Source: Natronolimnobius sp. AArcel1
GTDB taxonomy: Archaea; Halobacteriota; Halobacteria; Halobacteriales; Natrialbaceae
Length of the DNA stretch: 64,000 bases
Assembly (NCBI RefSeq): GCF_011043775.1
Contig: NZ_JAAKXY010000005.1
Span: forward strand, 310,001 to 374,000
Direction of reading: 5' to 3'
Under the pieces are notes generated by a model. It was not told the DNA's origin, searched no databases, and was given only the letters and a program-made list of their open reading frames with translations. Below, piece by piece: positions 1-64,000 of the stretch. Each line of letters opens with the position of its first letter. Positions within the stretch are counted from its first letter, which is position 1. A program made the position numbers and the translations under genes.

Positions 1-775
1 CGCGGAACGGGCCCTCGAGCACGCCGTTGACCTTGCGGTCGAAACGGGTTCGCGGCTCCACATCGTTCACGTCAGTGACGAGGAAGCCGTCGACGGCGCC
101 GAGACAATCGACCTCTCGAGCGACGACGAGGTCGGCCTTGAGCCGGTCGACGACGCACTCGAGCAGTTGCGCGAGTCACCGCTGGAGACCGTCGACATCT
201 CGGTACCCGACGGTCGTGTCGACCAGCAGATTTTGGCGGTCGCGGCCACGCACGACGCCGACTGCATCGTGATGGGGACCCACGGCGAGACCGGCCTGCG
301 GCGCTACCTCCTTGGGAGCACGACCGAACGCGTCGTCCGCTTTGCCGGCGTGCCGGTGATCGGCATCAGTGCACCGCGAGCCGAGGCCGTGACCGTCGAA
401 TACCTCGATTACCAGGTCGTCGACGAACGCGGGTGGTCACTCGAGGATGCCGACCTCCTCGAGCGGGCTGCGGAGGCTGACCTCGACAAGACGGCACACG
501 GCACCCTCGAGGTGTCTCGCGACGAGTACATCCTCGACGCGTCCGAGGCGGCGGGGCACGACTGGCCGTTTCACTGCCGGGCCGGTGGCTGCGTGAACTG
601 TGCTGCCGTGTTGCTCGAGGGGGAAGTCGAGATGGACGTTCAGCGGAGCCTCTCGGAGGACGAAGTCGAAGAAAAGAGGTTCCGGTTGACATGCGTGGCC
701 ACGCCAGCGAGCGACTCCATCAAACTGGTCTACGGGGCGAAACACCTCGACGAGCTTCGAGATCGTGTCATCTAG
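1..775 (+). CDS. UspA domain fused to halophilic [2Fe-2S] ferredoxin (5' end outside window)
   Basis: The reading frame is open from base 2, so the start lies outside the window. The N-terminal part is a universal stress protein domain with the ATP-loop pattern G-x2-G-x9-GS (GTHGETGLRRYLLGS). After about residue 130 the protein becomes a plant-type ferredoxin of the haloarchaeal kind: it has the acidic helical insert after VEYLDY, then CRAGGCVNC, then the fourth cysteine in LTCVA. All four cluster ligands are therefore present. The ferredoxin part should be a cytoplasmic electron carrier and the Usp part a nucleotide-binding stress sensor. Known haloarchaeal ferredoxins are usually stand-alone, so the fusion is unusual. 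A role in redox-stress signalling is inference. The domain assignments are firm. Confidence 0.9.
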   Translation, partial: AERALEHAVDLAVETGSRLHIVHVSDEEAVDGAETIDLSSDDEVGLEPVDDALEQLRESPLETVDISVPDGRVDQQILAVAATHDADCIVMGTHGETGLRRYLLGSTTERVVRFAGVPVIGISAPRAEAVTVEYLDYQVVDERGWSLEDADLLERAAEADLDKTAHGTLEVSRDEYILDASEAAGHDWPFHCRAGGCVNCAAVLLEGEVEMDVQRSLSEDEVEEKRFRLTCVATPASDSIKLVYGAKHLDELRDRVI

Positions 776-849
776 TGGTTCGTACCGGGAATAGTTTTAT
801 TCGAGCGATCGGTGATCGTGTGATCACAACCATGTGATACGGTACTATC

Positions 850-1500
850 ATGACGGCAGATACCAATAACGAACTCACCCATCACCTGGGCGTGGCGGTC
901 GGTAGCATCGTCGTAGCGATCCTGCTGTGGGTCGTCGGATACGGGGAGCAGCGCGTCGTCGCAGCGATTCCCTTCTTCATCCTGTTTGTGGTGATGATTA
1001 TCGGCCCGCTGGTCCGCATCCGGCCGTCGATTAGGCGTCGGTTTTCCGGAAACTTCCCCGTCAACTGGCGATCGGAACTGGGCATCTGGTTTGCCATCTG
1101 GTCGGTCGTCCATGTGCTGTTCGTCTTCTGGGCCCGCGACTGGGACGTCGTCGGCTACCTGGTCGATATGAGTCCGTGGGCGTTCGGTGCCATGGTCGCC
1201 GTCCTCATCGCGATCGTGCTGGCGGTTACGTCCAACAACAAGGCCTACGACTATCTCGGGCCGAAAGCCTGGAAGTGGCACCAGAGCCACGGCACCTACG
1301 TCATCTTCTGGCTCGTTGCCGTCCACGGCTACGATCGGGCGTACCTCCGGCCGTACGAGGAGCTAGGGTTTCTCTCGGATGATCCGCTCCACCTGCTTTA
1401 CCTCGCGATGATCGTCATCGTCGTCGCGCTCCACGTGATCGCGTTCGCTGCGGTCGTCTCCGAGTACCGGAAGACCGGCGAGTACCCGCCAGATCTGTGA
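850..1500 (+). CDS. Ferric reductase-like / MsrQ-type haem-binding membrane protein
   Basis: This 216-residue protein has about six hydrophobic helices. Conserved histidines lie inside helices (VVHVLF, WHQSHGTY, VAVHGYD, ALHVIAF), as in the ferric-reductase-like transmembrane domain that binds two b haems (MsrQ/YedZ, cytochrome b subunits). It probably passes electrons across the membrane. The gene follows the Usp-ferredoxin gene by 74 nt in the same direction, and the ferredoxin could be an electron partner; that pairing is inference. A TATA-like GTTTTATT lies near 795, leaving a short leader. The family assignment rests on helix and histidine spacing only. Confidence 0.75.
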   Translation: MTADTNNELTHHLGVAVGSIVVAILLWVVGYGEQRVVAAIPFFILFVVMIIGPLVRIRPSIRRRFSGNFPVNWRSELGIWFAIWSVVHVLFVFWARDWDVVGYLVDMSPWAFGAMVAVLIAIVLAVTSNNKAYDYLGPKAWKWHQSHGTYVIFWLVAVHGYDRAYLRPYEELGFLSDDPLHLLYLAMIVIVVALHVIAFAAVVSEYRKTGEYPPDL

Positions 1501-1628
1501 TTTCGGTCAGAACAGCCGCCTCGAGTCGACCTCGACCCCGCTCTGGAGTGAAACCGAAGGCCGCGTCGCCAAGGTCGATGCGGCGGTCGCGAACGTCTCA
1601 ACCCGAACCGCCGAAGCGATCCGACGGA

Positions 1629-4454
1629 TCAGTACCGTTCGAAGTATCGATCCTGAACCTTCACGAAGACGGCCATCAGTAATGCAAAGAGTATCGCTGC
1701 GACGGCTATTTGGACCCAGTGGACGAGCGCGAGCGGTTCGACGTCGAACAGGAGTTGGCCAGTCGACGTGTAGAGGACGAGCAACTGGAGCGTGACGGCA
1801 ACGGCCACCGCGATCACGAGCCAGCGGTTCGTAAAGAGCCCAAGCCCGTAGCGGTAGCGGATTGCCTGAATACGGACGATTTCGAAGACGACAAAGCCGG
1901 TAAACACCATCGTCTGGGCGAGTTCGCGGCTGGGCTCGTAATCGGGGCTCCAGCCGATGACTGCACCAAGCACGTCGTATCCCGGCACGAGTTCACCGTA
2001 GAAGTTCAGCGTGAACAGCGGGAGCAGACAGACCGTCATGAAGATCGCGATACCGACGATTGAGGTGATGATGCGATCCGTGATGACGCCCTCCTCAGGC
2101 GGCCGCGGGTCACGTTCCATGATGTCTTTCGCGGGGGGATCGACACCCATCGAGAGCGCTGGGATACCGTCAGTGACGACGTTGATAAAGAGAATCTGGA
2201 TCGGCGTGATGACGAGACCGAATCCGAGCATCGACCCGGAGAAGATCATCGTCACCTCGCCGCCGTTACCAGACAGCAGGTAGTTGACGAACTTCCGAAC
2301 GTTATCGAAGATTCGACGGCCACCCTTGACCGCATCTCGAATGGTTGCGAAGTTGTCGTCCAGTAAAACGATGTCAGAGGCCTGCTCGGTGACGTCGGTC
2401 CCGCGGATCCCCATCGCGACGCCGACATCAGCGTTTTTTACAGCCGGAGCGTCGTTGACCCCATCACCGGTCATCGCGACCGTGTGGCCCTTTGCCTGCA
2501 GCGTCTGCAAGATTCGAGTCTTATGCTCCGGTGACGTCCGCGCGAAGATGTCGACATCCTCGACGACGTTCGCAAGTCGCTCGTCGCTCATCTCCTCGAG
2601 TTCGGGACCCGAGATCACCGTCGTCGAGCGGAGACCGATTTCCTCACCGACCGCTCGTGCCGTGACCGCGTTGTCGCCGGTGATCATTACGACGTTGATA
2701 CCCGCGTCGAGACAGCCTGCAAGCGCGTCGGTGACTTCGGGGCGGGGCGGATCGAGCATCCCTTGAAGACCGAGAAAGACCAGCTCCTGCTCGAGGCGTT
2801 CGTCCGGCCGATTCGCCTGCTCGTCGGACACGTCAGGTCGGTAGGCAAACCCCATCACGCGCAGGGCATCCTCAGCGAAGTCTTCGTTCTGTTGCTCGAG
2901 TTCCGCACGTCGCTCAGCGGTCAATTCGACGATCTCACCATCGACGAGTTCCCGGTTACAACGCTCGAGGACGGTCTCCGGCGCTCCTTTCATGTACGCT
3001 TTCAGGTCGCCGTCTGGCGTCTCGTGGATCGTGGTCATTCGTTTGCGCGTCGAGGTAAACTCGATCTGACCGACTCGAGGATACTCCTCGGCGAGCGCCT
3101 CGTGGTCGAATCCAGCCTTCTGAGCGGCGACGAATAACGCGATTTCGGTGGGGTCGCCGAGGTAGGTTCGCTCCTGTCCAGTCGGTTTTGCGGTGGTGGT
3201 CCCGTCGCCGGGGGATCCGTTGGTGCCGGTTTCGTCGCGTTCTCGAGTCCCAAGATCGACGTTGTTACACAGCATGCCACAGCGAAGAACCTCGGCGACC
3301 CGCTCCGTGTCTACGGGGTCACCGTCCTGCAGAAACGCTCCCTCGGTGCCGTAGCCGGTCCCTGTCACCTCGTAGACTTCACGGTTGGTGACGAGCCGCT
3401 GGACCGTCATCTCCTCTTCGGTGAGCGTTCCCGTCTTGTCCGTACAGATGACGTCGACGGAGCCAAGCGCCTCAACAATGGGCAGTCGGCGTACCAGGGC
3501 GTTCTGATCGGCCATCCGGCGAGCCCCAAGCGCGAGCGAAAGGGTGACGACCGCCGGTAGGCCCTCGGGAACTGCGGAGACGGCGATGCCGACAGCCGTC
3601 AGGAACACCTGAAGTGGCTCGGTCTCACCGATGACGAGTTCGGCGACCGCAATCACCGCCACCGCGAGAACGACGATACCGGCGATGAGTTTTCCCAACT
3701 GATCCATCTCGGACTGGAACGGCGTCTCTCGGTCCTCGGCCTCCTCGAGTGCCGTCGCAATCTGGCCGATTTCGGTCTCGGGACCGGTCTCGACCACGAC
3801 TGCCACCCCGGAGCCACGTTCGACGACCGTCTCTTTGTAGATGGTGTTCGTCCGCTCGGCCAGCGACGTTTCCTCGTCGACCTGGCCAACTTCCTTCGAT
3901 ACGCCGACGCTTTCGCCCGTCAGTGCCGCTTCGTCAACGCGAAGATTCGACTCCTCGAGGATGCGTGCGTCCGCCGGAACGATATCGCCCGACTCGACGA
4001 AGATAACGTCACCGGGGACGACTGTCGTTGCAGCGATCTCTCGTTTCTCGCCATCGCGTCTAACGATGGCGTACGTCGTTGCCATCGCCTGAAGCGCACG
4101 GATACTCTGTTCGGCGCGGTAGTCCTGAACGAAGCCAAACAGCGTGATGAAGACCACGATTCCCGCGATGACAGCCGCGTCTATTGTGTGGCCCACAGCG
4201 GCCATCACGACCGCAGCGACGATCAACACCCAGATCAGCGCCGATGAGTACTGTTCGACGAGAATCCGCAGCGGCGACGTTCCCTCCTCGGCTTCGATTG
4301 TGTTCGGCCCCTCACGCTCGAGTCGGTCACTGGCCTGGGCAGCCGTCAGTCCCTCTGCGGACGTCTCGAGGTCCGCGTAGACCTCCTCAAGTGGGTGTGC
4401 ATGCCAGTCCGTCGGTGTGTCGCCGGTGGGTCGCTTGGCGTCTGCTTGTGACAC
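1629..4454 (-). CDS. Cation-transporting P-type ATPase, type IIA (Ca2+-like)
   Basis: This 941-residue protein has all P-type ATPase signatures in order. They are an N-terminal cation-ATPase domain, the TGES actuator loop, the phosphorylation motif DKTGTLT, KGAPE in the nucleotide domain, and TGDGVNDAP. The M4 PEGLP motif and the M5/M6 pattern (NGGEV, then NVVTDGIPA) match SERCA/PMR1-like type IIA pumps, which export Ca2+ or sometimes Mn2+ or Na+. The length is full for the family. It stands alone on the minus strand between Usp genes. The substrate ion is inferred from the M4-M6 motifs only. Confidence 0.93.
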   Translation of the reverse strand: MSQADAKRPTGDTPTDWHAHPLEEVYADLETSAEGLTAAQASDRLEREGPNTIEAEEGTSPLRILVEQYSSALIWVLIVAAVVMAAVGHTIDAAVIAGIVVFITLFGFVQDYRAEQSIRALQAMATTYAIVRRDGEKREIAATTVVPGDVIFVESGDIVPADARILEESNLRVDEAALTGESVGVSKEVGQVDEETSLAERTNTIYKETVVERGSGVAVVVETGPETEIGQIATALEEAEDRETPFQSEMDQLGKLIAGIVVLAVAVIAVAELVIGETEPLQVFLTAVGIAVSAVPEGLPAVVTLSLALGARRMADQNALVRRLPIVEALGSVDVICTDKTGTLTEEEMTVQRLVTNREVYEVTGTGYGTEGAFLQDGDPVDTERVAEVLRCGMLCNNVDLGTRERDETGTNGSPGDGTTTAKPTGQERTYLGDPTEIALFVAAQKAGFDHEALAEEYPRVGQIEFTSTRKRMTTIHETPDGDLKAYMKGAPETVLERCNRELVDGEIVELTAERRAELEQQNEDFAEDALRVMGFAYRPDVSDEQANRPDERLEQELVFLGLQGMLDPPRPEVTDALAGCLDAGINVVMITGDNAVTARAVGEEIGLRSTTVISGPELEEMSDERLANVVEDVDIFARTSPEHKTRILQTLQAKGHTVAMTGDGVNDAPAVKNADVGVAMGIRGTDVTEQASDIVLLDDNFATIRDAVKGGRRIFDNVRKFVNYLLSGNGGEVTMIFSGSMLGFGLVITPIQILFINVVTDGIPALSMGVDPPAKDIMERDPRPPEEGVITDRIITSIVGIAIFMTVCLLPLFTLNFYGELVPGYDVLGAVIGWSPDYEPSRELAQTMVFTGFVVFEIVRIQAIRYRYGLGLFTNRWLVIAVAVAVTLQLLVLYTSTGQLLFDVEPLALVHWVQIAVAAILFALLMAVFVKVQDRYFERY

Positions 4455-4916
4455 GGGTTTGCTGTCGAGAGAGTTGCGTCGTAGTCAGTGCCGGTTCTTT
4501 GCATCGAGACGCAAACGTGAGACGGCCGTTACGTACCGGCGATATGCGTGCCAATACTGAGGGGAGACAAGCAGGCTGCCGTTGCGACCCCATCCGCAGC
4601 GAACGGCCCACAGATCGATACCTCGAAACAATCGCACGGGGTCGTGACGACGGTGCAAGTAGTCTGAACGGGCATGTGACGATCCTACGACGATTCGACA
4701 GATAATACCCCAGTTAACACGTAGATTAGTTGATGTGCTTTCCATCGGCTGTCAAGAACGTTGACATGGGGAACGAGCACCGTTCGGCCGGTTTGTGAGC
4801 TGTCGACTGTCTGCACACAGCCGACAGCATCCGGTGGCTCGAGGTCACAGCCTGAATCGACGTTCCAGGAATCCGAACTGCTAACCGGGAGCAGATGAAA
4901 GTGAACGATGTCTTGA
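4455..4916 (+). other. Intergenic stretch without a supported gene
   Basis: This stretch lies between the divergent P-type ATPase and UspA genes. Short open frames exist on both strands, but none has a haloarchaeal protein-like composition or a recognisable domain. It should hold the two divergent promoters. I see no repeat or RNA structure that I can support. Confidence 0.5.
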
Positions 4917-5417
4917 ATGGGTCCGACGATTCACACCGACGACGACGTCCGAACAATTCTCGTTCCAACCGACGGGAGTCCCGCCTCGCGGGCTGCTCTT
5001 TCCCGGGCACTCTCGATTGCCGAGCAGTTACCGACCAACGCTGACGAGAGCGGGACAGCCACTGACGCGGAGACGCCAGCGGTTCACGTCCTCGCAGTCG
5101 CCGATACGACGGGTGATCCGTTACGGTTCGATAGTTCGAACGTTCACGAACTCGAGCAACTCAAAGAACAACTTGTGGCCGAAATCGCGTCGGCGTACGA
5201 AGACCACGATGTCGACGTGACGACCGCCATCCGGCGCGGCCACCCGGCCCAAACGATTGTCCAGTACGCGGCGGACAACGACATTGACCTCATTGCTCTC
5301 GGACGGACGGGACAGACCGGTGTGACACGACTGCTGGGGAGTACGACCGACCGAGTCGTTCGACAGTCTTCGATTCCAGTCCTCGTCGTTCCCGAATCGA
5401 ACCCGGATGAGGAATAG
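4917..5417 (+). CDS. Universal stress protein (single UspA domain)
   Basis: This 166-residue protein has one UspA domain. It starts with the VRTILVPTDGS strand-loop and ends with GRTGQTGVTRLLGSTTDRVV, the G-x2-G-x9-GS ATP-binding loop, followed by the dimerisation strand IPVLVV. A short acidic insert (about residues 40-55) follows the first helix. The family consists of nucleotide-binding homodimers that respond to stress. It is the first of three consecutive plus-strand Usp genes, each separated by more than 100 nt, so they probably have their own promoters. The start ATG is the first one that gives the canonical N terminus. Confidence 0.9.
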   Translation: MGPTIHTDDDVRTILVPTDGSPASRAALSRALSIAEQLPTNADESGTATDAETPAVHVLAVADTTGDPLRFDSSNVHELEQLKEQLVAEIASAYEDHDVDVTTAIRRGHPAQTIVQYAADNDIDLIALGRTGQTGVTRLLGSTTDRVVRQSSIPVLVVPESNPDEE

Positions 5418-5531
5418 TGGCTTGCTCGTTCACGCATCGCTCACCGATTCAATCACAACCACCAGTTCGATGAGTTGTCTCGGCGGTACGTGGTTTTAGG
5501 TTCGTTCCCCGCAAACATCTGAGTTGAACCA

Positions 5532-5972
5532 ATGGCCCGATCGATTCTCGTTCCACACGATGGCTCAGCTAACGCACAAGCCGCGTTCCAGTACGCTCTC
5601 GAGACCTTCCCGAACAGTCGACTTATTCTCTTCCACGCAATCGATCCGTTCGAAGTGACGCCTGCTGATGAGCAGTTGCCGCCGTTGACTGACGAGTGGC
5701 TTGCCGACCAGCAGTCGCGCGCTGATCGACTGTTCGAGGACGCACAGGCAACGCTTGAAGACGAGGGTGACACGACGATGACCCTCGAGATTGAAACCGA
5801 AACAGGGGTCGGCTCACCGGCACAGGTCATTCTGGCCGCCGTCGATGAGAGTGGTGCCGACCAGATTGTAATCGGAAATCGTGGACAGGGTGGCGCAGCC
5901 GGGGCGCGAATGGGAAGTACAGCCGAACTCGTCGTGAAGCGATCAGACGTCCCGGTGACGGTTGTGCGCTGA
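5532..5972 (+). CDS. Universal stress protein (single UspA domain)
   Basis: This 146-residue UspA protein starts at MARSILVPHDGS and carries the ATP-binding loop GNRGQGGAAGARMGS followed by VPVTVVR at the C terminus. The length is typical of a one-domain Usp. It lies 114 nt after the previous Usp gene in the same direction. It is not a recent copy, because the sequence between motifs differs strongly from its neighbours. Confidence 0.92.
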   Translation: MARSILVPHDGSANAQAAFQYALETFPNSRLILFHAIDPFEVTPADEQLPPLTDEWLADQQSRADRLFEDAQATLEDEGDTTMTLEIETETGVGSPAQVILAAVDESGADQIVIGNRGQGGAAGARMGSTAELVVKRSDVPVTVVR

Positions 5973-6134
5973 CAGCACGTCGGTGTCGTCGCCGTAGTAT
6001 CATCTACACGCCGTCCACGGTAAACGACCGCGTGCGGACACACAATCGACAGGTGCCGGCGGTGCGGTTCTCGGCGCAGCCCATACAGCGCGGTCGTCGC
6101 GTATATTTTTGTAACCGATGCACGAAGGACCACC

Positions 6135-6551
6135 ATGGGCGTACTAGTCCCCATCGACGATTCGGAACCGGCAAAAAAGGCGGTCGAACATGCGGCACGA
6201 GAGTTTCCTGAGACGGACCTCACATTGATTCACGTCATCAATCCAGGAACCGGAATGTACGGCGAAGGCGGTGCGTACGCGTACGATTCGATCATCAAAT
6301 CGCGCCGCGAAGACGCTGCTGAACTGCTCGAGGAGGCCGCCGAAATTGCGGCTGAATACGGTCACTCAGTTATGACTGAAACTGTCGTCGGGCAGCCAGC
6401 GAACGAGATCGTTTCGTTCGCGACCGAGTCGGATATCGATCACATCGTCCTTGGCAGTCACGGTCGTTCGGGGCCGTCACGCGTGCTCCTCGGGAGTGTC
6501 GCCGAACTGGTTGCCCGCCGGGCACCCGTTCCAGTGACGATAGTTCGATAA
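6135..6551 (+). CDS. Universal stress protein (single UspA domain)
   Basis: This compact UspA protein of 138 residues begins at MGVLVPIDDSEPAKKA and carries GSHGRSGPSRVLLGS followed by VPVTIVR. A TATA-like element (cgtatattt) lies about 30 nt upstream of the ATG, consistent with a leaderless transcript. It is the third in the plus-strand Usp series. The nucleotide-binding function is inferred from the intact loop. Confidence 0.92.
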   Translation: MGVLVPIDDSEPAKKAVEHAAREFPETDLTLIHVINPGTGMYGEGGAYAYDSIIKSRREDAAELLEEAAEIAAEYGHSVMTETVVGQPANEIVSFATESDIDHIVLGSHGRSGPSRVLLGSVAELVARRAPVPVTIVR

Positions 6552-6814
6552 GTGCGGTGTGTGTCGGCGCGAGTCAGATATCCTGCAAACCCGACTCGCG
6601 GCGCTCGCATACCAACGACACCGACAGTGACCAGCAAGAGGACCACCTGCGGACTACACGTTTCAACCTCGCGTACTGCCGGCCCCATCCAGATTTATTT
6701 ATCTTGGTGTGCGAGTCACTACAGTATCACACTCGAGCCGATAGAGTGACCGCACATCCAGCTGGCTATCACGTCACGCCGATCACTCGAGCAGATACAC
6801 ACACGACACCGATT

Positions 6815-7210
6815 ATGGATTACAAAACATTCGTCGGTCAGGTTCAACACAGACTCGAGTTCGCGCAGATGGGACAGGCCGTTCGGGCGACTCGAGCGGT
6901 GTTAACGACGCTTGGCGAACGGCTGCACGAAGGTGAGGCAACGGACCTCGCGAGCCCGCTCCCGATGGAAATCGACCGATACCTGACTGAGGCCGAACAC
7001 GGACAGCGCTTTGACTATCAGGAATTTCTCGACCGCGTTGCGGCGCGCGCGAACGTCGACCGGTCGGATGCAAACTACCATGCACAGCAGATCGTCGCTA
7101 TCGTCGCAGACGTGGTCCCACCTGGAAACATCGAGAAAGCAGACAATCAGCTCCCCGAGGACTTCGATCCGCTGTTCGGATTGATCGATACGCAGGAGCC
7201 AGATCAGTGA
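6815..7210 (+). CDS. DUF2267 domain protein
   Basis: The start is placed at the ATG giving MDYKTFVGQVQHRLEF, because the in-frame extension upstream to 6557 has non-protein-like composition. The 131-residue product matches the DUF2267 pattern: helical repeats with A-x-RAT-x-AVLTTLGERL and a second half with EFLDRVAARANV. The function of this family is unknown; its members are small cytoplasmic helical proteins, often near stress genes as here. A TATA-like TTTATTTATC at about 6694 implies a leader of about 90 nt, long for a haloarchaeon. Confidence 0.8.
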   Translation: MDYKTFVGQVQHRLEFAQMGQAVRATRAVLTTLGERLHEGEATDLASPLPMEIDRYLTEAEHGQRFDYQEFLDRVAARANVDRSDANYHAQQIVAIVADVVPPGNIEKADNQLPEDFDPLFGLIDTQEPDQ

Positions 7211-7213
7211 GAG

Positions 7214-8095
7214 CTACGTCGCCGTCGGATCGCCCTGCACGAGCGTCACCGTCAGCGAGGAGCGCCGCGCAACGCGTTCTGCAACTGAGCCCAGTAGCCG
7301 CGCCTTGAGGGAGCGCCCGTGACTCCCCATGACGATCTGGTCGCAACCGTTCTCGGTGGCGTACTCGAGGATCGCCTGTGCTGGCGCCCCATCTGCGGTT
7401 TCCGTCTCGATTGTCAGTCCACGCTCGTCGGCAATCGTGGTCGCCGATTCGAATAGCTCCGCTGCTCGTTCTTCTCGGTCGGCTGCAATCGCTTCGAGAT
7501 ACGTCCCTTCGACCGCAGAGCGAGGCCGATCGAACGGGAGCGAGAGCGCGTGAAAGACCGTGTGTGACCCGTCTGGGAACGCCTCGAGTGCGTACGCGAG
7601 CGCCGCGTCGGCCTGTGCTGAGCCGTCGATCGGGATCAGCACGTCACCAGGAAGATCGCGGTCACGAACGGCTGCCGTCGGTTCGGGAACAATTGTGGTC
7701 GAAACCGGGGCCCGCCGGACGACGGCTTCGCTTACGTGGCCGAGAAACGGGCTTGTGATCGGCGATTCGCCGTGGCTTCCCAGCACGATGTGATCGACGT
7801 CGCCAGTTGCGACGGAGAGAATTTCGGTGTGGGGCGTTCCGGTCTTCCGTATCGTCTCTATTTCACGACCGCGATCTGCAGCGCGCCTCGCCGCACGCTC
7901 GAGGATCTGGTCGCCACGTTGTTCGGCGCGGTCTCTCGACGTCGTGTCTGATCCGGCAGTTGCCTCATTATCGTGCGCGGGATCGACGACGTACAGTGCG
8001 GTCAGTGCTGCATCTGGAAACGATGCAACGCAATACTCTAATCCGGCAATGGCGTGATCCGATCCATCAATCGGAACGAGGACGTGTCGTGGCAT
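7214..8095 (-). CDS. Tandem universal stress protein (two UspA domains)
   Basis: This 293-residue protein holds two UspA domains. The first (residues 1-140) carries GSHGESPITSPFLGHVSE, where the usual GS at the end of the ATP loop is GH. The second (about 148-293) carries GSHGRSLKARLLGSVAERV, which is intact. One domain may therefore be altered in nucleotide binding while the other is normal. It is convergent with the DUF2267 gene, and the two stop codons are only a few bases apart. Function is inferred from the family. Confidence 0.93.
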   Translation of the reverse strand: MPRHVLVPIDGSDHAIAGLEYCVASFPDAALTALYVVDPAHDNEATAGSDTTSRDRAEQRGDQILERAARRAADRGREIETIRKTGTPHTEILSVATGDVDHIVLGSHGESPITSPFLGHVSEAVVRRAPVSTTIVPEPTAAVRDRDLPGDVLIPIDGSAQADAALAYALEAFPDGSHTVFHALSLPFDRPRSAVEGTYLEAIAADREERAAELFESATTIADERGLTIETETADGAPAQAILEYATENGCDQIVMGSHGRSLKARLLGSVAERVARRSSLTVTLVQGDPTAT

Positions 8096-8523
8096 GGATG
8101 AAGGTGACTGAATCGGCGGTGAGTGTCCGCCTGATCAGGCTTCCACGAGGATACCGATAAAGACACGCCGATAGAACAGTGTTCGGTATACTCACTGCGG
8201 CGGATATGTTGTTCCGTCTCGAGTCTGCTTGGGGCCACTGGTCGTCGAGGCACGCCACCAAATGAAAGCGATGCGACCAGTTTGAGATGTGACTGCTGGG
8301 CCACTGGGGGCTCGAGGACGCAGTCGTCCAGAATCCGAGACAGGATCTCACTCGGTCCGGCGTTTTTGCGCAGAACACATCGCTACGACGGTCAGTTGCC
8401 GACATGGATTCGCTGTAGTCGGTCGTTTCTCGCTCGTCTCGAGCAGACAGTGACGACGTGAATACGTTCAGCTCACTATCAATTAGCCAATAGTTATCCA
8501 TCATGTCCGTGTAGTTCGAGGGT
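8096..8523 (+). other. Divergent intergenic region upstream of sulfatase
   Basis: There is no supported gene here. Near 8491-8499 a TAGTTATCC element sits about 29 nt before the sulfatase ATG at 8524 and would give a leaderless sulfatase transcript. The rest shows no repeat or structure that I can support. Confidence 0.45.
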
Positions 8524-9879
8524 ATGGACTCGTCGCAACCCAATATCCTCCTGATTCACGCACACGATCTCGGCCGGTATCTGGGCTGTTACGGCGTTGA
8601 TATTGAAACGCCAAATATCGATGCACTCGCCGCCGACGGCGCGTTGTTCGAGCGCCACTTTGCGACTGCCCCGCAGTGTTCTCCCAGTCGCGGGAGCCTC
8701 ATGACCGGGCGCGTCCCCCACGTCAACGGCCTCATGGGGCTCGCCCATGGTGACTGGGGGCTCCACGACGACGAACGAATCCTCCCGCAACACCTCGGTG
8801 ACGCCGGCTACGAGACACACCTGTTCGGACTCCAGCACATCTCCCAGGATACGGATCGACTCGAGTACGACCGTGTTCACTCAGAAGGGAACCTCTACCC
8901 GGGCGTGTCACCGGCAGTCCATCAAGCGAATCGAGCCCGTAACGTCGCGTCGGTTGTCTCGTCGTTTCTTGACGCATCGGAGTACGAGGAACCGTTTTTC
9001 GCGTCGATTGGATTTTTCGAGTGTCACCGAGTTGAGGAGGACGACGGGCGATTCGGGTTTGACGCAGAGTACTACGGCGCTGACGATCCAGAGGCTATCC
9101 GCCCGCTCCCGTATCTGCCGGACAGACGCGGTCTGCGTCACGACCTCGGCGAAATGCGTGGGATGGTGTACGCCCTCGACGAGGGCGTTGGAACGATCCT
9201 CGAGGCGGTGGCCGACAACGGACTGGACGAGGACACGCTCGTGCTTGTGACGACCGAACACGGAATCGCGTTCCCGCGTGCAAAAGGGACGTGCTACGAT
9301 GCGGGAATCGAGGCGGCGCTCGTGATGCGCTATCCCGATGTCATCGATCCTGGCGAGCGATACGACGAACTCGTCAGCAACGTCGACGTCTTGCCGACCA
9401 TCCTCGAGTTCGCGGGTGTCGAGGTACCCGATGCAGTCGACGGACGAAGCGTTGCCGGACTGATCACGGATCGTACGGAGTCCTATACCAAGCGAGATCG
9501 AATCTTCGCCGAGATGACCTGGCACGATATGTACAATCCGGTCCGGGCTATCCGTACTGATCGGTACAAGTACATTCGAAGCTTCTGGCATCTCCCGACG
9601 GTCTACCTGCCTGCTGACGTATTCGCCAGCGAATCTGGTCGTGAAGTCCGTGAAACCGATGGTGTGCCACGCCGACAGTACGAGGAGTTGTACGACCTCC
9701 GCGATGCGCCACAGGAAGACGACAACGTCGTGTACGAACCCCGGTATCAGGACGTCCGGCGCGACCTCTCTCGAGAACTGTACGAGTGGATGGATGACAC
9801 TGCTGATCCACTCCTCGAGGGTCCTGTCCTACCGGGCGATTTCGACGAGATACAGTCGTGGCCACACGAGTCGGCGTAG
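8524..9879 (+). CDS. Sulfatase (S1 family, SGSH-like)
   Basis: This 451-residue alkaline-phosphatase-fold sulfatase starts with NILLIHAHDLGRYLGCYG. The formylglycine motif CSPSRGSLMTGR has its catalytic cysteine at residue 52, and a metal-site TTEHG motif lies in the second half. The LIHxHDLGRYLGCYG opening resembles the heparan N-sulfatase-like subgroup. There is no signal peptide, so it should act in the cytoplasm on an imported sulfate ester or sulfamate. Activity needs cysteine conversion to formylglycine, and no formylglycine-generating enzyme is visible in this window. It stands alone between Usp and sugar-kinase genes. Confidence 0.9.
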   Translation: MDSSQPNILLIHAHDLGRYLGCYGVDIETPNIDALAADGALFERHFATAPQCSPSRGSLMTGRVPHVNGLMGLAHGDWGLHDDERILPQHLGDAGYETHLFGLQHISQDTDRLEYDRVHSEGNLYPGVSPAVHQANRARNVASVVSSFLDASEYEEPFFASIGFFECHRVEEDDGRFGFDAEYYGADDPEAIRPLPYLPDRRGLRHDLGEMRGMVYALDEGVGTILEAVADNGLDEDTLVLVTTEHGIAFPRAKGTCYDAGIEAALVMRYPDVIDPGERYDELVSNVDVLPTILEFAGVEVPDAVDGRSVAGLITDRTESYTKRDRIFAEMTWHDMYNPVRAIRTDRYKYIRSFWHLPTVYLPADVFASESGREVRETDGVPRRQYEELYDLRDAPQEDDNVVYEPRYQDVRRDLSRELYEWMDDTADPLLEGPVLPGDFDEIQSWPHESA

Positions 9880-9927
9880 TCGATGTCGGCTCGAGTATCG
9901 TCGTGTGACCGGCGATAACCGGCCGTG

Positions 9928-11340
9928 TTACGTTGCTGGTGAGTCTCGAGTTCCTGTCTCGTCGTGTTCGTTTGCAATCGCGAGTTCGAGGACGAAACTC
10001 GAGGAGGAGACGATGTCGCCGATGCCGACCGTTCCCGCGGGGTCCTTGACGACGCGATTGGGGCACGCGGCGACCCTCGGGGTGGAGAGGACCCCGTTCT
10101 CGGCTGTTTCGTCGAGGTGATCTGCGAGAAGCGAAATCGCCTCACGTCCCTTCGCGGAGGGCTCGTACTCTAGGCCGGTTTCGAGGTCTTCAGGCGACGT
10201 GATGTTACCCAGTGCTGCTTTCGTCGCCGCGTTGACCGCCGAAAACTCGAGACCGCGTGCGACCGCATCCGGGTGGGGATACGACTCCATCACGGCGAGG
10301 TGGTACTCCATCGCGTGTAACTGAATGCATCCGATGCCGAGTTCGTCTCGGATCGCCTCGAGCATGCGATAGTGCGTGAGGATTTCCGCTGGTTCGAACG
10401 GCGTCGCTTCTGTAGGGGGTGTCTCGACGGCCTTGAGGTCGGCGTCGTCGTGTAAGAGGGTCAGTTCGTGTGTATCCGCGCCAACGACGTCAGCTTCCGG
10501 GAGAATCCACTCGTACATACTCTCTCGGAGGGCTTCGTCGTGGGTTACGGCGTACTCGATGTGGACCTGCAGGCCGTCCTCGCTCCCGGACCGAAGCCGA
10601 CGGATGACATCTCGCGCGTGGCGATGGGCCTGCTCGTAGCCCTCCTCGACGTGGTCGGGCGTGAGGTTGTGATAGCCGGCGAGCAGTGCCCCCTCTACGA
10701 CGGCACCGACCTGATCGACGTTGTCATCGAGGTCGCCGGCGACGAGGTCGAACTCCGGGGGGCGGGAAGCCGCGATGAATCGCGTGTCCTCGGTCGCACG
10801 GACGCCGAACAACTCGTCGTCGACACGAAATTCGAACACCCAATTGATCTTTGTCCGGTCCGTGTTGATCGCCTCACGCAGTGGGATGAACGCCACCTCA
10901 CCGTCCTCGACCTTCGGATACTCCACTCCGTCGGGGTGGTCGAACATCGAGAGCTGGCGATCCGAGAGCAGGTACGTATACGTAACCGGCGACGCACCGA
11001 GCGCGGAGACGAGATTGGTCATGATCCCCGTCTGGCCCCCCATCTGCTGACTGTCGGGCTCGAACTCCGCCTCGAGCGTGGCCGAAAACTCATCGGTCAT
11101 CGCGACTTCGTCGCCCCGTCCTGCCGCCATCGTGTGCGTGATCGCTGTTGCGAGGTCCCGTTTCGACGCGAGCGGACTCGGCGGCTGGCGCTCGCCCGGA
11201 TCGGACGGTCGGTCAAGGTAGGATTCGACGTCCTCGTCGACCCGAACAATTGCGTCGACGTTGGCGTTGTACGCAACGAACACCGGTAGCCCCTCCAGCG
11301 CTCGGATATCTGCCTCTAACTGGGTGTTCTCGTCCACCAT
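9928..11340 (-). CDS. ADP-dependent glucokinase/phosphofructokinase family protein
   Basis: This 470-residue protein of the ADP-specific sugar kinase family (ribokinase fold) has an N-terminal VAYNANVDAIV sugar-binding start, QMGGQTGIMTN, and a C-terminal TVGIGDIVSSSSF with the catalytic aspartate of the GxGD motif near residue 440. Family members phosphorylate glucose or fructose 6-phosphate with ADP as donor. Which substrate is used cannot be read here. It lies 64 nt downstream of fructose-1,6-bisphosphatase on the same strand, so enzymes of opposite direction may share a transcript. An alternative is a divergent kinase for another sugar. Confidence 0.82.
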   Translation of the reverse strand: MVDENTQLEADIRALEGLPVFVAYNANVDAIVRVDEDVESYLDRPSDPGERQPPSPLASKRDLATAITHTMAAGRGDEVAMTDEFSATLEAEFEPDSQQMGGQTGIMTNLVSALGASPVTYTYLLSDRQLSMFDHPDGVEYPKVEDGEVAFIPLREAINTDRTKINWVFEFRVDDELFGVRATEDTRFIAASRPPEFDLVAGDLDDNVDQVGAVVEGALLAGYHNLTPDHVEEGYEQAHRHARDVIRRLRSGSEDGLQVHIEYAVTHDEALRESMYEWILPEADVVGADTHELTLLHDDADLKAVETPPTEATPFEPAEILTHYRMLEAIRDELGIGCIQLHAMEYHLAVMESYPHPDAVARGLEFSAVNAATKAALGNITSPEDLETGLEYEPSAKGREAISLLADHLDETAENGVLSTPRVAACPNRVVKDPAGTVGIGDIVSSSSFVLELAIANEHDETGTRDSPAT

Positions 11341-11404
11341 GGTAGGGGTGCTCCCAGCCCCAGTGAGTTAATGGTATGCGTGTCTCGGCGATACTATCCC
11401 GCAG

Positions 11405-12283
11405 CTACCCCGAGTCAGCCGCGAGCGTGCCCTCGAGGCGGTCGATCAGTTCGGTGCTACCGACGTGAAGTGGCACTCTATCGTGCAGGTCAGTCGGTTC
11501 AACCTCGAGGAGGGAGGTGCTCCCATCGGAGGACCGCCCACCAGCCGTCTCGATGATGTATCCAATCGGGTTCCCTTCGAACTGGAGTCGAAGCTTGCCT
11601 TCGGGACTGTCCTCGAGAGCGGGGTAGGCGAAAATGCCGCCGTGTGTGAGAACCTGATTGATGTCGTTGATCATCGCGCCGCTGTAGTGTAACTCGAGTC
11701 CGAGCGCTTCGTCCATCTCGATTGTGCGGACGAACTCGCGGAAGTCGTCGGTCCAGGTCGGGACTCGGCCGCCGAATCCGTAGACGGCGGGGTCGTCTGG
11801 AATCGTGACGTCGTCGCGGACAACGGTTCGTTCGCCACCGGCGAGTTCGTACTCCGTGACGGTCCCGTCTCGAGCGACCATCATCGTGGTGATCGGTCCG
11901 TAGAGCACGTATCCCGCCGCGACAAGGGCCGTTCCCGGCGCAGGGAGTGGCGCGTCGTAGATGCCGAATACCGTTCCCATCGTGTTGTTCGAGGGCAGGT
12001 TCGACGTCCCGTCGACGGGATCAGCGGCGACGGCGAGAGTGCCGCCACCGCAGTCGACGATTTCGGCTCGCTCCTCACTGGCGTACTGTGCGACGCCGTC
12101 GACTGATGATAGCCGATCGGCGAGCAATTCGTCCGCGAAGAGGTCCGCCTTGAACTGCGTTTCGCCGCTTGGGTTCTCGTCGTCGGTCGTCACCCGTCTG
12201 CCAACCAGCCCCTGATGAATTTCACTCGCTGTCCGAGCGATCGTCGCGACGACAGTTTCGATGGGGGAATTCGTGTCGATCAT
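11405..12283 (-). CDS. fbp: Class I fructose-1,6-bisphosphatase
   Basis: The start is taken at MIDTNSPIETVVATIA; the longer in-frame start at 12349 would overlap the aldolase remnant. The 292-residue protein has the metal and phosphate motifs of the FBPase/inositol monophosphatase superfamily: YASEERAEI, and AVAADPVDGTSNLPSNNT where DPVDGTSN corresponds to DPIDGSSN. It also has the C-terminal GGRSSDG loop. The length fits class I FBPase. It removes the 1-phosphate in gluconeogenesis. It is preceded by a 40-codon remnant of class I FBP aldolase and followed by the ADP-kinase gene. Confidence 0.92.
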   Translation of the reverse strand: MIDTNSPIETVVATIARTASEIHQGLVGRRVTTDDENPSGETQFKADLFADELLADRLSSVDGVAQYASEERAEIVDCGGGTLAVAADPVDGTSNLPSNNTMGTVFGIYDAPLPAPGTALVAAGYVLYGPITTMMVARDGTVTEYELAGGERTVVRDDVTIPDDPAVYGFGGRVPTWTDDFREFVRTIEMDEALGLELHYSGAMINDINQVLTHGGIFAYPALEDSPEGKLRLQFEGNPIGYIIETAGGRSSDGSTSLLEVEPTDLHDRVPLHVGSTELIDRLEGTLAADSG

Positions 12284-12287
12284 GGGT

Positions 12288-12410
12288 TCACGCCTCGAGA
12301 ACTCCGTCGATGGTCGCTTCCTCGTATACGATCCGCTCGAGGCCGTCATCCATCGCGAGAATCAGTATCCGCCCATCGCGTACGATGGGAGTATCGTCGA
12401 TCAGAATCAT
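12288..12410 (-). pseudogene. Remnant of class I fructose-bisphosphate aldolase (internal deletion)
   Basis: This 40-codon frame ends 4 nt before the fbp start codon. Its first part, PIVRDGRILILAMDDGLE, corresponds to the haloarchaeal class I aldolase N terminus (typically a PIVRDG...ILAMDHGLEHG start). The last part, RIVYEEATIDGVLEA, resembles the C-terminal end of the same family. Nearly all of the barrel, including the Schiff-base lysine, is missing, and the junction falls at a Leu-Glu CTCGAG. This looks like an in-frame internal deletion by recombination at a short repeat. Assignment is from remembered family sequence and was not checked by search. Confidence 0.65.
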
Positions 12411-12504
12411 TCGCCGAGTTCTCCACCGAGGAGCCATATACTGTTTGTGGTGTGTCAGGAACGCAACTCACCGCTGGCCGTTTCACACTCGAGTGACACC
12501 ACCG

Positions 12505-13677
12505 CTAGACGGCACCTGGAACTGACACGAAGAACACGTATGCGAGAATCGTCGACATCGAGGGCCCAACGATCCACATCGTGACGTATCGGATGACGGC
12601 CTCTGGTTTGAAGAGTTCGTCCGCCTCGAGAATCTCCTCGGGTTCGTCCTCGCCGATTGGTACTGGATCGTCGACCGCGTCCTCAGCGGTCAATGCTCCC
12701 ATCACGATCTCAGTGTCTGTCGTCTCTCTCGAGAGTGCTTCGCGGGCAGCGATTGGCCTGGTTGCCCGTCCCCAGCCGAGGCCGACGATGGCGCCGACCG
12801 ACGATAGCACGAGACTGATCGGTATCCCAATGTAAGAGAGTGCCGTCGTAATCGAGGCAGCCGTGAGCATGATGATCAGTGCACCGAGCAGCGGAATGTC
12901 GCTGATATCGCTCCCGACTGATTCCATCGTCCGCCGGGCAATCGTGAACCCGCCCAGGCCGATTGCGACCGTCGCTACGACGATTGCCGGTTCGGCTGCC
13001 AGTGCTCCTCCGCTAACGAGGGGCGCAGCGGCGTTCGGGACGTTGCTCGCACCCGCACTGAACGCCATGTAACACCCGAGGATGACGATAACTATCGTCC
13101 CAGCGATCTCTCTCCAGGTCGTGTTGGGTCCGAAAGCGGGCGTCAGAAACTGACCCGAATCGTCGAGAACAAGAAGCGGCCTCTCTGAGTTCTCGAGTTG
13201 GACGCGGCGACTGAGCCCCGCGTAGATGTACCGGCCGATGATCGCACCGATCAAGAACGCGAAGATAGGTGTGAAAATCCACCACGAGAGAATCCAGGCG
13301 ATGGTTTCGTAGTTGAGTGTGTCCGTTGCCAGTCCAAGCCCGGCAATTGCCCCGACGGTCGTCATCGAGGTTGGCACTGGGACGCCAAAGACGTTGGCGA
13401 CGAGGATTCCGAGTCCGATGAAAAAGAGGACGGCGACACCGGCTGTGAGCGAGATTTCAATTGTAATAATCCCGTCGCTCAACGTCTCCATCACGTTCCG
13501 ACCGACGGTCCAGCCGCCCAGAAAGACGAATCCCGTCATGATGGTTGCTGCCGTTGCCTTCCCGATCAACCCCGCGCCCACAGCAGGCCCCCAGGCGATT
13601 CCGGTCGAGGAGCCGCCGATGTTGAATCCGACGAACACCGAGACAGTGATCCCGATCAGCAGGATGGACTCGACCAT
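12505..13677 (-). CDS. PiT-family inorganic phosphate transporter
   Basis: This 390-residue membrane protein has the two PiT signature repeats: FVGFNIGGSSTGIAWGPAVGAG near the N terminus and FSAGASNVPNAAAPLVSGG in the second half. About ten hydrophobic helices are split by a hydrophilic loop. PiT proteins import metal-phosphate complexes with a cation. The C-terminal region contains an acidic loop (VDDPVPIGEDEPEEILEADE) before the last helix. It lies upstream of the fbp group on the same strand but is separated by 94 nt from the aldolase remnant. Confidence 0.92.
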   Translation of the reverse strand: MVESILLIGITVSVFVGFNIGGSSTGIAWGPAVGAGLIGKATAATIMTGFVFLGGWTVGRNVMETLSDGIITIEISLTAGVAVLFFIGLGILVANVFGVPVPTSMTTVGAIAGLGLATDTLNYETIAWILSWWIFTPIFAFLIGAIIGRYIYAGLSRRVQLENSERPLLVLDDSGQFLTPAFGPNTTWREIAGTIVIVILGCYMAFSAGASNVPNAAAPLVSGGALAAEPAIVVATVAIGLGGFTIARRTMESVGSDISDIPLLGALIIMLTAASITTALSYIGIPISLVLSSVGAIVGLGWGRATRPIAAREALSRETTDTEIVMGALTAEDAVDDPVPIGEDEPEEILEADELFKPEAVIRYVTMWIVGPSMSTILAYVFFVSVPGAV

Positions 13678-13896
13678 CGGTAGAGACTGGCGAGACGAAC
13701 GCTCAAATAGGTATTCTAGCGTTTGATGAACGGAGCGACTCGAGTCGGGCTACGGGTGAAAGCTTTACCACGAGTCTCGGTGGAGGTCGCACCCGGGACT
13801 GCACCAGATTCGTATGAATACAACGCGAGTAGCGATTCAGTTGACTGCGACACAGTATCGGCGTCGACCACCGTCTGTCGGGGGCGAGACGAGCCG

Positions 13897-14859
13897 ATGA
13901 AGGCCGTCGTCCTCGCCGGTGGGTACGCCACGCGGCTGTGGCCGATCACGAGACACCGACCAAAGATGTTCCTCCCGCTCGGGGAGACGACCGTCATCGA
14001 GCGCATCTACGACGAACTCGAGGCGGACAATCGAATCGAGGACGTCTACGTCAGTACGAACGAGCGGTTCGCTCCTGAGTTCGAGGCACACCTGGCCGAA
14101 AGCGGCTACGAGAAGCCACGGCTCTCGGTCGAGAAGACCCATGCTGAAGCGGAAAAACTCGGCGTCGTTGGCGCGCTCGCCCAGCTGGTCGACCGCGAAG
14201 GGATCGACGACGACCTGCTGGTAATCGCCGGCGACAACATCTTCGAGTTTGCAATCGCGGATGTTCTCGAGTACTACGACCGAAAAGACGCACCGGTGAT
14301 CGCCGCCGCGGATGTTGGCTCGCGGGCGCTGGCGACTGCGTACGGGGTTGTCGACCTCGAGGGCGACCGCGTGGTCGACTTTCAGGAAAAACCCGACGAC
14401 CCACCCGGAACGCGCGTTTCGGTCGGCTGTTACGTGTTTCCGCGAGATACGCTCGAGTTACTGCCGACGTATCTCGAGGCGGGAAACGATCCCGATGAAC
14501 CGGGCTGGTTCGTCCAGTGGCTCCAGTCACGGGAGCCGACGTATGCGTACGTATTCGATGGACCCTGGTTCGACATCGGCACGCGCGAGCGCTATCTCGA
14601 CGCCGTCGCCTGGGCCCTCAAGGGCGACTCACACGTGGCCGACTCGGCACTGCTCGAGAACGCGTCGGTCGGACCGAACGTCCACGTCATGGCGGACGCA
14701 ACGCTTGTCGAGACCGATATCGAACGGGCGGTTGTCTTCCCGGACGTCACACTACGGGGGATGACGGTCGACCGGTCGATTATCGACGAGGGTGCACAGC
14801 TCGAGGGGGTCGACCTGCACGACGCGATGATCGGGGCGTACACGCAGATTCCGGACTGA
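13897..14859 (+). CDS. NDP-sugar synthase (sugar-1-phosphate nucleotidyltransferase)
   Basis: The start is set at MKAVVLAGGYATRLWPITRHRPKM, the canonical nucleotidyltransferase N terminus; the in-frame extension to 13723 is not protein-like. Residues 1-230 form the catalytic domain, with LAGGYATRLWP and IAGDNIF. The C-terminal part has hexapeptide repeats of a left-handed beta helix. The enzyme makes UDP-, ADP- or dTDP-glucose-type donors from sugar 1-phosphate. It lies 1.2 kb from a TreT-like trehalose synthase, for which it could supply the donor; that link is inference. The nucleotide specificity is not known. Confidence 0.9.
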   Translation: MKAVVLAGGYATRLWPITRHRPKMFLPLGETTVIERIYDELEADNRIEDVYVSTNERFAPEFEAHLAESGYEKPRLSVEKTHAEAEKLGVVGALAQLVDREGIDDDLLVIAGDNIFEFAIADVLEYYDRKDAPVIAAADVGSRALATAYGVVDLEGDRVVDFQEKPDDPPGTRVSVGCYVFPRDTLELLPTYLEAGNDPDEPGWFVQWLQSREPTYAYVFDGPWFDIGTRERYLDAVAWALKGDSHVADSALLENASVGPNVHVMADATLVETDIERAVVFPDVTLRGMTVDRSIIDEGAQLEGVDLHDAMIGAYTQIPD

Positions 14860-14884
14860 CCGCACCGGAATTTCGTGATCGCCG

Positions 14885-15787
14885 TCACGGTGACTCGGCG
14901 CTCACCGGGACACAGAACACGGGCACATCGGCTTCTCGAACGACATTTTCGGTGACGCTTCCGAGAAACCATTGCCCGATTCCGGTACGTCCGTGTGTCC
15001 CCATGACGATCAGATCGACGTCGCGCTCGCTCGCAGACGTCAGGATTACGTCCGCCGCCGGGCCGGTTGCGATTCCACCGGAACTACTGACATCGGCATC
15101 CCTAGCCTGCTCTCGAATGTGCTCAATCGCGTCCTCGCCGCGTTGCTCGAGTGCGCCGAGCAATTCCTCCGGTGCTTTCGCTTGGGAAATGCGGCCCGTT
15201 TCGATGGCGTACACCGTGTGGATCATGGCCTCGAGCCGGCTCGCAAGCGTGATCCCCCAGTCGGTTGCGACGGCAGCTCCGTCACTGCCGTCCGTCGGGA
15301 GCAGAAACTCGTTGAAGACGATATCGTCGATGTTGCTTGCGTCTGTGCTCGGCGGAACGGCAAGGACAGGCGTCCGAGCCGTCCGGAGAACGTTTTCGGT
15401 GACACTTCCAAGCAGGACTCTGTCGAGTCCATCCCGGCCTTTCGTCCCCATGGCGATGACGTCAATTTCGCGCCGCGTGGCGTACGCTCTAATCGACTGA
15501 AACGGTGTCCCGCGCGTGACGGTGGTCGTCACCTCGAGCGCATCGTCGTGAGCCCGTGCCATGTCCGCGACGGCCTCCACAGCGTCTTCAGCCTCGTCCT
15601 CGAGCGATGCATAGATCGAGTCCGTCGTATCCATGATGCTCTCTAAATCACTGCGAACGGCGACGACCGAAAGGACGTGTATGTCCGCGCCGGTCCATGA
15701 TGCGAGCGCAATTGCACGTTTTGCACCCGCAAGGGCGCCCTCGCTTCCGTCTGTCGGTATTAGTATCGAGTTGATAGGCCTGCTCAT
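14885..15787 (-). CDS. Tandem universal stress protein (two UspA domains)
   Basis: This 300-residue protein has two UspA domains, and both ATP loops are intact: GTKGRDGLDRVLLGSVTENV in the first and GTHGRTGIGQWFLGSVTENV in the second. The two domains resemble each other (both end LGSVTENV), consistent with an internal duplication. The gene is convergent with the NDP-sugar synthase, with 25 nt between stops. It is the last of the Usp genes in this region. Confidence 0.93.
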   Translation of the reverse strand: MSRPINSILIPTDGSEGALAGAKRAIALASWTGADIHVLSVVAVRSDLESIMDTTDSIYASLEDEAEDAVEAVADMARAHDDALEVTTTVTRGTPFQSIRAYATRREIDVIAMGTKGRDGLDRVLLGSVTENVLRTARTPVLAVPPSTDASNIDDIVFNEFLLPTDGSDGAAVATDWGITLASRLEAMIHTVYAIETGRISQAKAPEELLGALEQRGEDAIEHIREQARDADVSSSGGIATGPAADVILTSASERDVDLIVMGTHGRTGIGQWFLGSVTENVVREADVPVFCVPVSAESP

Positions 15788-16022
15788 GACTGTTGGGTGT
15801 TGCCTTCACCACTGTAGCGGATAATTGTAGGGGGCCAGCACCTCGTGGATCGACGCGACCGACTCATTCTTTCCCGTGACCTCTAGTAGCCACTGCACGT
15901 CACTGCACACCTAATCGCCAGAGGGTGCGCGGCTCGGAGCGAATACGCGGTTCGGAATGAACGCAGTGACTGAGACCCGCGGTTTCGCATACCCTGCGAA
16001 CGGCGCATTGTGCCGCGAGCAG

Positions 16023-16090
16023 ACGGGCGTTCGTGCCCGTGAGCAGGTCGGCGAGCAGTGTGTCACTCGTTGCAGTTGGTACTATAGTTC
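16023..16090 (+). repeat. Left arm of long inverted repeat around treT-iclR segment
   Basis: The reverse complement of this 68-bp stretch matches 18961-19027 with a perfect 39-bp block (16023-16061 against 18989-19027). The match extends imperfectly over the stop codon of the trehalose synthase gene (GAA CTA TAG). Inside the perfect block is a hairpin, ACGGGC-6 nt-GCCCGT at 16023-16040, which could act as a 3' end or terminator structure. GAGCAG also occurs three times in and next to the arm. The two arms enclose the treT-like and IclR genes. Confidence 0.8.
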
Positions 16091-17320
16091 GTCGGCGATC
16101 ACACCCAGCAACTCGACGAGTTGTCGCGGTAGCAAAAACTGCTCTCGAACGTGTTCATGCGCGTTGTCGCCAAACTTTGCCCGCCGAGCATCGTTCTTGA
16201 GAAGGGTAGAAACCCGCTCGCCAGCACCACTTGCGTCGTCAGCATCGACGAGATAACCGGTTTCTCCATCGACGATTTGCAGTGGGATACCGCCGACGTT
16301 CGAGCCCACGACTGGTGTCCGCTTCCAGAGTGCTTCCGAAACGACTAGCCCGAAGCCCTCACGCAGCGACTTTTGGATGACGACGTCCGACTCGCGCTGC
16401 AAGACGTTCACGCCACTGTCTGGTAAATCGGTCAGAACGTGGACGTTCGGATCGGCGGCCGCCGCCTCAGCGACCTGTTCGTACAACTCTAGTCCCTCCG
16501 GATCGTCGCCGGCCATCCCGCCGACCAGCGCCAACTGCAGGTTGGGTACGTCCTCACTGGCCCGACGATACGCCTCGAGCGTGCCGAACTGGTCTTTCCA
16601 CGGGTCGAATCGAGAGATTTGCGTGACGAGCGGGTCCTCGAACGAGAGGGGATCCAATCGATTGCGCTCGGTCGCCACCGTCTCTGCGTCGAGTGTCTGA
16701 TTTTTCTCCGTGACTGGGTCAATCGACGGATAGATGATGCTCGTTTCCGGAACCGCAGTGTCGCCGACGTAGGCAGATCGGCTAAAAATTGCGTGGTCAA
16801 CCTGCGCCGTGTATTCGGAGATGAACGTCAGGTACTCATCGGTTGGATCGGTGAGATCGATGTGACAGCGCCAGACGATCACGGCCTCTGGCATCGTCGC
16901 CTCGAGGTGATCGAGTAGCCCCAACGGCTGTGGATCGTGGATCACCACGAGATCGTACGTGGCTTCGCCCTCGAGTTCAATCGCATTTTCCTCATTGACG
17001 GCCCGGTAGGTCGCTTTCATTTCCTCTGTCAGCGGGGGGCCGCTGCCTTGCAATGCGTTGTGCATTGCTTTTGTCACCTCGAAAAACTCGTCGGTAGCGT
17101 CCATGACAAACCAGTCGGTGTCGATCCCAAGATCGTTGCACAGTGGCACAATCGACCGGAGGAGTTCGGCCACTCCGCCACCAGTCGCAGTCGAGTTAAT
17201 GTGTAGGACACGGCTGTCGGTCAACGCCTCAGCCAGCGATCGCAATCGCTCGAGACGATCCGATCCCGTCACATCGATGTATGCGTTGATCGTTCGATCC
17301 GGGTGTAATGGCGCGTGCAT
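16082..17320 (-). CDS. GT4 glycosyltransferase, trehalose synthase TreT-like
   Basis: The start is set at MHAPLHPDRTINAYID; the longer start at 17443 adds 41 residues of unlikely composition. The 412-residue protein has the TreT-type N terminus, VLHINSTATGGGVAELLRS. The C-terminal GT4 domain has SRFDPWKD, VIQKSLREGFGLVVSEALWK and the donor-site ExxxxxxxE glutamates. TreT makes trehalose from NDP-glucose and glucose, a compatible solute and carbon store. The NDP-sugar synthase lies 1.2 kb away, and an IclR regulator is divergent. The last two codons and stop are duplicated downstream of the IclR gene in an inverted repeat. Confidence 0.85.
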   Translation of the reverse strand: MHAPLHPDRTINAYIDVTGSDRLERLRSLAEALTDSRVLHINSTATGGGVAELLRSIVPLCNDLGIDTDWFVMDATDEFFEVTKAMHNALQGSGPPLTEEMKATYRAVNEENAIELEGEATYDLVVIHDPQPLGLLDHLEATMPEAVIVWRCHIDLTDPTDEYLTFISEYTAQVDHAIFSRSAYVGDTAVPETSIIYPSIDPVTEKNQTLDAETVATERNRLDPLSFEDPLVTQISRFDPWKDQFGTLEAYRRASEDVPNLQLALVGGMAGDDPEGLELYEQVAEAAAADPNVHVLTDLPDSGVNVLQRESDVVIQKSLREGFGLVVSEALWKRTPVVGSNVGGIPLQIVDGETGYLVDADDASGAGERVSTLLKNDARRAKFGDNAHEHVREQFLLPRQLVELLGVIADEL

Positions 17321-17632
17321 CGTCCTGTCCGTCCTACAACGACCGGTAGTATCAGTTGTGGGGGGACCACGAACCAATGTGTCAGTTCGACCGCGAGAGC
17401 AAGACGGTGACTCGAGAGAGCAGATCGTGTCATGAATCGCCACCCTATCTCACCTGCGGTACGGTGCGCCTCGCCGTGGGGCGTAATTTGATCACACAAT
17501 AAATTGACATATGTGTGGGATAAAAATAATATAAAGATATCCAATTCAGGTTCCTACCTAATTTATGACAGGGTGAGGGATGCGTTGTCGACAGTGACAT
17601 TCATAGCCAGAACGGTGTTGTATTGGGTTCAG

Positions 17633-17866
17633 TTAGTCAGTATAGTTGTTGTGAAACGTAGTTGCGCCAACGTCATCATAGGGCTCACTCAGCATTTCAA
17701 ACCCACACTTGTAGGTCCTGTATCTTGGGTCTACAGGCGTTTCATATCGTTGGCCGCTGGTAGACGGATCGCCACCAACGTATTGCCTGTATCGTTCGTC
17801 AATAAGAGAAATCACCAGCTTATTGAGTATACCATCGCAGTGATTTCCTATTTCTATCTTCTCGCT
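17633..17866 (-). pseudogene. Possible fragment of an unidentified protein gene
   Basis: The minus strand is open for 77 codons with a soluble, acidic-to-neutral composition (pieces such as ISLIDERYRQYVGGDP and YRTYKCGFEMLSEPYDDVG). There is no ATG; the only likely start is GTG at 17815, which would give 60 residues. I do not recognise the family. It could be the tail of a gene whose front was lost, or chance. It sits inside the AT-richer stretch. Confidence 0.25.
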
Positions 17867-18100
17867 CTATGCTCCGAACTTACTATCTATCTACACTTAA
17901 TCATAACTGATAGGTGAGTATTATACACACCGATAATTTCCCAAATCGAGGTGATGAAACCACTCCTATTTGTACTGTGCCTGACTACTCACACTGTGGG
18001 TTACTGTATACCTCTGGAAACGAGTAGTATGAGGCGGGACGGTGATCTGAACACCAGAAACCCCACCTCAGCGGTTAAAACGTTCCGTTGTACACCGTCT

Positions 18101-18117
18101 GTTTTCCGTGGCTAAAC
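18101..18117. promoter_or_regulatory. GTTTA-N7-TAAAC-type palindrome in IclR promoter
   Basis: GTTTTCCGTGGCTAAAC is a 17-bp imperfect palindrome directly upstream of a TATA-like CTTAAG (18119-18124) that sits 28 nt before the IclR start codon. Its position over the BRE region fits autoregulation. Six related sites lie near 21.8-22.2 kb and 54.9-55.1 kb. Confidence 0.55.
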
Positions 18118-18148
18118 GCTTAAGTGGGTTTATGCGAAAATAGTATAC

Positions 18149-18943
18149 ATGACATCTGGTCCCACATCTCAAGAGACAAAACGGATCGATGCCGTCCAGA
18201 CGACACTTGACATTGTTGAGGCATTACAGACCCTTCAGGGAGCGGGTGTAACGGAAATCGCGACTCATGTTGGCGTCACGAAAGGAACAGTCCATAACCA
18301 CTTAGCTACACTCCAGGCAAACGACTACGTAATCAAGGACAACGAGGACACGTACCAACTTGGCTTCCGATTTCTTGATACTGCTCACCACGCTCGCAAC
18401 CGGATCGAAATATACGATCTCATTACGCAGGAGTTGGATAAATTGGCTGAGGAAACAGGAGAGATGGTGTTGTTTACCGTCGAGGAACACGGTAAGGGAG
18501 TGTGTCTCTATCGATCATTCGGTAAACATGCTATTGAAACCCCGTTGTACGTCGGCTATCGTTCACACCTTCATCGGACCGCCGTTGGGAAAGCCATCCT
18601 CTCACAACTATCGCCAGAACGCGTTGACGAAATTCTTGACCAACACGGCCTGCCCGGCGTCACAGAACATACGGTTACTGATCGCGCCGAGTTGTTCGAC
18701 GAACTCGAGACGATACGAGAGGAAGGAATTGCGTACAATCGTGAAGAGACGATTCAGGGCCTCATCGGTATTGGTATGCCGATTCTCAATCACGACAAAA
18801 AGATCAACGCTGCTATTAGCGTCATCGGCCCGGTAAGTAGAATCGATGAGCAAACACTCAACGAAAACATTCTCGAGTCAATCAGACAGCGATCGAACGT
18901 CATCGAAGTCAACTCGACGTCTGTATACAATCCAGACCTCTGA
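18149..18943 (+). CDS. IclR-family transcriptional regulator
   Basis: This 264-residue protein begins with a winged helix-turn-helix (about residues 10-70; the recognition region reads VTEIATHVGVTKGTVHNHLATLQ). An IclR effector-binding domain follows (ETGEMVLFTVEEHGKGVCLYRSFG, GYRSHLHRTAVGKAILSQL, EETIQGLIGIGMPI). Haloarchaeal IclR proteins often activate or repress sugar catabolic genes in response to pathway intermediates. A 17-bp palindrome lies just upstream and recurs near catabolic genes in this window, so it is the best candidate regulator of them. The effector is unknown. Confidence 0.93.
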   Translation: MTSGPTSQETKRIDAVQTTLDIVEALQTLQGAGVTEIATHVGVTKGTVHNHLATLQANDYVIKDNEDTYQLGFRFLDTAHHARNRIEIYDLITQELDKLAEETGEMVLFTVEEHGKGVCLYRSFGKHAIETPLYVGYRSHLHRTAVGKAILSQLSPERVDEILDQHGLPGVTEHTVTDRAELFDELETIREEGIAYNREETIQGLIGIGMPILNHDKKINAAISVIGPVSRIDEQTLNENILESIRQRSNVIEVNSTSVYNPDL

Positions 18944-18960
18944 GCGACTCTCTCACAGCT

Positions 18961-19027
18961 GAACTATAGAACCAACTCAACGATGTATACACTGCTCGCC
19001 GACCTGCTCACGGGCACGAACGCCCGT
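18961..19027 (+). repeat. Right arm of long inverted repeat, downstream of IclR
   Basis: This 67-bp stretch is the inverted copy of 16023-16090; 18989-19027 is identical over 39 bp. It lies just after the IclR stop codon. It contains the hairpin ACGGGC-6 nt-GCCCGT (19010-19027) and begins with GAACTATAG, matching the last codons and stop of the trehalose synthase gene. It may work as a 3' end structure and is a possible site for inversion of the enclosed segment. Confidence 0.8.
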
Positions 19028-19112
19028 TCGCACGATTCACGAATGTGACTCGAGGGCAGTGTCACTGTCGCTGACCCAAATCATTATTAGCGCGGATGGA
19101 CCAATCCTACGT

Positions 19113-19163
19113 ATGCAACTCGCATCGTTGATAGCCGTTCGTTTGGGTCGGAGGAACAAATGA
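19113..19163 (+). CDS. Putative 16-residue leader peptide upstream of Gfo/Idh gene
   Basis: This short frame encodes MQLASLIAVRLGRRNK. Its ATG is 26 nt after the centre of a TATA-like TTATTA (19084-19089), the spacing of a leaderless start. Its TGA overlaps the ATG of the next gene as ATGA. A Shine-Dalgarno GGAGG (19150-19154) inside it would serve that gene. The layout suggests translational coupling. It may be only the 5' leader of the dehydrogenase mRNA. Confidence 0.4.
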   Translation: MQLASLIAVRLGRRNK

Positions 19164-20182
19164 ATCGCGCAGATGAACAGGACTCACTCCGAATCGGGAT
19201 GCTCTCGAGTGCACACGTTCACGCCAATGCCTACGCCGATATCGTAGTCGCACAGTCGGATCTCGAACTCGTCGGGATTGCAGATGACGATCCCGAACGG
19301 GGGCGAAAGTTTGCCGAGCAGTACGGTACGCAGTACCGTGACCGAGACACTGTTCTCGAGGATGCTGACGCTGTGATCGTTTGCTCGGAGAACGAAAGAC
19401 ACGTGGATTGGGTTGAAAGTGCCGCAGACGCGGGCGTCGATGTACTTTGTGAGAAGCCACTTGCCCCGAGGGCATCCGATGCATCGTCGATCGTCACTAT
19501 GTGTGAGGAGGCGGACGTTACACTTGGGGTTGCGATGCCGTTGCGATTCTCCGAACCCGCACTCGAGGCAAAAAGCGCCTGTGAGGCGGGCCGCATCGGT
19601 TCGATCGAGTACCTTGTTGGAACGAACCGCGGACAGATGCCCGGCGACTGGTTCACCGATCCTGACGCGGCTGGTGGTGGGGCAGCAATCGATCACACCG
19701 TCCACATCGTCGATCTGGTTCACTGGTTGACCGACGAACGCGTCGCCGAAGTCTACGCGGAACTCGGCACGAGATTTCACGATACCGCAGTCGAGGACGT
19801 GAACATACTCTCGATGGAACTGACTGACGGAACGGTGTTTACGCTTGATGGCTCTTGGAGTCGCCCCGACGAGTGGGACTTCTGGGGCGACGCGACGATC
19901 GATATCGTTGGTTCTGAGGGAACAATCGACGTCGACTGCTTCGATCAAACGTACAAACTCACTCGAGACACTGGTGACGATAGTGGAATTGCGTCGGTGT
20001 ACTGGGGATCGGATCCGAATTATGGCTTGATCCGTAACTTCGTCGAGGTAGTCAAATCTGACACAACACCCGAAATATCTGGTCGGGACGGCGTCGATGC
20101 CGTCGCAGTCGTTGATGCGGTTTACGAATCGGCAAAGCGCGGTGCACCCGTTAGCGTTGCGTACCCGGAACTTGAATCGTAG
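19160..20182 (+). CDS. Gfo/Idh/MocA-family oxidoreductase
   Basis: This 340-residue NAD(P)-dependent sugar or polyol dehydrogenase has CEKPLAPRASDA, with the conserved EKP lysine near residue 96, and the catalytic-region GGGAAIDHTVHIVDLVHWL. The C-terminal half is the alpha/beta dimerisation domain. The dinucleotide loop reads GMLSSAHVHANAY instead of the usual GxGxxG, as in two other members here. The start ATG has a good Shine-Dalgarno GGAGG 5 nt upstream and overlaps a 16-codon leader frame. It is convergent with the MDR dehydrogenase at 20243. The substrate is unknown. Confidence 0.9.
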   Translation: MNRADEQDSLRIGMLSSAHVHANAYADIVVAQSDLELVGIADDDPERGRKFAEQYGTQYRDRDTVLEDADAVIVCSENERHVDWVESAADAGVDVLCEKPLAPRASDASSIVTMCEEADVTLGVAMPLRFSEPALEAKSACEAGRIGSIEYLVGTNRGQMPGDWFTDPDAAGGGAAIDHTVHIVDLVHWLTDERVAEVYAELGTRFHDTAVEDVNILSMELTDGTVFTLDGSWSRPDEWDFWGDATIDIVGSEGTIDVDCFDQTYKLTRDTGDDSGIASVYWGSDPNYGLIRNFVEVVKSDTTPEISGRDGVDAVAVVDAVYESAKRGAPVSVAYPELES

Positions 20183-20242
20183 GGTGAGTTCGTACTGAGA
20201 GCGGCTTTCTACTGTTTCGGTTTTGAATCCGCTGCGTCCAAC

Positions 20243-21256
20243 TTACCACTCGAGCAGGACGCCCATCGCCTCAGATCGGTCCTCAAGCAGCGTCTCGTAG
20301 ATATCCGCTGCGTCGGCGTAGTCCGCGCGGTGGCTGATGAGATGGTCAACGGAGAGGTCGCCGTCCTCGACGAGTTCGAAGAACAGTTCGGCGTGTCGAT
20401 GCTGAGTCCAGGGATTTTCTGGTGTTGCAACGCTTGGATGTGAGGAGTTGTGCGCGCCGATGATGTGGTAGCTCGGGCCGTTACAGAAGTCGTGAAAGTC
20501 GAACTTCGTCTCTCCACGTGGGCTACTCAGTACAACGAATCGACCCTGTTCTCGCAGAACATCGAGTTCGTCGGTGAGTACAGCCGGATTCCCGGTCACC
20601 TCGAAGACAACGTCTGCCAGTCGATCGTTCGCGACCTCTCGAACGGCGGTTTCCGGGTCGGTTGCAGATGGATCTACTGTTTCGATTGCCGGGTCGTCGG
20701 GGACGTACTCGAGACGCCTTGTCGCGACGTCCGCGGCGATAACAGGGCGAGCACCAGCAATTCGGCAGTACTGGACGGCAAACTGTCCAAGCAGCCCGAG
20801 ACCGTACACCGCGGCGGTTTCACCCCAGGTGAGTTCGCTTCGGCGTACGCCGTTCATCACAATCTCTGCGATAGTAAAGAAGGCCGCTTGATCGTCGTCG
20901 ACACCGTTGGGAATGGGACGGCAGTGATCGGCGCTGGCAACGGTGTAGGCCGCGTGTGGACCATACGTGCCGACACGCTGGCCGATCTCAAGATCAGTCA
21001 CCGCGGTGCCGATTTCGACGACCTCGCCGACGTTGTTGTAGCCTGGCTCGAACGGATACGACGCATGTTCGTCCCAGTACGATCCCTCGGGGTACTCGCC
21101 GGAGAGAACCGTCAGTTCCGTCCCCGTACTCACCAGTGTGCGTTCGGTTCGGATCAGGACTTCGTCGGCGTCGGGCGTTGGTCGTTCGCGCTCTTCGATC
21201 GTAACTGCATTCGGCTCATCGAAGACAATTGTCTCTGAAGTCTTGTTGCGTGCCAT
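20243..21256 (-). CDS. MDR-family dehydrogenase (probably zinc-free)
   Basis: This 337-residue medium-chain dehydrogenase has an N-terminal GroES-like domain (PFEPGYNNVGEVVEIG) and a Rossmann domain with VYGLGLLGQFAVQYCRIAGARPVIAAD. The usual catalytic Cys and the GHE zinc ligands are not evident (GYNNVG replaces GHExxG), and no structural four-cysteine lobe is present. This resembles the class that works beside Gfo/Idh partners on sugar or cyclitol substrates. Its upstream region faces the sulfatase pseudogene. Confidence 0.85.
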   Translation of the reverse strand: MARNKTSETIVFDEPNAVTIEERERPTPDADEVLIRTERTLVSTGTELTVLSGEYPEGSYWDEHASYPFEPGYNNVGEVVEIGTAVTDLEIGQRVGTYGPHAAYTVASADHCRPIPNGVDDDQAAFFTIAEIVMNGVRRSELTWGETAAVYGLGLLGQFAVQYCRIAGARPVIAADVATRRLEYVPDDPAIETVDPSATDPETAVREVANDRLADVVFEVTGNPAVLTDELDVLREQGRFVVLSSPRGETKFDFHDFCNGPSYHIIGAHNSSHPSVATPENPWTQHRHAELFFELVEDGDLSVDHLISHRADYADAADIYETLLEDRSEAMGVLLEW

Positions 21257-21333
21257 CGGTGCTGTACATTACCATGCCACTGCACCCCCATTAAGTTATC
21301 CCGTTTGCTCACGCCGCAGTTGTCCATTCAGAA

Positions 21334-21691
21334 CTACTGCCCACGTGGATAGATCGCAAGAGAGTGCTCGAGTGCCGCGACCTGTTGATCCGACCAGTGG
21401 CCGTCACGATACGCCGAGCGCACGCTCGGGATCTGGGTCGTGGCCGGATCCAGGATGTCTGTACCACTGCCCGTCGCCATAGTGCGTGACGACGCCAGTT
21501 GCGGGTCCGTGTCGACACGTTGCTATTGCCGTTCGACACGGAAGGCAGGGTGTATCAGACGCATAGCATCGGTCGAAAACCATACCACTATCGGCGAGCG
21601 TGTCAATGGTTGGGGATGTCTGGCGACTGTAGCCGTAACATCCGAGGTGATCAGGTCGTAGTGAATCTACGTCGACGATGAGTACCTTCAT
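21334..21691 (-). pseudogene. Sulfatase pseudogene with large internal deletion and frameshift
   Basis: Translation from 21691 gives a good sulfatase start, MKVLIVDVDSLRPDHLGCYG. It continues through the formylglycine region PCLPCRTAIATCR and THYGDGQWY, then ends at a stop at 21404. In another frame, just downstream, comes RDGHWSDQQVAALEHSLAIY and a stop at 21334, which looks like a sulfatase C terminus. Several hundred residues are therefore missing and the two ends are out of frame. The third sulfatase of the window is thus dead. A regulatory palindrome (21772-21788) still lies upstream. Confidence 0.75.
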
Positions 21692-21771
21692 GCGTTGTGG
21701 TTCACTGCAAATTCGCTTAGCGGTACTGGTGATTTTGATCCCTGTCCGTGATGTTCTGTTTGTTGCCCAGC

Positions 21772-21788
21772 GTTTACTATGGGTGAAC
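21772..21788. promoter_or_regulatory. GTTTA-N7-TGAAC palindrome
   Basis: GTTTACTATGGGTGAAC has arms GTTTAC and GTGAAC with one mismatch. It lies 81 nt upstream of the sulfatase pseudogene start (minus strand) and belongs to the same 17-bp motif set as 18101, 22054, 22177, 54876, 54959 and 55130. Confidence 0.5.
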
Positions 21789-21863
21789 AGTGTTTGTGTC
21801 TCTATCTCAGGATTTTTGCTAACTACCAACAAGACCACATCTCCCAGCATGCCAACGCAACTA

Positions 21864-21885
21864 TTTACATAGGTACCTATGTAAA
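21864..21885. promoter_or_regulatory. Perfect 22-bp palindrome
   Basis: The sequence is a perfect inverted repeat with no spacer, centred on GGTACC: the half site is TTTACATAGGT followed by its complement. It lies in the intergenic region upstream of the sulfatase pseudogene. It could be an operator for a dimeric regulator different from the 17-bp motif, or a former element end. No second copy was seen. Confidence 0.5.
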
Positions 21886-22053
21886 AACTTGTACGTGATC
21901 CCGTCACACACCCTCGTTTTTTATCCAGTTCGTCAGTTTTTGAGCACTGCGATCACATAATTCCGACTACTGTTTGTGTTATATTTCTGTATGTCTGTTG
22001 CTGTTAATGTCTCCAAGCCAAAATCACGTCGGTGAGGCTCATTTTCGCTCTTT

Positions 22054-22070
22054 GTTTAGGAGAACTGAAC
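22054..22070. promoter_or_regulatory. GTTTA-N7-TGAAC palindrome
   Basis: GTTTAGGAGAACTGAAC has arms GTTTAG and CTGAAC with one mismatch. It lies 123 bp before the next site (22177) in the region upstream of the Gfo/Idh gene at 22703. Confidence 0.5.
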
Positions 22071-22176
22071 GCCAATCGTTCGTACTCACTTGGTTCTGGT
22101 ACTGATACTAGTTCGCTTCTCAGCACATTGGGCCATACATCGGATTGAATTCGCGGCTGACGTAACTCCCCTCGGC

Positions 22177-22193
22177 GTTTAGCAGACCTAAAC
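22177..22193. promoter_or_regulatory. Perfect GTTTAG-N5-CTAAAC palindrome
   Basis: GTTTAGCAGACCTAAAC has perfect 6-bp arms. It is nearly identical to the site at 55130 (GTTTAGCAGAGGTAAAC), although the two lie 33 kb apart, upstream of different Gfo/Idh genes. Confidence 0.6.
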
Positions 22194-22483
22194 GAGCATG
22201 TCATTTGTCACCGTGGGTCGTCCGTGTCTTGGTGGTTTGCCTCTTATACTGCCCATTCACTGTCTTCTACACCGAGATGCAGGTCGCACGAACGGTTCGA
22301 TATGCAGACTTTATCCATCAGCGTTGATTCGCTGTGTCCTAATCATCTTGGGTAGTACGGCTGCGGACCTGCCACTTCGATGAAAATACTCGAGTGGACA
22401 TAGGTACGTGTCCCGCTGAACCGACGACTATCGTGAGCTAGACAATAGGCTTATATCCGTGAACACGAAATGATTTTCTGACA

Positions 22484-22699
22484 ATGCCTGTCTATAGACT
22501 CGCTGTAGACGGTGGTGAGGGTGCTCGGATCGGTCCTGTCGATCGGGCGTCCGACACCGTAACGTCGACCACCGTCGCTCTTTCGACGATTGCGAACTAC
22601 CTTCCTGGTAGGTCCGTGGGATCGATGCGACAGTCCGATCCCCCAGTGAAACACACAGTTGACCGCTCCAAAAATAATTCTTCGAGTAGGTGGGACTGA
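22484..22699 (+). CDS. Possible 71-residue leader ORF before Gfo/Idh gene
   Basis: The ATG lies about 30 nt downstream of TTATAT (22451-22456), suiting a leaderless start. The stop lies 3 nt before the dehydrogenase ATG at 22703. The product is unremarkable (MPVYRLAVDGGEGARIGPVD at the start) with no known domain. It may be a coupled leader, a decayed gene or untranslated leader sequence. The composition is not clearly haloarchaeal coding. Confidence 0.25.
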   Translation: MPVYRLAVDGGEGARIGPVDRASDTVTSTTVALSTIANYLPGRSVGSMRQSDPPVKHTVDRSKNNSSSRWD

Positions 22700-22702
22700 A
22701 AT

Positions 22703-23794
22703 ATGAGCCAGCAGCGACGCGAAATCGGCTACATCGGTCTGAACCACCACCACGCCGAACCCTACCTCAAGAGCATTGAGGATCTGCCTGTCGAGATTAC
22801 CGGTGCGTGTGAACCCGACGAGTCGGTCGCCCTCGATTCAATCGACGGACTCGAGGCGATTCCGACGTACCGATCGGTGACTGAACTCCTTGATCGCGAA
22901 CAACCCGATTTGGTCTGGTTGACACTGTCCAACGAGCAGACCCCGGAGGTCATCATTGAGGCGGTTGAGCGCGGTATCGACGTCTTCACCGAAAAGCCGG
23001 TTGCCAGAACGGCTGCCGACCTTCGGCCCGTAATCGACTCCGTCGAGGAGTCCGAGGCGACCGTCGGTGTGTCGTACTCTTGGCGTGGGCATCCGATCGC
23101 GCAGGAACTTCGAGATCGAGTAGAGGAGGATTTTTTCGGCGACGTTCATGCCTTCGAGACGCGGTTTCTCACCTCAAAACCGGCCTACCGAGATACAGAC
23201 CACTACCTTTTCGACCGATCGGCGAGTCGTGGCGGGATCGTTCAGTGGCTCGGTATCCACTGGATCGATCTCTTACCGTGGATTCTGGACGATCCGATCG
23301 AGCAGGTCAACGCCTCGCTCAATTCCCGCTCGGATGCCATCGACGTCGAAGACGGCGCCACGATCCAGTTCGAAACTGAATCCGGGGCTCTCGGCACGCT
23401 TCAGTGTGGGTATTATCTCCGCGAGGAACGGTACGACACGCACGTCGCGATCTACGGCGACGAGGGCAGAAGTCGGTGGGATCCTATTGGTCGCCAGTTC
23501 GGCTTCGACGGCGAAACAGAACTCGAACTCGAGTCGGTAACCGAATGTTGGGACGGGACCGCAAAACGGACGATCAACTACGACTATGAGCCACAGGACG
23601 GCTACGGTGGCGAGTGGGGCCTCGAATTCCTCGAATTGTTCCTCGAGGCAATGGACGAGGGGAATCCCGTTCCTGTTTCGCTTGAGGATGCACTCACCGT
23701 CCTCGAGGTACTCGACGCAGTCTATGAGTCAGCCGAGACCGATCAGTGGGTTTCCGTTGGCACCGAACGGTCGGTTCCGATCGAGCAGGACTGA
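22703..23794 (+). CDS. Gfo/Idh/MocA-family oxidoreductase
   Basis: This 363-residue member has FTEKPVARTAADL with the EKP lysine and a catalytic region GGIVQWLGIHWIDLLPWIL. The N-terminal nucleotide loop reads IGYIGLNHHHAEPYL, which departs from GxGxxG. The ATG follows a TATA-like AAAAATAAT by about 30 nt, so it could also be leaderless. GTTTA-type palindromes lie 0.5-0.9 kb upstream. The next gene, a ceramidase-fold hydrolase, is 113 nt downstream in the same direction. The sugar substrate is unknown. Confidence 0.9.
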   Translation: MSQQRREIGYIGLNHHHAEPYLKSIEDLPVEITGACEPDESVALDSIDGLEAIPTYRSVTELLDREQPDLVWLTLSNEQTPEVIIEAVERGIDVFTEKPVARTAADLRPVIDSVEESEATVGVSYSWRGHPIAQELRDRVEEDFFGDVHAFETRFLTSKPAYRDTDHYLFDRSASRGGIVQWLGIHWIDLLPWILDDPIEQVNASLNSRSDAIDVEDGATIQFETESGALGTLQCGYYLREERYDTHVAIYGDEGRSRWDPIGRQFGFDGETELELESVTECWDGTAKRTINYDYEPQDGYGGEWGLEFLELFLEAMDEGNPVPVSLEDALTVLEVLDAVYESAETDQWVSVGTERSVPIEQD

Positions 23795-23907
23795 TGGTGA
23801 TCGTCGCGATCCGGTGGCAGTCTTTCGGGTAGCTTTCTAGTCACAGTATGGCAGCACCAAGTGCAATGACCGGAGGGATTAATAGCTGACCGGCGCAGAT
23901 ACGGTGT

Positions 23908-25254
23908 ATGTCTGGTACTGTTTCGCACGAGGCGATGCTTCAAGCCGGTGTGGCGAGCAAAAATATTACGCCGGATGGCCCGGTTGAGATGAGCGGGTAT
24001 GGTGCACGTGAGGGGCTGTCGAGTGGTGTCCATGACTCGCTCTCTGCATCGGCGGTAGTGTTCGATGACGGTGCAGTCACGGTTGGGCTCCTCTCCGTGG
24101 ACGTGTTGAACGTCTCCCGCGAACTTACACACCAAGTGCGTCAGTCGCTCGCCGATGATGGGATCGTACTCGATGGTCTATTCATTGCCGCGACACACAC
24201 TCACGCTGGCCCGTATCTTCCCGCCAGAGCACTGGACGTGAGTCCGCCGCTACAAGCCGAGACTGACGTGTCCGACACGGTCGCATCCATTGAACGGGGT
24301 CTCGTGGCCGCACTCACCGCGGCGTACGAGCGCCGGGAGGCAGCAACCGTTCGAATCGGCCACGATAGCGAGACGACGGTCCCTGAAAATCGCCGCAAGA
24401 CTGGTGGCGTCAGCGGAAACGTTCGGGTTCCGTGGGGAACGGTCGACCCCGAGGTAACCGCACTGCTGATTGAGACGGCGTCTGGTGAACGTGCGGTCGT
24501 CTACAATTTTGCGTGCCATCCAGTCTGTACGACCGCCGGCGAGACGGAACTTTCCGCAGACTGGCCCGGATACGCGCGCCGTCGCATTCGAGCGCAGTAT
24601 GGCGACGTTCCGGTCCTGTTTCTCAACGGTGCAGCCGGCGACATCAACCCATCCGGCATGGATTCCGATCGAACCGGCGACGCTGTGTACGAGTACATGG
24701 CTGAAATCGGAACGAGCGTCGGCGATGCAGTCTGTCGTGCACTTGAGGCCGCGACGAACTCGACTGCGGTAACGATGCGACGACCGCCAATCCAGATCGA
24801 TCAAGCAGACGTCTCACTTCCGGTCAAAGAAACGCCGCCGGAATCAGTGATTCGTGACCGGATCGCAGACCTCGAGAGCCAGCTGGAGCGCCTCGAGGCG
24901 AACGGCGACCAGGTTGGCCACACGAAACTCGCACATAATCACCAGTATGCCGAGGAGCTACTCGCCATCGCGCGGTGGGATGTGACACACCTTCCGACGC
25001 ATATTCCGTACATCGAACTCGGCGAAGTGGGTCTCCTTGGTATGCCTGGCGAAGTTTTCGTTCGTCATGGCCTCGAGTTGAAAGCGCGCACTCGAGTGTC
25101 GACGCTCGTTCCTGCTGGGTACGTCAACGGGTATATTGGCTACGTTCCGCCGCTTTCAGCCCTAGAACAGATTGGATACGAGGTCCGGACAGCAAAGATT
25201 GCACCTGAGGCGGTCGTTAGGTTCCGCGAGGCAACCTTGGATCTCATCACGTGA
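23908..25254 (+). CDS. Neutral ceramidase-fold (alkaline ceramidase N-terminal domain) hydrolase
   Basis: This 448-residue protein matches the neutral/non-lysosomal ceramidase N-terminal domain. It starts AGVASKNITPDGPVEMSGYG, has the zinc-site ATHTHAGPYLPAR and FACHPVCTTAG with WPGY, and has LNGAAGDINPSG, the counterpart of the ceramidase NxGDxSPN nucleophile loop. No signal peptide is present, and haloarchaea lack ceramides, so it probably hydrolyses an amide or ester in a sugar derivative. ATTAATA (about 23880) lies 28 nt before the ATG. A paralogue is at 44180. Confidence 0.8.
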   Translation: MSGTVSHEAMLQAGVASKNITPDGPVEMSGYGAREGLSSGVHDSLSASAVVFDDGAVTVGLLSVDVLNVSRELTHQVRQSLADDGIVLDGLFIAATHTHAGPYLPARALDVSPPLQAETDVSDTVASIERGLVAALTAAYERREAATVRIGHDSETTVPENRRKTGGVSGNVRVPWGTVDPEVTALLIETASGERAVVYNFACHPVCTTAGETELSADWPGYARRRIRAQYGDVPVLFLNGAAGDINPSGMDSDRTGDAVYEYMAEIGTSVGDAVCRALEAATNSTAVTMRRPPIQIDQADVSLPVKETPPESVIRDRIADLESQLERLEANGDQVGHTKLAHNHQYAEELLAIARWDVTHLPTHIPYIELGEVGLLGMPGEVFVRHGLELKARTRVSTLVPAGYVNGYIGYVPPLSALEQIGYEVRTAKIAPEAVVRFREATLDLIT

Positions 25255-25422
25255 ACATGTCTGTGGAGTACACCGAGTGACTCATGTGGGTCTCTCTCTG
25301 TCAATTCCAACGTCACCGAGAGCCGTCTCGTGGTCGTACTAGTATATCGGTCTGAAAATTCGTCTCACCGAGCGTGTTTGTAGGCGATGGCCGCGTACAC
25401 GATGTCCTCTCGAAAAAACAGG

Positions 25423-26055
25423 CTAGAGGATGAACGGCGAGGCGAGCCAGAGCAGGCACAGTGTCGTGGGTACGGTGCTGACGTAGAGCGCTTCCCGCAA
25501 CGAAACGTCACTGATCTCTTCGACGACGGTTGCCCAGATGTAGCCGCTGTAGAGGACGAACGGGATGGCCAGAACTGTTGCCGCGATGAATATCGGATCG
25601 CCGAGTGCGCTATCAGTATAGCTCTGGTACGCCTCGAGTTCGTACTGAAACGCCGAGAACGACGGTTCAGCAGGCTCTTGTGCACCCTGTAATGCGTATA
25701 GTTGGCCGAGACTTTGAATGAGTCCCGCGGCAATAAGCGGAACGAGTCCCCATCCGGTGAGTCGAAAGAGCAACCCGGGCGGGAAGTAGCCTTTCACGAA
25801 CCGAGCAGTGTAGTAAATCGCGACGGTTACGACGCCCCAGATGACGAACGGGAGAAGCAGTTCGACGAGCGACAACACTGCAATTGGTGCACTAACATGG
25901 CCATACCCGTCTCCGATCACTGCGACCGTGCCTGCATGTCTGATCGCGAATGCAAGTCCAACGAGCAACGCAATGATGCTCTGTGTACGTATTCCGGGGT
26001 ACTTTGACTGTCGCTCGACGAACGCCTGGGGATTTGTTACCAAACGGGCAATCAT
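25423..26055 (-). CDS. Yip1-domain integral membrane protein
   Basis: This 210-residue protein has about five transmembrane helices and an N terminus (MIARLVTNPQAFVERQ) typical of archaeal Yip1-domain proteins. The function of these is unknown; eukaryotic relatives act in membrane traffic. A TATA-like box in the symmetric element at 26080-26094 lies about 28 nt upstream, so the transcript is likely leaderless. It is convergent with the ceramidase-fold gene. Just after its stop the minus strand reads on to REDIVYAAIAYKHAR and a stop (25365), a protein-like tail of unknown origin. Confidence 0.8.
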   Translation of the reverse strand: MIARLVTNPQAFVERQSKYPGIRTQSIIALLVGLAFAIRHAGTVAVIGDGYGHVSAPIAVLSLVELLLPFVIWGVVTVAIYYTARFVKGYFPPGLLFRLTGWGLVPLIAAGLIQSLGQLYALQGAQEPAEPSFSAFQYELEAYQSYTDSALGDPIFIAATVLAIPFVLYSGYIWATVVEEISDVSLREALYVSTVPTTLCLLWLASPFIL

Positions 26056-26079
26056 CTGGTTAACATGGAGAGGCCGATG

Positions 26080-26094
26080 CCGTATAAATTACGG
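26080..26094. promoter_or_regulatory. Symmetric bidirectional TATA element
   Basis: CCGTATAAATTACGG has 5-bp inverted arms around TAAAT, so both strands present a TATA-like box. The minus-strand Yip1 start is about 28 nt away, and an ATG at 26114 on the plus strand is at the same distance. GGTTAACATG occurs on both sides (26058 and 26107), 49 bp apart. Confidence 0.5.
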
Positions 26095-26239
26095 TATATT
26101 GTCTCCGGTTAACATGTTTGTACTGAGCTATCTCCGAACCGGACTCGATAGAATGGGTGCAATGTGCAAACAGTTATTACGGTCTATCTGGATTACCTCG
26201 TGTATGGCGACACAATCGTTCGCGGAGCCATCGTCATCG

Positions 26240-26449
26240 ATGGAACGTGCGGTCGAGTCAATTCAGGAATATGCGATTGTCGCGTACCCCTTGCTAGCTG
26301 GACTCAGCCTCATTGTACTGGGTCTCGTTTTCCAAGCTGTGGGTCGAGGCACGGAAGCTGGTGTTTCGGCCGCGAGTGGACTCATCATCTGTGCGATCAC
26401 GATCTTCGTTTACGGACTGTTCTGGGCACTTGGTCGATACGGTCACTAA
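26240..26449 (+). CDS. Small two-helix membrane protein
   Basis: From this ATG the 69-residue product has two hydrophobic segments (VAYPLLAGLSLIVLGLVFQA and SGLIICAITIFVYGLFWAL) joined by a short loop. No family is recognised. An in-frame ATG at 26114 is 28 nt from the bidirectional TATA and would add a 42-residue basic extension. I prefer 26240 because that extension is unlike haloarchaeal protein, but the promoter favours 26114. Confidence 0.55.
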   Translation: MERAVESIQEYAIVAYPLLAGLSLIVLGLVFQAVGRGTEAGVSAASGLIICAITIFVYGLFWALGRYGH

Positions 26450-26794
26450 CGCACTAGGAATGGTAGCCCGATATTCCGATGCAACCGCGGGACAGTTCGC
26501 AGTCGCATTGGAAATGACTTCCAAGAGATGGGATATCGATTTGCTCTCGAGCCACGAATCGGTTGGGACTGCCACTCTATCATATTCATTAATGTACAAT
26601 AATCGCTCGAAAGTTTTGCGAAACGTGAACTAATCTCGTACAATATCTCTCCTTTGTTGATCTTCAAGCGTTAGCCCAGGATACTCGACAAACGGGCCAA
26701 AAGCTCTGAGAAAAGGAAATATTCGGCATGCTAGTATCGGATATCTATGCAAAGGTTTAATTAGGTTGTGCCCCACTCGTACAACTGAACGTTA
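26450..26794 (+). other. Intergenic region upstream of ABC transporter
   Basis: No gene is supported. The sequence is AT-richer than the flanking genes. A TATA-like GTTTAATTAG (26755-26764) lies about 35 nt before the binding-protein start. A 57-codon frame from 26461 has no recognisable character. Confidence 0.5.
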
Positions 26795-28738
26795 ATGTCC
26801 AAAGATAGCCCTGTGGTCGAGCGTGTAGGCTCGACACGCAAGCGTACGGTCAATCGCCGACAGATGCTCGCACTAACTGGAACGGGTGCTGCCGGTTTAC
26901 TCGCGGGTTGTTTCGGTGGGGGAGATGATTCGAACGGTGACGGACCAGATGACCTTGTTTCAAACGAGTTCGTCACGACTGAACTCGCCGCTCAAGAAGA
27001 CGTCCAGTTCAATCCGTTCAATATCACTCTGCCAACGGAGTGGAGTATCGGAATGCCGGTTTTCCCGCAGATGGCAGCTGACTCTCGAACGCATGGAGAG
27101 TACTATCCAATTGGTATCCGTGAATGGACTATCGACGACGAGCAGGTGACGGCAGAAGTCCAGGATGCACTTAGTTGGCACAACGGCGATCCAGTAACAG
27201 CCGATGATGTTGTGCGTTCGATCAGGCTTGCAGCACTTGCTAACGAACCAGTCGAACAGTACGTCGACGATCCTCGAGAGGATATCTATGCCGATGGGGA
27301 GACGACCGTGATACTCGATCTCAACGACGAGTATAACCCTGCACCGCTTATCGGGGATGCCTTCTGGGAGATGCCGATTTTCGCCCACGAAGAGCTCTAC
27401 GGTGACATCGAGCAACAGTACTTGGACGCAGACTCCGACGATGACGTGGACGATGTGAGCGCGGAATACGCGGAGATGACTGTCAGAGCTGACGAGTTAG
27501 AACCCTACGCGTGTGGGCCGTTTGAAGTCGAGGATGTCGACACGCAAGGCGCACACTTCGTCAAGTATGATGACTATCCATGGGCTGAAATCCAACAGAC
27601 GTTGGAGGACGATCATGGGCTCGACCTCTCTGATTACCCTGACGAGTTGAATTACGAACGACAGTTCAGTCGCTTCTTCGGTGAACGTCCGGCGCTTCAT
27701 CAGGCGGCAATTCAAGGCGACATCGACGGTGGTGACGGGTTCGAAATTGACAGCCAGGAGGAACTCGAGAGCGAGTATCCACCGGAATCTGAACTCAATC
27801 CTATCGTCGGTGGGTGGACCGACGGCTTCGTGTTTAATCTTCGTGACGGAGAGTACGCCGACCTGTGGCGCGATGAACGTGTTCGACAGGCATTTGCACA
27901 CATCCTCAACTTCGATGGCATCAACGGCCAATACCACGGTGACTGGGGTGAAGTTGACCGTGAGTTTAGTGGTATGTCGCCACCGATGGAAGAAGAAGGG
28001 TGGGTTGATGATGACTGGAATGATCAACTGACAACCTATGATGAGGATTGGGACCGCGCCGAGGAACTGTTGCTGGATGCTGGCCTGACGGAAGAGGATG
28101 GCGAATGGTACACTCCTGATGGGGAACCGTTCGAGGTTCCGTGGTCGGCGCCATCGACGGTCCAATGGCAGGTCGATGGGATGGAGTACGCTGCATCGAA
28201 CCTATCGGAGTTCGGTATCAGTTCGACTGTCGAAGTGATCGAGGGGACGACGTACTTCGGACAGACAATCCCGAATCTCGACTACGAGATTGCGCGTGGG
28301 TTCATTGGCTTCGAAGACATCGTCAACGGCTGGGAACTGACGTGGATTCGAGACGACTCTGAGCAAGAAGAAGACGACCCATTCGCGAACTACATCTCGG
28401 AGCCATACGGTGAACCCGGTATTGAGGTTCCGCCGGTAGGAGAACCCGATAGCGATGACACGATCGAAGTTGAGCCGGTTGAACTGTGTGATGAGTTGCT
28501 TCATACGACGGATGAGGAACGGATTCAGGAGATTACGGAAACGCTCTCGTGGACGTTCAATCAGACCGTCCCCAAACTGCCCGGTGGAGCCGGTGTGTAC
28601 AACTGGTATATGACTCAGCGGTGGAACTACCCCGATGATTTCGGTGAAGATCCACTGGCTGGACTGATGCCATATACGTACACCCTCCCGCAAATCGGTG
28701 CGATATCGGCAAAGACTAACGACGAATACGAATATTAA
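26795..28738 (+). CDS. ABC transporter substrate-binding protein, family 5 (DppA/OppA type), Tat lipoprotein
   Basis: The 647-residue precursor has a twin-arginine signal (NRRQMLALTGTGAAGLL) followed by a lipobox LLAGC, so it should be exported folded and lipid-anchored. The mature part is a family 5 solute-binding protein (WHNGDPVTADDVVRSIRLA is the family signature). It is very acidic. It delivers oligopeptide-like, glycoside or opine-like solutes to the permeases encoded next. The acidic repeats and the sugar-gene surroundings make an oligosaccharide or amidated sugar as likely as a peptide. It heads a five-gene transporter operon. Confidence 0.93.
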   Translation: MSKDSPVVERVGSTRKRTVNRRQMLALTGTGAAGLLAGCFGGGDDSNGDGPDDLVSNEFVTTELAAQEDVQFNPFNITLPTEWSIGMPVFPQMAADSRTHGEYYPIGIREWTIDDEQVTAEVQDALSWHNGDPVTADDVVRSIRLAALANEPVEQYVDDPREDIYADGETTVILDLNDEYNPAPLIGDAFWEMPIFAHEELYGDIEQQYLDADSDDDVDDVSAEYAEMTVRADELEPYACGPFEVEDVDTQGAHFVKYDDYPWAEIQQTLEDDHGLDLSDYPDELNYERQFSRFFGERPALHQAAIQGDIDGGDGFEIDSQEELESEYPPESELNPIVGGWTDGFVFNLRDGEYADLWRDERVRQAFAHILNFDGINGQYHGDWGEVDREFSGMSPPMEEEGWVDDDWNDQLTTYDEDWDRAEELLLDAGLTEEDGEWYTPDGEPFEVPWSAPSTVQWQVDGMEYAASNLSEFGISSTVEVIEGTTYFGQTIPNLDYEIARGFIGFEDIVNGWELTWIRDDSEQEEDDPFANYISEPYGEPGIEVPPVGEPDSDDTIEVEPVELCDELLHTTDEERIQEITETLSWTFNQTVPKLPGGAGVYNWYMTQRWNYPDDFGEDPLAGLMPYTYTLPQIGAISAKTNDEYEY

Positions 28739-28865
28739 CTAATTGCGGGTGTTTATCGATCTTTGATGTGTTTGTCACTATTACTGTGACAATTTGTCCA
28801 CATCGAACGCTCAACCGCAACATCTAAAAGCATAGGCCGCACGTTATGGCATACACTAACAAACC

Positions 28866-28964
28866 ATGGGTAAGAGTAGTACGGCGCATGAATGTGCCCA
28901 ACACACACGGTGTCGACTGTCAGCCGGGTGCTGCACCACACCGCGCCACGCATCTGGAGGGTAA
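28866..28964 (+). CDS. Possible 32-residue Cys-rich leader ORF before permease
   Basis: This frame starts MGKSSTAHECAQHTRCRLS and ends with TAA 9 nt before the permease ATG. Its last codons include the GGAGG Shine-Dalgarno (28956-28960) of the permease gene. It contains four cysteines. It could couple translation to the permease, but the upstream TATA spacing is poor, so it may be chance. Confidence 0.2.
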   Translation: MGKSSTAHECAQHTRCRLSAGCCTTPRHASGG

Positions 28965-28973
28965 CTAAAACGA

Positions 28974-29981
28974 ATGGTTTCAACTGAATACTTCATTAAA
29001 CGCACCGCGATGGCCGTTGCGACGTTCTACGCCGTCATTACACTCACGTTTGCAATGATCCGGCTCATGCCGGGTGGTCCGATGGACCATATGCAAGCAC
29101 AGATGGCAGGTGCAGGCCAGGACACCGCTCAAGTCGCTGCGCAAGTCGAACTGTACGCCGCAATCAATCCGGAAGAACCGCTCTGGCAACAGTACGTCGA
29201 TTACGTGACCAGCACGATGGTCGGTGATCTCGGGACTTCAACGTGGTACCACGATCCCGTCGCCGAGATTCTTGGCAACGCAATGCCGTGGACGATGTTC
29301 ATTTCGATCATCTCCATGATCCTGATCTACCTCCTCGGGATCAGCATCGGCGCGTTCATGGCGTACGTTGAGGGCTCACGATTCGACGTCTCCTGGTCTG
29401 GAGCGTCGATCCTTCTCACATCGGTCCCGTTCTACGTTGTCGCCGTTGTCCTCCTGTGGTACCTCGGCTACAATATGTCTCTCTTCCCGACGAGCGGTCA
29501 CTACGGATCCGGTATCGAAGAGGGATTCAATATCGAGTTTATCGGAAGCGTGATCCACCACGGGACACTACCGATTGCTTCGCTTGTCTTGGCTGGATTC
29601 GGTGCTGTTGCCCTCCAAATGCGAGGGAACGCAATTCAGATCCTGGGTGAGGACTACCTCCGCGTTGCCCGATTGCGCGCACTGTCCCAGCGTCGTATTG
29701 CGATTCGCTACGTTGCACGAAACGCTATCTTGCCGATGTACACTGCCATGATGATCTCGCTTGGAACCCTCTTTGGCAGCTCGATTATCCTCGAGCAAAT
29801 CTTCCAGTACCCCGGTGTTGGCTACTTCATGTACCAAGGAATCAGCGCTCGCGATTATCCGTTGATGATGGGGACGTTCCTCTTCATCACGGCGGGTGTG
29901 ATCATCGGTGTCTACATCGCTGACCTCACATACGGTTACATTGATCCCCGTGCGGGGAGTGGTGATCGTGAATCGTTCTAA
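28974..29981 (+). CDS. ABC transporter permease, DppB type
   Basis: This 335-residue inner-membrane permease has six helices. The BPD_transp_1 coupling motif reads GEDYLRVARLRALSQRRIAIRYVARNAI (EAA loop), and the N terminus has MIRLMPGGPMD, typical of DppB/OppB. It partners the DppC-like protein encoded immediately downstream with overlap. The Shine-Dalgarno GGAGG lies 13 nt upstream. It forms the channel of the family 5 importer. Confidence 0.95.
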   Translation: MVSTEYFIKRTAMAVATFYAVITLTFAMIRLMPGGPMDHMQAQMAGAGQDTAQVAAQVELYAAINPEEPLWQQYVDYVTSTMVGDLGTSTWYHDPVAEILGNAMPWTMFISIISMILIYLLGISIGAFMAYVEGSRFDVSWSGASILLTSVPFYVVAVVLLWYLGYNMSLFPTSGHYGSGIEEGFNIEFIGSVIHHGTLPIASLVLAGFGAVALQMRGNAIQILGEDYLRVARLRALSQRRIAIRYVARNAILPMYTAMMISLGTLFGSSIILEQIFQYPGVGYFMYQGISARDYPLMMGTFLFITAGVIIGVYIADLTYGYIDPRAGSGDRESF

Positions 29982-31200
29982 CGACGACTCGCAAGGGCGA
30001 GATTCGCCGTCCGATCACGAAACGGATCTCGAGTCACTGTTCGAGAGCAGCGACCACTCTCGGTCGGTCTCGGAGTCAGACTCGGATCCAGAGACGGTAA
30101 CCGACGGTGGTGTCTCTCCACAGCAGTCGTTATTCGAGACGACAGCGGACATCGAGCGGACGCGAACTGATCGCTACCGTCGGCTGTTCGACGAGTACGT
30201 CATGGCGCCCGGTCGAATCCTCTGGAATGATTGGCGCGCAAAGTTCGGCTTTTTCCTCTCGTCACTGTTCGTGATCACCGGGCTGATCTCGTGGATCTCG
30301 ACGAGTCGCTGGTGGATCTTTTCGGAGGTGACCATCGTCCAGCAGACCTTCGCCGACGACGGCGAGGTGCTCGTGGGGCCGTTCGACTCGACGTACATGA
30401 CCACGTACTACGGCATTCCAGTCTGGGAGCATCCGCTTGGGACTGACGGCATGGGTCGTGACGTCTTCAACCAACTCGTCCACGCAACACCGGCGATGCT
30501 CGAGATGATGTTCGCTGGGGCGATCTTTTCGATCGTGTTAGCAACGTTCTGGGGTGTGTTCTCCGGCTACAAGGGCGGCTCCGTCGATGGGTTCATGATG
30601 GCGGTCGCAGACGTCGTGATGACTATCCCTGGATTGCCACTGGTCGTCGTTCTCGCGGCGATTATTGAGCCGACCAGCCCATGGGTGATCGGTATTATCC
30701 TCGTGGTCAATGCCTGGGCTGGCTTTGCACGGTCGCTTCGATCTGAGGTGTTGAAACTGCGCCGTGAATCCTACGTTGAAGCGTCCCGAACGATTGGGAT
30801 TTCGATGCCGGCGATCGTGACCAAAGACGTGTTGCCGAACGTCATGCCACTGATCGTCGTCAATTTCGTCACGACAGCGCGGAACGTGATCATGGCGTCC
30901 GTGGGTCTGTACTTCCTCGGACTCCTCCCGCACACTGGGCTCAACTGGGGCGTGATGATGGACAACGCGTACGGCCAAGGTGCGATCTACACGACGAGCA
31001 TGTTCCATTGGTTCTACGCGCCAATGGTAACGATCGTTCTCCTCTCGCTCGGCCTGCTGTTACTCGGGCAGGGGCTTGACCGAATCTTCAACCCACGAAT
31101 CCGCGCTCGTCACTCCGAAAGTACGAGCGATGAGGAATCGACCGAAGAACCAGCCGACGACGTCTCAGTTGCGGATCAGCAACAACAGGGTGGTCTCTAA
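29968..31200 (+). CDS. ABC transporter permease, DppC type
   Basis: The start is placed at GTG 29968, after GGAG (29956-29959), so the gene overlaps the DppB stop by 14 nt. An in-frame GTG at 29962 is an alternative. The 410-residue protein has an acidic cytoplasmic N-terminal extension of about 70 residues rich in Ser, Asp and Glu. Permease helices follow, with the HPLGTDGMGRDVFNQLV motif of DppC and the coupling loop LRRESYVEASRTIGIS. The C terminus is again acidic. Confidence 0.93.
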   Translation: MNRSNDDSQGRDSPSDHETDLESLFESSDHSRSVSESDSDPETVTDGGVSPQQSLFETTADIERTRTDRYRRLFDEYVMAPGRILWNDWRAKFGFFLSSLFVITGLISWISTSRWWIFSEVTIVQQTFADDGEVLVGPFDSTYMTTYYGIPVWEHPLGTDGMGRDVFNQLVHATPAMLEMMFAGAIFSIVLATFWGVFSGYKGGSVDGFMMAVADVVMTIPGLPLVVVLAAIIEPTSPWVIGIILVVNAWAGFARSLRSEVLKLRRESYVEASRTIGISMPAIVTKDVLPNVMPLIVVNFVTTARNVIMASVGLYFLGLLPHTGLNWGVMMDNAYGQGAIYTTSMFHWFYAPMVTIVLLSLGLLLLGQGLDRIFNPRIRARHSESTSDEESTEEPADDVSVADQQQQGGL

Positions 31201-31201
31201 C

Positions 31202-32302
31202 ATGACAGCAAGTGAATCTGCGAACTACGACAGCGATCACAGGCAGGATCAACAGCAGACGATTGACGGTGCAATCGAAACCCCCGATCCGATTGTCAAG
31301 GCCCGAAACCTGAGCGTTACCTTCGATATGTCACGGGGTATTTCGAGGGTGCTTGATAACGCGAATCTCGATATCCAACGAAACGAGATCCTCGGTATCG
31401 TCGGGGAGTCTGGGTCTGGAAAATCGATGTTTGCCTCGGCGATGCTCGATGCTGTCGTCGATCCGGGCGAACTCAGTGGGTCAATCGAATACCGACCGTC
31501 CGCAGACGAATCGGTGCACGTCCTCGAGACCAGCACACGCGAACTCAAGCAGCTGCGATGGTCCGAAATATCGATGGTGTTCCAAGGGGCGATGAGTTCG
31601 TTCAACCCAACGATGTCGGTTCGTGGGCATTTCGAGGAAACCCTCGACGCCCACAACGCCAATCACCAGGAGGGGATGGAACTCGCTCGAGAGATTCTTT
31701 CGGATCTCTACCTCGAGCCAGAACGCGTGCTCGATTCGTATCCCCATGAACTATCGGGTGGGATGCGACAGCGGACGCTTATTGCCCTGAGTCTTGTCCT
31801 CGAGCCACAGGTGTTGGTTATGGACGAGCCGACAGCGGCGCTCGACCTCTTGATGCAGCGTTCGATTCTCCAGTTGCTTACTGACATCAAAGAAAAGTAC
31901 GGCATCACGCTGATCTTCATCACGCACGATCTGCCACTGGTAGCGGAGTTAGCTGACCGGATTGCGGTGATGTATGCCTTCGAGTTCATCGAGGTCGCAC
32001 AGACTGACGAAATGTTAGCGCATGCGTCCCATCCGTATACGAGAGCGTTGCTCAATGCAACACCGAATATGCGAACGCCAATCGAGGAGATGCGGCCCGT
32101 TGAGGGATCCGCGCCGGACCCTGTCGACGTTCCGACCGGCTGTTCGTATCATCCACGGTGCTCGCTTGCAACAGATCAGTGTCGCGCATCTGACCCCGAG
32201 TATCACATCGTTGATTCCGACCACCACGCGAAGTGTTTCCACTGGGAGGATGCAGCCGACGAAATTCCGTTCTCGATCGCTGGAATGGAGGGTGATGATT
32301 GA
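31202..32302 (+). CDS. ABC transporter ATP-binding protein, DppD type
   Basis: The start is ATG 31202, directly after the DppC stop. The 366-residue ATPase has Walker A GESGSGKSMF, signature LSGGMRQR, Walker B VLVMDEP and the switch histidine in FITHD. The C-terminal oligopeptide-transporter domain carries the cysteine cluster (CSYHPRCSLATDQC) typical of DppD/OppD. The stop overlaps the next ATG by one base (TGATG), which indicates translational coupling. Confidence 0.95.
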   Translation: MTASESANYDSDHRQDQQQTIDGAIETPDPIVKARNLSVTFDMSRGISRVLDNANLDIQRNEILGIVGESGSGKSMFASAMLDAVVDPGELSGSIEYRPSADESVHVLETSTRELKQLRWSEISMVFQGAMSSFNPTMSVRGHFEETLDAHNANHQEGMELAREILSDLYLEPERVLDSYPHELSGGMRQRTLIALSLVLEPQVLVMDEPTAALDLLMQRSILQLLTDIKEKYGITLIFITHDLPLVAELADRIAVMYAFEFIEVAQTDEMLAHASHPYTRALLNATPNMRTPIEEMRPVEGSAPDPVDVPTGCSYHPRCSLATDQCRASDPEYHIVDSDHHAKCFHWEDAADEIPFSIAGMEGDD

Positions 32303-33732
32303 TGAGTAACCCACGTGGAGAATGCATCATCTCGCTCGAAGATGTCGAGGTGCACTTCGAGGACAGTTCGGACAGTGGCGGCTTCTTCGGTCTGTTCTCG
32401 GACCCAGATACGGTACACGCGGTCGACGGTATCTCGCTTGATATCCATGAAAACGAGATGATTGCGCTGGTCGGTGAGTCCGGATGTGGAAAAACGACGC
32501 TCGGAAAGACTTCGATCGGTCTCCAGCGGCCGACTGGCGGGTCCATTACGTACCGTGGGCAGGATATCTGGGAGGCCAAAGACGGGGAGGGCGAGATCGA
32601 CATTCCCTTCCGAGAGATCCGTAAGTCACTCCAGATCATCCATCAGGACCCCGGCAGCGCGCTTAATCCCAACCGGAAGGTGATGACAATTCTCGAGTCG
32701 CCACTGAAGAAGTGGGAAAAACACCTTTCGAAGGATGACCGAGCCGCTCGTATTCTTGGGCTGTTAGAGCGCGTTGGTATGTCGCCCCCAGATGACTACG
32801 CCTACCGTTACCCGCACCAGCTTTCGGGCGGCGAGAAACAACGCGTCGCGCTGATTCGCGCGCTGTTGATGAATCCGGATCTCATCCTTGCTGATGAGGC
32901 CATTTCCGCACTCGATGTCTCACTGCGTATCGAGATGATGGATCTGATGCACGAACTGCAGGATGCGTTCAATACGTCGTTCCTGTTCATCTCGCATGAC
33001 TTCTCGAACGCTCGCTATCTCTGTGAGAAAGTCGGCGGTCGGATCGGTGTAATGTACCTCGGCGAACTGGTCGAGATTGGCACCGCAGCGGAGATTACGC
33101 AAAACCCCCAACACCCCTACACCAAGTCGCTTGTGTGGGCAACACCGGACTTCGAGTCGATCAACCGGGAAGATAAGATGCCGATTCGAAAAATCGACAT
33201 TCCCGATCCAGTGAATCCACCGAGTGGCTGCCGGTTCCACACTCGTTGCCCCGAGGTCATCCAGCCTGAGGGGCTCGACCTCGATCAACAGCAGTGGGGG
33301 CGTGTCCTCAACCTCCGACAGGCGATTGAAGAAGACCGCGTTGAATTGGATCGCCTCCGCGAACAAGCAGCAGATGAGGATGTCCTCGAGGACGGAAGCG
33401 AGGACGAACTCGAGGTCCCCCTCGAGGACCTTGTCGCAGAGATTCGACTCGATTACGGACTCGAGGACCCACTCTCACAGGGCGATGCCGAATCGACGCT
33501 CGATGATGCGGTTCGAATGGTCGCGACGGGTAAGCGGGAGGAGCCGATTGAGACGTTGCGGAGTCTGTTTACAACGCCTTGTGAAGAGATAGAACCGCCG
33601 GCAGAGTCGGTTGGGACAGACCACACTGTCGCATGCTTGCTCCATCAGGATGAGTATGGAACTTCCGACGCTGTCTCGGACACTGATGGTGATTCTGACA
33701 CTGGCCACGAATCGGGGGCTGCTGACGACTGA
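32302..33732 (+). CDS. ABC transporter ATP-binding protein, DppF type
   Basis: The start is ATG 32302, coupled to the previous stop. The 476-residue ATPase has Walker A GESGCGKTTLGKT, signature LSGGEKQR and Walker B LILADEAIS, in which the usual DEP is DEA. It is longer than standard DppF because the C-terminal oligopeptide domain is interrupted. CRFHTRCPEVI is followed by about 120 acidic residues with charged helices before the second cysteine part (TTPCEEIEP and VACLLH). Haloarchaeal homologues may share this insert. Confidence 0.93.
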   Translation: MSNPRGECIISLEDVEVHFEDSSDSGGFFGLFSDPDTVHAVDGISLDIHENEMIALVGESGCGKTTLGKTSIGLQRPTGGSITYRGQDIWEAKDGEGEIDIPFREIRKSLQIIHQDPGSALNPNRKVMTILESPLKKWEKHLSKDDRAARILGLLERVGMSPPDDYAYRYPHQLSGGEKQRVALIRALLMNPDLILADEAISALDVSLRIEMMDLMHELQDAFNTSFLFISHDFSNARYLCEKVGGRIGVMYLGELVEIGTAAEITQNPQHPYTKSLVWATPDFESINREDKMPIRKIDIPDPVNPPSGCRFHTRCPEVIQPEGLDLDQQQWGRVLNLRQAIEEDRVELDRLREQAADEDVLEDGSEDELEVPLEDLVAEIRLDYGLEDPLSQGDAESTLDDAVRMVATGKREEPIETLRSLFTTPCEEIEPPAESVGTDHTVACLLHQDEYGTSDAVSDTDGDSDTGHESGAADD

Positions 33733-33816
33733 CACCGATAGATAGCTGATTTTCGCGTGGGAAGTGGTTCGAACCCGAATACCTATACGGTATCACGTCC
33801 GTGGTATTGATACACT

Positions 33817-34038
33817 ATGTCAGAACGGTTCTGGGAGATCATGTGTGCGGGGATGCCGGTCTGGGGTATCCTCTTTGGATTGAGTGTCGTCTTTCTGGTC
33901 TTTTCGGTGTTGACGCTGTATCTGGCATCACCCGAGGCAGGATCATTTCACATTCTAGTGATCAACGTCGCACTGATTCTCCCCTTTATCGGCGTGTTAG
34001 GCTACACGATCCGGAAGTGTCGAAGTGGGGACTTCTGA
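33817..34038 (+). CDS. Small two-helix membrane protein
   Basis: This 73-residue protein has two hydrophobic segments (VWGILFGLSVVFLVFSVLTLY and HILVINVALILPFIGVLGY) and a short basic tail, RKCRSGDF. No known family is recognised. It lies 84 nt downstream of the transporter operon in the same direction and 63 nt before the dehydrogenase gene, so it may belong with the transporter. It resembles the small membrane protein at 26240 only in architecture. Confidence 0.65.
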   Translation: MSERFWEIMCAGMPVWGILFGLSVVFLVFSVLTLYLASPEAGSFHILVINVALILPFIGVLGYTIRKCRSGDF

Positions 34039-34101
34039 ACAACGGTAAACGCCTGCTCGGAGTCAGGTTTATTGTCTCACCCAGAGAGCATCGGACAACG
34101 A

Positions 34102-35154
34102 ATGGACGCGCTTGTAACATATCCCACTGTCCCGACGCGGGACGTGTTGTATCCCGACGCCCTTGTCGAGCGCCTCGAGTCACTCGGCAGCGTCGACTGG
34201 AACGATAGCGACGAACAGTTCACACCCGAGGCGTTGTCCAACCGACTGAACGGCGTCGATGTCTGCATCACCGGTTGGGGTTGTCCCACCCTTTCTGAAT
34301 CCGTCCTCGCGGACGTCGACACCCTCGAACTCGAACTGGTCGCACACGTCGGCGGCAGCATCGCCACGGTCGCCTCGCCGGCGCTATACGACCGTAAAAT
34401 TCCGGTTTGTAGCGCTAATCAGACAATGGCGCCGTTTGTAGCCGAGGGAATCCTCGCGTACGCCCTGTCGGCGCTTCGCGACGTTCCGGCTTTCGACGCC
34501 GATCTGAAAGCCGGTGGCTGGCCGGTCGCGGACGGTGCGGCATCCGCAATCCCACAGACTGACACACTGTTTGCCGCATCAATTGGATTCGTCGGCCTCG
34601 GCGACATCGGTCGGGAACTGCTTGCCCTGCTCGAGCCCTTCGGTTCCACCGTCCGTGTCTATGATCCGTACGTTTCGGCCGATGAACTCGACGAATTCGA
34701 CGGTGTTGAGTTGACCAGTCTCGAAGCAACCCTCGAGACGGCTGATGTCGTCTCAATCCATGCCTCGAAAACGCCCGAGACGATCCACCTACTCGACGGC
34801 GAGCGCCTTGCGACGCTCCCAGACGGCTGTTTGCTGGTCAACGCTGCTCGCGGTGCAATCGTCGATGAGGGCGCTCTCGTCGCGGAACTTCAATCTGGCC
34901 GGATTACGGCGGCGCTCGACGTGTTCGAGGCTGAACCGCTTTCGGAGACGAGTCCGCTCCGAGACCTCGAGAACGTCGTTCTCGGTCCACACGTCGCGGG
35001 TTCGCCGGTCCGCCATCGGCTGACAGAAACGGTTATCGCCGAGATTGAACGCTTCACCGCCGGCGAACCCCTGCAGCATCGCCACTCCCGCGAACGCTAC
35101 GAGCGAATGACCCGCGACCAACTCGAAACTGAGGACGCAACACACGCGAGTTGA
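34102..35154 (+). CDS. D-isomer specific 2-hydroxyacid dehydrogenase family protein
   Basis: The start is placed at MDALVTYPTVPTRD; GTTTATTG (34067-34074) lies about 31 nt upstream, fitting a near-leaderless mRNA. The 350-residue protein has the NAD-binding motif GFVGLGDIGRELLALLEPFG with VYDPY. It has the catalytic set Arg (INAARGAIVDE type, here VNAARGAIV), Glu (VFEAEPL) and His (GPHVAGSP). It reduces a 2-oxo acid or oxidises a 2-hydroxy acid such as a phosphoglycerate or sugar-acid fragment. The following GNAT gene starts 5 nt after the stop. Confidence 0.92.
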   Translation: MDALVTYPTVPTRDVLYPDALVERLESLGSVDWNDSDEQFTPEALSNRLNGVDVCITGWGCPTLSESVLADVDTLELELVAHVGGSIATVASPALYDRKIPVCSANQTMAPFVAEGILAYALSALRDVPAFDADLKAGGWPVADGAASAIPQTDTLFAASIGFVGLGDIGRELLALLEPFGSTVRVYDPYVSADELDEFDGVELTSLEATLETADVVSIHASKTPETIHLLDGERLATLPDGCLLVNAARGAIVDEGALVAELQSGRITAALDVFEAEPLSETSPLRDLENVVLGPHVAGSPVRHRLTETVIAEIERFTAGEPLQHRHSRERYERMTRDQLETEDATHAS

Positions 35155-35159
35155 CACTC

Positions 35160-36062
35160 ATGGAGATACGACACCTCACCACGGCAGACGTTCCCGCGGC
35201 GCTGGAACTCGTAAAGCAGGCTGGCTGGAATCAGGTCTCCGCCGACTGGCATCGACTGCTCGATCTCGAGCCTGACGGTTGTTTTGGCGGCTACGTCGAC
35301 GGCGACCTCGTCGCGACCACAACGTTGTGTACGTACGACGGAAGCGAGCACAAGTCAGCAGAGTGTGGCAACGGGCCCGTCCTAACTGATACCGGTTGGA
35401 TCGGCATGGTGTTAGTCCATGAGGACCACCGACGAAACGGTTATGGGGGCGCAATCGTCGATCACGCGCTCGAGGCGGCCAATGACCGCGGCGTTACCCT
35501 TGGACTCGACGCGACGGACGCTGGCCGTCCGCTGTACCGTCGTCGTGGATTCGTCGACGTGTGTCCAATCGAGCGGTGGGCCGGCGTTCCGACGTCGACC
35601 CCCGATTCGCAGTACGACGGTACTGGCTCGAGGGAGTGGATCGACCTCGATTCACGGCTGATCGACGAACTTTGTGCGTTTGATCAGCGATCGTGCGGCG
35701 TCGACCGCAGTGCCCTCCTTCAGCACTTACTCACCTCGAGCGACGTCGCGGGCGTTGGTGTTCGCGACGATGACGGTATCCGGGGCTATGCGATTGCCCG
35801 ACCGGGTCGGGAATCTGGACAGATTGGGCCGCTCGTCTCTTCGCGACCTGCGGACGCTCCGGTTTTGCTCGCTCGAGCGAGCGCCCTACTCGAGCAAGAC
35901 GCTGTGTTGCTGGATGTGCTCGCTGTCGACGCGGTGGCCGACACTCTCGAGCGACTGGGACTGGAGTGCCAGCGTAGACTGACGCGAATGACAGCACCCA
36001 ATCCGAAACAACTGCTGGTCGATCCAGACGTGATTGCGGCTGCCGGATTCGAATTCGGCTGA
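35160..36062 (+). CDS. GNAT-family N-acetyltransferase with C-terminal domain
   Basis: This 300-residue protein has an N-terminal GNAT fold with the acetyl-CoA loop HEDHRRNGYGGAIVDHAL and the second motif LDATDAGRPLYRRRGF. A C-terminal domain of about 150 residues, also GNAT-like in layout (YitH/HolE type), ends the protein. It follows the dehydrogenase gene by 5 nt, so they are co-transcribed. The acceptor is unknown; in this neighbourhood an amino group on a sugar acid or amine is plausible, but that is inference. Confidence 0.87.
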   Translation: MEIRHLTTADVPAALELVKQAGWNQVSADWHRLLDLEPDGCFGGYVDGDLVATTTLCTYDGSEHKSAECGNGPVLTDTGWIGMVLVHEDHRRNGYGGAIVDHALEAANDRGVTLGLDATDAGRPLYRRRGFVDVCPIERWAGVPTSTPDSQYDGTGSREWIDLDSRLIDELCAFDQRSCGVDRSALLQHLLTSSDVAGVGVRDDDGIRGYAIARPGRESGQIGPLVSSRPADAPVLLARASALLEQDAVLLDVLAVDAVADTLERLGLECQRRLTRMTAPNPKQLLVDPDVIAAAGFEFG

Positions 36063-36148
36063 GTGCGCTCTGAACGGGAGAGACGTTTCCTCGAGCGTCC
36101 AACCGTACCCTTTATCCCGGTTCCGAACGCTTCTCAGGATGTACTCCG

Positions 36149-37363
36149 ATGACCGACTCACAGACTATTTACGACGAACTCGGCGTTCCGCCGGTCGTCA
36201 ACGCAGCGTCGACGAAGACCCGAATTGGCGGTAGCTTGATCCGCCCAGAAGCGGTCGAAGCAATGTCTCGAGCCGCGGAATCGTTCGTCCGGATTTCGGA
36301 CCTGCAAGCACGCGCGAGCGAACTGATCTCGGACGTGACGGGCTCGGAGGCGGGCTACGTCGCAAGCGGGGCTGCTGCGTGTCTCACGCTTGGGACGGCC
36401 GCCTGTATGGCTGGTGACGACCTGGGTGCAATGAACCGTCTTCCACACACTGGCGACGATGTCCCGAACGAGGTCATCATGCCTCGTGCTCACCGCAACG
36501 GCTACGACCACGCGATCCGCATGGCCGGCGCGGAGATTGTCGACGTCGGGAACAACGACAACCACCTCGGAACCGGTTCGAAGAACACAGAGCTGTGGGA
36601 GATCGAAGACGCCATCAACGAGAACACGGCCGCTGTCGGCTACATGCAAAAGTCCTACTCCCAGCCCGAACTCGAAGACGTGTGCGAGGTCGCCCACGCA
36701 TATGACGTGCCGGTCATCGTCGACGCCGCCGCCGAACTCCCGCCGACAGACAACCTGACACGGTTCATCGATGAGGGTGCGGACCTCGTCGTCTTCAGTG
36801 GTGGGAAGGCCATTCGTGGGCCCCAGACGACTGGGATCCTTGCCGGGAAGCAGGAACTCATCGAATCGGCCGCCCTCCAGCATCTCGACATGCACGTCGC
36901 AGAGGAGGTTTGGGAGCCACCGACTGACCTGATCGATCTCGAAAAGTACGCTGGCGTACCTCGCCAGGGTATCGGACGCCCGCTCAAGTCTGGCAAAGAG
37001 GAACTGGCAGGCCTCATCCGCGCACTCGAGTTGTTCATCGAGGAAGATCACGACGCGCGGATGCGGGAGTGGAGCGACCGAACCGAGCTGATGGCCGAAT
37101 CGCTGCGTGAGGAACCCGGCCTGTCGATTACGGTAACTGAGGGCGAAAAGACTGCAGTCGCCCCAGAGGTGTTTGCTCGGATTGACCCAGACGCTGCCGG
37201 CATTGACGCTGAAACGCTGGTCGGTGAACTCCGTCGGGAGAACCCTCGAGTGTTTGTCGGGCCCGACCATCTCCACGAGTCCGCGTTTACGGCCAATCCG
37301 ATGTGTCTTACGGACGAGGAAGCCGAGTACGTTGTCGAGCGCGTGCGATCGTATCTCGACTGA
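36149..37363 (+). CDS. SelA-like PLP-dependent enzyme (possible amino-sugar-acid ammonia-lyase)
   Basis: This 404-residue fold-type I PLP enzyme resembles L-seryl-tRNA(Sec) selenium transferase relatives. PLP lysine is K220 in FSGGKAIRGPQTTG and the ring-pairing aspartate is D192 in VIVDAAAELPP. Haloarchaea do not need SelA, and the closest described function for such stand-alone enzymes is D-glucosaminate 6-phosphate ammonia-lyase (DgaE). A role in deaminating an amino sugar acid is inference from that and from the nearby PIG-L deacetylase. TATA CTTTATCC lies at about 36110. Confidence 0.75.
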   Translation: MTDSQTIYDELGVPPVVNAASTKTRIGGSLIRPEAVEAMSRAAESFVRISDLQARASELISDVTGSEAGYVASGAAACLTLGTAACMAGDDLGAMNRLPHTGDDVPNEVIMPRAHRNGYDHAIRMAGAEIVDVGNNDNHLGTGSKNTELWEIEDAINENTAAVGYMQKSYSQPELEDVCEVAHAYDVPVIVDAAAELPPTDNLTRFIDEGADLVVFSGGKAIRGPQTTGILAGKQELIESAALQHLDMHVAEEVWEPPTDLIDLEKYAGVPRQGIGRPLKSGKEELAGLIRALELFIEEDHDARMREWSDRTELMAESLREEPGLSITVTEGEKTAVAPEVFARIDPDAAGIDAETLVGELRRENPRVFVGPDHLHESAFTANPMCLTDEEAEYVVERVRSYLD

Positions 37364-37432
37364 TCACGTATTGGTATCATTTTGCGCTCATAAAGACTAA
37401 GCGGAGCCACCCGGATTACTATACGAGATACG

Positions 37433-38275
37433 ATGCCAACCTTTGATGTCCGTATTCCGGAGGACCCTCTTCGGATCCTCGTACTCGGCGCACACATCGA
37501 CGACTGCGAGTTCACGATTGGCGGTACCGCCTACAAGTACGCCCAGCAAGGCCACGACGTGCGATTCGTCTCAATGACGAACGGCGAGGCCGGCCACCAC
37601 GAAATCGGTGGGATTGAACTGACCCGCCGCCGACAGTCCGAAGGGCGTGACTCGGCTGAAATCCTCGGCGTCGAGTACACGTTCCTTGACAATCATGAGG
37701 GCGAACTCCGGCCGACGATCGACAACCGCAACGAAGTAATCGAACTCATCCGCGAGTACGAACCCGACTTGGTTCTCACCCACCGACCGAACGACTACCA
37801 TCCGGATCACCGCTACACCTCCGATTTGGTCCAAGACGCCGCCTACATGGTCACAGTCCCGAACATCTGTACCAACACACCACACCTGACGTATAATCCG
37901 GTCATCTGCTACCTCCAGGACGACTTTCAGAAGCCGACACCGTTCGACCCAGACGTCGTTGTCGGCATTGACGACGCAGTTGAGACCAAACTCGACGCAC
38001 TCCACCAGCACGAATCCCAAATGTACGAGTGGCTGCCGTACAACGTCGGTAAACTCGAGGAGGTTCCCGAAGGTGATGACGCGCGACGAGAGTGGCTCGC
38101 CGAGGAGAACCTGCAGCGGTTTTCGAAAATCGCTGATCGGTTCCGTGACCAGTTAATCGACCGCTACGGCGAAGAGCGCGGCTCGGAGATTCAGTACGCC
38201 GAGGCATTCGAACACTGTGAGTACGGTGGACAGCTAACCGACGAAAACCGCGACGCACTGTTCCCGATCGAATGA
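37433..38275 (+). CDS. PIG-L (LmbE) family deacetylase
   Basis: This 280-residue metal-dependent deacetylase has the zinc motif LGAHIDDCEFTIGG (AHxDD) and the second histidine motif YHPDHRYTS. The family removes N-acetyl groups from GlcNAc-type sugars and related glycoconjugates. It lies 69 nt after the SelA-like enzyme gene in the same direction, so deacetylation before or after PLP chemistry is a reasonable reading. It has no signal peptide and so is cytoplasmic. A second PIG-L is at 61983. Confidence 0.9.
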   Translation: MPTFDVRIPEDPLRILVLGAHIDDCEFTIGGTAYKYAQQGHDVRFVSMTNGEAGHHEIGGIELTRRRQSEGRDSAEILGVEYTFLDNHEGELRPTIDNRNEVIELIREYEPDLVLTHRPNDYHPDHRYTSDLVQDAAYMVTVPNICTNTPHLTYNPVICYLQDDFQKPTPFDPDVVVGIDDAVETKLDALHQHESQMYEWLPYNVGKLEEVPEGDDARREWLAEENLQRFSKIADRFRDQLIDRYGEERGSEIQYAEAFEHCEYGGQLTDENRDALFPIE

Positions 38276-38342
38276 CGCGCCATGGGGTCGACTCTGCCAG
38301 CCGACGTGCAAACAGAAGCGATTGCGAACCGATGGTGATCAG

Positions 38343-38873
38343 ATGAAACTCGTCCCGCCTGCCGAGGCGATCGCCCGGAAATTCCCCGAGTCGGTCGTGT
38401 TCGTCGTCGCGCCTGATCCCGACGGGGGCGAGCCGAACGTGATGCCGGCCGGCTGGAGCATGTTCACCTCGAATGAGCCGCTGATGCTTTCCGTCAGTGT
38501 CGGCCTCGAGAACTACACGCACGACTGTCTCCAGCAGGCCGAGGAGTTTGGTATCGCCTTCCCGAGTGCCGCCCAGCGGGACGACATCGTCTTCTGTGGT
38601 TCACACTCCGGAGCCGATGTCGACAAACTCGCTGGGTCAGATCTGGAACTCGCCGAACCCGCGGCGATTTCGATGCCTATACTGGAGGACGCTGCGGCGT
38701 GTTTCGAGTGTACCCTCGAGGGAACGTTGCTGACCGGCGACCACCGAATTTTCGCAGGCGACGTCGTCGCCGCGCACGTCTCCGAAACGTACGAGGAGAA
38801 AGTAACGAACCTCGGACGAGCATGGAGTGACGGTCCCGACCGGTTCCGGACACTCTCGGAACTGCTCGAGTAA
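38343..38873 (+). CDS. Flavin reductase-like FMN-binding protein
   Basis: The start is placed at MKLVPPAEAIARKFPESV. The 176-residue protein has the split-barrel flavin-reductase-like pattern: NVMPAGWSMFTSNEPLMLSV, the central GIAFPSA, and FAGDVVAAHVSE near the end. Such proteins bind FMN and reduce flavin for a partner oxygenase or act as flavoproteins of unknown use. No monooxygenase partner is visible nearby. It is the last gene of the plus-strand set behind the ABC importer. A T5 tract follows the stop at 38881-38885. Confidence 0.85.
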   Translation: MKLVPPAEAIARKFPESVVFVVAPDPDGGEPNVMPAGWSMFTSNEPLMLSVSVGLENYTHDCLQQAEEFGIAFPSAAQRDDIVFCGSHSGADVDKLAGSDLELAEPAAISMPILEDAAACFECTLEGTLLTGDHRIFAGDVVAAHVSETYEEKVTNLGRAWSDGPDRFRTLSELLE

Positions 38874-39104
38874 ATCTGTCTTTTTCGAGTCCACACCGCT
38901 AGCGATTGCTCTCGGATCTCCCACCGACGAGCGATGCGTCGCAGTGTTGCAATGCCATCTGTCGGGCGGACCGCGCTCGGGCGCTCGTTTCGCCCTTTCG
39001 CGTTGAACTCCTCAACCGAGTGGTTCCCCTTCTGGAGAGCTATTATAATCGAAGACAGTCACCGATACTTATTTATCAGGATATGGTGATTGTTTGCATG
39101 ACTC

Positions 39105-40529
39105 ATGCGAGCGTATCGACCCGAGCACTCGAGCGAGCGGAACGAAGAGACGAACACCAGCGACCCCGCTATCGGCGAGGGCAATCCATCACGTCGGTCG
39201 GTCCTGCGCGCCGTCGGCGCGTCAACAGCGGCCATCAGCGGACTCGCCGTGGCGGGAACGGCTGCGGCGAGCGGGGAGTACGACACCGTCGTCAATCTGG
39301 TAGACGACTTCGGTGCCGATCCGACGGGCGAGGAACCGATCAACGACGCCCTCGACGACGCAGTCCGAGACGACACGAAAGTCATCTTTCCGAGCGGGAC
39401 CTACTTCGTCGGCGAGAACGGCTTCCACCGCTGGGATTTCGGGGACGGTATCGAAGGCGAGCGCGTCTCGAACGTTGCGTTCGTCGGCGACGGCGAGGTG
39501 ACGCTTGTCCCAGACTCGGAGATCAATGACTTCATTTTCGCGCTTTGGGGTGACGACATTCACATCGAGGGGTTCCACATCGACGAGACAGCGGAGGATA
39601 CGGCCGTTGGATTGTCCCACCAGTGTGAGAAGCGTCTCGTCATCCGTGATATCACATTCGAGGGCGTCTCGGATACAGAGGGCGCACTGACCAAACTCGG
39701 TCCGGGAGTCACCGATCCGGACGGAACAGCGGTCGTCGAAGAGCTACACATTCCGGACGGTTCGACGGACTACACCGATCACACGGCAGTCTGGGTGTTC
39801 CCCGAACACGCGGGCGACATTCACTTCAAGCGGTGCTCAATTCAGGGGATGTCCGACAACGCACTCTATGGCTCACCGCCCGGTATGCCAGACGGCGGCG
39901 GCGGATCCGTCCGCGTCGAGAACTCGTTTTTCAAGAACAACAACGTGACTGCGATTCGGCTCGGCACGTCTGGCAGCTATGCGAAGAACTGTACCGTCGT
40001 CACCGAAGAAGACGAAATTCCGCCGAACCCCCAGGGTGCGATTACGAGTCGAGCCGGCTGGGTCTGGTACGACTTCGATGGCACCTACGAGAACATCAAC
40101 GTGATTCACGACCACCCAAACGGCGAAGGCATCCTTGATCACGACGACGAGACACGCAATCTCTCGCTCGAGGTGCGCAACTGTCGGTTCGAGATGAACA
40201 ACGATGGCTCGAATGCCCTCCGGTTTACCGATCCGGGCGTTGAAAAACTCACGCTGAGAAACGTCAGTGTTACCGGTGAGGCTGGCGACGGTACCGCCGT
40301 TGCGCTTGGCAACTGTGAGGTCGACGCGAACAACCTCTGTCTTACACAAACTGGCGACGATAGGGACGGTATCAGCATCTCGAGCGTTACTGGGACGATC
40401 GGCCAGTCGATGATCGATGTCACCGGCGAAGAGCTGGTCGAAGACGACGACAGCGACGTCGATGTCCGGAATCTCCGTCAGAACGGAAACTGCCCGCCCG
40501 CACAGGAGCCCCACCCGCTAGCGGAGTAA
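39105..40529 (+). CDS. Tat-exported parallel beta-helix (pectate-lyase-like) protein
   Basis: The 474-residue precursor has a Tat signal, SRRSVLRAVGASTAAISGLA, with cleavage probably near AAASGE. The mature protein opens with VVNLVDDFGADPTGEEPIND, typical of Pectate_lyase_3/right-handed beta-helix proteins, and has repeated strands (for example VRVENSFFKNNNVTAIRL). It is very acidic. It should act outside the cell on polysaccharide. No catalytic residues can be named with confidence. It has its own TATA (ACTTATTTATC, about 39068). Confidence 0.82.
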   Translation: MRAYRPEHSSERNEETNTSDPAIGEGNPSRRSVLRAVGASTAAISGLAVAGTAAASGEYDTVVNLVDDFGADPTGEEPINDALDDAVRDDTKVIFPSGTYFVGENGFHRWDFGDGIEGERVSNVAFVGDGEVTLVPDSEINDFIFALWGDDIHIEGFHIDETAEDTAVGLSHQCEKRLVIRDITFEGVSDTEGALTKLGPGVTDPDGTAVVEELHIPDGSTDYTDHTAVWVFPEHAGDIHFKRCSIQGMSDNALYGSPPGMPDGGGGSVRVENSFFKNNNVTAIRLGTSGSYAKNCTVVTEEDEIPPNPQGAITSRAGWVWYDFDGTYENINVIHDHPNGEGILDHDDETRNLSLEVRNCRFEMNNDGSNALRFTDPGVEKLTLRNVSVTGEAGDGTAVALGNCEVDANNLCLTQTGDDRDGISISSVTGTIGQSMIDVTGEELVEDDDSDVDVRNLRQNGNCPPAQEPHPLAE

Positions 40530-40669
40530 TCGACACGTTCAGTGTCCAAAGGATCTTTTTCGCGGACTGTTCTCTCGCCGCTAAGGAGACTGTATCTGCC
40601 GATGGACTCTCGAGTGCGATCGATCAACGTGGTGTTCGAGAGAACGAGTCGTGCCAGTTTGACTGAGAA

Positions 40670-41206
40670 TTACTCGTCGTCTTCGGACTCTTCGTCGTCG
40701 TCGGCTTCCTCATCGTCATCGGTGCCATCGTCTGCGTCCCCGTTTGCATCGACTGTCAGCGTCACCTCTTCGTCTTCGGACTCTTCGACGGTGACCTCCT
40801 CTTCGACGGCATCAAATTCGTCCTCGAGACTCTCGACGGTGATCGTGTAGTCGTCGGGTTCGACGGGGATCCCTTCGACGCCTTCCTCGACGATCTGTCC
40901 GTCTTCGATGTTCTCTTGATACGTGTACGATCGTGGCTGTTCGTGGGCCTCGATCGTGATTTCGATGTCCTCTGAGACTGGTTCGCCGTCTTCGTCTTCG
41001 ATTGAGACGTAGAGTCGCTGCTCGTCTTCTTCAAGTTCTTCTTCGTCGCCGTTTTCAACGTCTTCTTCGGGTTCGTCATCGCCGTTTTCGTCGCCGGGTT
41101 CGTCGTCTGGAGCATCATCGTCGTCGGCACAGCCCGCAAGCGACGCTGTCAGGACGGCACTCGCTCCGATAACTACGCTACGCCGGGATCTCTCTGCGTC
41201 GAACAT
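40670..41206 (-). CDS. Acidic Tat-type lipoprotein of unknown function
   Basis: The start is placed at MFDAERSRRSVVIGASAVLT because the earlier in-frame ATG (41284) adds basic, non-signal sequence. The twin-arginine signal ends at the lipobox SLAGC. A very acidic low-complexity linker rich in Asp and Glu follows. The folded segment (EQRLYVSIEDEDGEPVSEDI to DYTITVESLE) looks like a small beta-sandwich carboxypeptidase-regulatory-like domain. The C terminus is again an Asp/Glu tail. It is convergent with the beta-helix gene. The binding role is unknown. Confidence 0.75.
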   Translation of the reverse strand: MFDAERSRRSVVIGASAVLTASLAGCADDDDAPDDEPGDENGDDEPEEDVENGDEEELEEDEQRLYVSIEDEDGEPVSEDIEITIEAHEQPRSYTYQENIEDGQIVEEGVEGIPVEPDDYTITVESLEDEFDAVEEEVTVEESEDEEVTLTVDANGDADDGTDDDEEADDDEESEDDE

Positions 41207-41354
41207 ACACTCGAGTTTGTCTAACAGGGTGAAAACGTTTTGGTTGTTGCACCGACGATCGAAAGATCCCTTCCGTTGATACATGCGCAGCGGCCAACGT
41301 TGTCAATGCTAGAACACAAACTATAACGAGCCGTGTGAACAGTTAGTCTAACGA

Positions 41355-43067
41355 ATGATCGACTGCCACTTTCACATCTGGAGTCAAGATGTCTCGACGC
41401 CAGAAAAACGCGCCGAACGCGCTGAACAGTTCCGCCGCGAGGCCGACACGCTTGGTATCGAGCGAACCTGTCTCATTGGCGAGATCGGCGACACCGTCGA
41501 AGCGTGTCGAGAACACAACCGTACCGTCGCCAAATTCGTCACGGAACACCCCGATCTCTTCTACGGGTGGGCGCGAGTTCATCCCGCCCTCGGCGAGGAG
41601 GGGGTCGAAGAGTTCCGTCGTGCGGTCGAAGAAGATGGACTGGTCGGATTCAAACACCACTTCGTCGGCACGGAGATCAACATCACCGATCCGGAGTTCC
41701 AGCCGTTTGCGAAGGCGGCCGTCGAGATGGACGTCCCGATCATCTCTCACGTGATGCAAAACGAAGAGCCGTACCCAACTGAGCGCCCCAGTGAGGCGCG
41801 CTCCGAGGACGTGGTCGAACTCGCCGAGCAGTTTCCTGACCTACAACTTATTTCAGCGCACATCAGCGCCGGGGGCAACTGGGAACACCGCATTAGGAAC
41901 ATCGCTCCCTACGATAACGTCTACCTCGACTTGAGCGGCAGCAACTGCGAGGTCGGTCAGATCGAACTGGCCGCCGAACTTCTCGGTGTCGACCGACTCC
42001 TCTTTGGCACAGACACCTGGCTGTCCGTCTGTGCCGGCAAACTCGAGGCCGCGACCTTGCCGCCTGAGGATCGAGCCGAAATCGCGTACAACTTCGAGCA
42101 CCTGCTCCACGACGGCGTCGAGAACAAACTCACGGCCGACGAGCGTGAGGTCCGGATCGACCAGGCAACAGAGCGATTCGCTGATCTCGATATTCCCTAC
42201 GACGAACAGATCGTCGACGCGAACGCCTATGTCGGTGAGTGGCCGTTTTACCCCTTCGATGCCACCGTGGAGGACCTGCTCGAGCGAATGGACGACAACG
42301 GCGTCGATCAGGCTCTCGTCTCTTCACTCGAAGCGGTGTTCTACCGCAATCCACAGCACGGCAATCGCAAACTCGTCGACGACATCGAGGGCCACGAAGA
42401 CCGGCTACACCCATTCGCGACGATCGATCCGACGGTCCCTGGCTGGGAAGATGACTTCCGAACGTGCATTGAGGATCTCGAGATGCGCGGTGTACGGTTG
42501 CTTCCGGCCTACCACGACTACGATCTCAACGCGCCGGAAGCGCAGGCGCTGCTCGAGCGCTGCGCCGAATTCGACGTACCCGCGATGATCGTTCCTGCGC
42601 TTGAGGATCAGCGGGGCCGCCACTCGCGGGTCGAACTCAAATATTTTGAGGGGATGGGACAGGCCAAACACTGGCGCGATGATGCAGTCGACGACCTAAT
42701 CGAACTTCTGCTCGCGGTGCCCGAAACGGATGTGATCGTCGCCGGGGCTTGGAGCAGCGGCGCGCGCATAATTCGGGAAACGACGACCGTCGACCGGCAA
42801 GACGTCTGGCTCAACAACACCGTGCGGACGGGTGAGACACTGCTAGTGATCGACGACCTGTTCAATTACTGGACCCAGACGCAGGGAGAGGGCATCCTCG
42901 AGGAGATCGGTACCGAGCACCTCGTCATGGGGCCACAGCTTCCGATGAAATACTTCGAATCGTTCTACAACTACACGAAACACCTTCCGACAAGCGAGGC
43001 GCAGAAAGATCGCGTCCGTAGCGAGAACGTACTGGCGCTGCTTGGTGAGGGCGTAACTGACGACTGA
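41355..43067 (+). CDS. Double amidohydrolase (Amidohydro_2 type) with degenerate second half
   Basis: This 570-residue protein has two metal-dependent hydrolase barrels. The first (1-270) keeps the ligands: HFH at residues 4-6, KHHF, ISHVMQ, SAHIS and the aspartate in FGTDTW. The second (from about 275) begins IVDANAYVGEWPFYPF, where the HxH has become NAY, and the terminal aspartate region reads VMGPQLPM. The second half therefore probably lacks metal and may serve structure or binding. The family includes lactonases and decarboxylases. TATAA (41322) lies about 31 nt before the ATG. Confidence 0.85.
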   Translation: MIDCHFHIWSQDVSTPEKRAERAEQFRREADTLGIERTCLIGEIGDTVEACREHNRTVAKFVTEHPDLFYGWARVHPALGEEGVEEFRRAVEEDGLVGFKHHFVGTEINITDPEFQPFAKAAVEMDVPIISHVMQNEEPYPTERPSEARSEDVVELAEQFPDLQLISAHISAGGNWEHRIRNIAPYDNVYLDLSGSNCEVGQIELAAELLGVDRLLFGTDTWLSVCAGKLEAATLPPEDRAEIAYNFEHLLHDGVENKLTADEREVRIDQATERFADLDIPYDEQIVDANAYVGEWPFYPFDATVEDLLERMDDNGVDQALVSSLEAVFYRNPQHGNRKLVDDIEGHEDRLHPFATIDPTVPGWEDDFRTCIEDLEMRGVRLLPAYHDYDLNAPEAQALLERCAEFDVPAMIVPALEDQRGRHSRVELKYFEGMGQAKHWRDDAVDDLIELLLAVPETDVIVAGAWSSGARIIRETTTVDRQDVWLNNTVRTGETLLVIDDLFNYWTQTQGEGILEEIGTEHLVMGPQLPMKYFESFYNYTKHLPTSEAQKDRVRSENVLALLGEGVTDD

Positions 43068-43073
43068 TCGACG

Positions 43074-44183
43074 CTATTTCTCGCCCTCAAGCGGCGTCCC
43101 TTCGATCGTCCCATCCGGCGAGACGTCCGAGACGCTCTCGAGGCCGCCGTAGGTCGTCGCAGTGAACTCGGCTTCGACAGTCTCGCCGGGTTCGAGTTCT
43201 TTCATCGTTCCGTTCTCGCGCTGGACATCGGGGTCGCCGGGGTAGGCCGTCGTCGGCTCGAGGCCGACGTTGTAGTTGCGGTTGAACCACGGGGACTCGT
43301 GGAACCCGCCGAACGGTTGCCAGTACCAGAGACTCTCGAACGGCTCGAGCGGGAACGTAAGCGCAAAGCCGAGATCGATATCCGGATTCGTGAGCGCGTA
43401 CCAGCCGTCTGCCATATCGACCGCGAACGATTGGTCGTGAATCGTCGAGTCCTCGGGCGGAATCTCTCGAAGATCGACTGTGGTGCCGTCCCGGCCGGGC
43501 GCGTGTGGCCACTCAAACTCGACGTCGCCCTCGAGGCGTGCGTTCGGGAACGCGTCGCCATACTTGGGGTTGACGCCGGTCGCGTCCGGTAGGTCGAGCC
43601 GCGCGGCCGATGAGAGTAGCGGCTGCCCCAGCGTGACGTGTTGCTGCCAGACGTACTCGAGGGGGCGTTCGCCCCGATTCGTCACGGATTCCTCGATCTC
43701 GAGGCGGGAGTCGCCGGCTGGCAGGGTCAGATCACGCTCGACGACGAACGGGTAGCGAGTGAGCTCGACCGTGAGACGCAGAGTCACTGCCTCGCCGTCG
43801 TCTCGGACGACTTCTGCATCCCAGGGGAGCAGGGCGCTTTCGCCGTGCTGACCGTAGGCGCTGCCGTCAAACTCCCAGCCGCCGCCAGCGACAGGGAGAT
43901 TAACCTGCCAGCCGCCGGGGTAGTGCTCGTTCCAACCCGTTTCAGCGGCCGTTGGGACGTACCGACTTTCGGGCGGCGTCCAGTTGTGTGGCGTCCGCCA
44001 GAGGACGTCAACATCGGTCCGTTTGTCACGGAACTCGACGATGTCGCCGCCTTTGCCGGGCAAGACGAGCACCCGTAGCGCTGAATTCTCGAGGATGACG
44101 GCGTCGATGCCGCGGTAGGTGAAATCGGTCGAGATGCGCGGCCCGGTTTGCCCGCGGAGGCCGGATTCGTCGCCGGGGATCAT
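43074..44183 (-). CDS. Aldose 1-epimerase-like (galactose mutarotase fold) protein
   Basis: The start is placed at MIPGDESGLRGQTG, which overlaps the upstream gene by 4 nt (stop 44180). The 369-residue protein has a galactose-mutarotase-like beta-sandwich: ENSALRVLVLPGKGGDIVEF resembles the start of DUF4432/aldose epimerases, with YVWQQHVTLGQPLL and WYWQPFGGFHESPWF later. The fold binds free sugars or sugar acids. The overlap indicates co-transcription with the ceramidase-fold gene. It is convergent with the double amidohydrolase, 6 nt apart. The substrate is unknown. Confidence 0.8.
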   Translation of the reverse strand: MIPGDESGLRGQTGPRISTDFTYRGIDAVILENSALRVLVLPGKGGDIVEFRDKRTDVDVLWRTPHNWTPPESRYVPTAAETGWNEHYPGGWQVNLPVAGGGWEFDGSAYGQHGESALLPWDAEVVRDDGEAVTLRLTVELTRYPFVVERDLTLPAGDSRLEIEESVTNRGERPLEYVWQQHVTLGQPLLSSAARLDLPDATGVNPKYGDAFPNARLEGDVEFEWPHAPGRDGTTVDLREIPPEDSTIHDQSFAVDMADGWYALTNPDIDLGFALTFPLEPFESLWYWQPFGGFHESPWFNRNYNVGLEPTTAYPGDPDVQRENGTMKELEPGETVEAEFTATTYGGLESVSDVSPDGTIEGTPLEGEK

Positions 44184-45460
44184 CGTCGCCCCTCCACGTT
44201 TCGGCGTCGCGCACCGACGCGTTCGGCGAGCGCAGTCGCGGTCGTCAGGATACGTTCGGGCGTCGAGGACGCGTAGCGGCCGTCTTCGAAGGACTGCCAG
44301 GCCTCGTAGCCCCCTTCGGCGAGGATTCGCTTGGTCGGCAGATAGCCCGTGTTGTTCGCGTAGCCAGCGACCCACAGCGGGGCAGCCAACTCGTCTTTCA
44401 GCGCGAGCGAGTAGTCGGCGACAACCTCGCCCGACAGCGAGACGAACGTCAGGTCCGTTCCGAAACCGATCGCCTGGAGCGGGTACGGCCGGCGATCAGT
44501 AACCTCCCCGCCGATCTCGTTTTGTGCGTCTTCCGGGGGCTCGAGAACGTCGAGTGCGACGGTATCAGCCGCGAGTTTCAGGGGACCACGAACCGGCTTC
44601 GGCTCAGTAACGAGTGCGCGTTCGACGGCCGTCACCGCGGTATCGGCGTGGCGGTGAACGAGTTCGCGACTCCCCTGTGGGTAGGCCTTCTGGTCGCCCG
44701 CACAGCCGATGACGAAAACGGCGGTGGCCTCGGGATAGCGCTCCTCTAACTCCTCCATGGCGTAGCCCGGCCAGTCGCCGTTGACCTCGTTGCTGTAGGC
44801 CATCCCGACCGTCGGGTGACAGGCGTAGCCGAACAGGATCGCCTTCGTCGTCCCGTCGGGCCGCTCGGCGGTCAACACGGGCAGATCGTGATCGACGGGA
44901 CCGTCCGGGTCAGGATCGAAGCCGATCCCGTCCTCGATCGGCCGTCGGCGGTTCATCGCGATGCCACACTTCGCGCGATAGTGGGACAGCGACGCGGGCT
45001 CGAGGTCTTCGAGCGCTTCCCCAATCACCGCCACCAGCTGCTCGTCGACGAACTCGCGGTAGGACTCGATCAGTTCCATGTCACGGTCGTAGTCCGGCTC
45101 GAGTCCCTCGGCATGGACGTCGTAATCCGGGCCGTAGTGGGTGTGACTCGGGACGATGAACAACGACTCGGGCTTGAGGTCCCATCGCTCGGCGCACTCG
45201 CGCTCGAGGAACTCCCGCTGCGTCTCGAACAGAAACAGGAGTTCGAACGAAAGAACGAGGAGTCGCTGTCCCGTGTGGTCCTCGAGGGCAATCGCTCGCG
45301 CTCGGATGTCGTTTTCGACGCCGTCCATCGGTCCGTCGCGGGCACCGAAGCCGATGAGATGGTGCGGGTCGTCCGCGTCGGGCGTGATCGGAACCGTCGC
45401 TGTCCCGATCTGCCACTCAGCGTGCCGGTCGGCTGTTGCAGGTGGATCTTGCTTGGCCAT
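44180..45460 (-). CDS. Neutral ceramidase-fold hydrolase
   Basis: This 426-residue paralogue of the protein at 23908 starts IGTATVPITPDADDPHHLIGFGARDG. It keeps the zinc-site PSHTHYGPDY and YACHPTVGMAYSNEVNGDWPGY. The loop that in ceramidases holds the nucleophile reads IGCAGDQKAYPQ rather than NGAAGDINPS, so the chemistry may differ from its paralogue. A TATA-like TTTATTAT (minus strand, 45487-45494) lies 30 nt from the ATG, giving its own leaderless promoter. It is translationally coupled to the mutarotase-like gene. Confidence 0.8.
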   Translation of the reverse strand: MAKQDPPATADRHAEWQIGTATVPITPDADDPHHLIGFGARDGPMDGVENDIRARAIALEDHTGQRLLVLSFELLFLFETQREFLERECAERWDLKPESLFIVPSHTHYGPDYDVHAEGLEPDYDRDMELIESYREFVDEQLVAVIGEALEDLEPASLSHYRAKCGIAMNRRRPIEDGIGFDPDPDGPVDHDLPVLTAERPDGTTKAILFGYACHPTVGMAYSNEVNGDWPGYAMEELEERYPEATAVFVIGCAGDQKAYPQGSRELVHRHADTAVTAVERALVTEPKPVRGPLKLAADTVALDVLEPPEDAQNEIGGEVTDRRPYPLQAIGFGTDLTFVSLSGEVVADYSLALKDELAAPLWVAGYANNTGYLPTKRILAEGGYEAWQSFEDGRYASSTPERILTTATALAERVGARRRNVEGRR

Positions 45461-45555
45461 ACTCGTCTATCCGTGGTCGAGCGTCGATAATAAAGGTACG
45501 CTCCGGATGCACACTCGGCGGCAGGTGGTGGTCTTCGGACCGAGTGGCGCTCAAA

Positions 45556-46422
45556 TCACTCTCTCGCTCCCGAACTGTACGGAAACAGTTCGTCGACGTC
45601 GGCCGCATCCAGTTCGACAAGGAACTCTGCGAGCCAGTCGGCCGCACCGTCGACCAGCGCCTCACCTTTCGCTGCCGAACTCTCGCGAGTCTCGCCACCG
45701 CCGACTTCGGGGTGATAGGCGTCCCAGCGCGGCACAAAGTATACTTGATCGCCCTCGAGTCCCTCAATCGTTGGCTCTCGAATTTCGAACTCGTCGAACT
45801 CGTCTTCCCGGACGAGATCTTCCCGTAGGTGCAACATCCGCGAGCTTTCGCTCTCGCCGCCGTGGACAGACGGATGCTCGAGTTCGTCCTCGATCTCATC
45901 GGGGATTGCGTCTGTCGTGCTCGTCAGGCAGACGAACGCCCCCTCGCCAGGAGGGTGGCGGTCAGCATGTTCTCGGAGGGCCGCCCGCAGCGCGGCCGGG
46001 TTCCCGCCGTGACCGTTGACGAAGAGGATCTTTCGGATGCCCTCCGCCTCGAGCGCTTCGATCATGTCGAGTGCGATATCCATGAGCGTGCGGACACCGA
46101 TGCGACAGGCGAAGGGGAACGCTTTGAAGTTCACGTTGTTCCCGATCGGCAGCGTCGGGTACTTGAGGACGCGTGCACCCTTCTCGTTGGCGCGCTCGAC
46201 GGCGCGGCGGCAGACGGCTTTGGTCTGGAAGACGTCGGTCCCGTAGGGCAGATGCGGGCCGTGGGGCTCCGTCGAGCCGAATCCGACGACCACGACCTCT
46301 GGTTCGAGGCGCTCGACGTCTTCGACGGTCATCTCCTCGATGATGCCGGAGGGGTGATCGCCCCTCGTTTCATCTAGTTTCGCGTCCCCGTCCGCGTCTT
46401 CCGTCTGATTTCGATCCGACAT
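45556..46422 (-). CDS. Creatininase-family amidohydrolase
   Basis: This 288-residue protein carries the creatininase metal site: GSTEPHGPHLPYGTD with glutamate and histidine ligands, ILFVNGHGGNPAALRAA, and a later HGGESESS. The family opens cyclic amides or cleaves amide bonds (creatinine, mycofactocin and FAPy-type substrates). An N-terminal acidic tail of about 25 residues precedes the domain. It starts 9 nt after the class III aminotransferase stop, so they are one operon. The true substrate is unknown; a lactam or amide of the aminotransferase product is possible. Confidence 0.88.
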   Translation of the reverse strand: MSDRNQTEDADGDAKLDETRGDHPSGIIEEMTVEDVERLEPEVVVVGFGSTEPHGPHLPYGTDVFQTKAVCRRAVERANEKGARVLKYPTLPIGNNVNFKAFPFACRIGVRTLMDIALDMIEALEAEGIRKILFVNGHGGNPAALRAALREHADRHPPGEGAFVCLTSTTDAIPDEIEDELEHPSVHGGESESSRMLHLREDLVREDEFDEFEIREPTIEGLEGDQVYFVPRWDAYHPEVGGGETRESSAAKGEALVDGAADWLAEFLVELDAADVDELFPYSSGARE

Positions 46423-46431
46423 CGCGACAAC

Positions 46432-47793
46432 TCAGTCGTCCCCGGTTCGCTCTCGCAGCGTTGCGCCGACCAGATCCCCCTCGAGATAGCTGCCGACGTC
46501 GCCGTTCTCGAGCGCCTCGGCGACGGTCTCGAGCGCTCCGCGGTAGCCCGCTAACGTTGCCTCGACGTCAGATTCGCTATGGCTGTAGGTCGGGATGTGA
46601 CTGCCCGTGTAGAGGACGCCGTTTTTGTGGGCTTCCTGCATGAACAGACTCCGCAGGAGGCGGTCAATGTCGGTGTCGTCGGTCGGCGCTGCGGTCGCGA
46701 TCTCGTCTGCGAATCCGATCGAAAATCGCGGCGGGTAGCCCGTCGCCTCGGTGACGTCCTCGAGGCCGAGGTCGGCGGCCAGTTCGTTGTAGCCGTCTCG
46801 AAGCTGTTCGCCGATATCGAAGATGTGCTCGTGGACCGGCTCTTCCTGCAGTACCGAGAGGGTGGCGTCGGCGGCCGCCAGCGGCACGGCGTCGCCCGCG
46901 TAGGTCATCGAGTAGAAGAAATCGTTGTGGTCGATGACTTCCATGAACTCGCGTTTCCCGGCCAGCGCTGCAATCGAGTAGCCGTTTGCCATCGCCTTTG
47001 CGAAACAGGTCAGATCCGGCGTCACGTCGAAGTATTCCTGTGCGCCACCGGGTGCAAACCGGAAGCCGGTCAGCACCTCGTCGAACACCAGCAGAGCGTC
47101 CTCGCGGTCGGCGAGTTCACGCACCTCCTCAAGGAAGTCGTCCTCTGGTGGCTCGAGATTGACTGGCGTCGTGACGATTGCAGCCACGTCATCAGGGTTG
47201 TCCTCGAAGATCTGTTCAACACTCTCGATATCGTTGTACTCGAAGGATGCGGTGTACTCGCTGACGGGATCGGGGATGCCGGCGCTCATGCTGTCGTTGT
47301 TGCTCATCCAAATATCCGGCCAGCCGTGATAGCCCTGGGTCGCGACGACGTCACGGCCAGTGTAGGCGCGGGCGAGCTTCGCTGCGAGCGTGGTGACGTC
47401 GTTGCCACTCTTGGCGAACTTCACCATCTCGGCGCAGGGGACCATATCGACGATTTTCTCGGCGACGTCCAAATGCAGCGGATGCTCCATCGTGTACATC
47501 GTCCCATCCTCGAGTTGCTCTGTTACAGCGTCGGTGACAGCGGGATAGTTGTGGCCCAGCAGGATTGGCCCCAGTGCAGCGTTACAATCGACGTACTCGT
47601 TGCCGTCGACATCCCACAGTCGGCTCCCCTCAGCTCGCTCGATGTGCGTGGGTGAGACACCTTGGACGAACTGCGTCGGGCTTTTGCTGCCAGTATGAGA
47701 GGCGCCCGGAACGAGCCGGCGCGCTCGCTCCGCGAGATCTCTCGATCGCTGTACGGATCGCTCGCTCGAGATTGTCTGCTGACCGTCGGACAT
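46432..47793 (-). CDS. Class III aminotransferase, glutamate-1-semialdehyde aminomutase-like
   Basis: The start is at MSDGQQTISSERSVQRSR, with TATA GCTTATCA (minus strand, 47818-47825) 28 nt upstream. The 453-residue PLP enzyme has the LVPGASHTGSK start of the GSA aminomutase group, VFDEVLTGFR, and PLP lysine K266 in CFAKAMANGYSIAALAG. It is probably not HemL, because it lies in a catabolic operon with creatininase- and ceramidase-fold genes, and such relatives act on amino sugars, taurine-like or other amines. It is the first gene of the minus-strand set 43.1-47.8 kb. Confidence 0.88.
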   Translation of the reverse strand: MSDGQQTISSERSVQRSRDLAERARRLVPGASHTGSKSPTQFVQGVSPTHIERAEGSRLWDVDGNEYVDCNAALGPILLGHNYPAVTDAVTEQLEDGTMYTMEHPLHLDVAEKIVDMVPCAEMVKFAKSGNDVTTLAAKLARAYTGRDVVATQGYHGWPDIWMSNNDSMSAGIPDPVSEYTASFEYNDIESVEQIFEDNPDDVAAIVTTPVNLEPPEDDFLEEVRELADREDALLVFDEVLTGFRFAPGGAQEYFDVTPDLTCFAKAMANGYSIAALAGKREFMEVIDHNDFFYSMTYAGDAVPLAAADATLSVLQEEPVHEHIFDIGEQLRDGYNELAADLGLEDVTEATGYPPRFSIGFADEIATAAPTDDTDIDRLLRSLFMQEAHKNGVLYTGSHIPTYSHSESDVEATLAGYRGALETVAEALENGDVGSYLEGDLVGATLRERTGDD

Positions 47794-47954
47794 TAGGTAC
47801 CAAATCACAACACAGTGTGATAAGCGCTTCGCTGCTGTAAACTCCAAACGAGGACAGTATAAGTCTCTGACCAGAGTGACCGCATCCGTCAGCCATCTCT
47901 CACCCCGGTAGATTAATACACTCGAGCACTGACCCGTACCTGGACACGATTCAC

Positions 47955-48974
47955 ATGCGAGCGATTGTCACGAATGGCGAGGGCGACAGTTGGGAGGAGA
48001 CACGAGACCGACCGGAACCCAGTGAGGGTGAGGTGCTGGTGAAAATACGCGCGGTTGGAATCTGCGGGAGCGACATCGGGTTGATCGACGGTGGTGGGCC
48101 ACCCTGGAAGGACCTGCCCGTCGTTCCAGGCCACGAAGTCTGTGCAGAGGTGGTCAAACTCGGCGCAGGCGTCGACTCGCCGTCAGTCGGAGACCGCGTC
48201 GCACTTCACCAGTTCATCTACTGTGGCACCTGTTCCGCGTGTCGCGAGGGCCGCTACTACCAGTGTGATGAGATCCAGGAAATCGGCTTCTCGCTGGATG
48301 GGGGCTACCGCGAGTACGCCGCTGTCCCCGCGTACACGCTAACACCAATCCCCGACTCGGTGTCGGATCTCGAGGCCTGCCAAATCGACTCGGCGGCCTG
48401 TACGCTCCACGCGATGGATCGGATCGACATCTCGGTGTCCGACACCGCCGCGGTGCTCGGTCCCGGTGCGCTCGGACTCTTCGGAGTGCAACTCCTCCGG
48501 GCAAAGGGCGTCGACGACGTGATTCTCACAGGCACCCGGCCGGAGCGCCTCGAGGCGGGCCGGGAACTCGGAGCGAACAAGACGATCAACGTCCGCGAGA
48601 CCGACCCTATCGAGGCGATCATGGAGTACACGGATGGAGCGGGCGTTGAGGTCTGCGTCGAGGCCGCAGGTGCCGGCGATGTTGTGAACACGAGTCTGAA
48701 GGTCGCGGCGAATCAGGGCCAAGTCGCGCTGACTGGCGTCTTCGATGCGAGCCGAGAGATCGATCCAGACGATATCGTGCTCAAGGAACTGACCGTCGTC
48801 GGCGGCGTTACGGCTGCCCACGCGGTCGAAGACGTGATCGAACTCTTCGAGCGCGGCGATCTCACCGTCGACGGCATCGTCACCCACGAGTTCCCACTCG
48901 CAGAGTACGAAGAGGCCCTCGAGACGGTCCGTAACCGACGCGACGGTGTCGTAAAGGCAGTTCTTCGCCCCTAA
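47955..48974 (+). CDS. Zinc-binding MDR dehydrogenase (sorbitol/threonine dehydrogenase-like)
   Basis: This 339-residue enzyme has catalytic zinc ligands in AVGICGSDIG and PGHEVCAEV, and a complete structural-zinc lobe, CGTCSACREGRYYQC. The Rossmann segment reads AAVLGPGALGLFGVQLLRAKG. It resembles polyol, threonine or galactonate dehydrogenases and should oxidise a secondary alcohol with NAD(P). TATA-like ATTAATA (about 47913) lies upstream. It is divergent from the aminotransferase operon and followed 59 nt later by a sulfatase gene. Confidence 0.92.
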   Translation: MRAIVTNGEGDSWEETRDRPEPSEGEVLVKIRAVGICGSDIGLIDGGGPPWKDLPVVPGHEVCAEVVKLGAGVDSPSVGDRVALHQFIYCGTCSACREGRYYQCDEIQEIGFSLDGGYREYAAVPAYTLTPIPDSVSDLEACQIDSAACTLHAMDRIDISVSDTAAVLGPGALGLFGVQLLRAKGVDDVILTGTRPERLEAGRELGANKTINVRETDPIEAIMEYTDGAGVEVCVEAAGAGDVVNTSLKVAANQGQVALTGVFDASREIDPDDIVLKELTVVGGVTAAHAVEDVIELFERGDLTVDGIVTHEFPLAEYEEALETVRNRRDGVVKAVLRP

Positions 48975-49033
48975 ACTACGCTGTCGGTTCAGCGAGCGCC
49001 ACTGTTATGTGATCTCATCTCAACGTGGACAGT

Positions 49034-50503
49034 ATGCCGACCCGACCGAACATCCTGCTTGTGATGACTGACCAGCACCGTGGCGACTGCATTGGTGCTG
49101 ACCCGAACGTTCCGAAAGACGCTGACGGCCGACCGCTGATCCACACACCGAACATCGACAGCTTCGTTGAGGACGGCGCGCTGTTCTCTCGTGCGTACAC
49201 GCCCTCGCCGTCGTGTATTCCGGCCCGCCGAAGCCTGTTGACCGGCCAGACGCCCTCGACCAACGGCGCGCCCGGCTGGGTGACGACTCCCTGGGAGTTC
49301 GATCGGACACTCCCCAGCGAACTCCGCGATGCGGGGTATCAGACTAAACTCACCGGCAAGATCCACTCCATCCCGCCACGGAGCAACGTCGGCTTCGAGA
49401 GCATGGACCAACACGAGGCGCTGTTCGCCCACGAAAACGATGACTACACGCGCTGGCTCGAGAGCGAGACTGGCGGCGCAGACGAACTCGCACATGGTCT
49501 CGGGCGCAACTCGTGGGACCCCCGCCCGTGGCATCTGGATGAATATCACCACCCGACGAACTGGACGACCCGAAAGGCGCTCGAGTTTCTCGACCAGCGC
49601 GACGAGACGCGCCCGTTCTTCCTGAACCTCTCCTACGTCCGGCCGCACACGCCGTTCGATCCGCCCCAGCCCTACTGGGATATGTACGTCGATCGCGACA
49701 TGCCCGACCCATACATGGGCGATTGGGCCGACGACGTCTACGGCGAGAAGATCCCCGACTATCCCGCAATCGACGCGTGGGTTGCCGATCTTTCGCCGAC
49801 GGTTATCCACCGCGCCCGCGCAGCCTACTATGGACTCATCACTCAGATCGACCACCAACTCAAGCGCGTGTTCGACAAGCTGATGATGATGGGCGAACTC
49901 GAGAACACGTTCGTTCTGTTCATCTCCGACCACGGCGAGATGCTCGGCGATCACTATCTCTGGCGCAAGTCCTACGGCTACGAGGGCTCGTCTCGCATCC
50001 CCATGCTGATGCAGTTCCCCGAGTCGATGGAGCTGCCCCGCAAACAGATCATCGACCAGCCCGTCGGCCTCGAGGACGTCATGCCGACGCTGCTGTCGAT
50101 CGCCGGCGAATCGGTGCCGGACTTCGTCGAGGGGCGCAACCTGCTGGATCTCGTCCACGACCCCGACCGGGAGGACTGGCGCGAGTGGTACCATGGCGAG
50201 CACAGTCCCGGCAGCTACGATCCGGAGAACGCCACCCAGTACGTAATCAGCGATCAGATGAAGTACATCTGGAACCAGGTCACCGGCGAGGAACTCCTGT
50301 TCGACCTCGAGGAAGATCCCGGCGAGGAGACAGATCTGACCGACGATGGCGAGTACGCCGACGACCTCGAGCGAGGGCGGGACGCGATGGTTGATCGCCT
50401 CACCGGCCGACCGGAAGGATTCGTCGAAGACGGTGATCTGTCGACGATAGAGCCGGGCGATGAGGACGTTGGCGATCCGGACGACTGTAGTTCGGACAGC
50501 TGA
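49034..50503 (+). CDS. Sulfatase (S1 family)
   Basis: The start is taken at ATG 49034 (an in-frame GTG at 49025 is possible). The 489-residue sulfatase has NILLVMTDQHRGDCIG with the metal-binding aspartate, the formylglycine motif CIPARRSLLTGQ with cysteine 61, and LFISDHGEMLGDH. The domain is full length with an acidic C-terminal tail. No signal peptide is present, so it works in the cytoplasm on an imported sulfate ester. It differs clearly from the sulfatase at 8524 and belongs to the choline-sulfatase/arylsulfatase-like side of the family. Confidence 0.93.
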   Translation: MPTRPNILLVMTDQHRGDCIGADPNVPKDADGRPLIHTPNIDSFVEDGALFSRAYTPSPSCIPARRSLLTGQTPSTNGAPGWVTTPWEFDRTLPSELRDAGYQTKLTGKIHSIPPRSNVGFESMDQHEALFAHENDDYTRWLESETGGADELAHGLGRNSWDPRPWHLDEYHHPTNWTTRKALEFLDQRDETRPFFLNLSYVRPHTPFDPPQPYWDMYVDRDMPDPYMGDWADDVYGEKIPDYPAIDAWVADLSPTVIHRARAAYYGLITQIDHQLKRVFDKLMMMGELENTFVLFISDHGEMLGDHYLWRKSYGYEGSSRIPMLMQFPESMELPRKQIIDQPVGLEDVMPTLLSIAGESVPDFVEGRNLLDLVHDPDREDWREWYHGEHSPGSYDPENATQYVISDQMKYIWNQVTGEELLFDLEEDPGEETDLTDDGEYADDLERGRDAMVDRLTGRPEGFVEDGDLSTIEPGDEDVGDPDDCSSDS

Positions 50504-50556
50504 GCCGGGACCGCCGCGAGCACAAACTCTTTATCCCATCGCGAGTGCTCTTATCC

Positions 50557-51324
50557 ATGGTACTAACAGCCATACAGCTGTTTACGCTCAGCGATGTTGA
50601 GGAGTCAGTCCCGGACAGTATCGACCGCGTCGGCGACACGTCGTTTGACGGCGTCGAGTTTTACGACGCACAGCTGGATGCCCTCGCAGACGACGAAACG
50701 CTTCGACGAACCCGCGACGCGTTGGCGGCCACTGACCTCGAGGTCGCCGCGTCCCACATCGGCGTCGAGCGCCTTGAGTCCTCACTCGAGGACGTGGTCA
50801 GTGTCTGCACCGAGATTGGGTGTTCGACGCTCGTCATTCCAACGTACGACACCGACGCATTCGAGACACGCGAGGGAATAATCGACGCTGCCGACCGAAT
50901 CGCTGGGCTGGCTGCAGAGCTCGAAGCGCACGGTATCGACTTGCTGTATCACAACCACACCTTCGAGTTCGATGAGGTTGACGGCGATACCGCGTTTGAG
51001 ATATTTGTCGAGGCGTCCAACGGTCGGTTTGGCTTCCAGCCCGATGTTGGGCTCGCAACCCACGCCGACTACGACGCGCTGGCCCTGTTGGATCTCGTCG
51101 CTGACCGATCGCCGATCGTGCATCTCACCGATTCGGTGCCAGACGACGATGCAGCGTTGCACGCCGATGTCGGGGAGGGAGTCGTCGACGTCGAAGCCTG
51201 CGCTGACGCCGCCACAGCAATCGGTGCTGAGTGGATCGTCTGCGAGAACGGTGTGACTGACGACCCAATCGCGGCGCTCGAGCATGGCAGCGAGGCGTTT
51301 GAGTCGCTGGCAAATCGGGACTAA
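50557..51324 (+). CDS. Sugar phosphate isomerase/epimerase (AP endonuclease 2 TIM barrel)
   Basis: The start is at MVLTAIQLFTLSDVEES; CTTTATCC (50529-50536) lies about 25 nt upstream, so the mRNA is probably leaderless. This 255-residue xylose-isomerase-like TIM barrel has DGVEFYDAQLD, LLYHNHTFEFDE (metal-binding His and Glu region), FQPDVGLATHA and IVCENGV. Relatives isomerise or dehydrate keto-inositols and keto sugars and often partner Gfo/Idh dehydrogenases, of which three lie downstream. The substrate is unknown. Confidence 0.88.
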   Translation: MVLTAIQLFTLSDVEESVPDSIDRVGDTSFDGVEFYDAQLDALADDETLRRTRDALAATDLEVAASHIGVERLESSLEDVVSVCTEIGCSTLVIPTYDTDAFETREGIIDAADRIAGLAAELEAHGIDLLYHNHTFEFDEVDGDTAFEIFVEASNGRFGFQPDVGLATHADYDALALLDLVADRSPIVHLTDSVPDDDAALHADVGEGVVDVEACADAATAIGAEWIVCENGVTDDPIAALEHGSEAFESLANRD

Positions 51325-51406
51325 TACGTCGACGAGATTCGCACCGGGTGCAAAAAGCAAGGATTGAAGTTACGGTTTGACGTACGTGCCATGAGTTGAC
51401 ATATCT

Positions 51407-52495
51407 ATGTCGAACAGAGTATCAGTTCACAATCCAAATGCCTGTTACAACGGGTATACGTTGTTTGCCGAATCGTACGAGCATCCCGAAAAAAGCCCGG
51501 ATGGAACCGGAACGGTCTACCTCATCGATATGGAGGGGCAGCCAGTCCACCGCTGGGAGGTAGAGACGGCACTTCAGTCGCACTGTCGGCTGTTGCCGAA
51601 CGGTAATTTGCTGTATCCGACTCGCGACCGATCGGATATCGAACAGGCTGGGTTACGGGAACTTGACCCTGATGGCGAAGTCGTCTGGTCGTTCCACTGT
51701 CGGATCGATCACGATTACCAGGTCCTCGAGGGTGATCACATGCTGTTACACACGATCAGAGATTCGATGACACCCACGATTGGCCCTGAACTCAAACGCA
51801 ATCCCTACATCGTCGAGATCGACCGCAAGAAAAACCTCCATTGGGAGTGGGACGGCGCGGACCACTACGACGACCTCCGCGAGCATCTTCCTGACGATGA
51901 GTGGGAGTACGTCGCCCACCGTATCGAGAGCGAGTATCCCTTCGACTGGGCTCACAACAACACGCTCGAGGTCATCCCCGAGAACGAGACGGCCAAAATC
52001 GAGCGCGAACGCGGCGGCCCGGTCCGGTTCGAACCTGGCAATATCGTCTTCTCTTACCGCTCGATCGACGTTATCGGTGTCATCGACTATCCCAGCGGCG
52101 AGATCGTCTGGGCGTGGGGGCCGGACGAACTCGACGGCCAACACCTTCCGCACGTCCTCGAGAATGGGAACCTGTTGATCTTCGATAATGGGGCCGAGCG
52201 CGGCTACTCGCGGGTGATCGAACTTGATCCACTCACTGAGGAAATCGTCTGGGAGTACACTGGTTCACCGAAATCGTCGTTCTACAGCCCGTTCATCTCC
52301 GGTGCTCGTCGCCTTCCTAACGGCAACACGCTAATCTGTGAAGGAAGTGAGCGCCGACTATTCGAAGTGACATCGGACGGCGAGATCGTCTGGGATTTCG
52401 TCAGTCCGTTCGCCGAAACGGGCTCGCTCGGAACCGTCTACCGCTGCCAACGCTACTCGCCGGAGTACGTCGAACCACTGCTCGAGTCGATCTGA
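51407..52495 (+). CDS. Arylsulfotransferase (ASST)-like beta-propeller protein
   Basis: This 362-residue protein has repeated beta-propeller blades with the pattern RLLPNGNLLYPT, DPDGEVVWSF, LPHVLENGNLLIFDNG and RRLPNGNTLICEG, and with DWAHNNTLEVIPEN in the middle. This matches the arylsulfotransferase (ASST) and related propeller family. ASST moves sulfate between phenols, but this copy lacks a signal peptide and may be a propeller of other function. It stands next to a sulfatase and isomerase, which supports a link to sulfated substrates; that link is inference. Confidence 0.72.
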   Translation: MSNRVSVHNPNACYNGYTLFAESYEHPEKSPDGTGTVYLIDMEGQPVHRWEVETALQSHCRLLPNGNLLYPTRDRSDIEQAGLRELDPDGEVVWSFHCRIDHDYQVLEGDHMLLHTIRDSMTPTIGPELKRNPYIVEIDRKKNLHWEWDGADHYDDLREHLPDDEWEYVAHRIESEYPFDWAHNNTLEVIPENETAKIERERGGPVRFEPGNIVFSYRSIDVIGVIDYPSGEIVWAWGPDELDGQHLPHVLENGNLLIFDNGAERGYSRVIELDPLTEEIVWEYTGSPKSSFYSPFISGARRLPNGNTLICEGSERRLFEVTSDGEIVWDFVSPFAETGSLGTVYRCQRYSPEYVEPLLESI

Positions 52496-52536
52496 ACGAG
52501 GTAATTGCAGAAACAACCCCAGCGTAAAACCGCTGG

Positions 52537-53772
52537 TTAGTCCAGTAGCGTCTCCGTATTAGCCTGGATTTTTCGGATCGCGTCCGCAACTGACCGAATT
52601 CCGTCTTCCTCGGCCAGCAATACCTCGTGAGGGTAAGTGATGTTCGTCTCACACAGTTCCTCGACGCCTGGCAGATGGCGAGTCGGATAGTTCGGTAGAT
52701 CGACGTCGTCTGGAACCAATCGACCAACCTCTTCGCGGTAAAAGGCCGGCTGGCGGTACAGCGGCATTTCGTACCCTTCTCCGACCGGGACGCCTTCCGC
52801 CTGTAGCGCCTCGATGAACGTCTCCCGTGGAAGGCCGTCGAACGCCGCCGAATCGTACCGGAAATTCTCAATACAGTACCCACGGGCAGTGATCCGCTCG
52901 TCACGAGGTTTCGTCTGAATTCCCTCGATGTCCGCGAGTTCAGCGAGCAGAATCTCCTCGTTTCGTTCACGGGTTTGGTTCTCCGCTTCGAGCGTCTCGA
53001 GTTGGCCCAGTGCGAGGGCGGCCTGGAGTTCTGAGAGTCGCGCGTTCGTCGAGAGTCGGTAGTGGTAATATCCTGTTGCACCCTGCCGACGGCCGATGTT
53101 GTGCATGAGGCGTGCGCGGTCGGCAAGCACGTCGTCATCGGTGACGATGATCCCGCCCTCGCCGCTCGAGAGCGATTTCGTCTCCTGGAAGGAGAACGTC
53201 CCGAAGTCACCGAACGTGCCCACCTTCTCGCCGCACCACTCCGAGCCCTGTGCGTGAGCGGCGTCCTCGATGAGGAACAGATCGTGTTCCTCAATGATCG
53301 GCAGCAGTCGGTCCATATCCATCGGATAGCCTGCAAAGTGGACGCCAAGGATTCCGACGGTCCGATCAGTAATGCGTTCCTCAAGATGCTCGAGGTCGAT
53401 GTTATACGTTTCAACATTCGTATCAACGAAGCGAGGCACTGCGCCGACAGTGGGAATCGCGCTTGCGCTCGCGATGAACGAATACGACGGGACAATCACC
53501 TCATCACCCGGCTGGACACCGCAGGCGCGCAGTGCCAGTTCAATCGCGACAGTTCCGTTCGAGACCGCAATGGCGTGTTCTGCGTCGTGGTAGTCGGCGA
53601 ACGCCGCCTCGAGACGGTCACAGGCGTCAGCGCCGTCGCTGTTGCGACACCAGTTGCCGCTCTCGAGGACAGCCTCGACGTACTGCCTGCTCGAGTCGTT
53701 TAGTTGTGGCCACTCCGGAACCTCGAGTGTTGCAGCGGCTTTCGGACCGCCAGTAATGGCTAGCTCACCCAT
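52537..53772 (-). CDS. DegT/DnrJ/EryC1/StrS-family aminotransferase
   Basis: The start is at MGELAITGGPKAAATLEVPE; the frame is open far upstream to 54666, but that part is antisense to a Gfo/Idh gene. The 411-residue enzyme has FLIEDAAHAQGSEW (PLP-ring aspartate), FSFQETKSLSSGEGG with PLP lysine K199, and the family start after the substrate loop. Members aminate keto sugars or scyllo-inosose, or act as dehydratases on sugars. It is divergent from the Gfo/Idh gene at 53908, which could supply its keto substrate as in inosose pathways; this is inference. Confidence 0.92.
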   Translation of the reverse strand: MGELAITGGPKAAATLEVPEWPQLNDSSRQYVEAVLESGNWCRNSDGADACDRLEAAFADYHDAEHAIAVSNGTVAIELALRACGVQPGDEVIVPSYSFIASASAIPTVGAVPRFVDTNVETYNIDLEHLEERITDRTVGILGVHFAGYPMDMDRLLPIIEEHDLFLIEDAAHAQGSEWCGEKVGTFGDFGTFSFQETKSLSSGEGGIIVTDDDVLADRARLMHNIGRRQGATGYYHYRLSTNARLSELQAALALGQLETLEAENQTRERNEEILLAELADIEGIQTKPRDERITARGYCIENFRYDSAAFDGLPRETFIEALQAEGVPVGEGYEMPLYRQPAFYREEVGRLVPDDVDLPNYPTRHLPGVEELCETNITYPHEVLLAEEDGIRSVADAIRKIQANTETLLD

Positions 53773-53907
53773 AGTCGTCGGTATGCGATTGTGTACCATC
53801 CAGTAAATAGATGACGGTGTCGTTGGATACAGAGCCCACTGGTGCGAACCAGTCGATCCCGAAACGGACCCCAGTTTTATGCGTCGTCCGCACGTCAGGA
53901 GTATCAG

Positions 53908-54804
53908 ATGATCGATATCGGCATTCTCGGCCTGGACACCTCCCACCCTGGCAAATTCACGGAGATATTTGCATCGGATGAGCGCACCGCTGTCACAGCA
54001 GTCTGGGATGGCGGCGATGTCCGAGACACCGAACACTGTGAACAGTTCTGTCGAGAATACGATGTGACCAACTACGAGCGACCGGCCACCATGTGCGGTG
54101 AGGTCGATGCAGCCGTCGTCACTACGGTCAACTGGAACACCCATCGCGAATTGGCGGCCCCGTTCCTCCGAAATGGCACGCCTGTGTTGATCGACAAACC
54201 GATTGCCGGTTGCGTAGCCGATGTGGATGCTATCGTCGAGGCTGCTCGAGCGGGCGGCGCGCCACTGTTTGGTGGATCTGCCGTCCCGTTTCACCCACAG
54301 TTCGATGTCCTCGAAACACTCCCTGAACGCCGAACAGTATACTGTGTCGGATATAACGATCCGTTCTACTACGGGTGCCATCTCGTTGATTCGGTTCGAC
54401 GAATTGTCGACTCGAACTGGCTCGAGATCGAACCCAACGATGCACCGGGGACGAGCGTCGACGTGACGTTCGCAGACGGCTCGTACGCCTCCCTGCAGTT
54501 CGATGGACCCGATGTAGACGGGACGTTCGCGTTTCTCACAACCGACGAACACCATACCCATTCCATTACAATCGAAAGTGATGCAGACGAGCTGGATCGG
54601 ATGTACCGATCGTACCTGGACGCGTTCGTCGACTGTATCGAGACCGGTAGGGATGACCGAGATCAACTCGTCGACGCTGCAACGTTGCTGCTCGGTGTTC
54701 AGGCCGCACTCACAACTGACGATGTGGTATCGCCCGAGAGTGATGCACTCGCCGATAGTGTCGTGGACAGCACTGCGTTTGTATCACAGTATTCTCCCTA
54801 CTAA
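53908..54804 (+). CDS. Gfo/Idh/MocA-family oxidoreductase
   Basis: The start is at MIDIGILGLDTSHPGKFTEI, with TTTTATG (53874-53880) about 30 nt upstream. This 298-residue protein is shorter than usual. The conserved lysine is in LIDKPIAGCVADV (DKP rather than EKP), and the catalytic region reads YYGCHLVDSVRRIV. The nucleotide loop is LGLDTSHPGK rather than GxGxxG. It is divergent from the DegT aminotransferase. A hairpin-forming ACTGGT-GCGA-ACCAGT (53838-53853) lies between them. The substrate is unknown. Confidence 0.87.
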   Translation: MIDIGILGLDTSHPGKFTEIFASDERTAVTAVWDGGDVRDTEHCEQFCREYDVTNYERPATMCGEVDAAVVTTVNWNTHRELAAPFLRNGTPVLIDKPIAGCVADVDAIVEAARAGGAPLFGGSAVPFHPQFDVLETLPERRTVYCVGYNDPFYYGCHLVDSVRRIVDSNWLEIEPNDAPGTSVDVTFADGSYASLQFDGPDVDGTFAFLTTDEHHTHSITIESDADELDRMYRSYLDAFVDCIETGRDDRDQLVDAATLLLGVQAALTTDDVVSPESDALADSVVDSTAFVSQYSPY

Positions 54805-54875
54805 ACTCGAGTCGCGGCGCAGCGGTCTCGAGGTGTCCGGTCCGTATTCCACCAAACCCTATCAGTGCCGGTACT

Positions 54876-54892
54876 GTTTACCCGGCGTGAAC
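54876..54892. promoter_or_regulatory. GTTTA-N7-TGAAC palindrome
   Basis: GTTTACCCGGCGTGAAC has arms GTTTAC and GTGAAC with one mismatch. It is 83 bp before the perfect site at 54959 and is the most upstream of three in this intergenic region. Confidence 0.5.
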
Positions 54893-54958
54893 ACTCAGTA
54901 GCGAATTGTTTTACACAGAAAACAACCGACGGACCGTTAGCCACTGTGGCACATGGTT

Positions 54959-54975
54959 GTTTACCTTGAGTAAAC
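54959..54975. promoter_or_regulatory. Perfect GTTTAC-N5-GTAAAC palindrome
   Basis: GTTTACCTTGAGTAAAC has perfect 6-bp arms. Spacing and overall length are the same as the perfect site at 22177. Confidence 0.6.
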
Positions 54976-55129
54976 CGCAGGCTGGCTCTTCAGCTCCGCT
55001 TTTTACAGAAGTACTGACGTAATCAAGTGGGTGTGTGACGTACCTCATAAAGGGGAAAACCTGACCAAATAGACACGAGCACGCCCTTACCGACGTGATA
55101 GTACATCTCGAGAGAGAGCCTGTTTTCAA

Positions 55130-55146
55130 GTTTAGCAGAGGTAAAC
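55130..55146. promoter_or_regulatory. GTTTAG-N5-GTAAAC palindrome
   Basis: GTTTAGCAGAGGTAAAC differs from the site at 22177 at only two central positions. It lies about 65 bp upstream of the TATA-like box of the Gfo/Idh-isomerase operon (55212), a position suited to an activator. Confidence 0.6.
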
Positions 55147-55247
55147 ACACCACGAAAGAGAATATCTCCCAGTAACGATTTCGATCGATACGGGTCTCGA
55201 GAGCGGCACAATACTTATGCGAACGAACGAAAAATAGTCGATGACAG

Positions 55248-56240
55248 ATGATATCGGTCGGACTCCTCGGAAGTGGGTTTATGGCACAGGTACACGCCGT
55301 GCGGTACGAGGCGATGGATGACGTGACCGTCGCCGGCGTAGCATCACCGAGTTATCCGGATGCGTTTGCACAGGAGTACACACCGGAAGCCAAGGTCTAC
55401 TCGGATCCAAACGAACTGCTCGAGGCGGTCGATGTCGATATTGTCGACATTTGTACGCCCACACCAACTCATCGTGACCTCGTCGAACTGGCGGTCGAGC
55501 ACGGCTGTGACGTCCTCTGTGAGAAACCGCTCGAGCGCACTCTCGAGGACGCACAGGCCATCCAAGCGCTCGTCGCTGACAGCGATGTGACGTTCATGGT
55601 CGGACATGTTCTTCGATTCTTCCCGCAGTACGAACGCGCCAGAGAACAGGTCGAAGCGGGCGAGATCGGCACCCCCGGAACTGCGTCGTGTCTCCGTCAG
55701 TCACCGATGCCCAATACTGACACCTGGTTCATGGACGAAGAGATAAGCGGCGGCGCATTGCTCGATCTAGCGATTCACGATATCGATTTCCTCCGTTGGA
55801 CCTACGGCGAGGTCGAATCGGTGTTTGCACGCCGCGTTGCGGCCGGCGATGATCGGTACGCAACAGCGACGCTGCGGTTCGAGAACGGCGCTGTCGGCCA
55901 GATCGATGCTCGGTGGCCCACCGACGACTCGATCCCGTTCGTCACCGACTTCGAGCTAGCCGGCGACGAGGGGCTCATCGAGTACCGAAGCGAGGACGAG
56001 TCACCAATCGAGATCCACACTGCCATCGAGGAAGAACCCTCGCGCGACCCCGTCGACATGGTGTTGACGAAGGATCCATACTATCGCGAACTCGAGCACT
56101 TCCTCTCCTGTGTCCGCTCGGGTGAGGAACCCCGAGTGACAGCGACGGACGCCATCGAGGCGATGCGCATCTCGTTGGCAGCGATAGAGTCAGCCGACAC
56201 CGGTGAACCGGTCGTACTTGAGGAGTTTGATGGGACATGA
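55248..56240 (+). CDS. Gfo/Idh/MocA-family oxidoreductase
   Basis: This 330-residue enzyme has a canonical nucleotide loop (GLLGSGFMAQVHAVRYEAM), CEKPLERTLEDAQ with the EKP lysine, and GGALLDLAIHDIDFLRWTYG with catalytic Asp and His. It resembles inositol/sugar 2-dehydrogenases. TACTTATG (55212-55219) gives a leader of only a few nt. Three palindromic sites lie upstream. Its last 4 nt overlap the start of the TIM-barrel isomerase gene (ATGA), so the two are translationally coupled and likely act in series. Confidence 0.93.
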   Translation: MISVGLLGSGFMAQVHAVRYEAMDDVTVAGVASPSYPDAFAQEYTPEAKVYSDPNELLEAVDVDIVDICTPTPTHRDLVELAVEHGCDVLCEKPLERTLEDAQAIQALVADSDVTFMVGHVLRFFPQYERAREQVEAGEIGTPGTASCLRQSPMPNTDTWFMDEEISGGALLDLAIHDIDFLRWTYGEVESVFARRVAAGDDRYATATLRFENGAVGQIDARWPTDDSIPFVTDFELAGDEGLIEYRSEDESPIEIHTAIEEEPSRDPVDMVLTKDPYYRELEHFLSCVRSGEEPRVTATDAIEAMRISLAAIESADTGEPVVLEEFDGT

Positions 56241-57001
56241 ATGTCGGTCTGTGTACCATCTCGGGTGGCAACCGATCGGTGACAGCTGTCATGGATGCTG
56301 CAGCTGACGCAGGCTACGACGGCGTCGAAATCTGGGGCCAAGATCATGTCGGGAATGGGGAGCCGTCAACGTGTGAGGAAATCCTTGGAGAGGCACACAA
56401 TCGCTCACTCGAGATCCCCGTCTACGGGTCCTATCTACGGCCCGGCACGGATGCGTTTGCAGACAAGTACGCCCACGAACTCGACATCGCCAGGCACCTT
56501 GAGGCGGATCTGATCCGTGTCTGGGCGGGAAACCAAGAGTACCAAGAGTGTACCTCGAATCACTGGCAGGCAGTAATTGAGGATCTCGTTTCGCTTTCGG
56601 ACACTGCCGCCGAGTACGGCCTTGGCGTGACTGTGGAAAAACACGAAGGCACTGTCACGAACCGCCACACGGGGGCTCGTCAACTCATCGAAGCGGTCGA
56701 CCGCGACAACTGCCGACTCAACTATCAGCCGCTGTTCTCGCTCCCGAACACAGATATTCTGTCCGAAGCGCGAGATCTGGCTCCGCTGTCGAACAACGTT
56801 CACGTTCAGGCAGTTCCCGAACGCGGCGGCGACGAGCGATGCCTCCTCGAGAACGCCTACTACAATGTGGACGAACTCCTCTCGATTTTTGCAGAATCAG
56901 GCTTTGATGGATACGTCAACGTCGAGTTCGTCACCGAGAACGAAACATACGGAGATGCCGTCAAGCGCGACCTCGCTTTCGTGCGAGTTTGTCTCGAGTG
57001 A
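56237..57001 (+). CDS. Sugar phosphate isomerase/epimerase (TIM barrel)
   Basis: This 254-residue xylose-isomerase-like barrel has DGVEIWGQDHVG, DLIRVWAGNQEY, GVTVEKHEGTVTNR, YQPLFSLPN and YVNVEFVTEN, giving metal-binding Glu/His positions of the IolE/IolI type. It starts inside the last codons of the Gfo/Idh gene. In known inositol-like pathways such an enzyme dehydrates or isomerises the keto product of the dehydrogenase; the same logic is likely here. It is convergent with the AAC(3)-fold gene. Confidence 0.9.
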   Translation: MNVGLCTISGGNRSVTAVMDAAADAGYDGVEIWGQDHVGNGEPSTCEEILGEAHNRSLEIPVYGSYLRPGTDAFADKYAHELDIARHLEADLIRVWAGNQEYQECTSNHWQAVIEDLVSLSDTAAEYGLGVTVEKHEGTVTNRHTGARQLIEAVDRDNCRLNYQPLFSLPNTDILSEARDLAPLSNNVHVQAVPERGGDERCLLENAYYNVDELLSIFAESGFDGYVNVEFVTENETYGDAVKRDLAFVRVCLE

Positions 57002-57045
57002 TCAGGTGAACACGGTTTGTAACTGCTGTGTGGTCGCCCCACCGA

Positions 57046-57843
57046 TTAGTCGTCTCGCAGTTCGATCAGGTTCTCCTCAGCCAGGCGTTCTCTGGCGTAC
57101 TCACAACGACCACAGCCGGGATCAGCACATAACAGGAGGTTGGGAACTATCTCGAGGGCGTCGACGAGTTCGGAAAGGAGCGCGTGACCGCTCATCAACT
57201 GCACGTGCGCCTCACCAATCAGGCCGTCGGTGAGCAAGCCGGCCCGTCGCGCGATGACTTCGACAGCGTCGAACCCATACGAGCAGTGGACAGCGTTCGT
57301 GGTCACTGTCCGGCTTTCATCACCGTCAGCAACTGTTACCGTCCGGGTTTGATCGCGGTATGGCAGGTCGGCGAGGCGCTCTGCGATGTGGACCGACGAG
57401 TTCGAGGTGTGGTCGACGCCAAGCAACAGGATGGAGCCACCGTCCTCGAGCAGTCGGTGCATGGGAGAGCCCGGGCCGAGTGAGTTCAGTAGCTCGTGGT
57501 CGCGGGTAAGTAATTCAGCGCTGGCACCGAGCGCGGTAACCGAGTGAGTGGGGTGGGCGCTTCGGATGGCCTCCTCTCGAGTGCGCAGTTCTTCAGTGAT
57601 CCGGCCCGTTTCTGACGGCGTCGTCTTGCGATCGAACGGGTGGCCATCATTTCCGGACGTGAACGTCGGCATCAGCACCGTTCCGTCCGCCCCGACAACA
57701 TTGCACAATGCATCGACAACGGTCTCAGCCCCGCCGTCGACCCACCCGAGGCTGCGTAACGAACTGTGAACGATGACGCGGTCTCCCGACCGAAGGCCAA
57801 GTGCACGTAATCCGCCTCGAAGTTCGGCTTCTGTCACTGTCAT
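57046..57843 (-). CDS. AAC(3)-family (aminoglycoside 3-N-acetyltransferase fold) protein
   Basis: The start is at MTVTEAELRGGLRALGLRSG. The 265-residue protein shows the family motifs VIVHSSLRSLGWVDGGAETV, VLMPTFTSG, SAHPTHSVTALG and LLLGVDHTSNSSVHIAE. The last 30 residues contain CADPGCGRCEYARERL, a cysteine cluster that could bind metal and is not a usual part of the family. The family N-acetylates amino sugars with acetyl-CoA. In this catabolic setting it is unlikely to be antibiotic resistance; acylation of an amino-sugar intermediate is possible. Confidence 0.85.
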   Translation of the reverse strand: MTVTEAELRGGLRALGLRSGDRVIVHSSLRSLGWVDGGAETVVDALCNVVGADGTVLMPTFTSGNDGHPFDRKTTPSETGRITEELRTREEAIRSAHPTHSVTALGASAELLTRDHELLNSLGPGSPMHRLLEDGGSILLLGVDHTSNSSVHIAERLADLPYRDQTRTVTVADGDESRTVTTNAVHCSYGFDAVEVIARRAGLLTDGLIGEAHVQLMSGHALLSELVDALEIVPNLLLCADPGCGRCEYARERLAEENLIELRDD

Positions 57844-57964
57844 TTCTCGTTCCGGGCGACGGGTGCTGCACACAAAAGGATTGATGCGAGGACGAGAGTA
57901 ACTGTAGCATCTCAGCAGGGCCCTACCCAGAGTGACAGCGTACACCATCGACAGCAGGTCGGAT

Positions 57965-57973
57965 CATTTATGG
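57965..57973 (+). promoter_or_regulatory. TATA-like box of leaderless Gfo/Idh gene
   Basis: CATTTATGG is centred 28 nt before ATG 57997. This supports 57997 rather than the upstream in-frame ATG at 57970, which would lie inside the TATA element. Confidence 0.5.
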
Positions 57974-57996
57974 TCACTGTCCACGAGACCCATGGT

Positions 57997-59073
57997 ATGC
58001 GATTGCTACACGCAGGTATCATCGGCTGTGGCACAATCGCTCGCCACCATGCCGAGCACCTCACTGACCTCGAGGTATCCATTGCGGGCGTCGCGGACAT
58101 CGATCCGGACGCTCGTGAGGAATTCGCTCGAGCGTATGATGTTCCCGAGACGTTCGAACAGTACGACCGAATGCTCGAGGAACTGGAACTCGACTTCGTC
58201 GTCGTGGCAGTGCCGAATTTCCTCCATGCTGACTGCGCAGTTGCTGCCCTCGAGCGCGATATCGATGTCTTTCTCGAGAAACCACTCGCACACACGCTCG
58301 AGGACGCTCAACGAATTACCGACGTGGCTGCCAACAGCGACGGCCGGGTAATCGTTGGCTTTGTCAGGGCGTTCGAGGGCTGGGTCGAGGACCTCAAGGC
58401 CCGAACTTCAGACGGCGAGTTCGGCGAGGTGTACGATGTTGACCTCGAGTACGTTCGCCGCCGTGGCATCCCACGTCTTGGAAGTTGGTTCACGCGAGCG
58501 GAGCAGTCGGGCGGCGGCGTCCTGATCGATGCGGGCGTTCACTTCCTCCACCTCGCGCTGACGCTGCTCGAGTTTCCCGACCTCGAGTCTGTCACTGCAC
58601 AGACGGGCGGGCACTTCGGGACGAAGAAGGACTACACGTACATCGATATGTGGGGCGGTGAGCCGACCGACGATGCCGTGTTCGACGTTGAAGATCACGC
58701 TCGCGGATTGATCCGAACCGTTGACGGGACGACGATTCACTTCCACTGTGCGTGGGCGAGTAACACCGACCCCCGCCAGTCGATTCGCGTACAGGGAGAC
58801 CACGCGGGCGTTTCGGTCGACGATACCAGCGACCCCGTTCCAACCGTCCACGCAACCGACCGCGACGCCCTGACTGACACTGACCTGACCGTTCCCGAGA
58901 GCCAGTCCTTCAGGGCCCAGTGGGAGTACGTTACTGCTGTCGTTCGCGGCGAGCGCGAACACATGCAAAACACCGCCTCGGAGGGTCTCGCAGTACAACG
59001 CGTTGTGGATGCAATCTACGAAAGCGCCGATGCCGGCCGTGAGATTCGCCTTGATGATCGTCAGTCATCGTAA
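57997..59073 (+). CDS. Gfo/Idh/MocA-family oxidoreductase
   Basis: The start is chosen at MRLLHAGIIGCGTIARHHAE because the TATA element is 28 nt upstream. The 358-residue enzyme has a canonical GCGTIA nucleotide loop, FLEKPLAHTLEDAQR and the catalytic GGGVLIDAGVHFLHLALTLL. It is most like myo-inositol or glucose-fructose-type dehydrogenases, but the substrate is not known. It is divergent from the AAC(3)-fold gene and followed 75 nt later by threonine ammonia-lyase. Confidence 0.92.
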   Translation: MRLLHAGIIGCGTIARHHAEHLTDLEVSIAGVADIDPDAREEFARAYDVPETFEQYDRMLEELELDFVVVAVPNFLHADCAVAALERDIDVFLEKPLAHTLEDAQRITDVAANSDGRVIVGFVRAFEGWVEDLKARTSDGEFGEVYDVDLEYVRRRGIPRLGSWFTRAEQSGGGVLIDAGVHFLHLALTLLEFPDLESVTAQTGGHFGTKKDYTYIDMWGGEPTDDAVFDVEDHARGLIRTVDGTTIHFHCAWASNTDPRQSIRVQGDHAGVSVDDTSDPVPTVHATDRDALTDTDLTVPESQSFRAQWEYVTAVVRGEREHMQNTASEGLAVQRVVDAIYESADAGREIRLDDRQSS

Positions 59074-59148
59074 TCTCGACGCCAAACACAATCACACTCG
59101 AGTCACGACACGACACACATCTGATCACAACCCAGTATCTGTCACAAC

Positions 59149-60366
59149 ATGTTATCCATCACTGCAGCCCAGATTCGGTCCGTCTATGACCGGTTCGACG
59201 ACGAATCGATCGTCCAGCACACCCCTGTCGAGACGAGTCGTTCACTCAGTCGGTTAGTCGACGGTGACGTCATCCTCAAGATGGAACACCTCCAGCGAAC
59301 TGGCTCGTTCAAGACCAGAGGAGCGTACAACAAGATGCTCTCGCTCGAGGGGGGATCCGACATTGATCGGGTCGTCGCTGCAAGCGCAGGCAACCACGCC
59401 CAGGGGGTCGCCCTCGCAGCAAACTCACGCGGGGTTCCCTCAACCATCGTGATGCCCGCTACTGCACCCCAGTCGAAAGTTGAAGCGACCGACGAGTACG
59501 GTGCCGATGTCGTCCTCCACGGCACGACGTTCCGTGATGCGATGGCCCACGCCCGTTCGCTCACCGACGAGGGTGTCGAGTTCGTCCACGCCTTCGACGA
59601 CCCGGCGATCATCGCCGGTCAGGGAACACTCGGGCTGGAACTCCTCGAGGACGTGCCCGATGTCGATACCGTGGTTGTGCCGATCGGTGGCGGTGGTCTC
59701 ATCGCAGGCGTTGGCGCTGCGCTGGCCGACCATCGGCCTGATATCCGGGTCATTGGCGTTCAGGCTGATTCGGCCGCGACCGTCCCGGAGAGTCTCCAGA
59801 AGGGCATGCCCGAATCACTCGAGGATGTCGATACGATCGCCGATGGGATCGCAACCGGGGAAGTCTCCGACCTCACACTCGAGTTGATCGACGAACACGT
59901 CGACGAGATCGTCACCGTTACCGAAGAGGAGATTGCACGTGGCATCTTGCTCTTGCTCGAGCGGGCCAAACAGCTCGTTGAAGGGGCGGGCGCGGCTTCG
60001 GTGGCAGCTATTCTCAGCGATGAGGTAGACGTAAGCGGAGAAACCGTCGTTCCCGTTCTGACCGGCGGAAATCTCGATATGACGATGCTCCGGGCGATTC
60101 TCACACACGAACTCACCTCGCGAAGCCAGATGATCCGGCTACAGGTACGGATTGACGATCAACCAGGCGAGATGCACACCCTCTCGGGGCTGATCGCAGA
60201 CAAGGGAGCAAATATTCGGACGGTCAACCACTATCGCGCCGACGAGACCCTCGACGTTGGAGAGGCGTACCTCGTCTTCCTCGTCGAGACCAGTGGTGAG
60301 GAACACGCAGAGCGGATCACAGATGCGATCGAGGCGACAGGCTATGCGGTCGAACGGATCAACTGA
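59149..60366 (+). CDS. Threonine ammonia-lyase (threonine dehydratase) with ACT domain
   Basis: This 405-residue fold-type II PLP enzyme has PLP lysine K55 in RTGSFKTRGAYNK, SAGNHAQGVALAAN, and the phosphate-binding IGGGGLIAG. A C-terminal ACT-like domain (from about residue 325: LQVRIDDQPGEMHTLSGLIA) suggests allosteric control. The length matches the catabolic/TdcB-like class with ACT. It converts threonine or serine to a 2-oxo acid and ammonia through an enamine, which RidA, encoded about 1.1 kb downstream, is known to help hydrolyse. Confidence 0.92.
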   Translation: MLSITAAQIRSVYDRFDDESIVQHTPVETSRSLSRLVDGDVILKMEHLQRTGSFKTRGAYNKMLSLEGGSDIDRVVAASAGNHAQGVALAANSRGVPSTIVMPATAPQSKVEATDEYGADVVLHGTTFRDAMAHARSLTDEGVEFVHAFDDPAIIAGQGTLGLELLEDVPDVDTVVVPIGGGGLIAGVGAALADHRPDIRVIGVQADSAATVPESLQKGMPESLEDVDTIADGIATGEVSDLTLELIDEHVDEIVTVTEEEIARGILLLLERAKQLVEGAGAASVAAILSDEVDVSGETVVPVLTGGNLDMTMLRAILTHELTSRSQMIRLQVRIDDQPGEMHTLSGLIADKGANIRTVNHYRADETLDVGEAYLVFLVETSGEEHAERITDAIEATGYAVERIN

Positions 60367-60407
60367 ACAGTCTGAGAAAACGGAAAGCAAAACCGCTTGC
60401 CGGTTAC

Positions 60408-61478
60408 TTACAGCGCGTCGAACTCGATCACAGTCTTGATTCGCGACGCATCTCGCGTAAACGCGTCCTCGACCTCGTCGGGCGAGAACACGTCAGTTAT
60501 GAGCGCCTCGGCGAACCAGTCCGGCGCAGCCTCGAGCGTCTCTTTTGCTGCCTCAAAGTCCTCGAGATGAGAGTTGACGCTGCCGACGAGAGCCTTGTTG
60601 TTGAGCACAAATTCGCTGTGAAGTCGGCCGCCGTTGATCTCGAACGACCAGTCGTCAGGGATGCCAAGCAGTGCGCCAACACCGTTGGGTGCGAGGGCGT
60701 CGATCGTTTCGAACGCGTGTTTTGCGTAGCCAGTCGCCTCGACGATGACGTCCATCGGCTCGTGTGCGTCAGCGACCTGAGCAACCGGCGTCTCGCGGGA
60801 ATCGATGTACGTCGCCCCAAGTCGTTCGATCACGTCGATCGTCGGGTCCGGTCGGTCGCGTCGTCCAAGACAGTAGGTGCGGTCAATTTCCGGACGCTCC
60901 TCTAGCAGCGCAAGCGTCAACAGTCCAAGTGGGCCGTTTCCGAGCACGAGGCTGGCGGTCGGCTCCCACGCAAACGATGAGCGAGAAGCGTACGCGAGAT
61001 CGAGTGCTTTCTCTGCGTTGCTCATCGGCTCAACGAGGACGCCACTGTCAGCGAACGCGTCGGGAATCGGAACGAGGTACTCTGCGGGACTCGTGAAGTA
61101 CTCCGCCATATAGCCGTGCGCGCCATCAATACCGCGCTCGAGGCACAGTTCTGGTGGTGCCATATCCGGCTCGCCACGTTCGAAGAACTCGTTCGAACCA
61201 GCTGGTGGCCGCCGAACCGTTGGAACGACGACCTGACCGGCCTCGAGGGCCGTCCCGTTGGGATCCTCGACGACGCCGACGGCCTCGTGGCCAAGGACGT
61301 GATAGTCGTCGCCGGCCGGGAAGCCGCCATGGCTCCCGCCAATGACCTCAAAGTCGGTCCCGTCGATGCCAACGCGCAGGGTTCGGACGAGCGCCTCACC
61401 GTCACTGGGTGTTGGCTCTGAAAGCTCGATGAGGTGTGGGTGTGGGTCGTCGTGCTCGACGACAATCGCGTCCATCAT
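60408..61478 (-). CDS. gdh: Glucose 1-dehydrogenase (haloarchaeal MDR type)
   Basis: The protein closely follows the known haloarchaeal glucose dehydrogenase: GEALVRTLRVGIDGTDFEVI, GGHGGFP-type GSHGGFPAGDD, LGHEAVGVVEDPNG, VVPTVRRPPAGSNEFFERG, YCLGRRDRPDPTIDVIE and NNKALVGSVNSHLEDF. It oxidises glucose (or another aldose) to the lactone with NADP. Two adjacent ATGs (61478 and 61475) are possible; the first overlaps the RidA stop (ATGA), showing coupling. In other haloarchaea it starts the semi-phosphorylative Entner-Doudoroff route; here it may act on an amino sugar. Confidence 0.9.
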   Translation of the reverse strand: MMDAIVVEHDDPHPHLIELSEPTPSDGEALVRTLRVGIDGTDFEVIGGSHGGFPAGDDYHVLGHEAVGVVEDPNGTALEAGQVVVPTVRRPPAGSNEFFERGEPDMAPPELCLERGIDGAHGYMAEYFTSPAEYLVPIPDAFADSGVLVEPMSNAEKALDLAYASRSSFAWEPTASLVLGNGPLGLLTLALLEERPEIDRTYCLGRRDRPDPTIDVIERLGATYIDSRETPVAQVADAHEPMDVIVEATGYAKHAFETIDALAPNGVGALLGIPDDWSFEINGGRLHSEFVLNNKALVGSVNSHLEDFEAAKETLEAAPDWFAEALITDVFSPDEVEDAFTRDASRIKTVIEFDAL

Positions 61479-61852
61479 TCGAGTGTCGCGATCACTTCGA
61501 TTTCGACGCCGATGTCGACGGGAAGGTCTTCGATCTGGACGGCGCTCCGCGCTGGATACGGCTCACTCAGATATTCTTCGTAGACCTCGTTGATCGCGCT
61601 GTAGTTGTCCATATCTTGGACGAATACGGTTGCCTTCACGACGTTGTCGAGCGACGTTCCAGCCGCCTCAAGGACCGCACCGACGTTTTCCATTGTGCAT
61701 CGGGTTTCGTCTTGAATGTCGCCATCGATGATCTCGCCGCTGTCGGGATCGACCGGTCCTTGCCCGGATACGTATACAGTGTCGCCATCGATGATGCCCT
61801 GGGAATATGGGCCGATACTTGCCGGTGCGTCGTCAGTTGTGACTTCGTCCAT
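61475..61852 (-). CDS. RidA (YjgF/YER057c/UK114) family protein
   Basis: The start is at MDEVTTDDAPASIGPYSQGI. The 125-residue protein has the RidA pattern: SIGPYSQGIIDGDTVYVSGQ, TRCTMENVGAVLEAAGTSLD, VVKATVFVQDMDNYSAINEVY, and YPARSAVQIEDLP with the arginine that binds the carboxylate. It hydrolyses 2-imino acids released by PLP enzymes. It is the first gene of a two-gene operon with glucose dehydrogenase, to which it is coupled by a 4-nt overlap. PLP lyases occur at 36149 and 59149. Confidence 0.93.
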   Translation of the reverse strand: MDEVTTDDAPASIGPYSQGIIDGDTVYVSGQGPVDPDSGEIIDGDIQDETRCTMENVGAVLEAAGTSLDNVVKATVFVQDMDNYSAINEVYEEYLSEPYPARSAVQIEDLPVDIGVEIEVIATLE

Positions 61853-61982
61853 AGTACGGCTAGGCACTAGCAACCGGAGCAAAAAATCGTTTCGGTGCCA
61901 TTCGGTTTCAATGATTAGTCATCCGACCGGTGTGAGACGAACCGCGACACTTATCTCAATGACACCCGATACCATAGATCGT

Positions 61983-62681
61983 ATGTCAATACTTGCGATC
62001 GTCGCACATCCCGACGACGCCGATATCTTCTGTGGTGGAACGTTAGCAAAGCATGCGGACCGCGGCGACGACGTCCAGATCGTCCACATGACCAGCGGCG
62101 AATACGGTGGTATCGACACAACAGAAGACGAACTCGTCTCAGTTCGGCAAGAGGAGGCGCGAAACTCCGCGGCCGAACTGGGCTGTGGCTGTGACTTCCT
62201 CGAGTTCAACGATGGTCGTATCGAGCAATCGCTCGAGAACCGACTTGTGATCGTCGACGTTATTCGAAACCACCAGCCTGACGTGATTCTGACGCACTTC
62301 AACGATGATATGCACCCGGATCACCGCGCGACCTCGCGGTTAGTGTCGAATGCGTACTACATGGCATCGCTCCCCCTGGTCGAAACCGAGTACGATCCCC
62401 ACGATCCAGATAACGTCTACTACTTCGGCAAGCCGACCTCGGCGTTCGACCCGAGCGTCTACATCGATATCTCTGACTATCAAGCACGCAAAGAACGCGC
62501 AATCGACCATCACGACTCCCAGGTCGAGTTCCTCGAGAATCACGGTGGCATCGACGCGGAATTTGACAATCTCATCGACGGTGTCCGTGCCGAAGCACGC
62601 GTCCTCGGTAAGCGAACGGGCGTTGAGTATGCCGAAGGGTTCGCACCGCTACACGACGTGACGACCGACTATCTCGAGTGA
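61983..62681 (+). CDS. PIG-L (LmbE) family deacetylase
   Basis: The start is at MSILAIVAHPDDADIFCGG, with CACTTATC (61948-61955) about 30 nt upstream. The 232-residue protein has zinc ligands in AHPDD and MHPDHRATSR and the conserved SGEYGG segment. It is shorter than the paralogue at 37433 and closer to the MshB/BshB2 and diacetylchitobiose-deacetylase style N terminus. It should remove an N-acyl group from a sugar in the cytoplasm. It is divergent from the ridA-gdh operon. Confidence 0.92.
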   Translation: MSILAIVAHPDDADIFCGGTLAKHADRGDDVQIVHMTSGEYGGIDTTEDELVSVRQEEARNSAAELGCGCDFLEFNDGRIEQSLENRLVIVDVIRNHQPDVILTHFNDDMHPDHRATSRLVSNAYYMASLPLVETEYDPHDPDNVYYFGKPTSAFDPSVYIDISDYQARKERAIDHHDSQVEFLENHGGIDAEFDNLIDGVRAEARVLGKRTGVEYAEGFAPLHDVTTDYLE

Positions 62682-62797
62682 GTCGATTGCCAGCCCACAT
62701 GCAAATCAACGGTGGTATACGCCCAATGCCCCACGTTGACACACCGGTAGCTTTATGCTACGACACACGTTCGTTCGAACCACGCCCGTGATGAGCC

Positions 62798-63844
62798 ATG
62801 AGTAAGGACGACACGATACCTGCGACGATTTCCGACGAAGAACACCTCGAGGACCTCCTCTCGGAACCGTACCCCGAAGACGTCGAGTTTGCCAGCGAAC
62901 TCGAGGGCGATATTCTCGTCCTCGGGGCTGGCGGCAAGATGGGCCCGACGCTAATCAGACGCATTCTCCGAGCGAACGATGAAGCCGACGCCGACACGAC
63001 GGTGTATGCGGCTTCTCGCTACTCCGATCCCAGTGTCAAGGAGAAACTCCAATCCTGGGGTGCTGAAACAATCGAAGCGGATCTGCTCGATGATGATGCC
63101 CTCGAGTCGCTGCCAGACTGTCGAAACGTCATTTATCTCGTTGGTATGAAGTTCGGCACGACTGGCCAGGAGCCGATGACGTGGGCGATCAACTCCTATC
63201 TTCCTGGGCGCGTGGCGCGCCGGTTCGAAGAGTCACGGATTACTGCCCTCTCGACCGGGAACGTCTATCCGCCGGTCCCCGTTGACTCCGGTGGTTCCGT
63301 CGAGACAGACGAAACGGGTCCCGTCGGTGAGTACGCCCAGTCCTGTTTGGGACGTGAGCGGGTCTTCCAGTACTTCTCCGAGGCGAACGACACCCCTACG
63401 TGTCTCCTACGCCTGAATTACGCCGTCGAACTACGCTACGGCGTCTTGCTCGACCTTGCAAAGCGCGTCTACGCCGAGGAACCGGTCCCCCTCGAGATGG
63501 GACACGTCAACGTCATCTGGCAGGGAGACGCCAACTCCGCGTGCTTCCGGTCGCTCGAGTTGGCGGAGACACCGGCTGACATTCTGAACGTTACCGGGCC
63601 GAACGTGCTTTCGGTTCGCGACCTTGCTACCCAATTCGCCGACGAATTTGGCTGTGACGTGACCTTCCAGGGTGAAGAGAAAGAGACAGCGTTGCTCAAC
63701 GATGCGAGCCGTAGCCATGACCTGTTTGGCGAACCGAAGATGGATATCGACGCGCTCGTCGAACACGTCGCGTCGTGGGTCGAACGAGATGGGACAATGC
63801 ACGGGAAACCAACGAAGTTCCACGTTCGCGACGGCGAATTTTAA
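62798..63844 (+). CDS. NAD-dependent epimerase/dehydratase (SDR) family protein
   Basis: The 348-residue protein has a Rossmann start ILVLGAGGKMGPTLIRRIL, preceded by an acidic 40-residue extension. The Ser region reads TALSTGNVYPP. The catalytic YxxxK of extended SDRs reads YAQSCLGRER, so the lysine position is not conserved; the enzyme may be altered or non-catalytic. The C-terminal half resembles NAD-dependent epimerases (LNVTGPNVLSVRDLA). TATA CTTTATGC (62750-62757) implies a leader of about 15-20 nt. The substrate is unknown. Confidence 0.82.
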   Translation: MSKDDTIPATISDEEHLEDLLSEPYPEDVEFASELEGDILVLGAGGKMGPTLIRRILRANDEADADTTVYAASRYSDPSVKEKLQSWGAETIEADLLDDDALESLPDCRNVIYLVGMKFGTTGQEPMTWAINSYLPGRVARRFEESRITALSTGNVYPPVPVDSGGSVETDETGPVGEYAQSCLGRERVFQYFSEANDTPTCLLRLNYAVELRYGVLLDLAKRVYAEEPVPLEMGHVNVIWQGDANSACFRSLELAETPADILNVTGPNVLSVRDLATQFADEFGCDVTFQGEEKETALLNDASRSHDLFGEPKMDIDALVEHVASWVERDGTMHGKPTKFHVRDGEF

Positions 63845-64000
63845 GCCGAGTCACGCTTTTCACCGTCAGTCAGCGCACGATTCGTCGCGTTTGCCTTCTT
63901 GTCCAAGTCGCCGTCGGTTTGACTATTGTATCCTGTGTATCGACCCGGAGAAACCTCAACCGCTAACTCACTCGAGCGCGATGTGTACATATGCCCGGAC

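Follow-up and report, generated by a model that had tools for sequence, protein, structure and literature searches.

The locus under study comprises four minus-strand genes at positions 43074-47793 of the window, i.e., the whole 64,000-nucleotide stretch of DNA that was analysed, together with a convergent plus-strand gene and two candidate promoter elements:

47820-47831, minus strand: CGAAGCGCTTAT element, BRE/TATA-like, 38 nt upstream of the GSAT start codon, conserved
46432-47793, minus strand: GSAT, class III aminotransferase of the glutamate-1-semialdehyde-aminomutase-like group, a predicted separate transcription unit
45556-46422, minus strand: CREAT, creatininase-family metallohydrolase, a lineage-specific accessory in the slot between GSAT and CER
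45488-45494, minus strand: TATA box TTTATTA, 34 nt upstream of the CER start codon, conserved
44180-45460, minus strand: CER, zinc hydrolase of the neutral-ceramidase fold, assigned by fold and invariant residues
43074-44183, minus strand: DUF4432, aldose-1-epimerase-fold protein, assigned by fold and invariant residues, overlapping CER
41355-43067, plus strand: double amidohydrolase-2 protein, convergent with DUF4432

An ORF check reproduced, exact to the base, the reading frames, strands and junctions given in the sequence-only reading. GSAT (47793 to 46432, ATG start) is followed after 9 nt by the creatininase gene (46422 to 45556) and this, after 95 nt, by CER (45460 to 44180), whose stop codon shares the sequence ATGA with the start codon of DUF4432 (44183 to 43074), i.e., a 4-nt overlap. 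The convergent double amidohydrolase was also confirmed, 6 nt from DUF4432, and is a recurrent neighbour, present in 9/10 of the islands described below. Its N-terminal domain retains HxH/H/H/D-type motifs that are gone from the C-terminal copy, and a sequence search against the PDB returned no informative match for this protein.

The folds claimed for the four enzymes were upheld. GSAT matched Pfam Aminotran_3 (4.7e-53) and possesses an invariant PLP lysine, K266; domain and lysine together identify it as a class III aminotransferase. It shares fold, PLP lysine and 36-40% identity with HemL (glutamate-1-semialdehyde aminomutase), but scored below the equivalog cut-off for HemL (TIGR00713, 259 vs 527 bits), as well as that of its best NCBIfam model (PRK06209, 389 vs 486 bits). 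Nearly all haloarchaea carry a separate copy that is just 33-43% identical to GSAT, and the GSAT clade is limited to a few genomes, mostly island carriers. The creatininase belongs to its family by Pfam match (PF02633, 2.3e-54, 184.8 bits), aligns to 3lub and carries the metal-site motifs TEPHG (51-55), GTD (61-63), NGHGGN (136-141) and GGESESS (188-194). Its NCBIfam scores reached no equivalog cut-off (creatininase 64/235, MftE 85/172 and IolN 42/245 bits).

CER scored under the curated cut-off of Pfam Ceramidase_alk (PF04734, 1.3e-6, 27.8 vs 32.1 bits), while a paralogue at 23908-25254 scored over it (51.5 bits). By profile, CER matched 2zws (5.9e-28), a Foldseek structural match to the fold reached 1.7e-21, and H106, H108, H215, E345 and Y373 were invariant across 24 homologues. 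It thus shares the catalytic fold, the zinc site and the His/His/His/Glu/Tyr positions of neutral ceramidases (PDB 2zws, 4wgk; PF04734), at 15-17% identity across the structural match. Unlike these enzymes of about 650-690 aa, however, CER is 426 aa long and has neither a C-terminal domain nor a hydrophobic N-terminus or recognisable signal peptide; its neighbours are sugar genes rather than lipid genes. The fourth protein belongs to PF14486 (7.2e-26, 91 bits vs a cut-off of 32.5), which Pfam names DUF4432. Its mutarotase (aldose 1-epimerase) fold was assigned from structure (Foldseek, 3.6e-17 to 3mwx), with the catalytic His/His/Glu (H113, H182, E309) invariant.

Among 392 genomes of the order, CER (at least 50% identity) was found in nine and DUF4432 (at least 72% identity) in eight, all of them within the 15 genomes carrying the GSAT clade. 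Hypergeometric p values for co-occurrence with GSAT were 9e-15 for CER and 5e-13 for DUF4432 at the genome level, and 3e-8 and 5e-7, respectively, at the genus level. Moreover, six other haloarchaea (G025, G326, G312, G033, G006 and G002) have GSAT, CER and DUF4432 directly next to one another. The gene-neighbourhood search that the sequence-only reading had proposed as a check found three of its genes together, but the creatininase with them in no relative. By orthologue distribution, the aminotransferase, ceramidase-fold and mutarotase-like proteins form a real, conserved association far beyond chance, which the full quartet does not. A literature search for the four families together returned nothing.

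Footprinting showed that the TATA box ahead of CER, described earlier as new, is real, with TTTATTA/TTTAATA at -31 to -34 in 7/7 orthologues. Upstream of GSAT, a CGAAGnnCTTAT element was found at -38/-39 in 7/8 orthologues, the eighth having TTTAATA at -30. These conserved elements, with the stop/start overlap, define CER and DUF4432 as one coupled unit with its own predicted promoter, separate from that of GSAT. That CER-DUF4432 promoter, like the missing creatininase, speaks against the earlier view of the four genes as a single pathway unit. A palindrome, CTCTGACCAGAG (47865, between GSAT and ADH47), was rejected as an island operator, being absent from other islands and having near matches at chance frequency. 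A sigma-70 promoter scan, inapplicable to archaea, was discarded.

In the six relatives the slot between GSAT and CER (105-483 nt) is empty of creatininase, yet the closest related island (G043) contains a decayed orthologue, and the islands of G046, Halomontanus and Haloprofundus have a second creatininase subfamily. This comparison marks the creatininase as an optional accessory, lying behind GSAT here; the decayed copy and the second subfamily also led us to drop the idea that it is random junk. CREAT orthologues were present in just 3/392 genomes, two of which have GSAT (p about 0.004). That of G072 lies on a different contig, where its neighbours are Gfo, DapA-like and FAD oxidoreductase genes, and that of G086 has no island neighbours. 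Enrichment of creatininases in islands is modest (about three independent cases vs 0.49 expected, p about 0.013).

The four genes belong to a 45-kb island, at approximately 18-64 kb of the window, made up of about 25 shuffled, co-travelling families that include:

18149-18943, plus strand: IclR regulator, at the island's left edge, 7/10 islands
23908-25254, plus strand: second ceramidase-fold paralogue, 7/10 islands
26795-33732, plus strand: Opp/Dpp-type ABC importer (binding protein, two permeases, two ATPases)
36149-37363, plus strand: island gene
37433-38275, plus strand: PIG-L family deacetylase
47955-48974, plus strand: ADH47, zinc alcohol dehydrogenase, best NCBIfam model IolM (206 bits, under the cut-off of 450)
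49025-50503, plus strand: sulfatase, PRK13759 arylsulfatase (518 bits, over the cut-off of 481), Cys-type CIPAR motif at residue 64
50545-51324, plus strand: xylose-isomerase-like TIM-barrel protein, 9/10 islands
51407-52495, plus strand: arylsulfotransferase-like propeller protein without obvious signal peptide, 8/10 islands
52537-53781, minus strand: DegT-family sugar aminotransferase, 9/10 islands
59149-60366, plus strand: threonine ammonia-lyase (TIGR01127, 461 bits, over the cut-off of 379)
61716-62681, plus strand: second PIG-L family deacetylase

Further families include several sulfatases, a DgaE-like lyase (glucosaminate ammonia-lyase family), IolG-like dehydrogenases and an AAC(3)-like acetyltransferase, and RidA is present in related islands. 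The island also encodes right-handed beta-helix proteins without assignable function; neither these nor the arylsulfotransferase-like protein gave an informative match in a sequence search against the PDB. Nearly all island matches are at family level, under NCBIfam equivalog cut-offs, and we recognised no clear glycoside hydrolase among the conserved families. The families are common to 5-10 of 10 islands, often on plasmids according to plasmid records, and their gene order differs. This suggests that function, and not inheritance of gene order, has kept them together, so that co-travel is in itself useful functional evidence. Neither the 45-kb island nor its sulfatase content featured in the first reading.

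Two haloarchaeal systems resemble the island in part. A predicted set for GlcNAc use in Natrarchaeobius consists of CE14 (PIG-L), DgaE-like, IclR and RutC proteins (PMC12343721). The predicted chitin/GlcNAc clusters of that genus and the island have in common CE14/PIG-L, a D-glucosaminate ammonia-lyase-like enzyme, IclR, RutC/RidA and an ABC importer. The former, however, contain chitinases and GH3/GH20 enzymes (PMC12343721), whereas no chitinase was seen among the island proteins scanned, and the island differs further in its sulfatases, CER, DUF4432, GSAT, DegT, double amidohydrolase and IolG-like dehydrogenases. Haloarchaeal glycosaminoglycan PULs (PMC13260240) are likewise plasmid-borne with a sulfatase and an ABC importer, but their defining enzymes, GAG lyase, GH88 and GH154, were not recognised in the island.

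On family content, we propose that this large, mobile haloarchaeal island is catabolic and would import and degrade a sulfated N-acylated amino sugar, or its glycoside, a reading that we judge about evenly poised between right and wrong. The Opp-type importer would take up the substrate, sulfatases would remove sulfate, and CER, as a putative zinc amidase, would remove the N-acyl group with the PIG-L enzymes. DUF4432 may interconvert anomers, giving the next enzyme the right one, before ring oxidation by the IolG-like and zinc dehydrogenases. GSAT, DegT, the DgaE-like lyase, threonine ammonia-lyase and RidA could then remove the amine as keto acid or ammonia, with sugar isomerases and an FAH-type hydrolase passing the products into central metabolism and the IclR protein regulating the set. 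The amino-sugar-like substrate suggested earlier gains partial support from the DgaE-like lyase, threonine ammonia-lyase, RidA (in related islands), the two PIG-L enzymes and DegT; a lactam-type substrate is without support. Against our reading count the family-level matches and the missing glycoside hydrolase noted above; in addition, the sulfatases and amine-handling enzymes could act on different compounds, and GSAT and DegT can also serve biosynthesis.

The latter point bears on whether the island instead builds or remodels a sulfated, amino-sugar-containing surface glycan. DegT and GSAT-like aminotransferases, acetyltransferases and arylsulfotransferase-like proteins are indeed frequent in glycan biosynthesis, but glycosyltransferases, nucleotidyltransferases and flippases are all missing from the conserved families. 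The importer, IclR, several sulfatases (Cys-type), threonine ammonia-lyase (over its cut-off), DgaE-like lyase and RidA are conserved and, with PIG-L, point to catabolism, leaving synthesis improbable. We also consider it unlikely that the substrate is a cyclitol or aminocyclitol. The Thermotoga-type myo-inositol pathway consists of IolG, IolM, IolN and IolO, and the island similarly has adjacent IolG-like and IolM-like dehydrogenases, a creatininase-fold protein that might open the ring as IolN does and a TIM-barrel protein that might act as epimerase, with GSAT and DegT taking ring amines; the AAC(3)-like acetyltransferase would also fit. IolG is the best NCBIfam model for Gfo55, Gfo19 and Gfo22 (189, 127 and 84 bits) and IolM for ADH47, and two recurrent creatininase subfamilies match IolN (42 and 73 bits). 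These scores, however, lie far under the equivalog cut-offs (IolG 189/355, IolM 206/450, IolN 42/245), IolN ranks third among the models for the creatininase, behind MftE and creatininase, no creatininase at all is present in most islands, and a carbocycle would leave a mutarotase-like protein without a role. The amine and sulfate enzymes would be additions to the Thermotoga scheme, in which the creatininase would become optional.

One dedicated pathway of the full quartet, as first proposed, would agree with the 9-nt GSAT/creatininase spacing, the decayed G043 copy, the second subfamily in three islands and the two of three CREAT genomes that have GSAT. It is nevertheless quite improbable, given that GSAT adjoins CER without a creatininase in six relatives, and that the gene lies elsewhere in G072 and G086 and has decayed in G043. 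Each family is common alone, with creatininases and class III aminotransferases in most haloarchaea, but that the genes are chance neighbours of unrelated function is hardly credible; co-occurrence and contiguity despite shuffling refute it for GSAT, CER and DUF4432.

Returning to the catabolic reading, a more specific version is possible but somewhat doubtful, i.e., a megaplasmid-spread haloarchaeal pathway for a sulfated N-acylated amino sugar, none having been described as far as we found, in which CER, as a zinc amidase, would act on a sugar amide in partnership with its coupled DUF4432 mutarotase, and the amine would be taken off by a HemL-like aminotransferase. If true, this would be the first sugar-catabolism function for both the ceramidase-fold and DUF4432 families. 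Literature searches on DUF4432, on which almost nothing is published, and on ceramidase-like amidases returned nothing on point, and no sugar-catabolism role assigned to CER-type or DUF4432 proteins was found. CER-type ceramidase-fold proteins are abundant in Planctomycetes and Verrucomicrobia; 72 bacterial ceramidase-fold loci had almost no neighbours in common with the island, except for a DegT gene in five, and thus gave no clue to the substrate. The promoter-defined, conserved pair in a plasmid-borne island offers a testable handle on the recycling of sulfated nitrogen-containing sugars by hypersaline communities, as well as on both CER and DUF4432.

By ORF coordinates, four minus-strand genes were confirmed at the positions and with the junctions that the sequence-only reading had given them. 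They lie in a ~45-kb gene set (the island) with relatives in other haloarchaea. Window coordinates are:

47793..46432 (-), class III aminotransferase (GSAT)
46422..45556 (-), creatininase-family protein (CREAT)
45460..44180 (-), ceramidase-fold protein (CER)
44183..43074 (-), mutarotase-like protein (DUF4432)
41355..43067 (+), double amidohydrolase
47955..48974 (+), zinc alcohol dehydrogenase (ADH47), divergent from GSAT

Comparisons covered 100 relatives and 392 genomes of the order, with orthologue thresholds of ≥50% identity for CER and ≥72% for DUF4432. CER orthologues occurred in nine of the 392 genomes and DUF4432 orthologues in eight, all of them among the 15 carrying the GSAT clade (overlap p = 9e-15 for CER and 5e-13 for DUF4432; genus-collapsed, 3e-8 and 5e-7). 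The three genes are contiguous in six genomes: G025, G326, G312 (Natronosalvus hydrolyticus, named from coordinates shared with L126), G033 (Natronosalvus amylolyticus), G006 and G002 (Natrononativus amylolyticus). CER adjoins DUF4432, with GSAT more distant, in G043 (Halosolutus gelatinilyticus) and G046 (Halovivax sp. KZCA124); the pair also lies side by side in Halomontanus rarus, and CER adjoins GSAT in Haladaptatus DYF46 and G208.

The proposal that the four genes form one unit was not borne out, as six relatives have GSAT and CER with no creatininase in the intervening 105-483 nt. The TATA element noted ahead of CER was retained, TTTATTA/TTTAATA lying 31-34 nt upstream of the start in 7/7 orthologues, and CGAAGnnCTTAT precedes the GSAT start by 38-39 nt in 7/8. 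The CER/DUF4432 overlap recurs in annotated relatives (4 nt at loci L262 and L264). At the sequence level, these elements and the overlap argue that the stable units are GSAT alone and CER-DUF4432. A perfect palindrome-like CTCTGACCAGAG (47865-47876) lies between GSAT and ADH47; it was not found in the other islands.

CREAT orthologues (68-69%) were restricted, among the 392 genomes, to G072 and G086, both drafts of one genus. In G072, CREAT is on a contig apart from GSAT, beside Gfo/Idh/MocA, DapA-like and FAD oxidoreductase genes. The G043 island (L032) holds a decayed orthologue between TIM-barrel and flavin-reductase genes (G043:C2:153179-153562), its ends joined and its middle missing (81% of 118 nt and 73% of 128 nt versus the G072 copy). 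A second creatininase subfamily (67% identity internally, ~30% to CREAT) occurs in the G046, Halomontanus and Haloprofundus islands. We read the creatininase as an accessory module, gained and lost.

The best NCBIfam model for GSAT, PRK06209, scored 389 bits, below its cut-off of 486, and CREAT, a creatininase-family member, fell under the NCBIfam cut-offs of MftE, creatininase and IolN. The Pfam Ceramidase_alk match of CER was weak; a profile of 24 homologues retrieved the neutral ceramidases of Pseudomonas (6e-28) and human (1e-24), the same structures matched by its predicted AlphaFold model (pLDDT 79). H106/H108, H215, E345 and Y373, at positions equivalent to the zinc site, are invariant in 24/24 homologues. 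The DUF4432 product matches that Pfam family and is predicted to adopt a galactose-mutarotase fold (pLDDT 80); H113, H182 and E309, invariant across 13 homologues, are presumably the mutarotase His/His/Glu set, judging from the alignment and from what is known of GalM. Given fold and residues, it is likely better named a mutarotase-type enzyme than a sugar-binding protein. Two paralogues lie on the same contig, at G000:C5:201438-202490 (60%; after an IclR gene and before a Gfo gene) and G000:C5:34018-35010 (41%).

Clustering of predicted proteins from ten islands gave ~25 families common to 5-10 islands, in varying order and orientation. GSAT was present in all ten; CER, the double amidohydrolase, a TIM barrel and DegT in nine; DUF4432 (plus the G043 copy by tblastn), an arylsulfotransferase-like protein and a beta-helix protein in eight; a sulfatase, a second ceramidase-fold protein and IclR in seven; a DgaE-like lyase in six; and threonine ammonia-lyase, scoring above its cut-off, in five. 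Zinc and IolG-like dehydrogenases, PIG-L, an AAC(3)-like acetyltransferase and an Opp-type importer are also among these families; RidA, a luciferase-like monooxygenase and an FAH hydrolase are carried by four or five islands. In the window the island spans about 18-64 kb; the first 18 kb yielded no family in common with other islands. Several of the carrier records were deposited as plasmids.

We favor a catabolic over a biosynthetic island because glycosyltransferases and nucleotidyltransferases are absent from the shared set, which does include an importer, a catabolic-type regulator, RidA, threonine ammonia-lyase, a DgaE-like lyase and several sulfatases of the Cys type. GlcNAc degradation has been predicted in Natrarchaeobius from CE14 (PIG-L), a DgaE-like lyase, IclR and RutC (PMC12343721), a combination likewise present across these islands. 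This likeness and the catabolic content favor a sulfated N-acylated amino sugar as substrate, for which we infer the individual steps that single enzymes would perform. A serious rival is an aminocyclitol, given that island dehydrogenases resemble IolG and IolM. The earlier interpretation is partly supported: its guess of an N-acylated or lactam-type amino sugar was plausible in direction, though nothing pointed to the lactam-type variant.

The convergent double amidohydrolase, also noted previously, borders DUF4432 in at least six islands. The metal-binding motifs are gone from its second domain (DANAY for HxH, MGPQ for GTD), so that only the first half looks catalytic. Island sulfatases (49025-50503 in the window; also G002, G043 and others) belong to three distinct families, all Cys-type CxPxR. 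The arylsulfotransferase-like propeller (51407-52495) has no obvious signal peptide. The right-handed beta-helix protein (39105-40529; 11 copies in its eight islands) has a twin-arginine-type N-terminus and could be the missing polymer-cleaving enzyme.

A second CER clade (45-49% identical) forms a sister system in other haloarchaea (L128, L129, L139 and related loci), accompanied by a Gfo/Idh/MocA pair and TIM-barrel genes but not by GSAT or DUF4432. Planctomycete-type CER homologues (L134, L137, L143, L156, L166) have a DegT aminotransferase gene adjacent or nearby.
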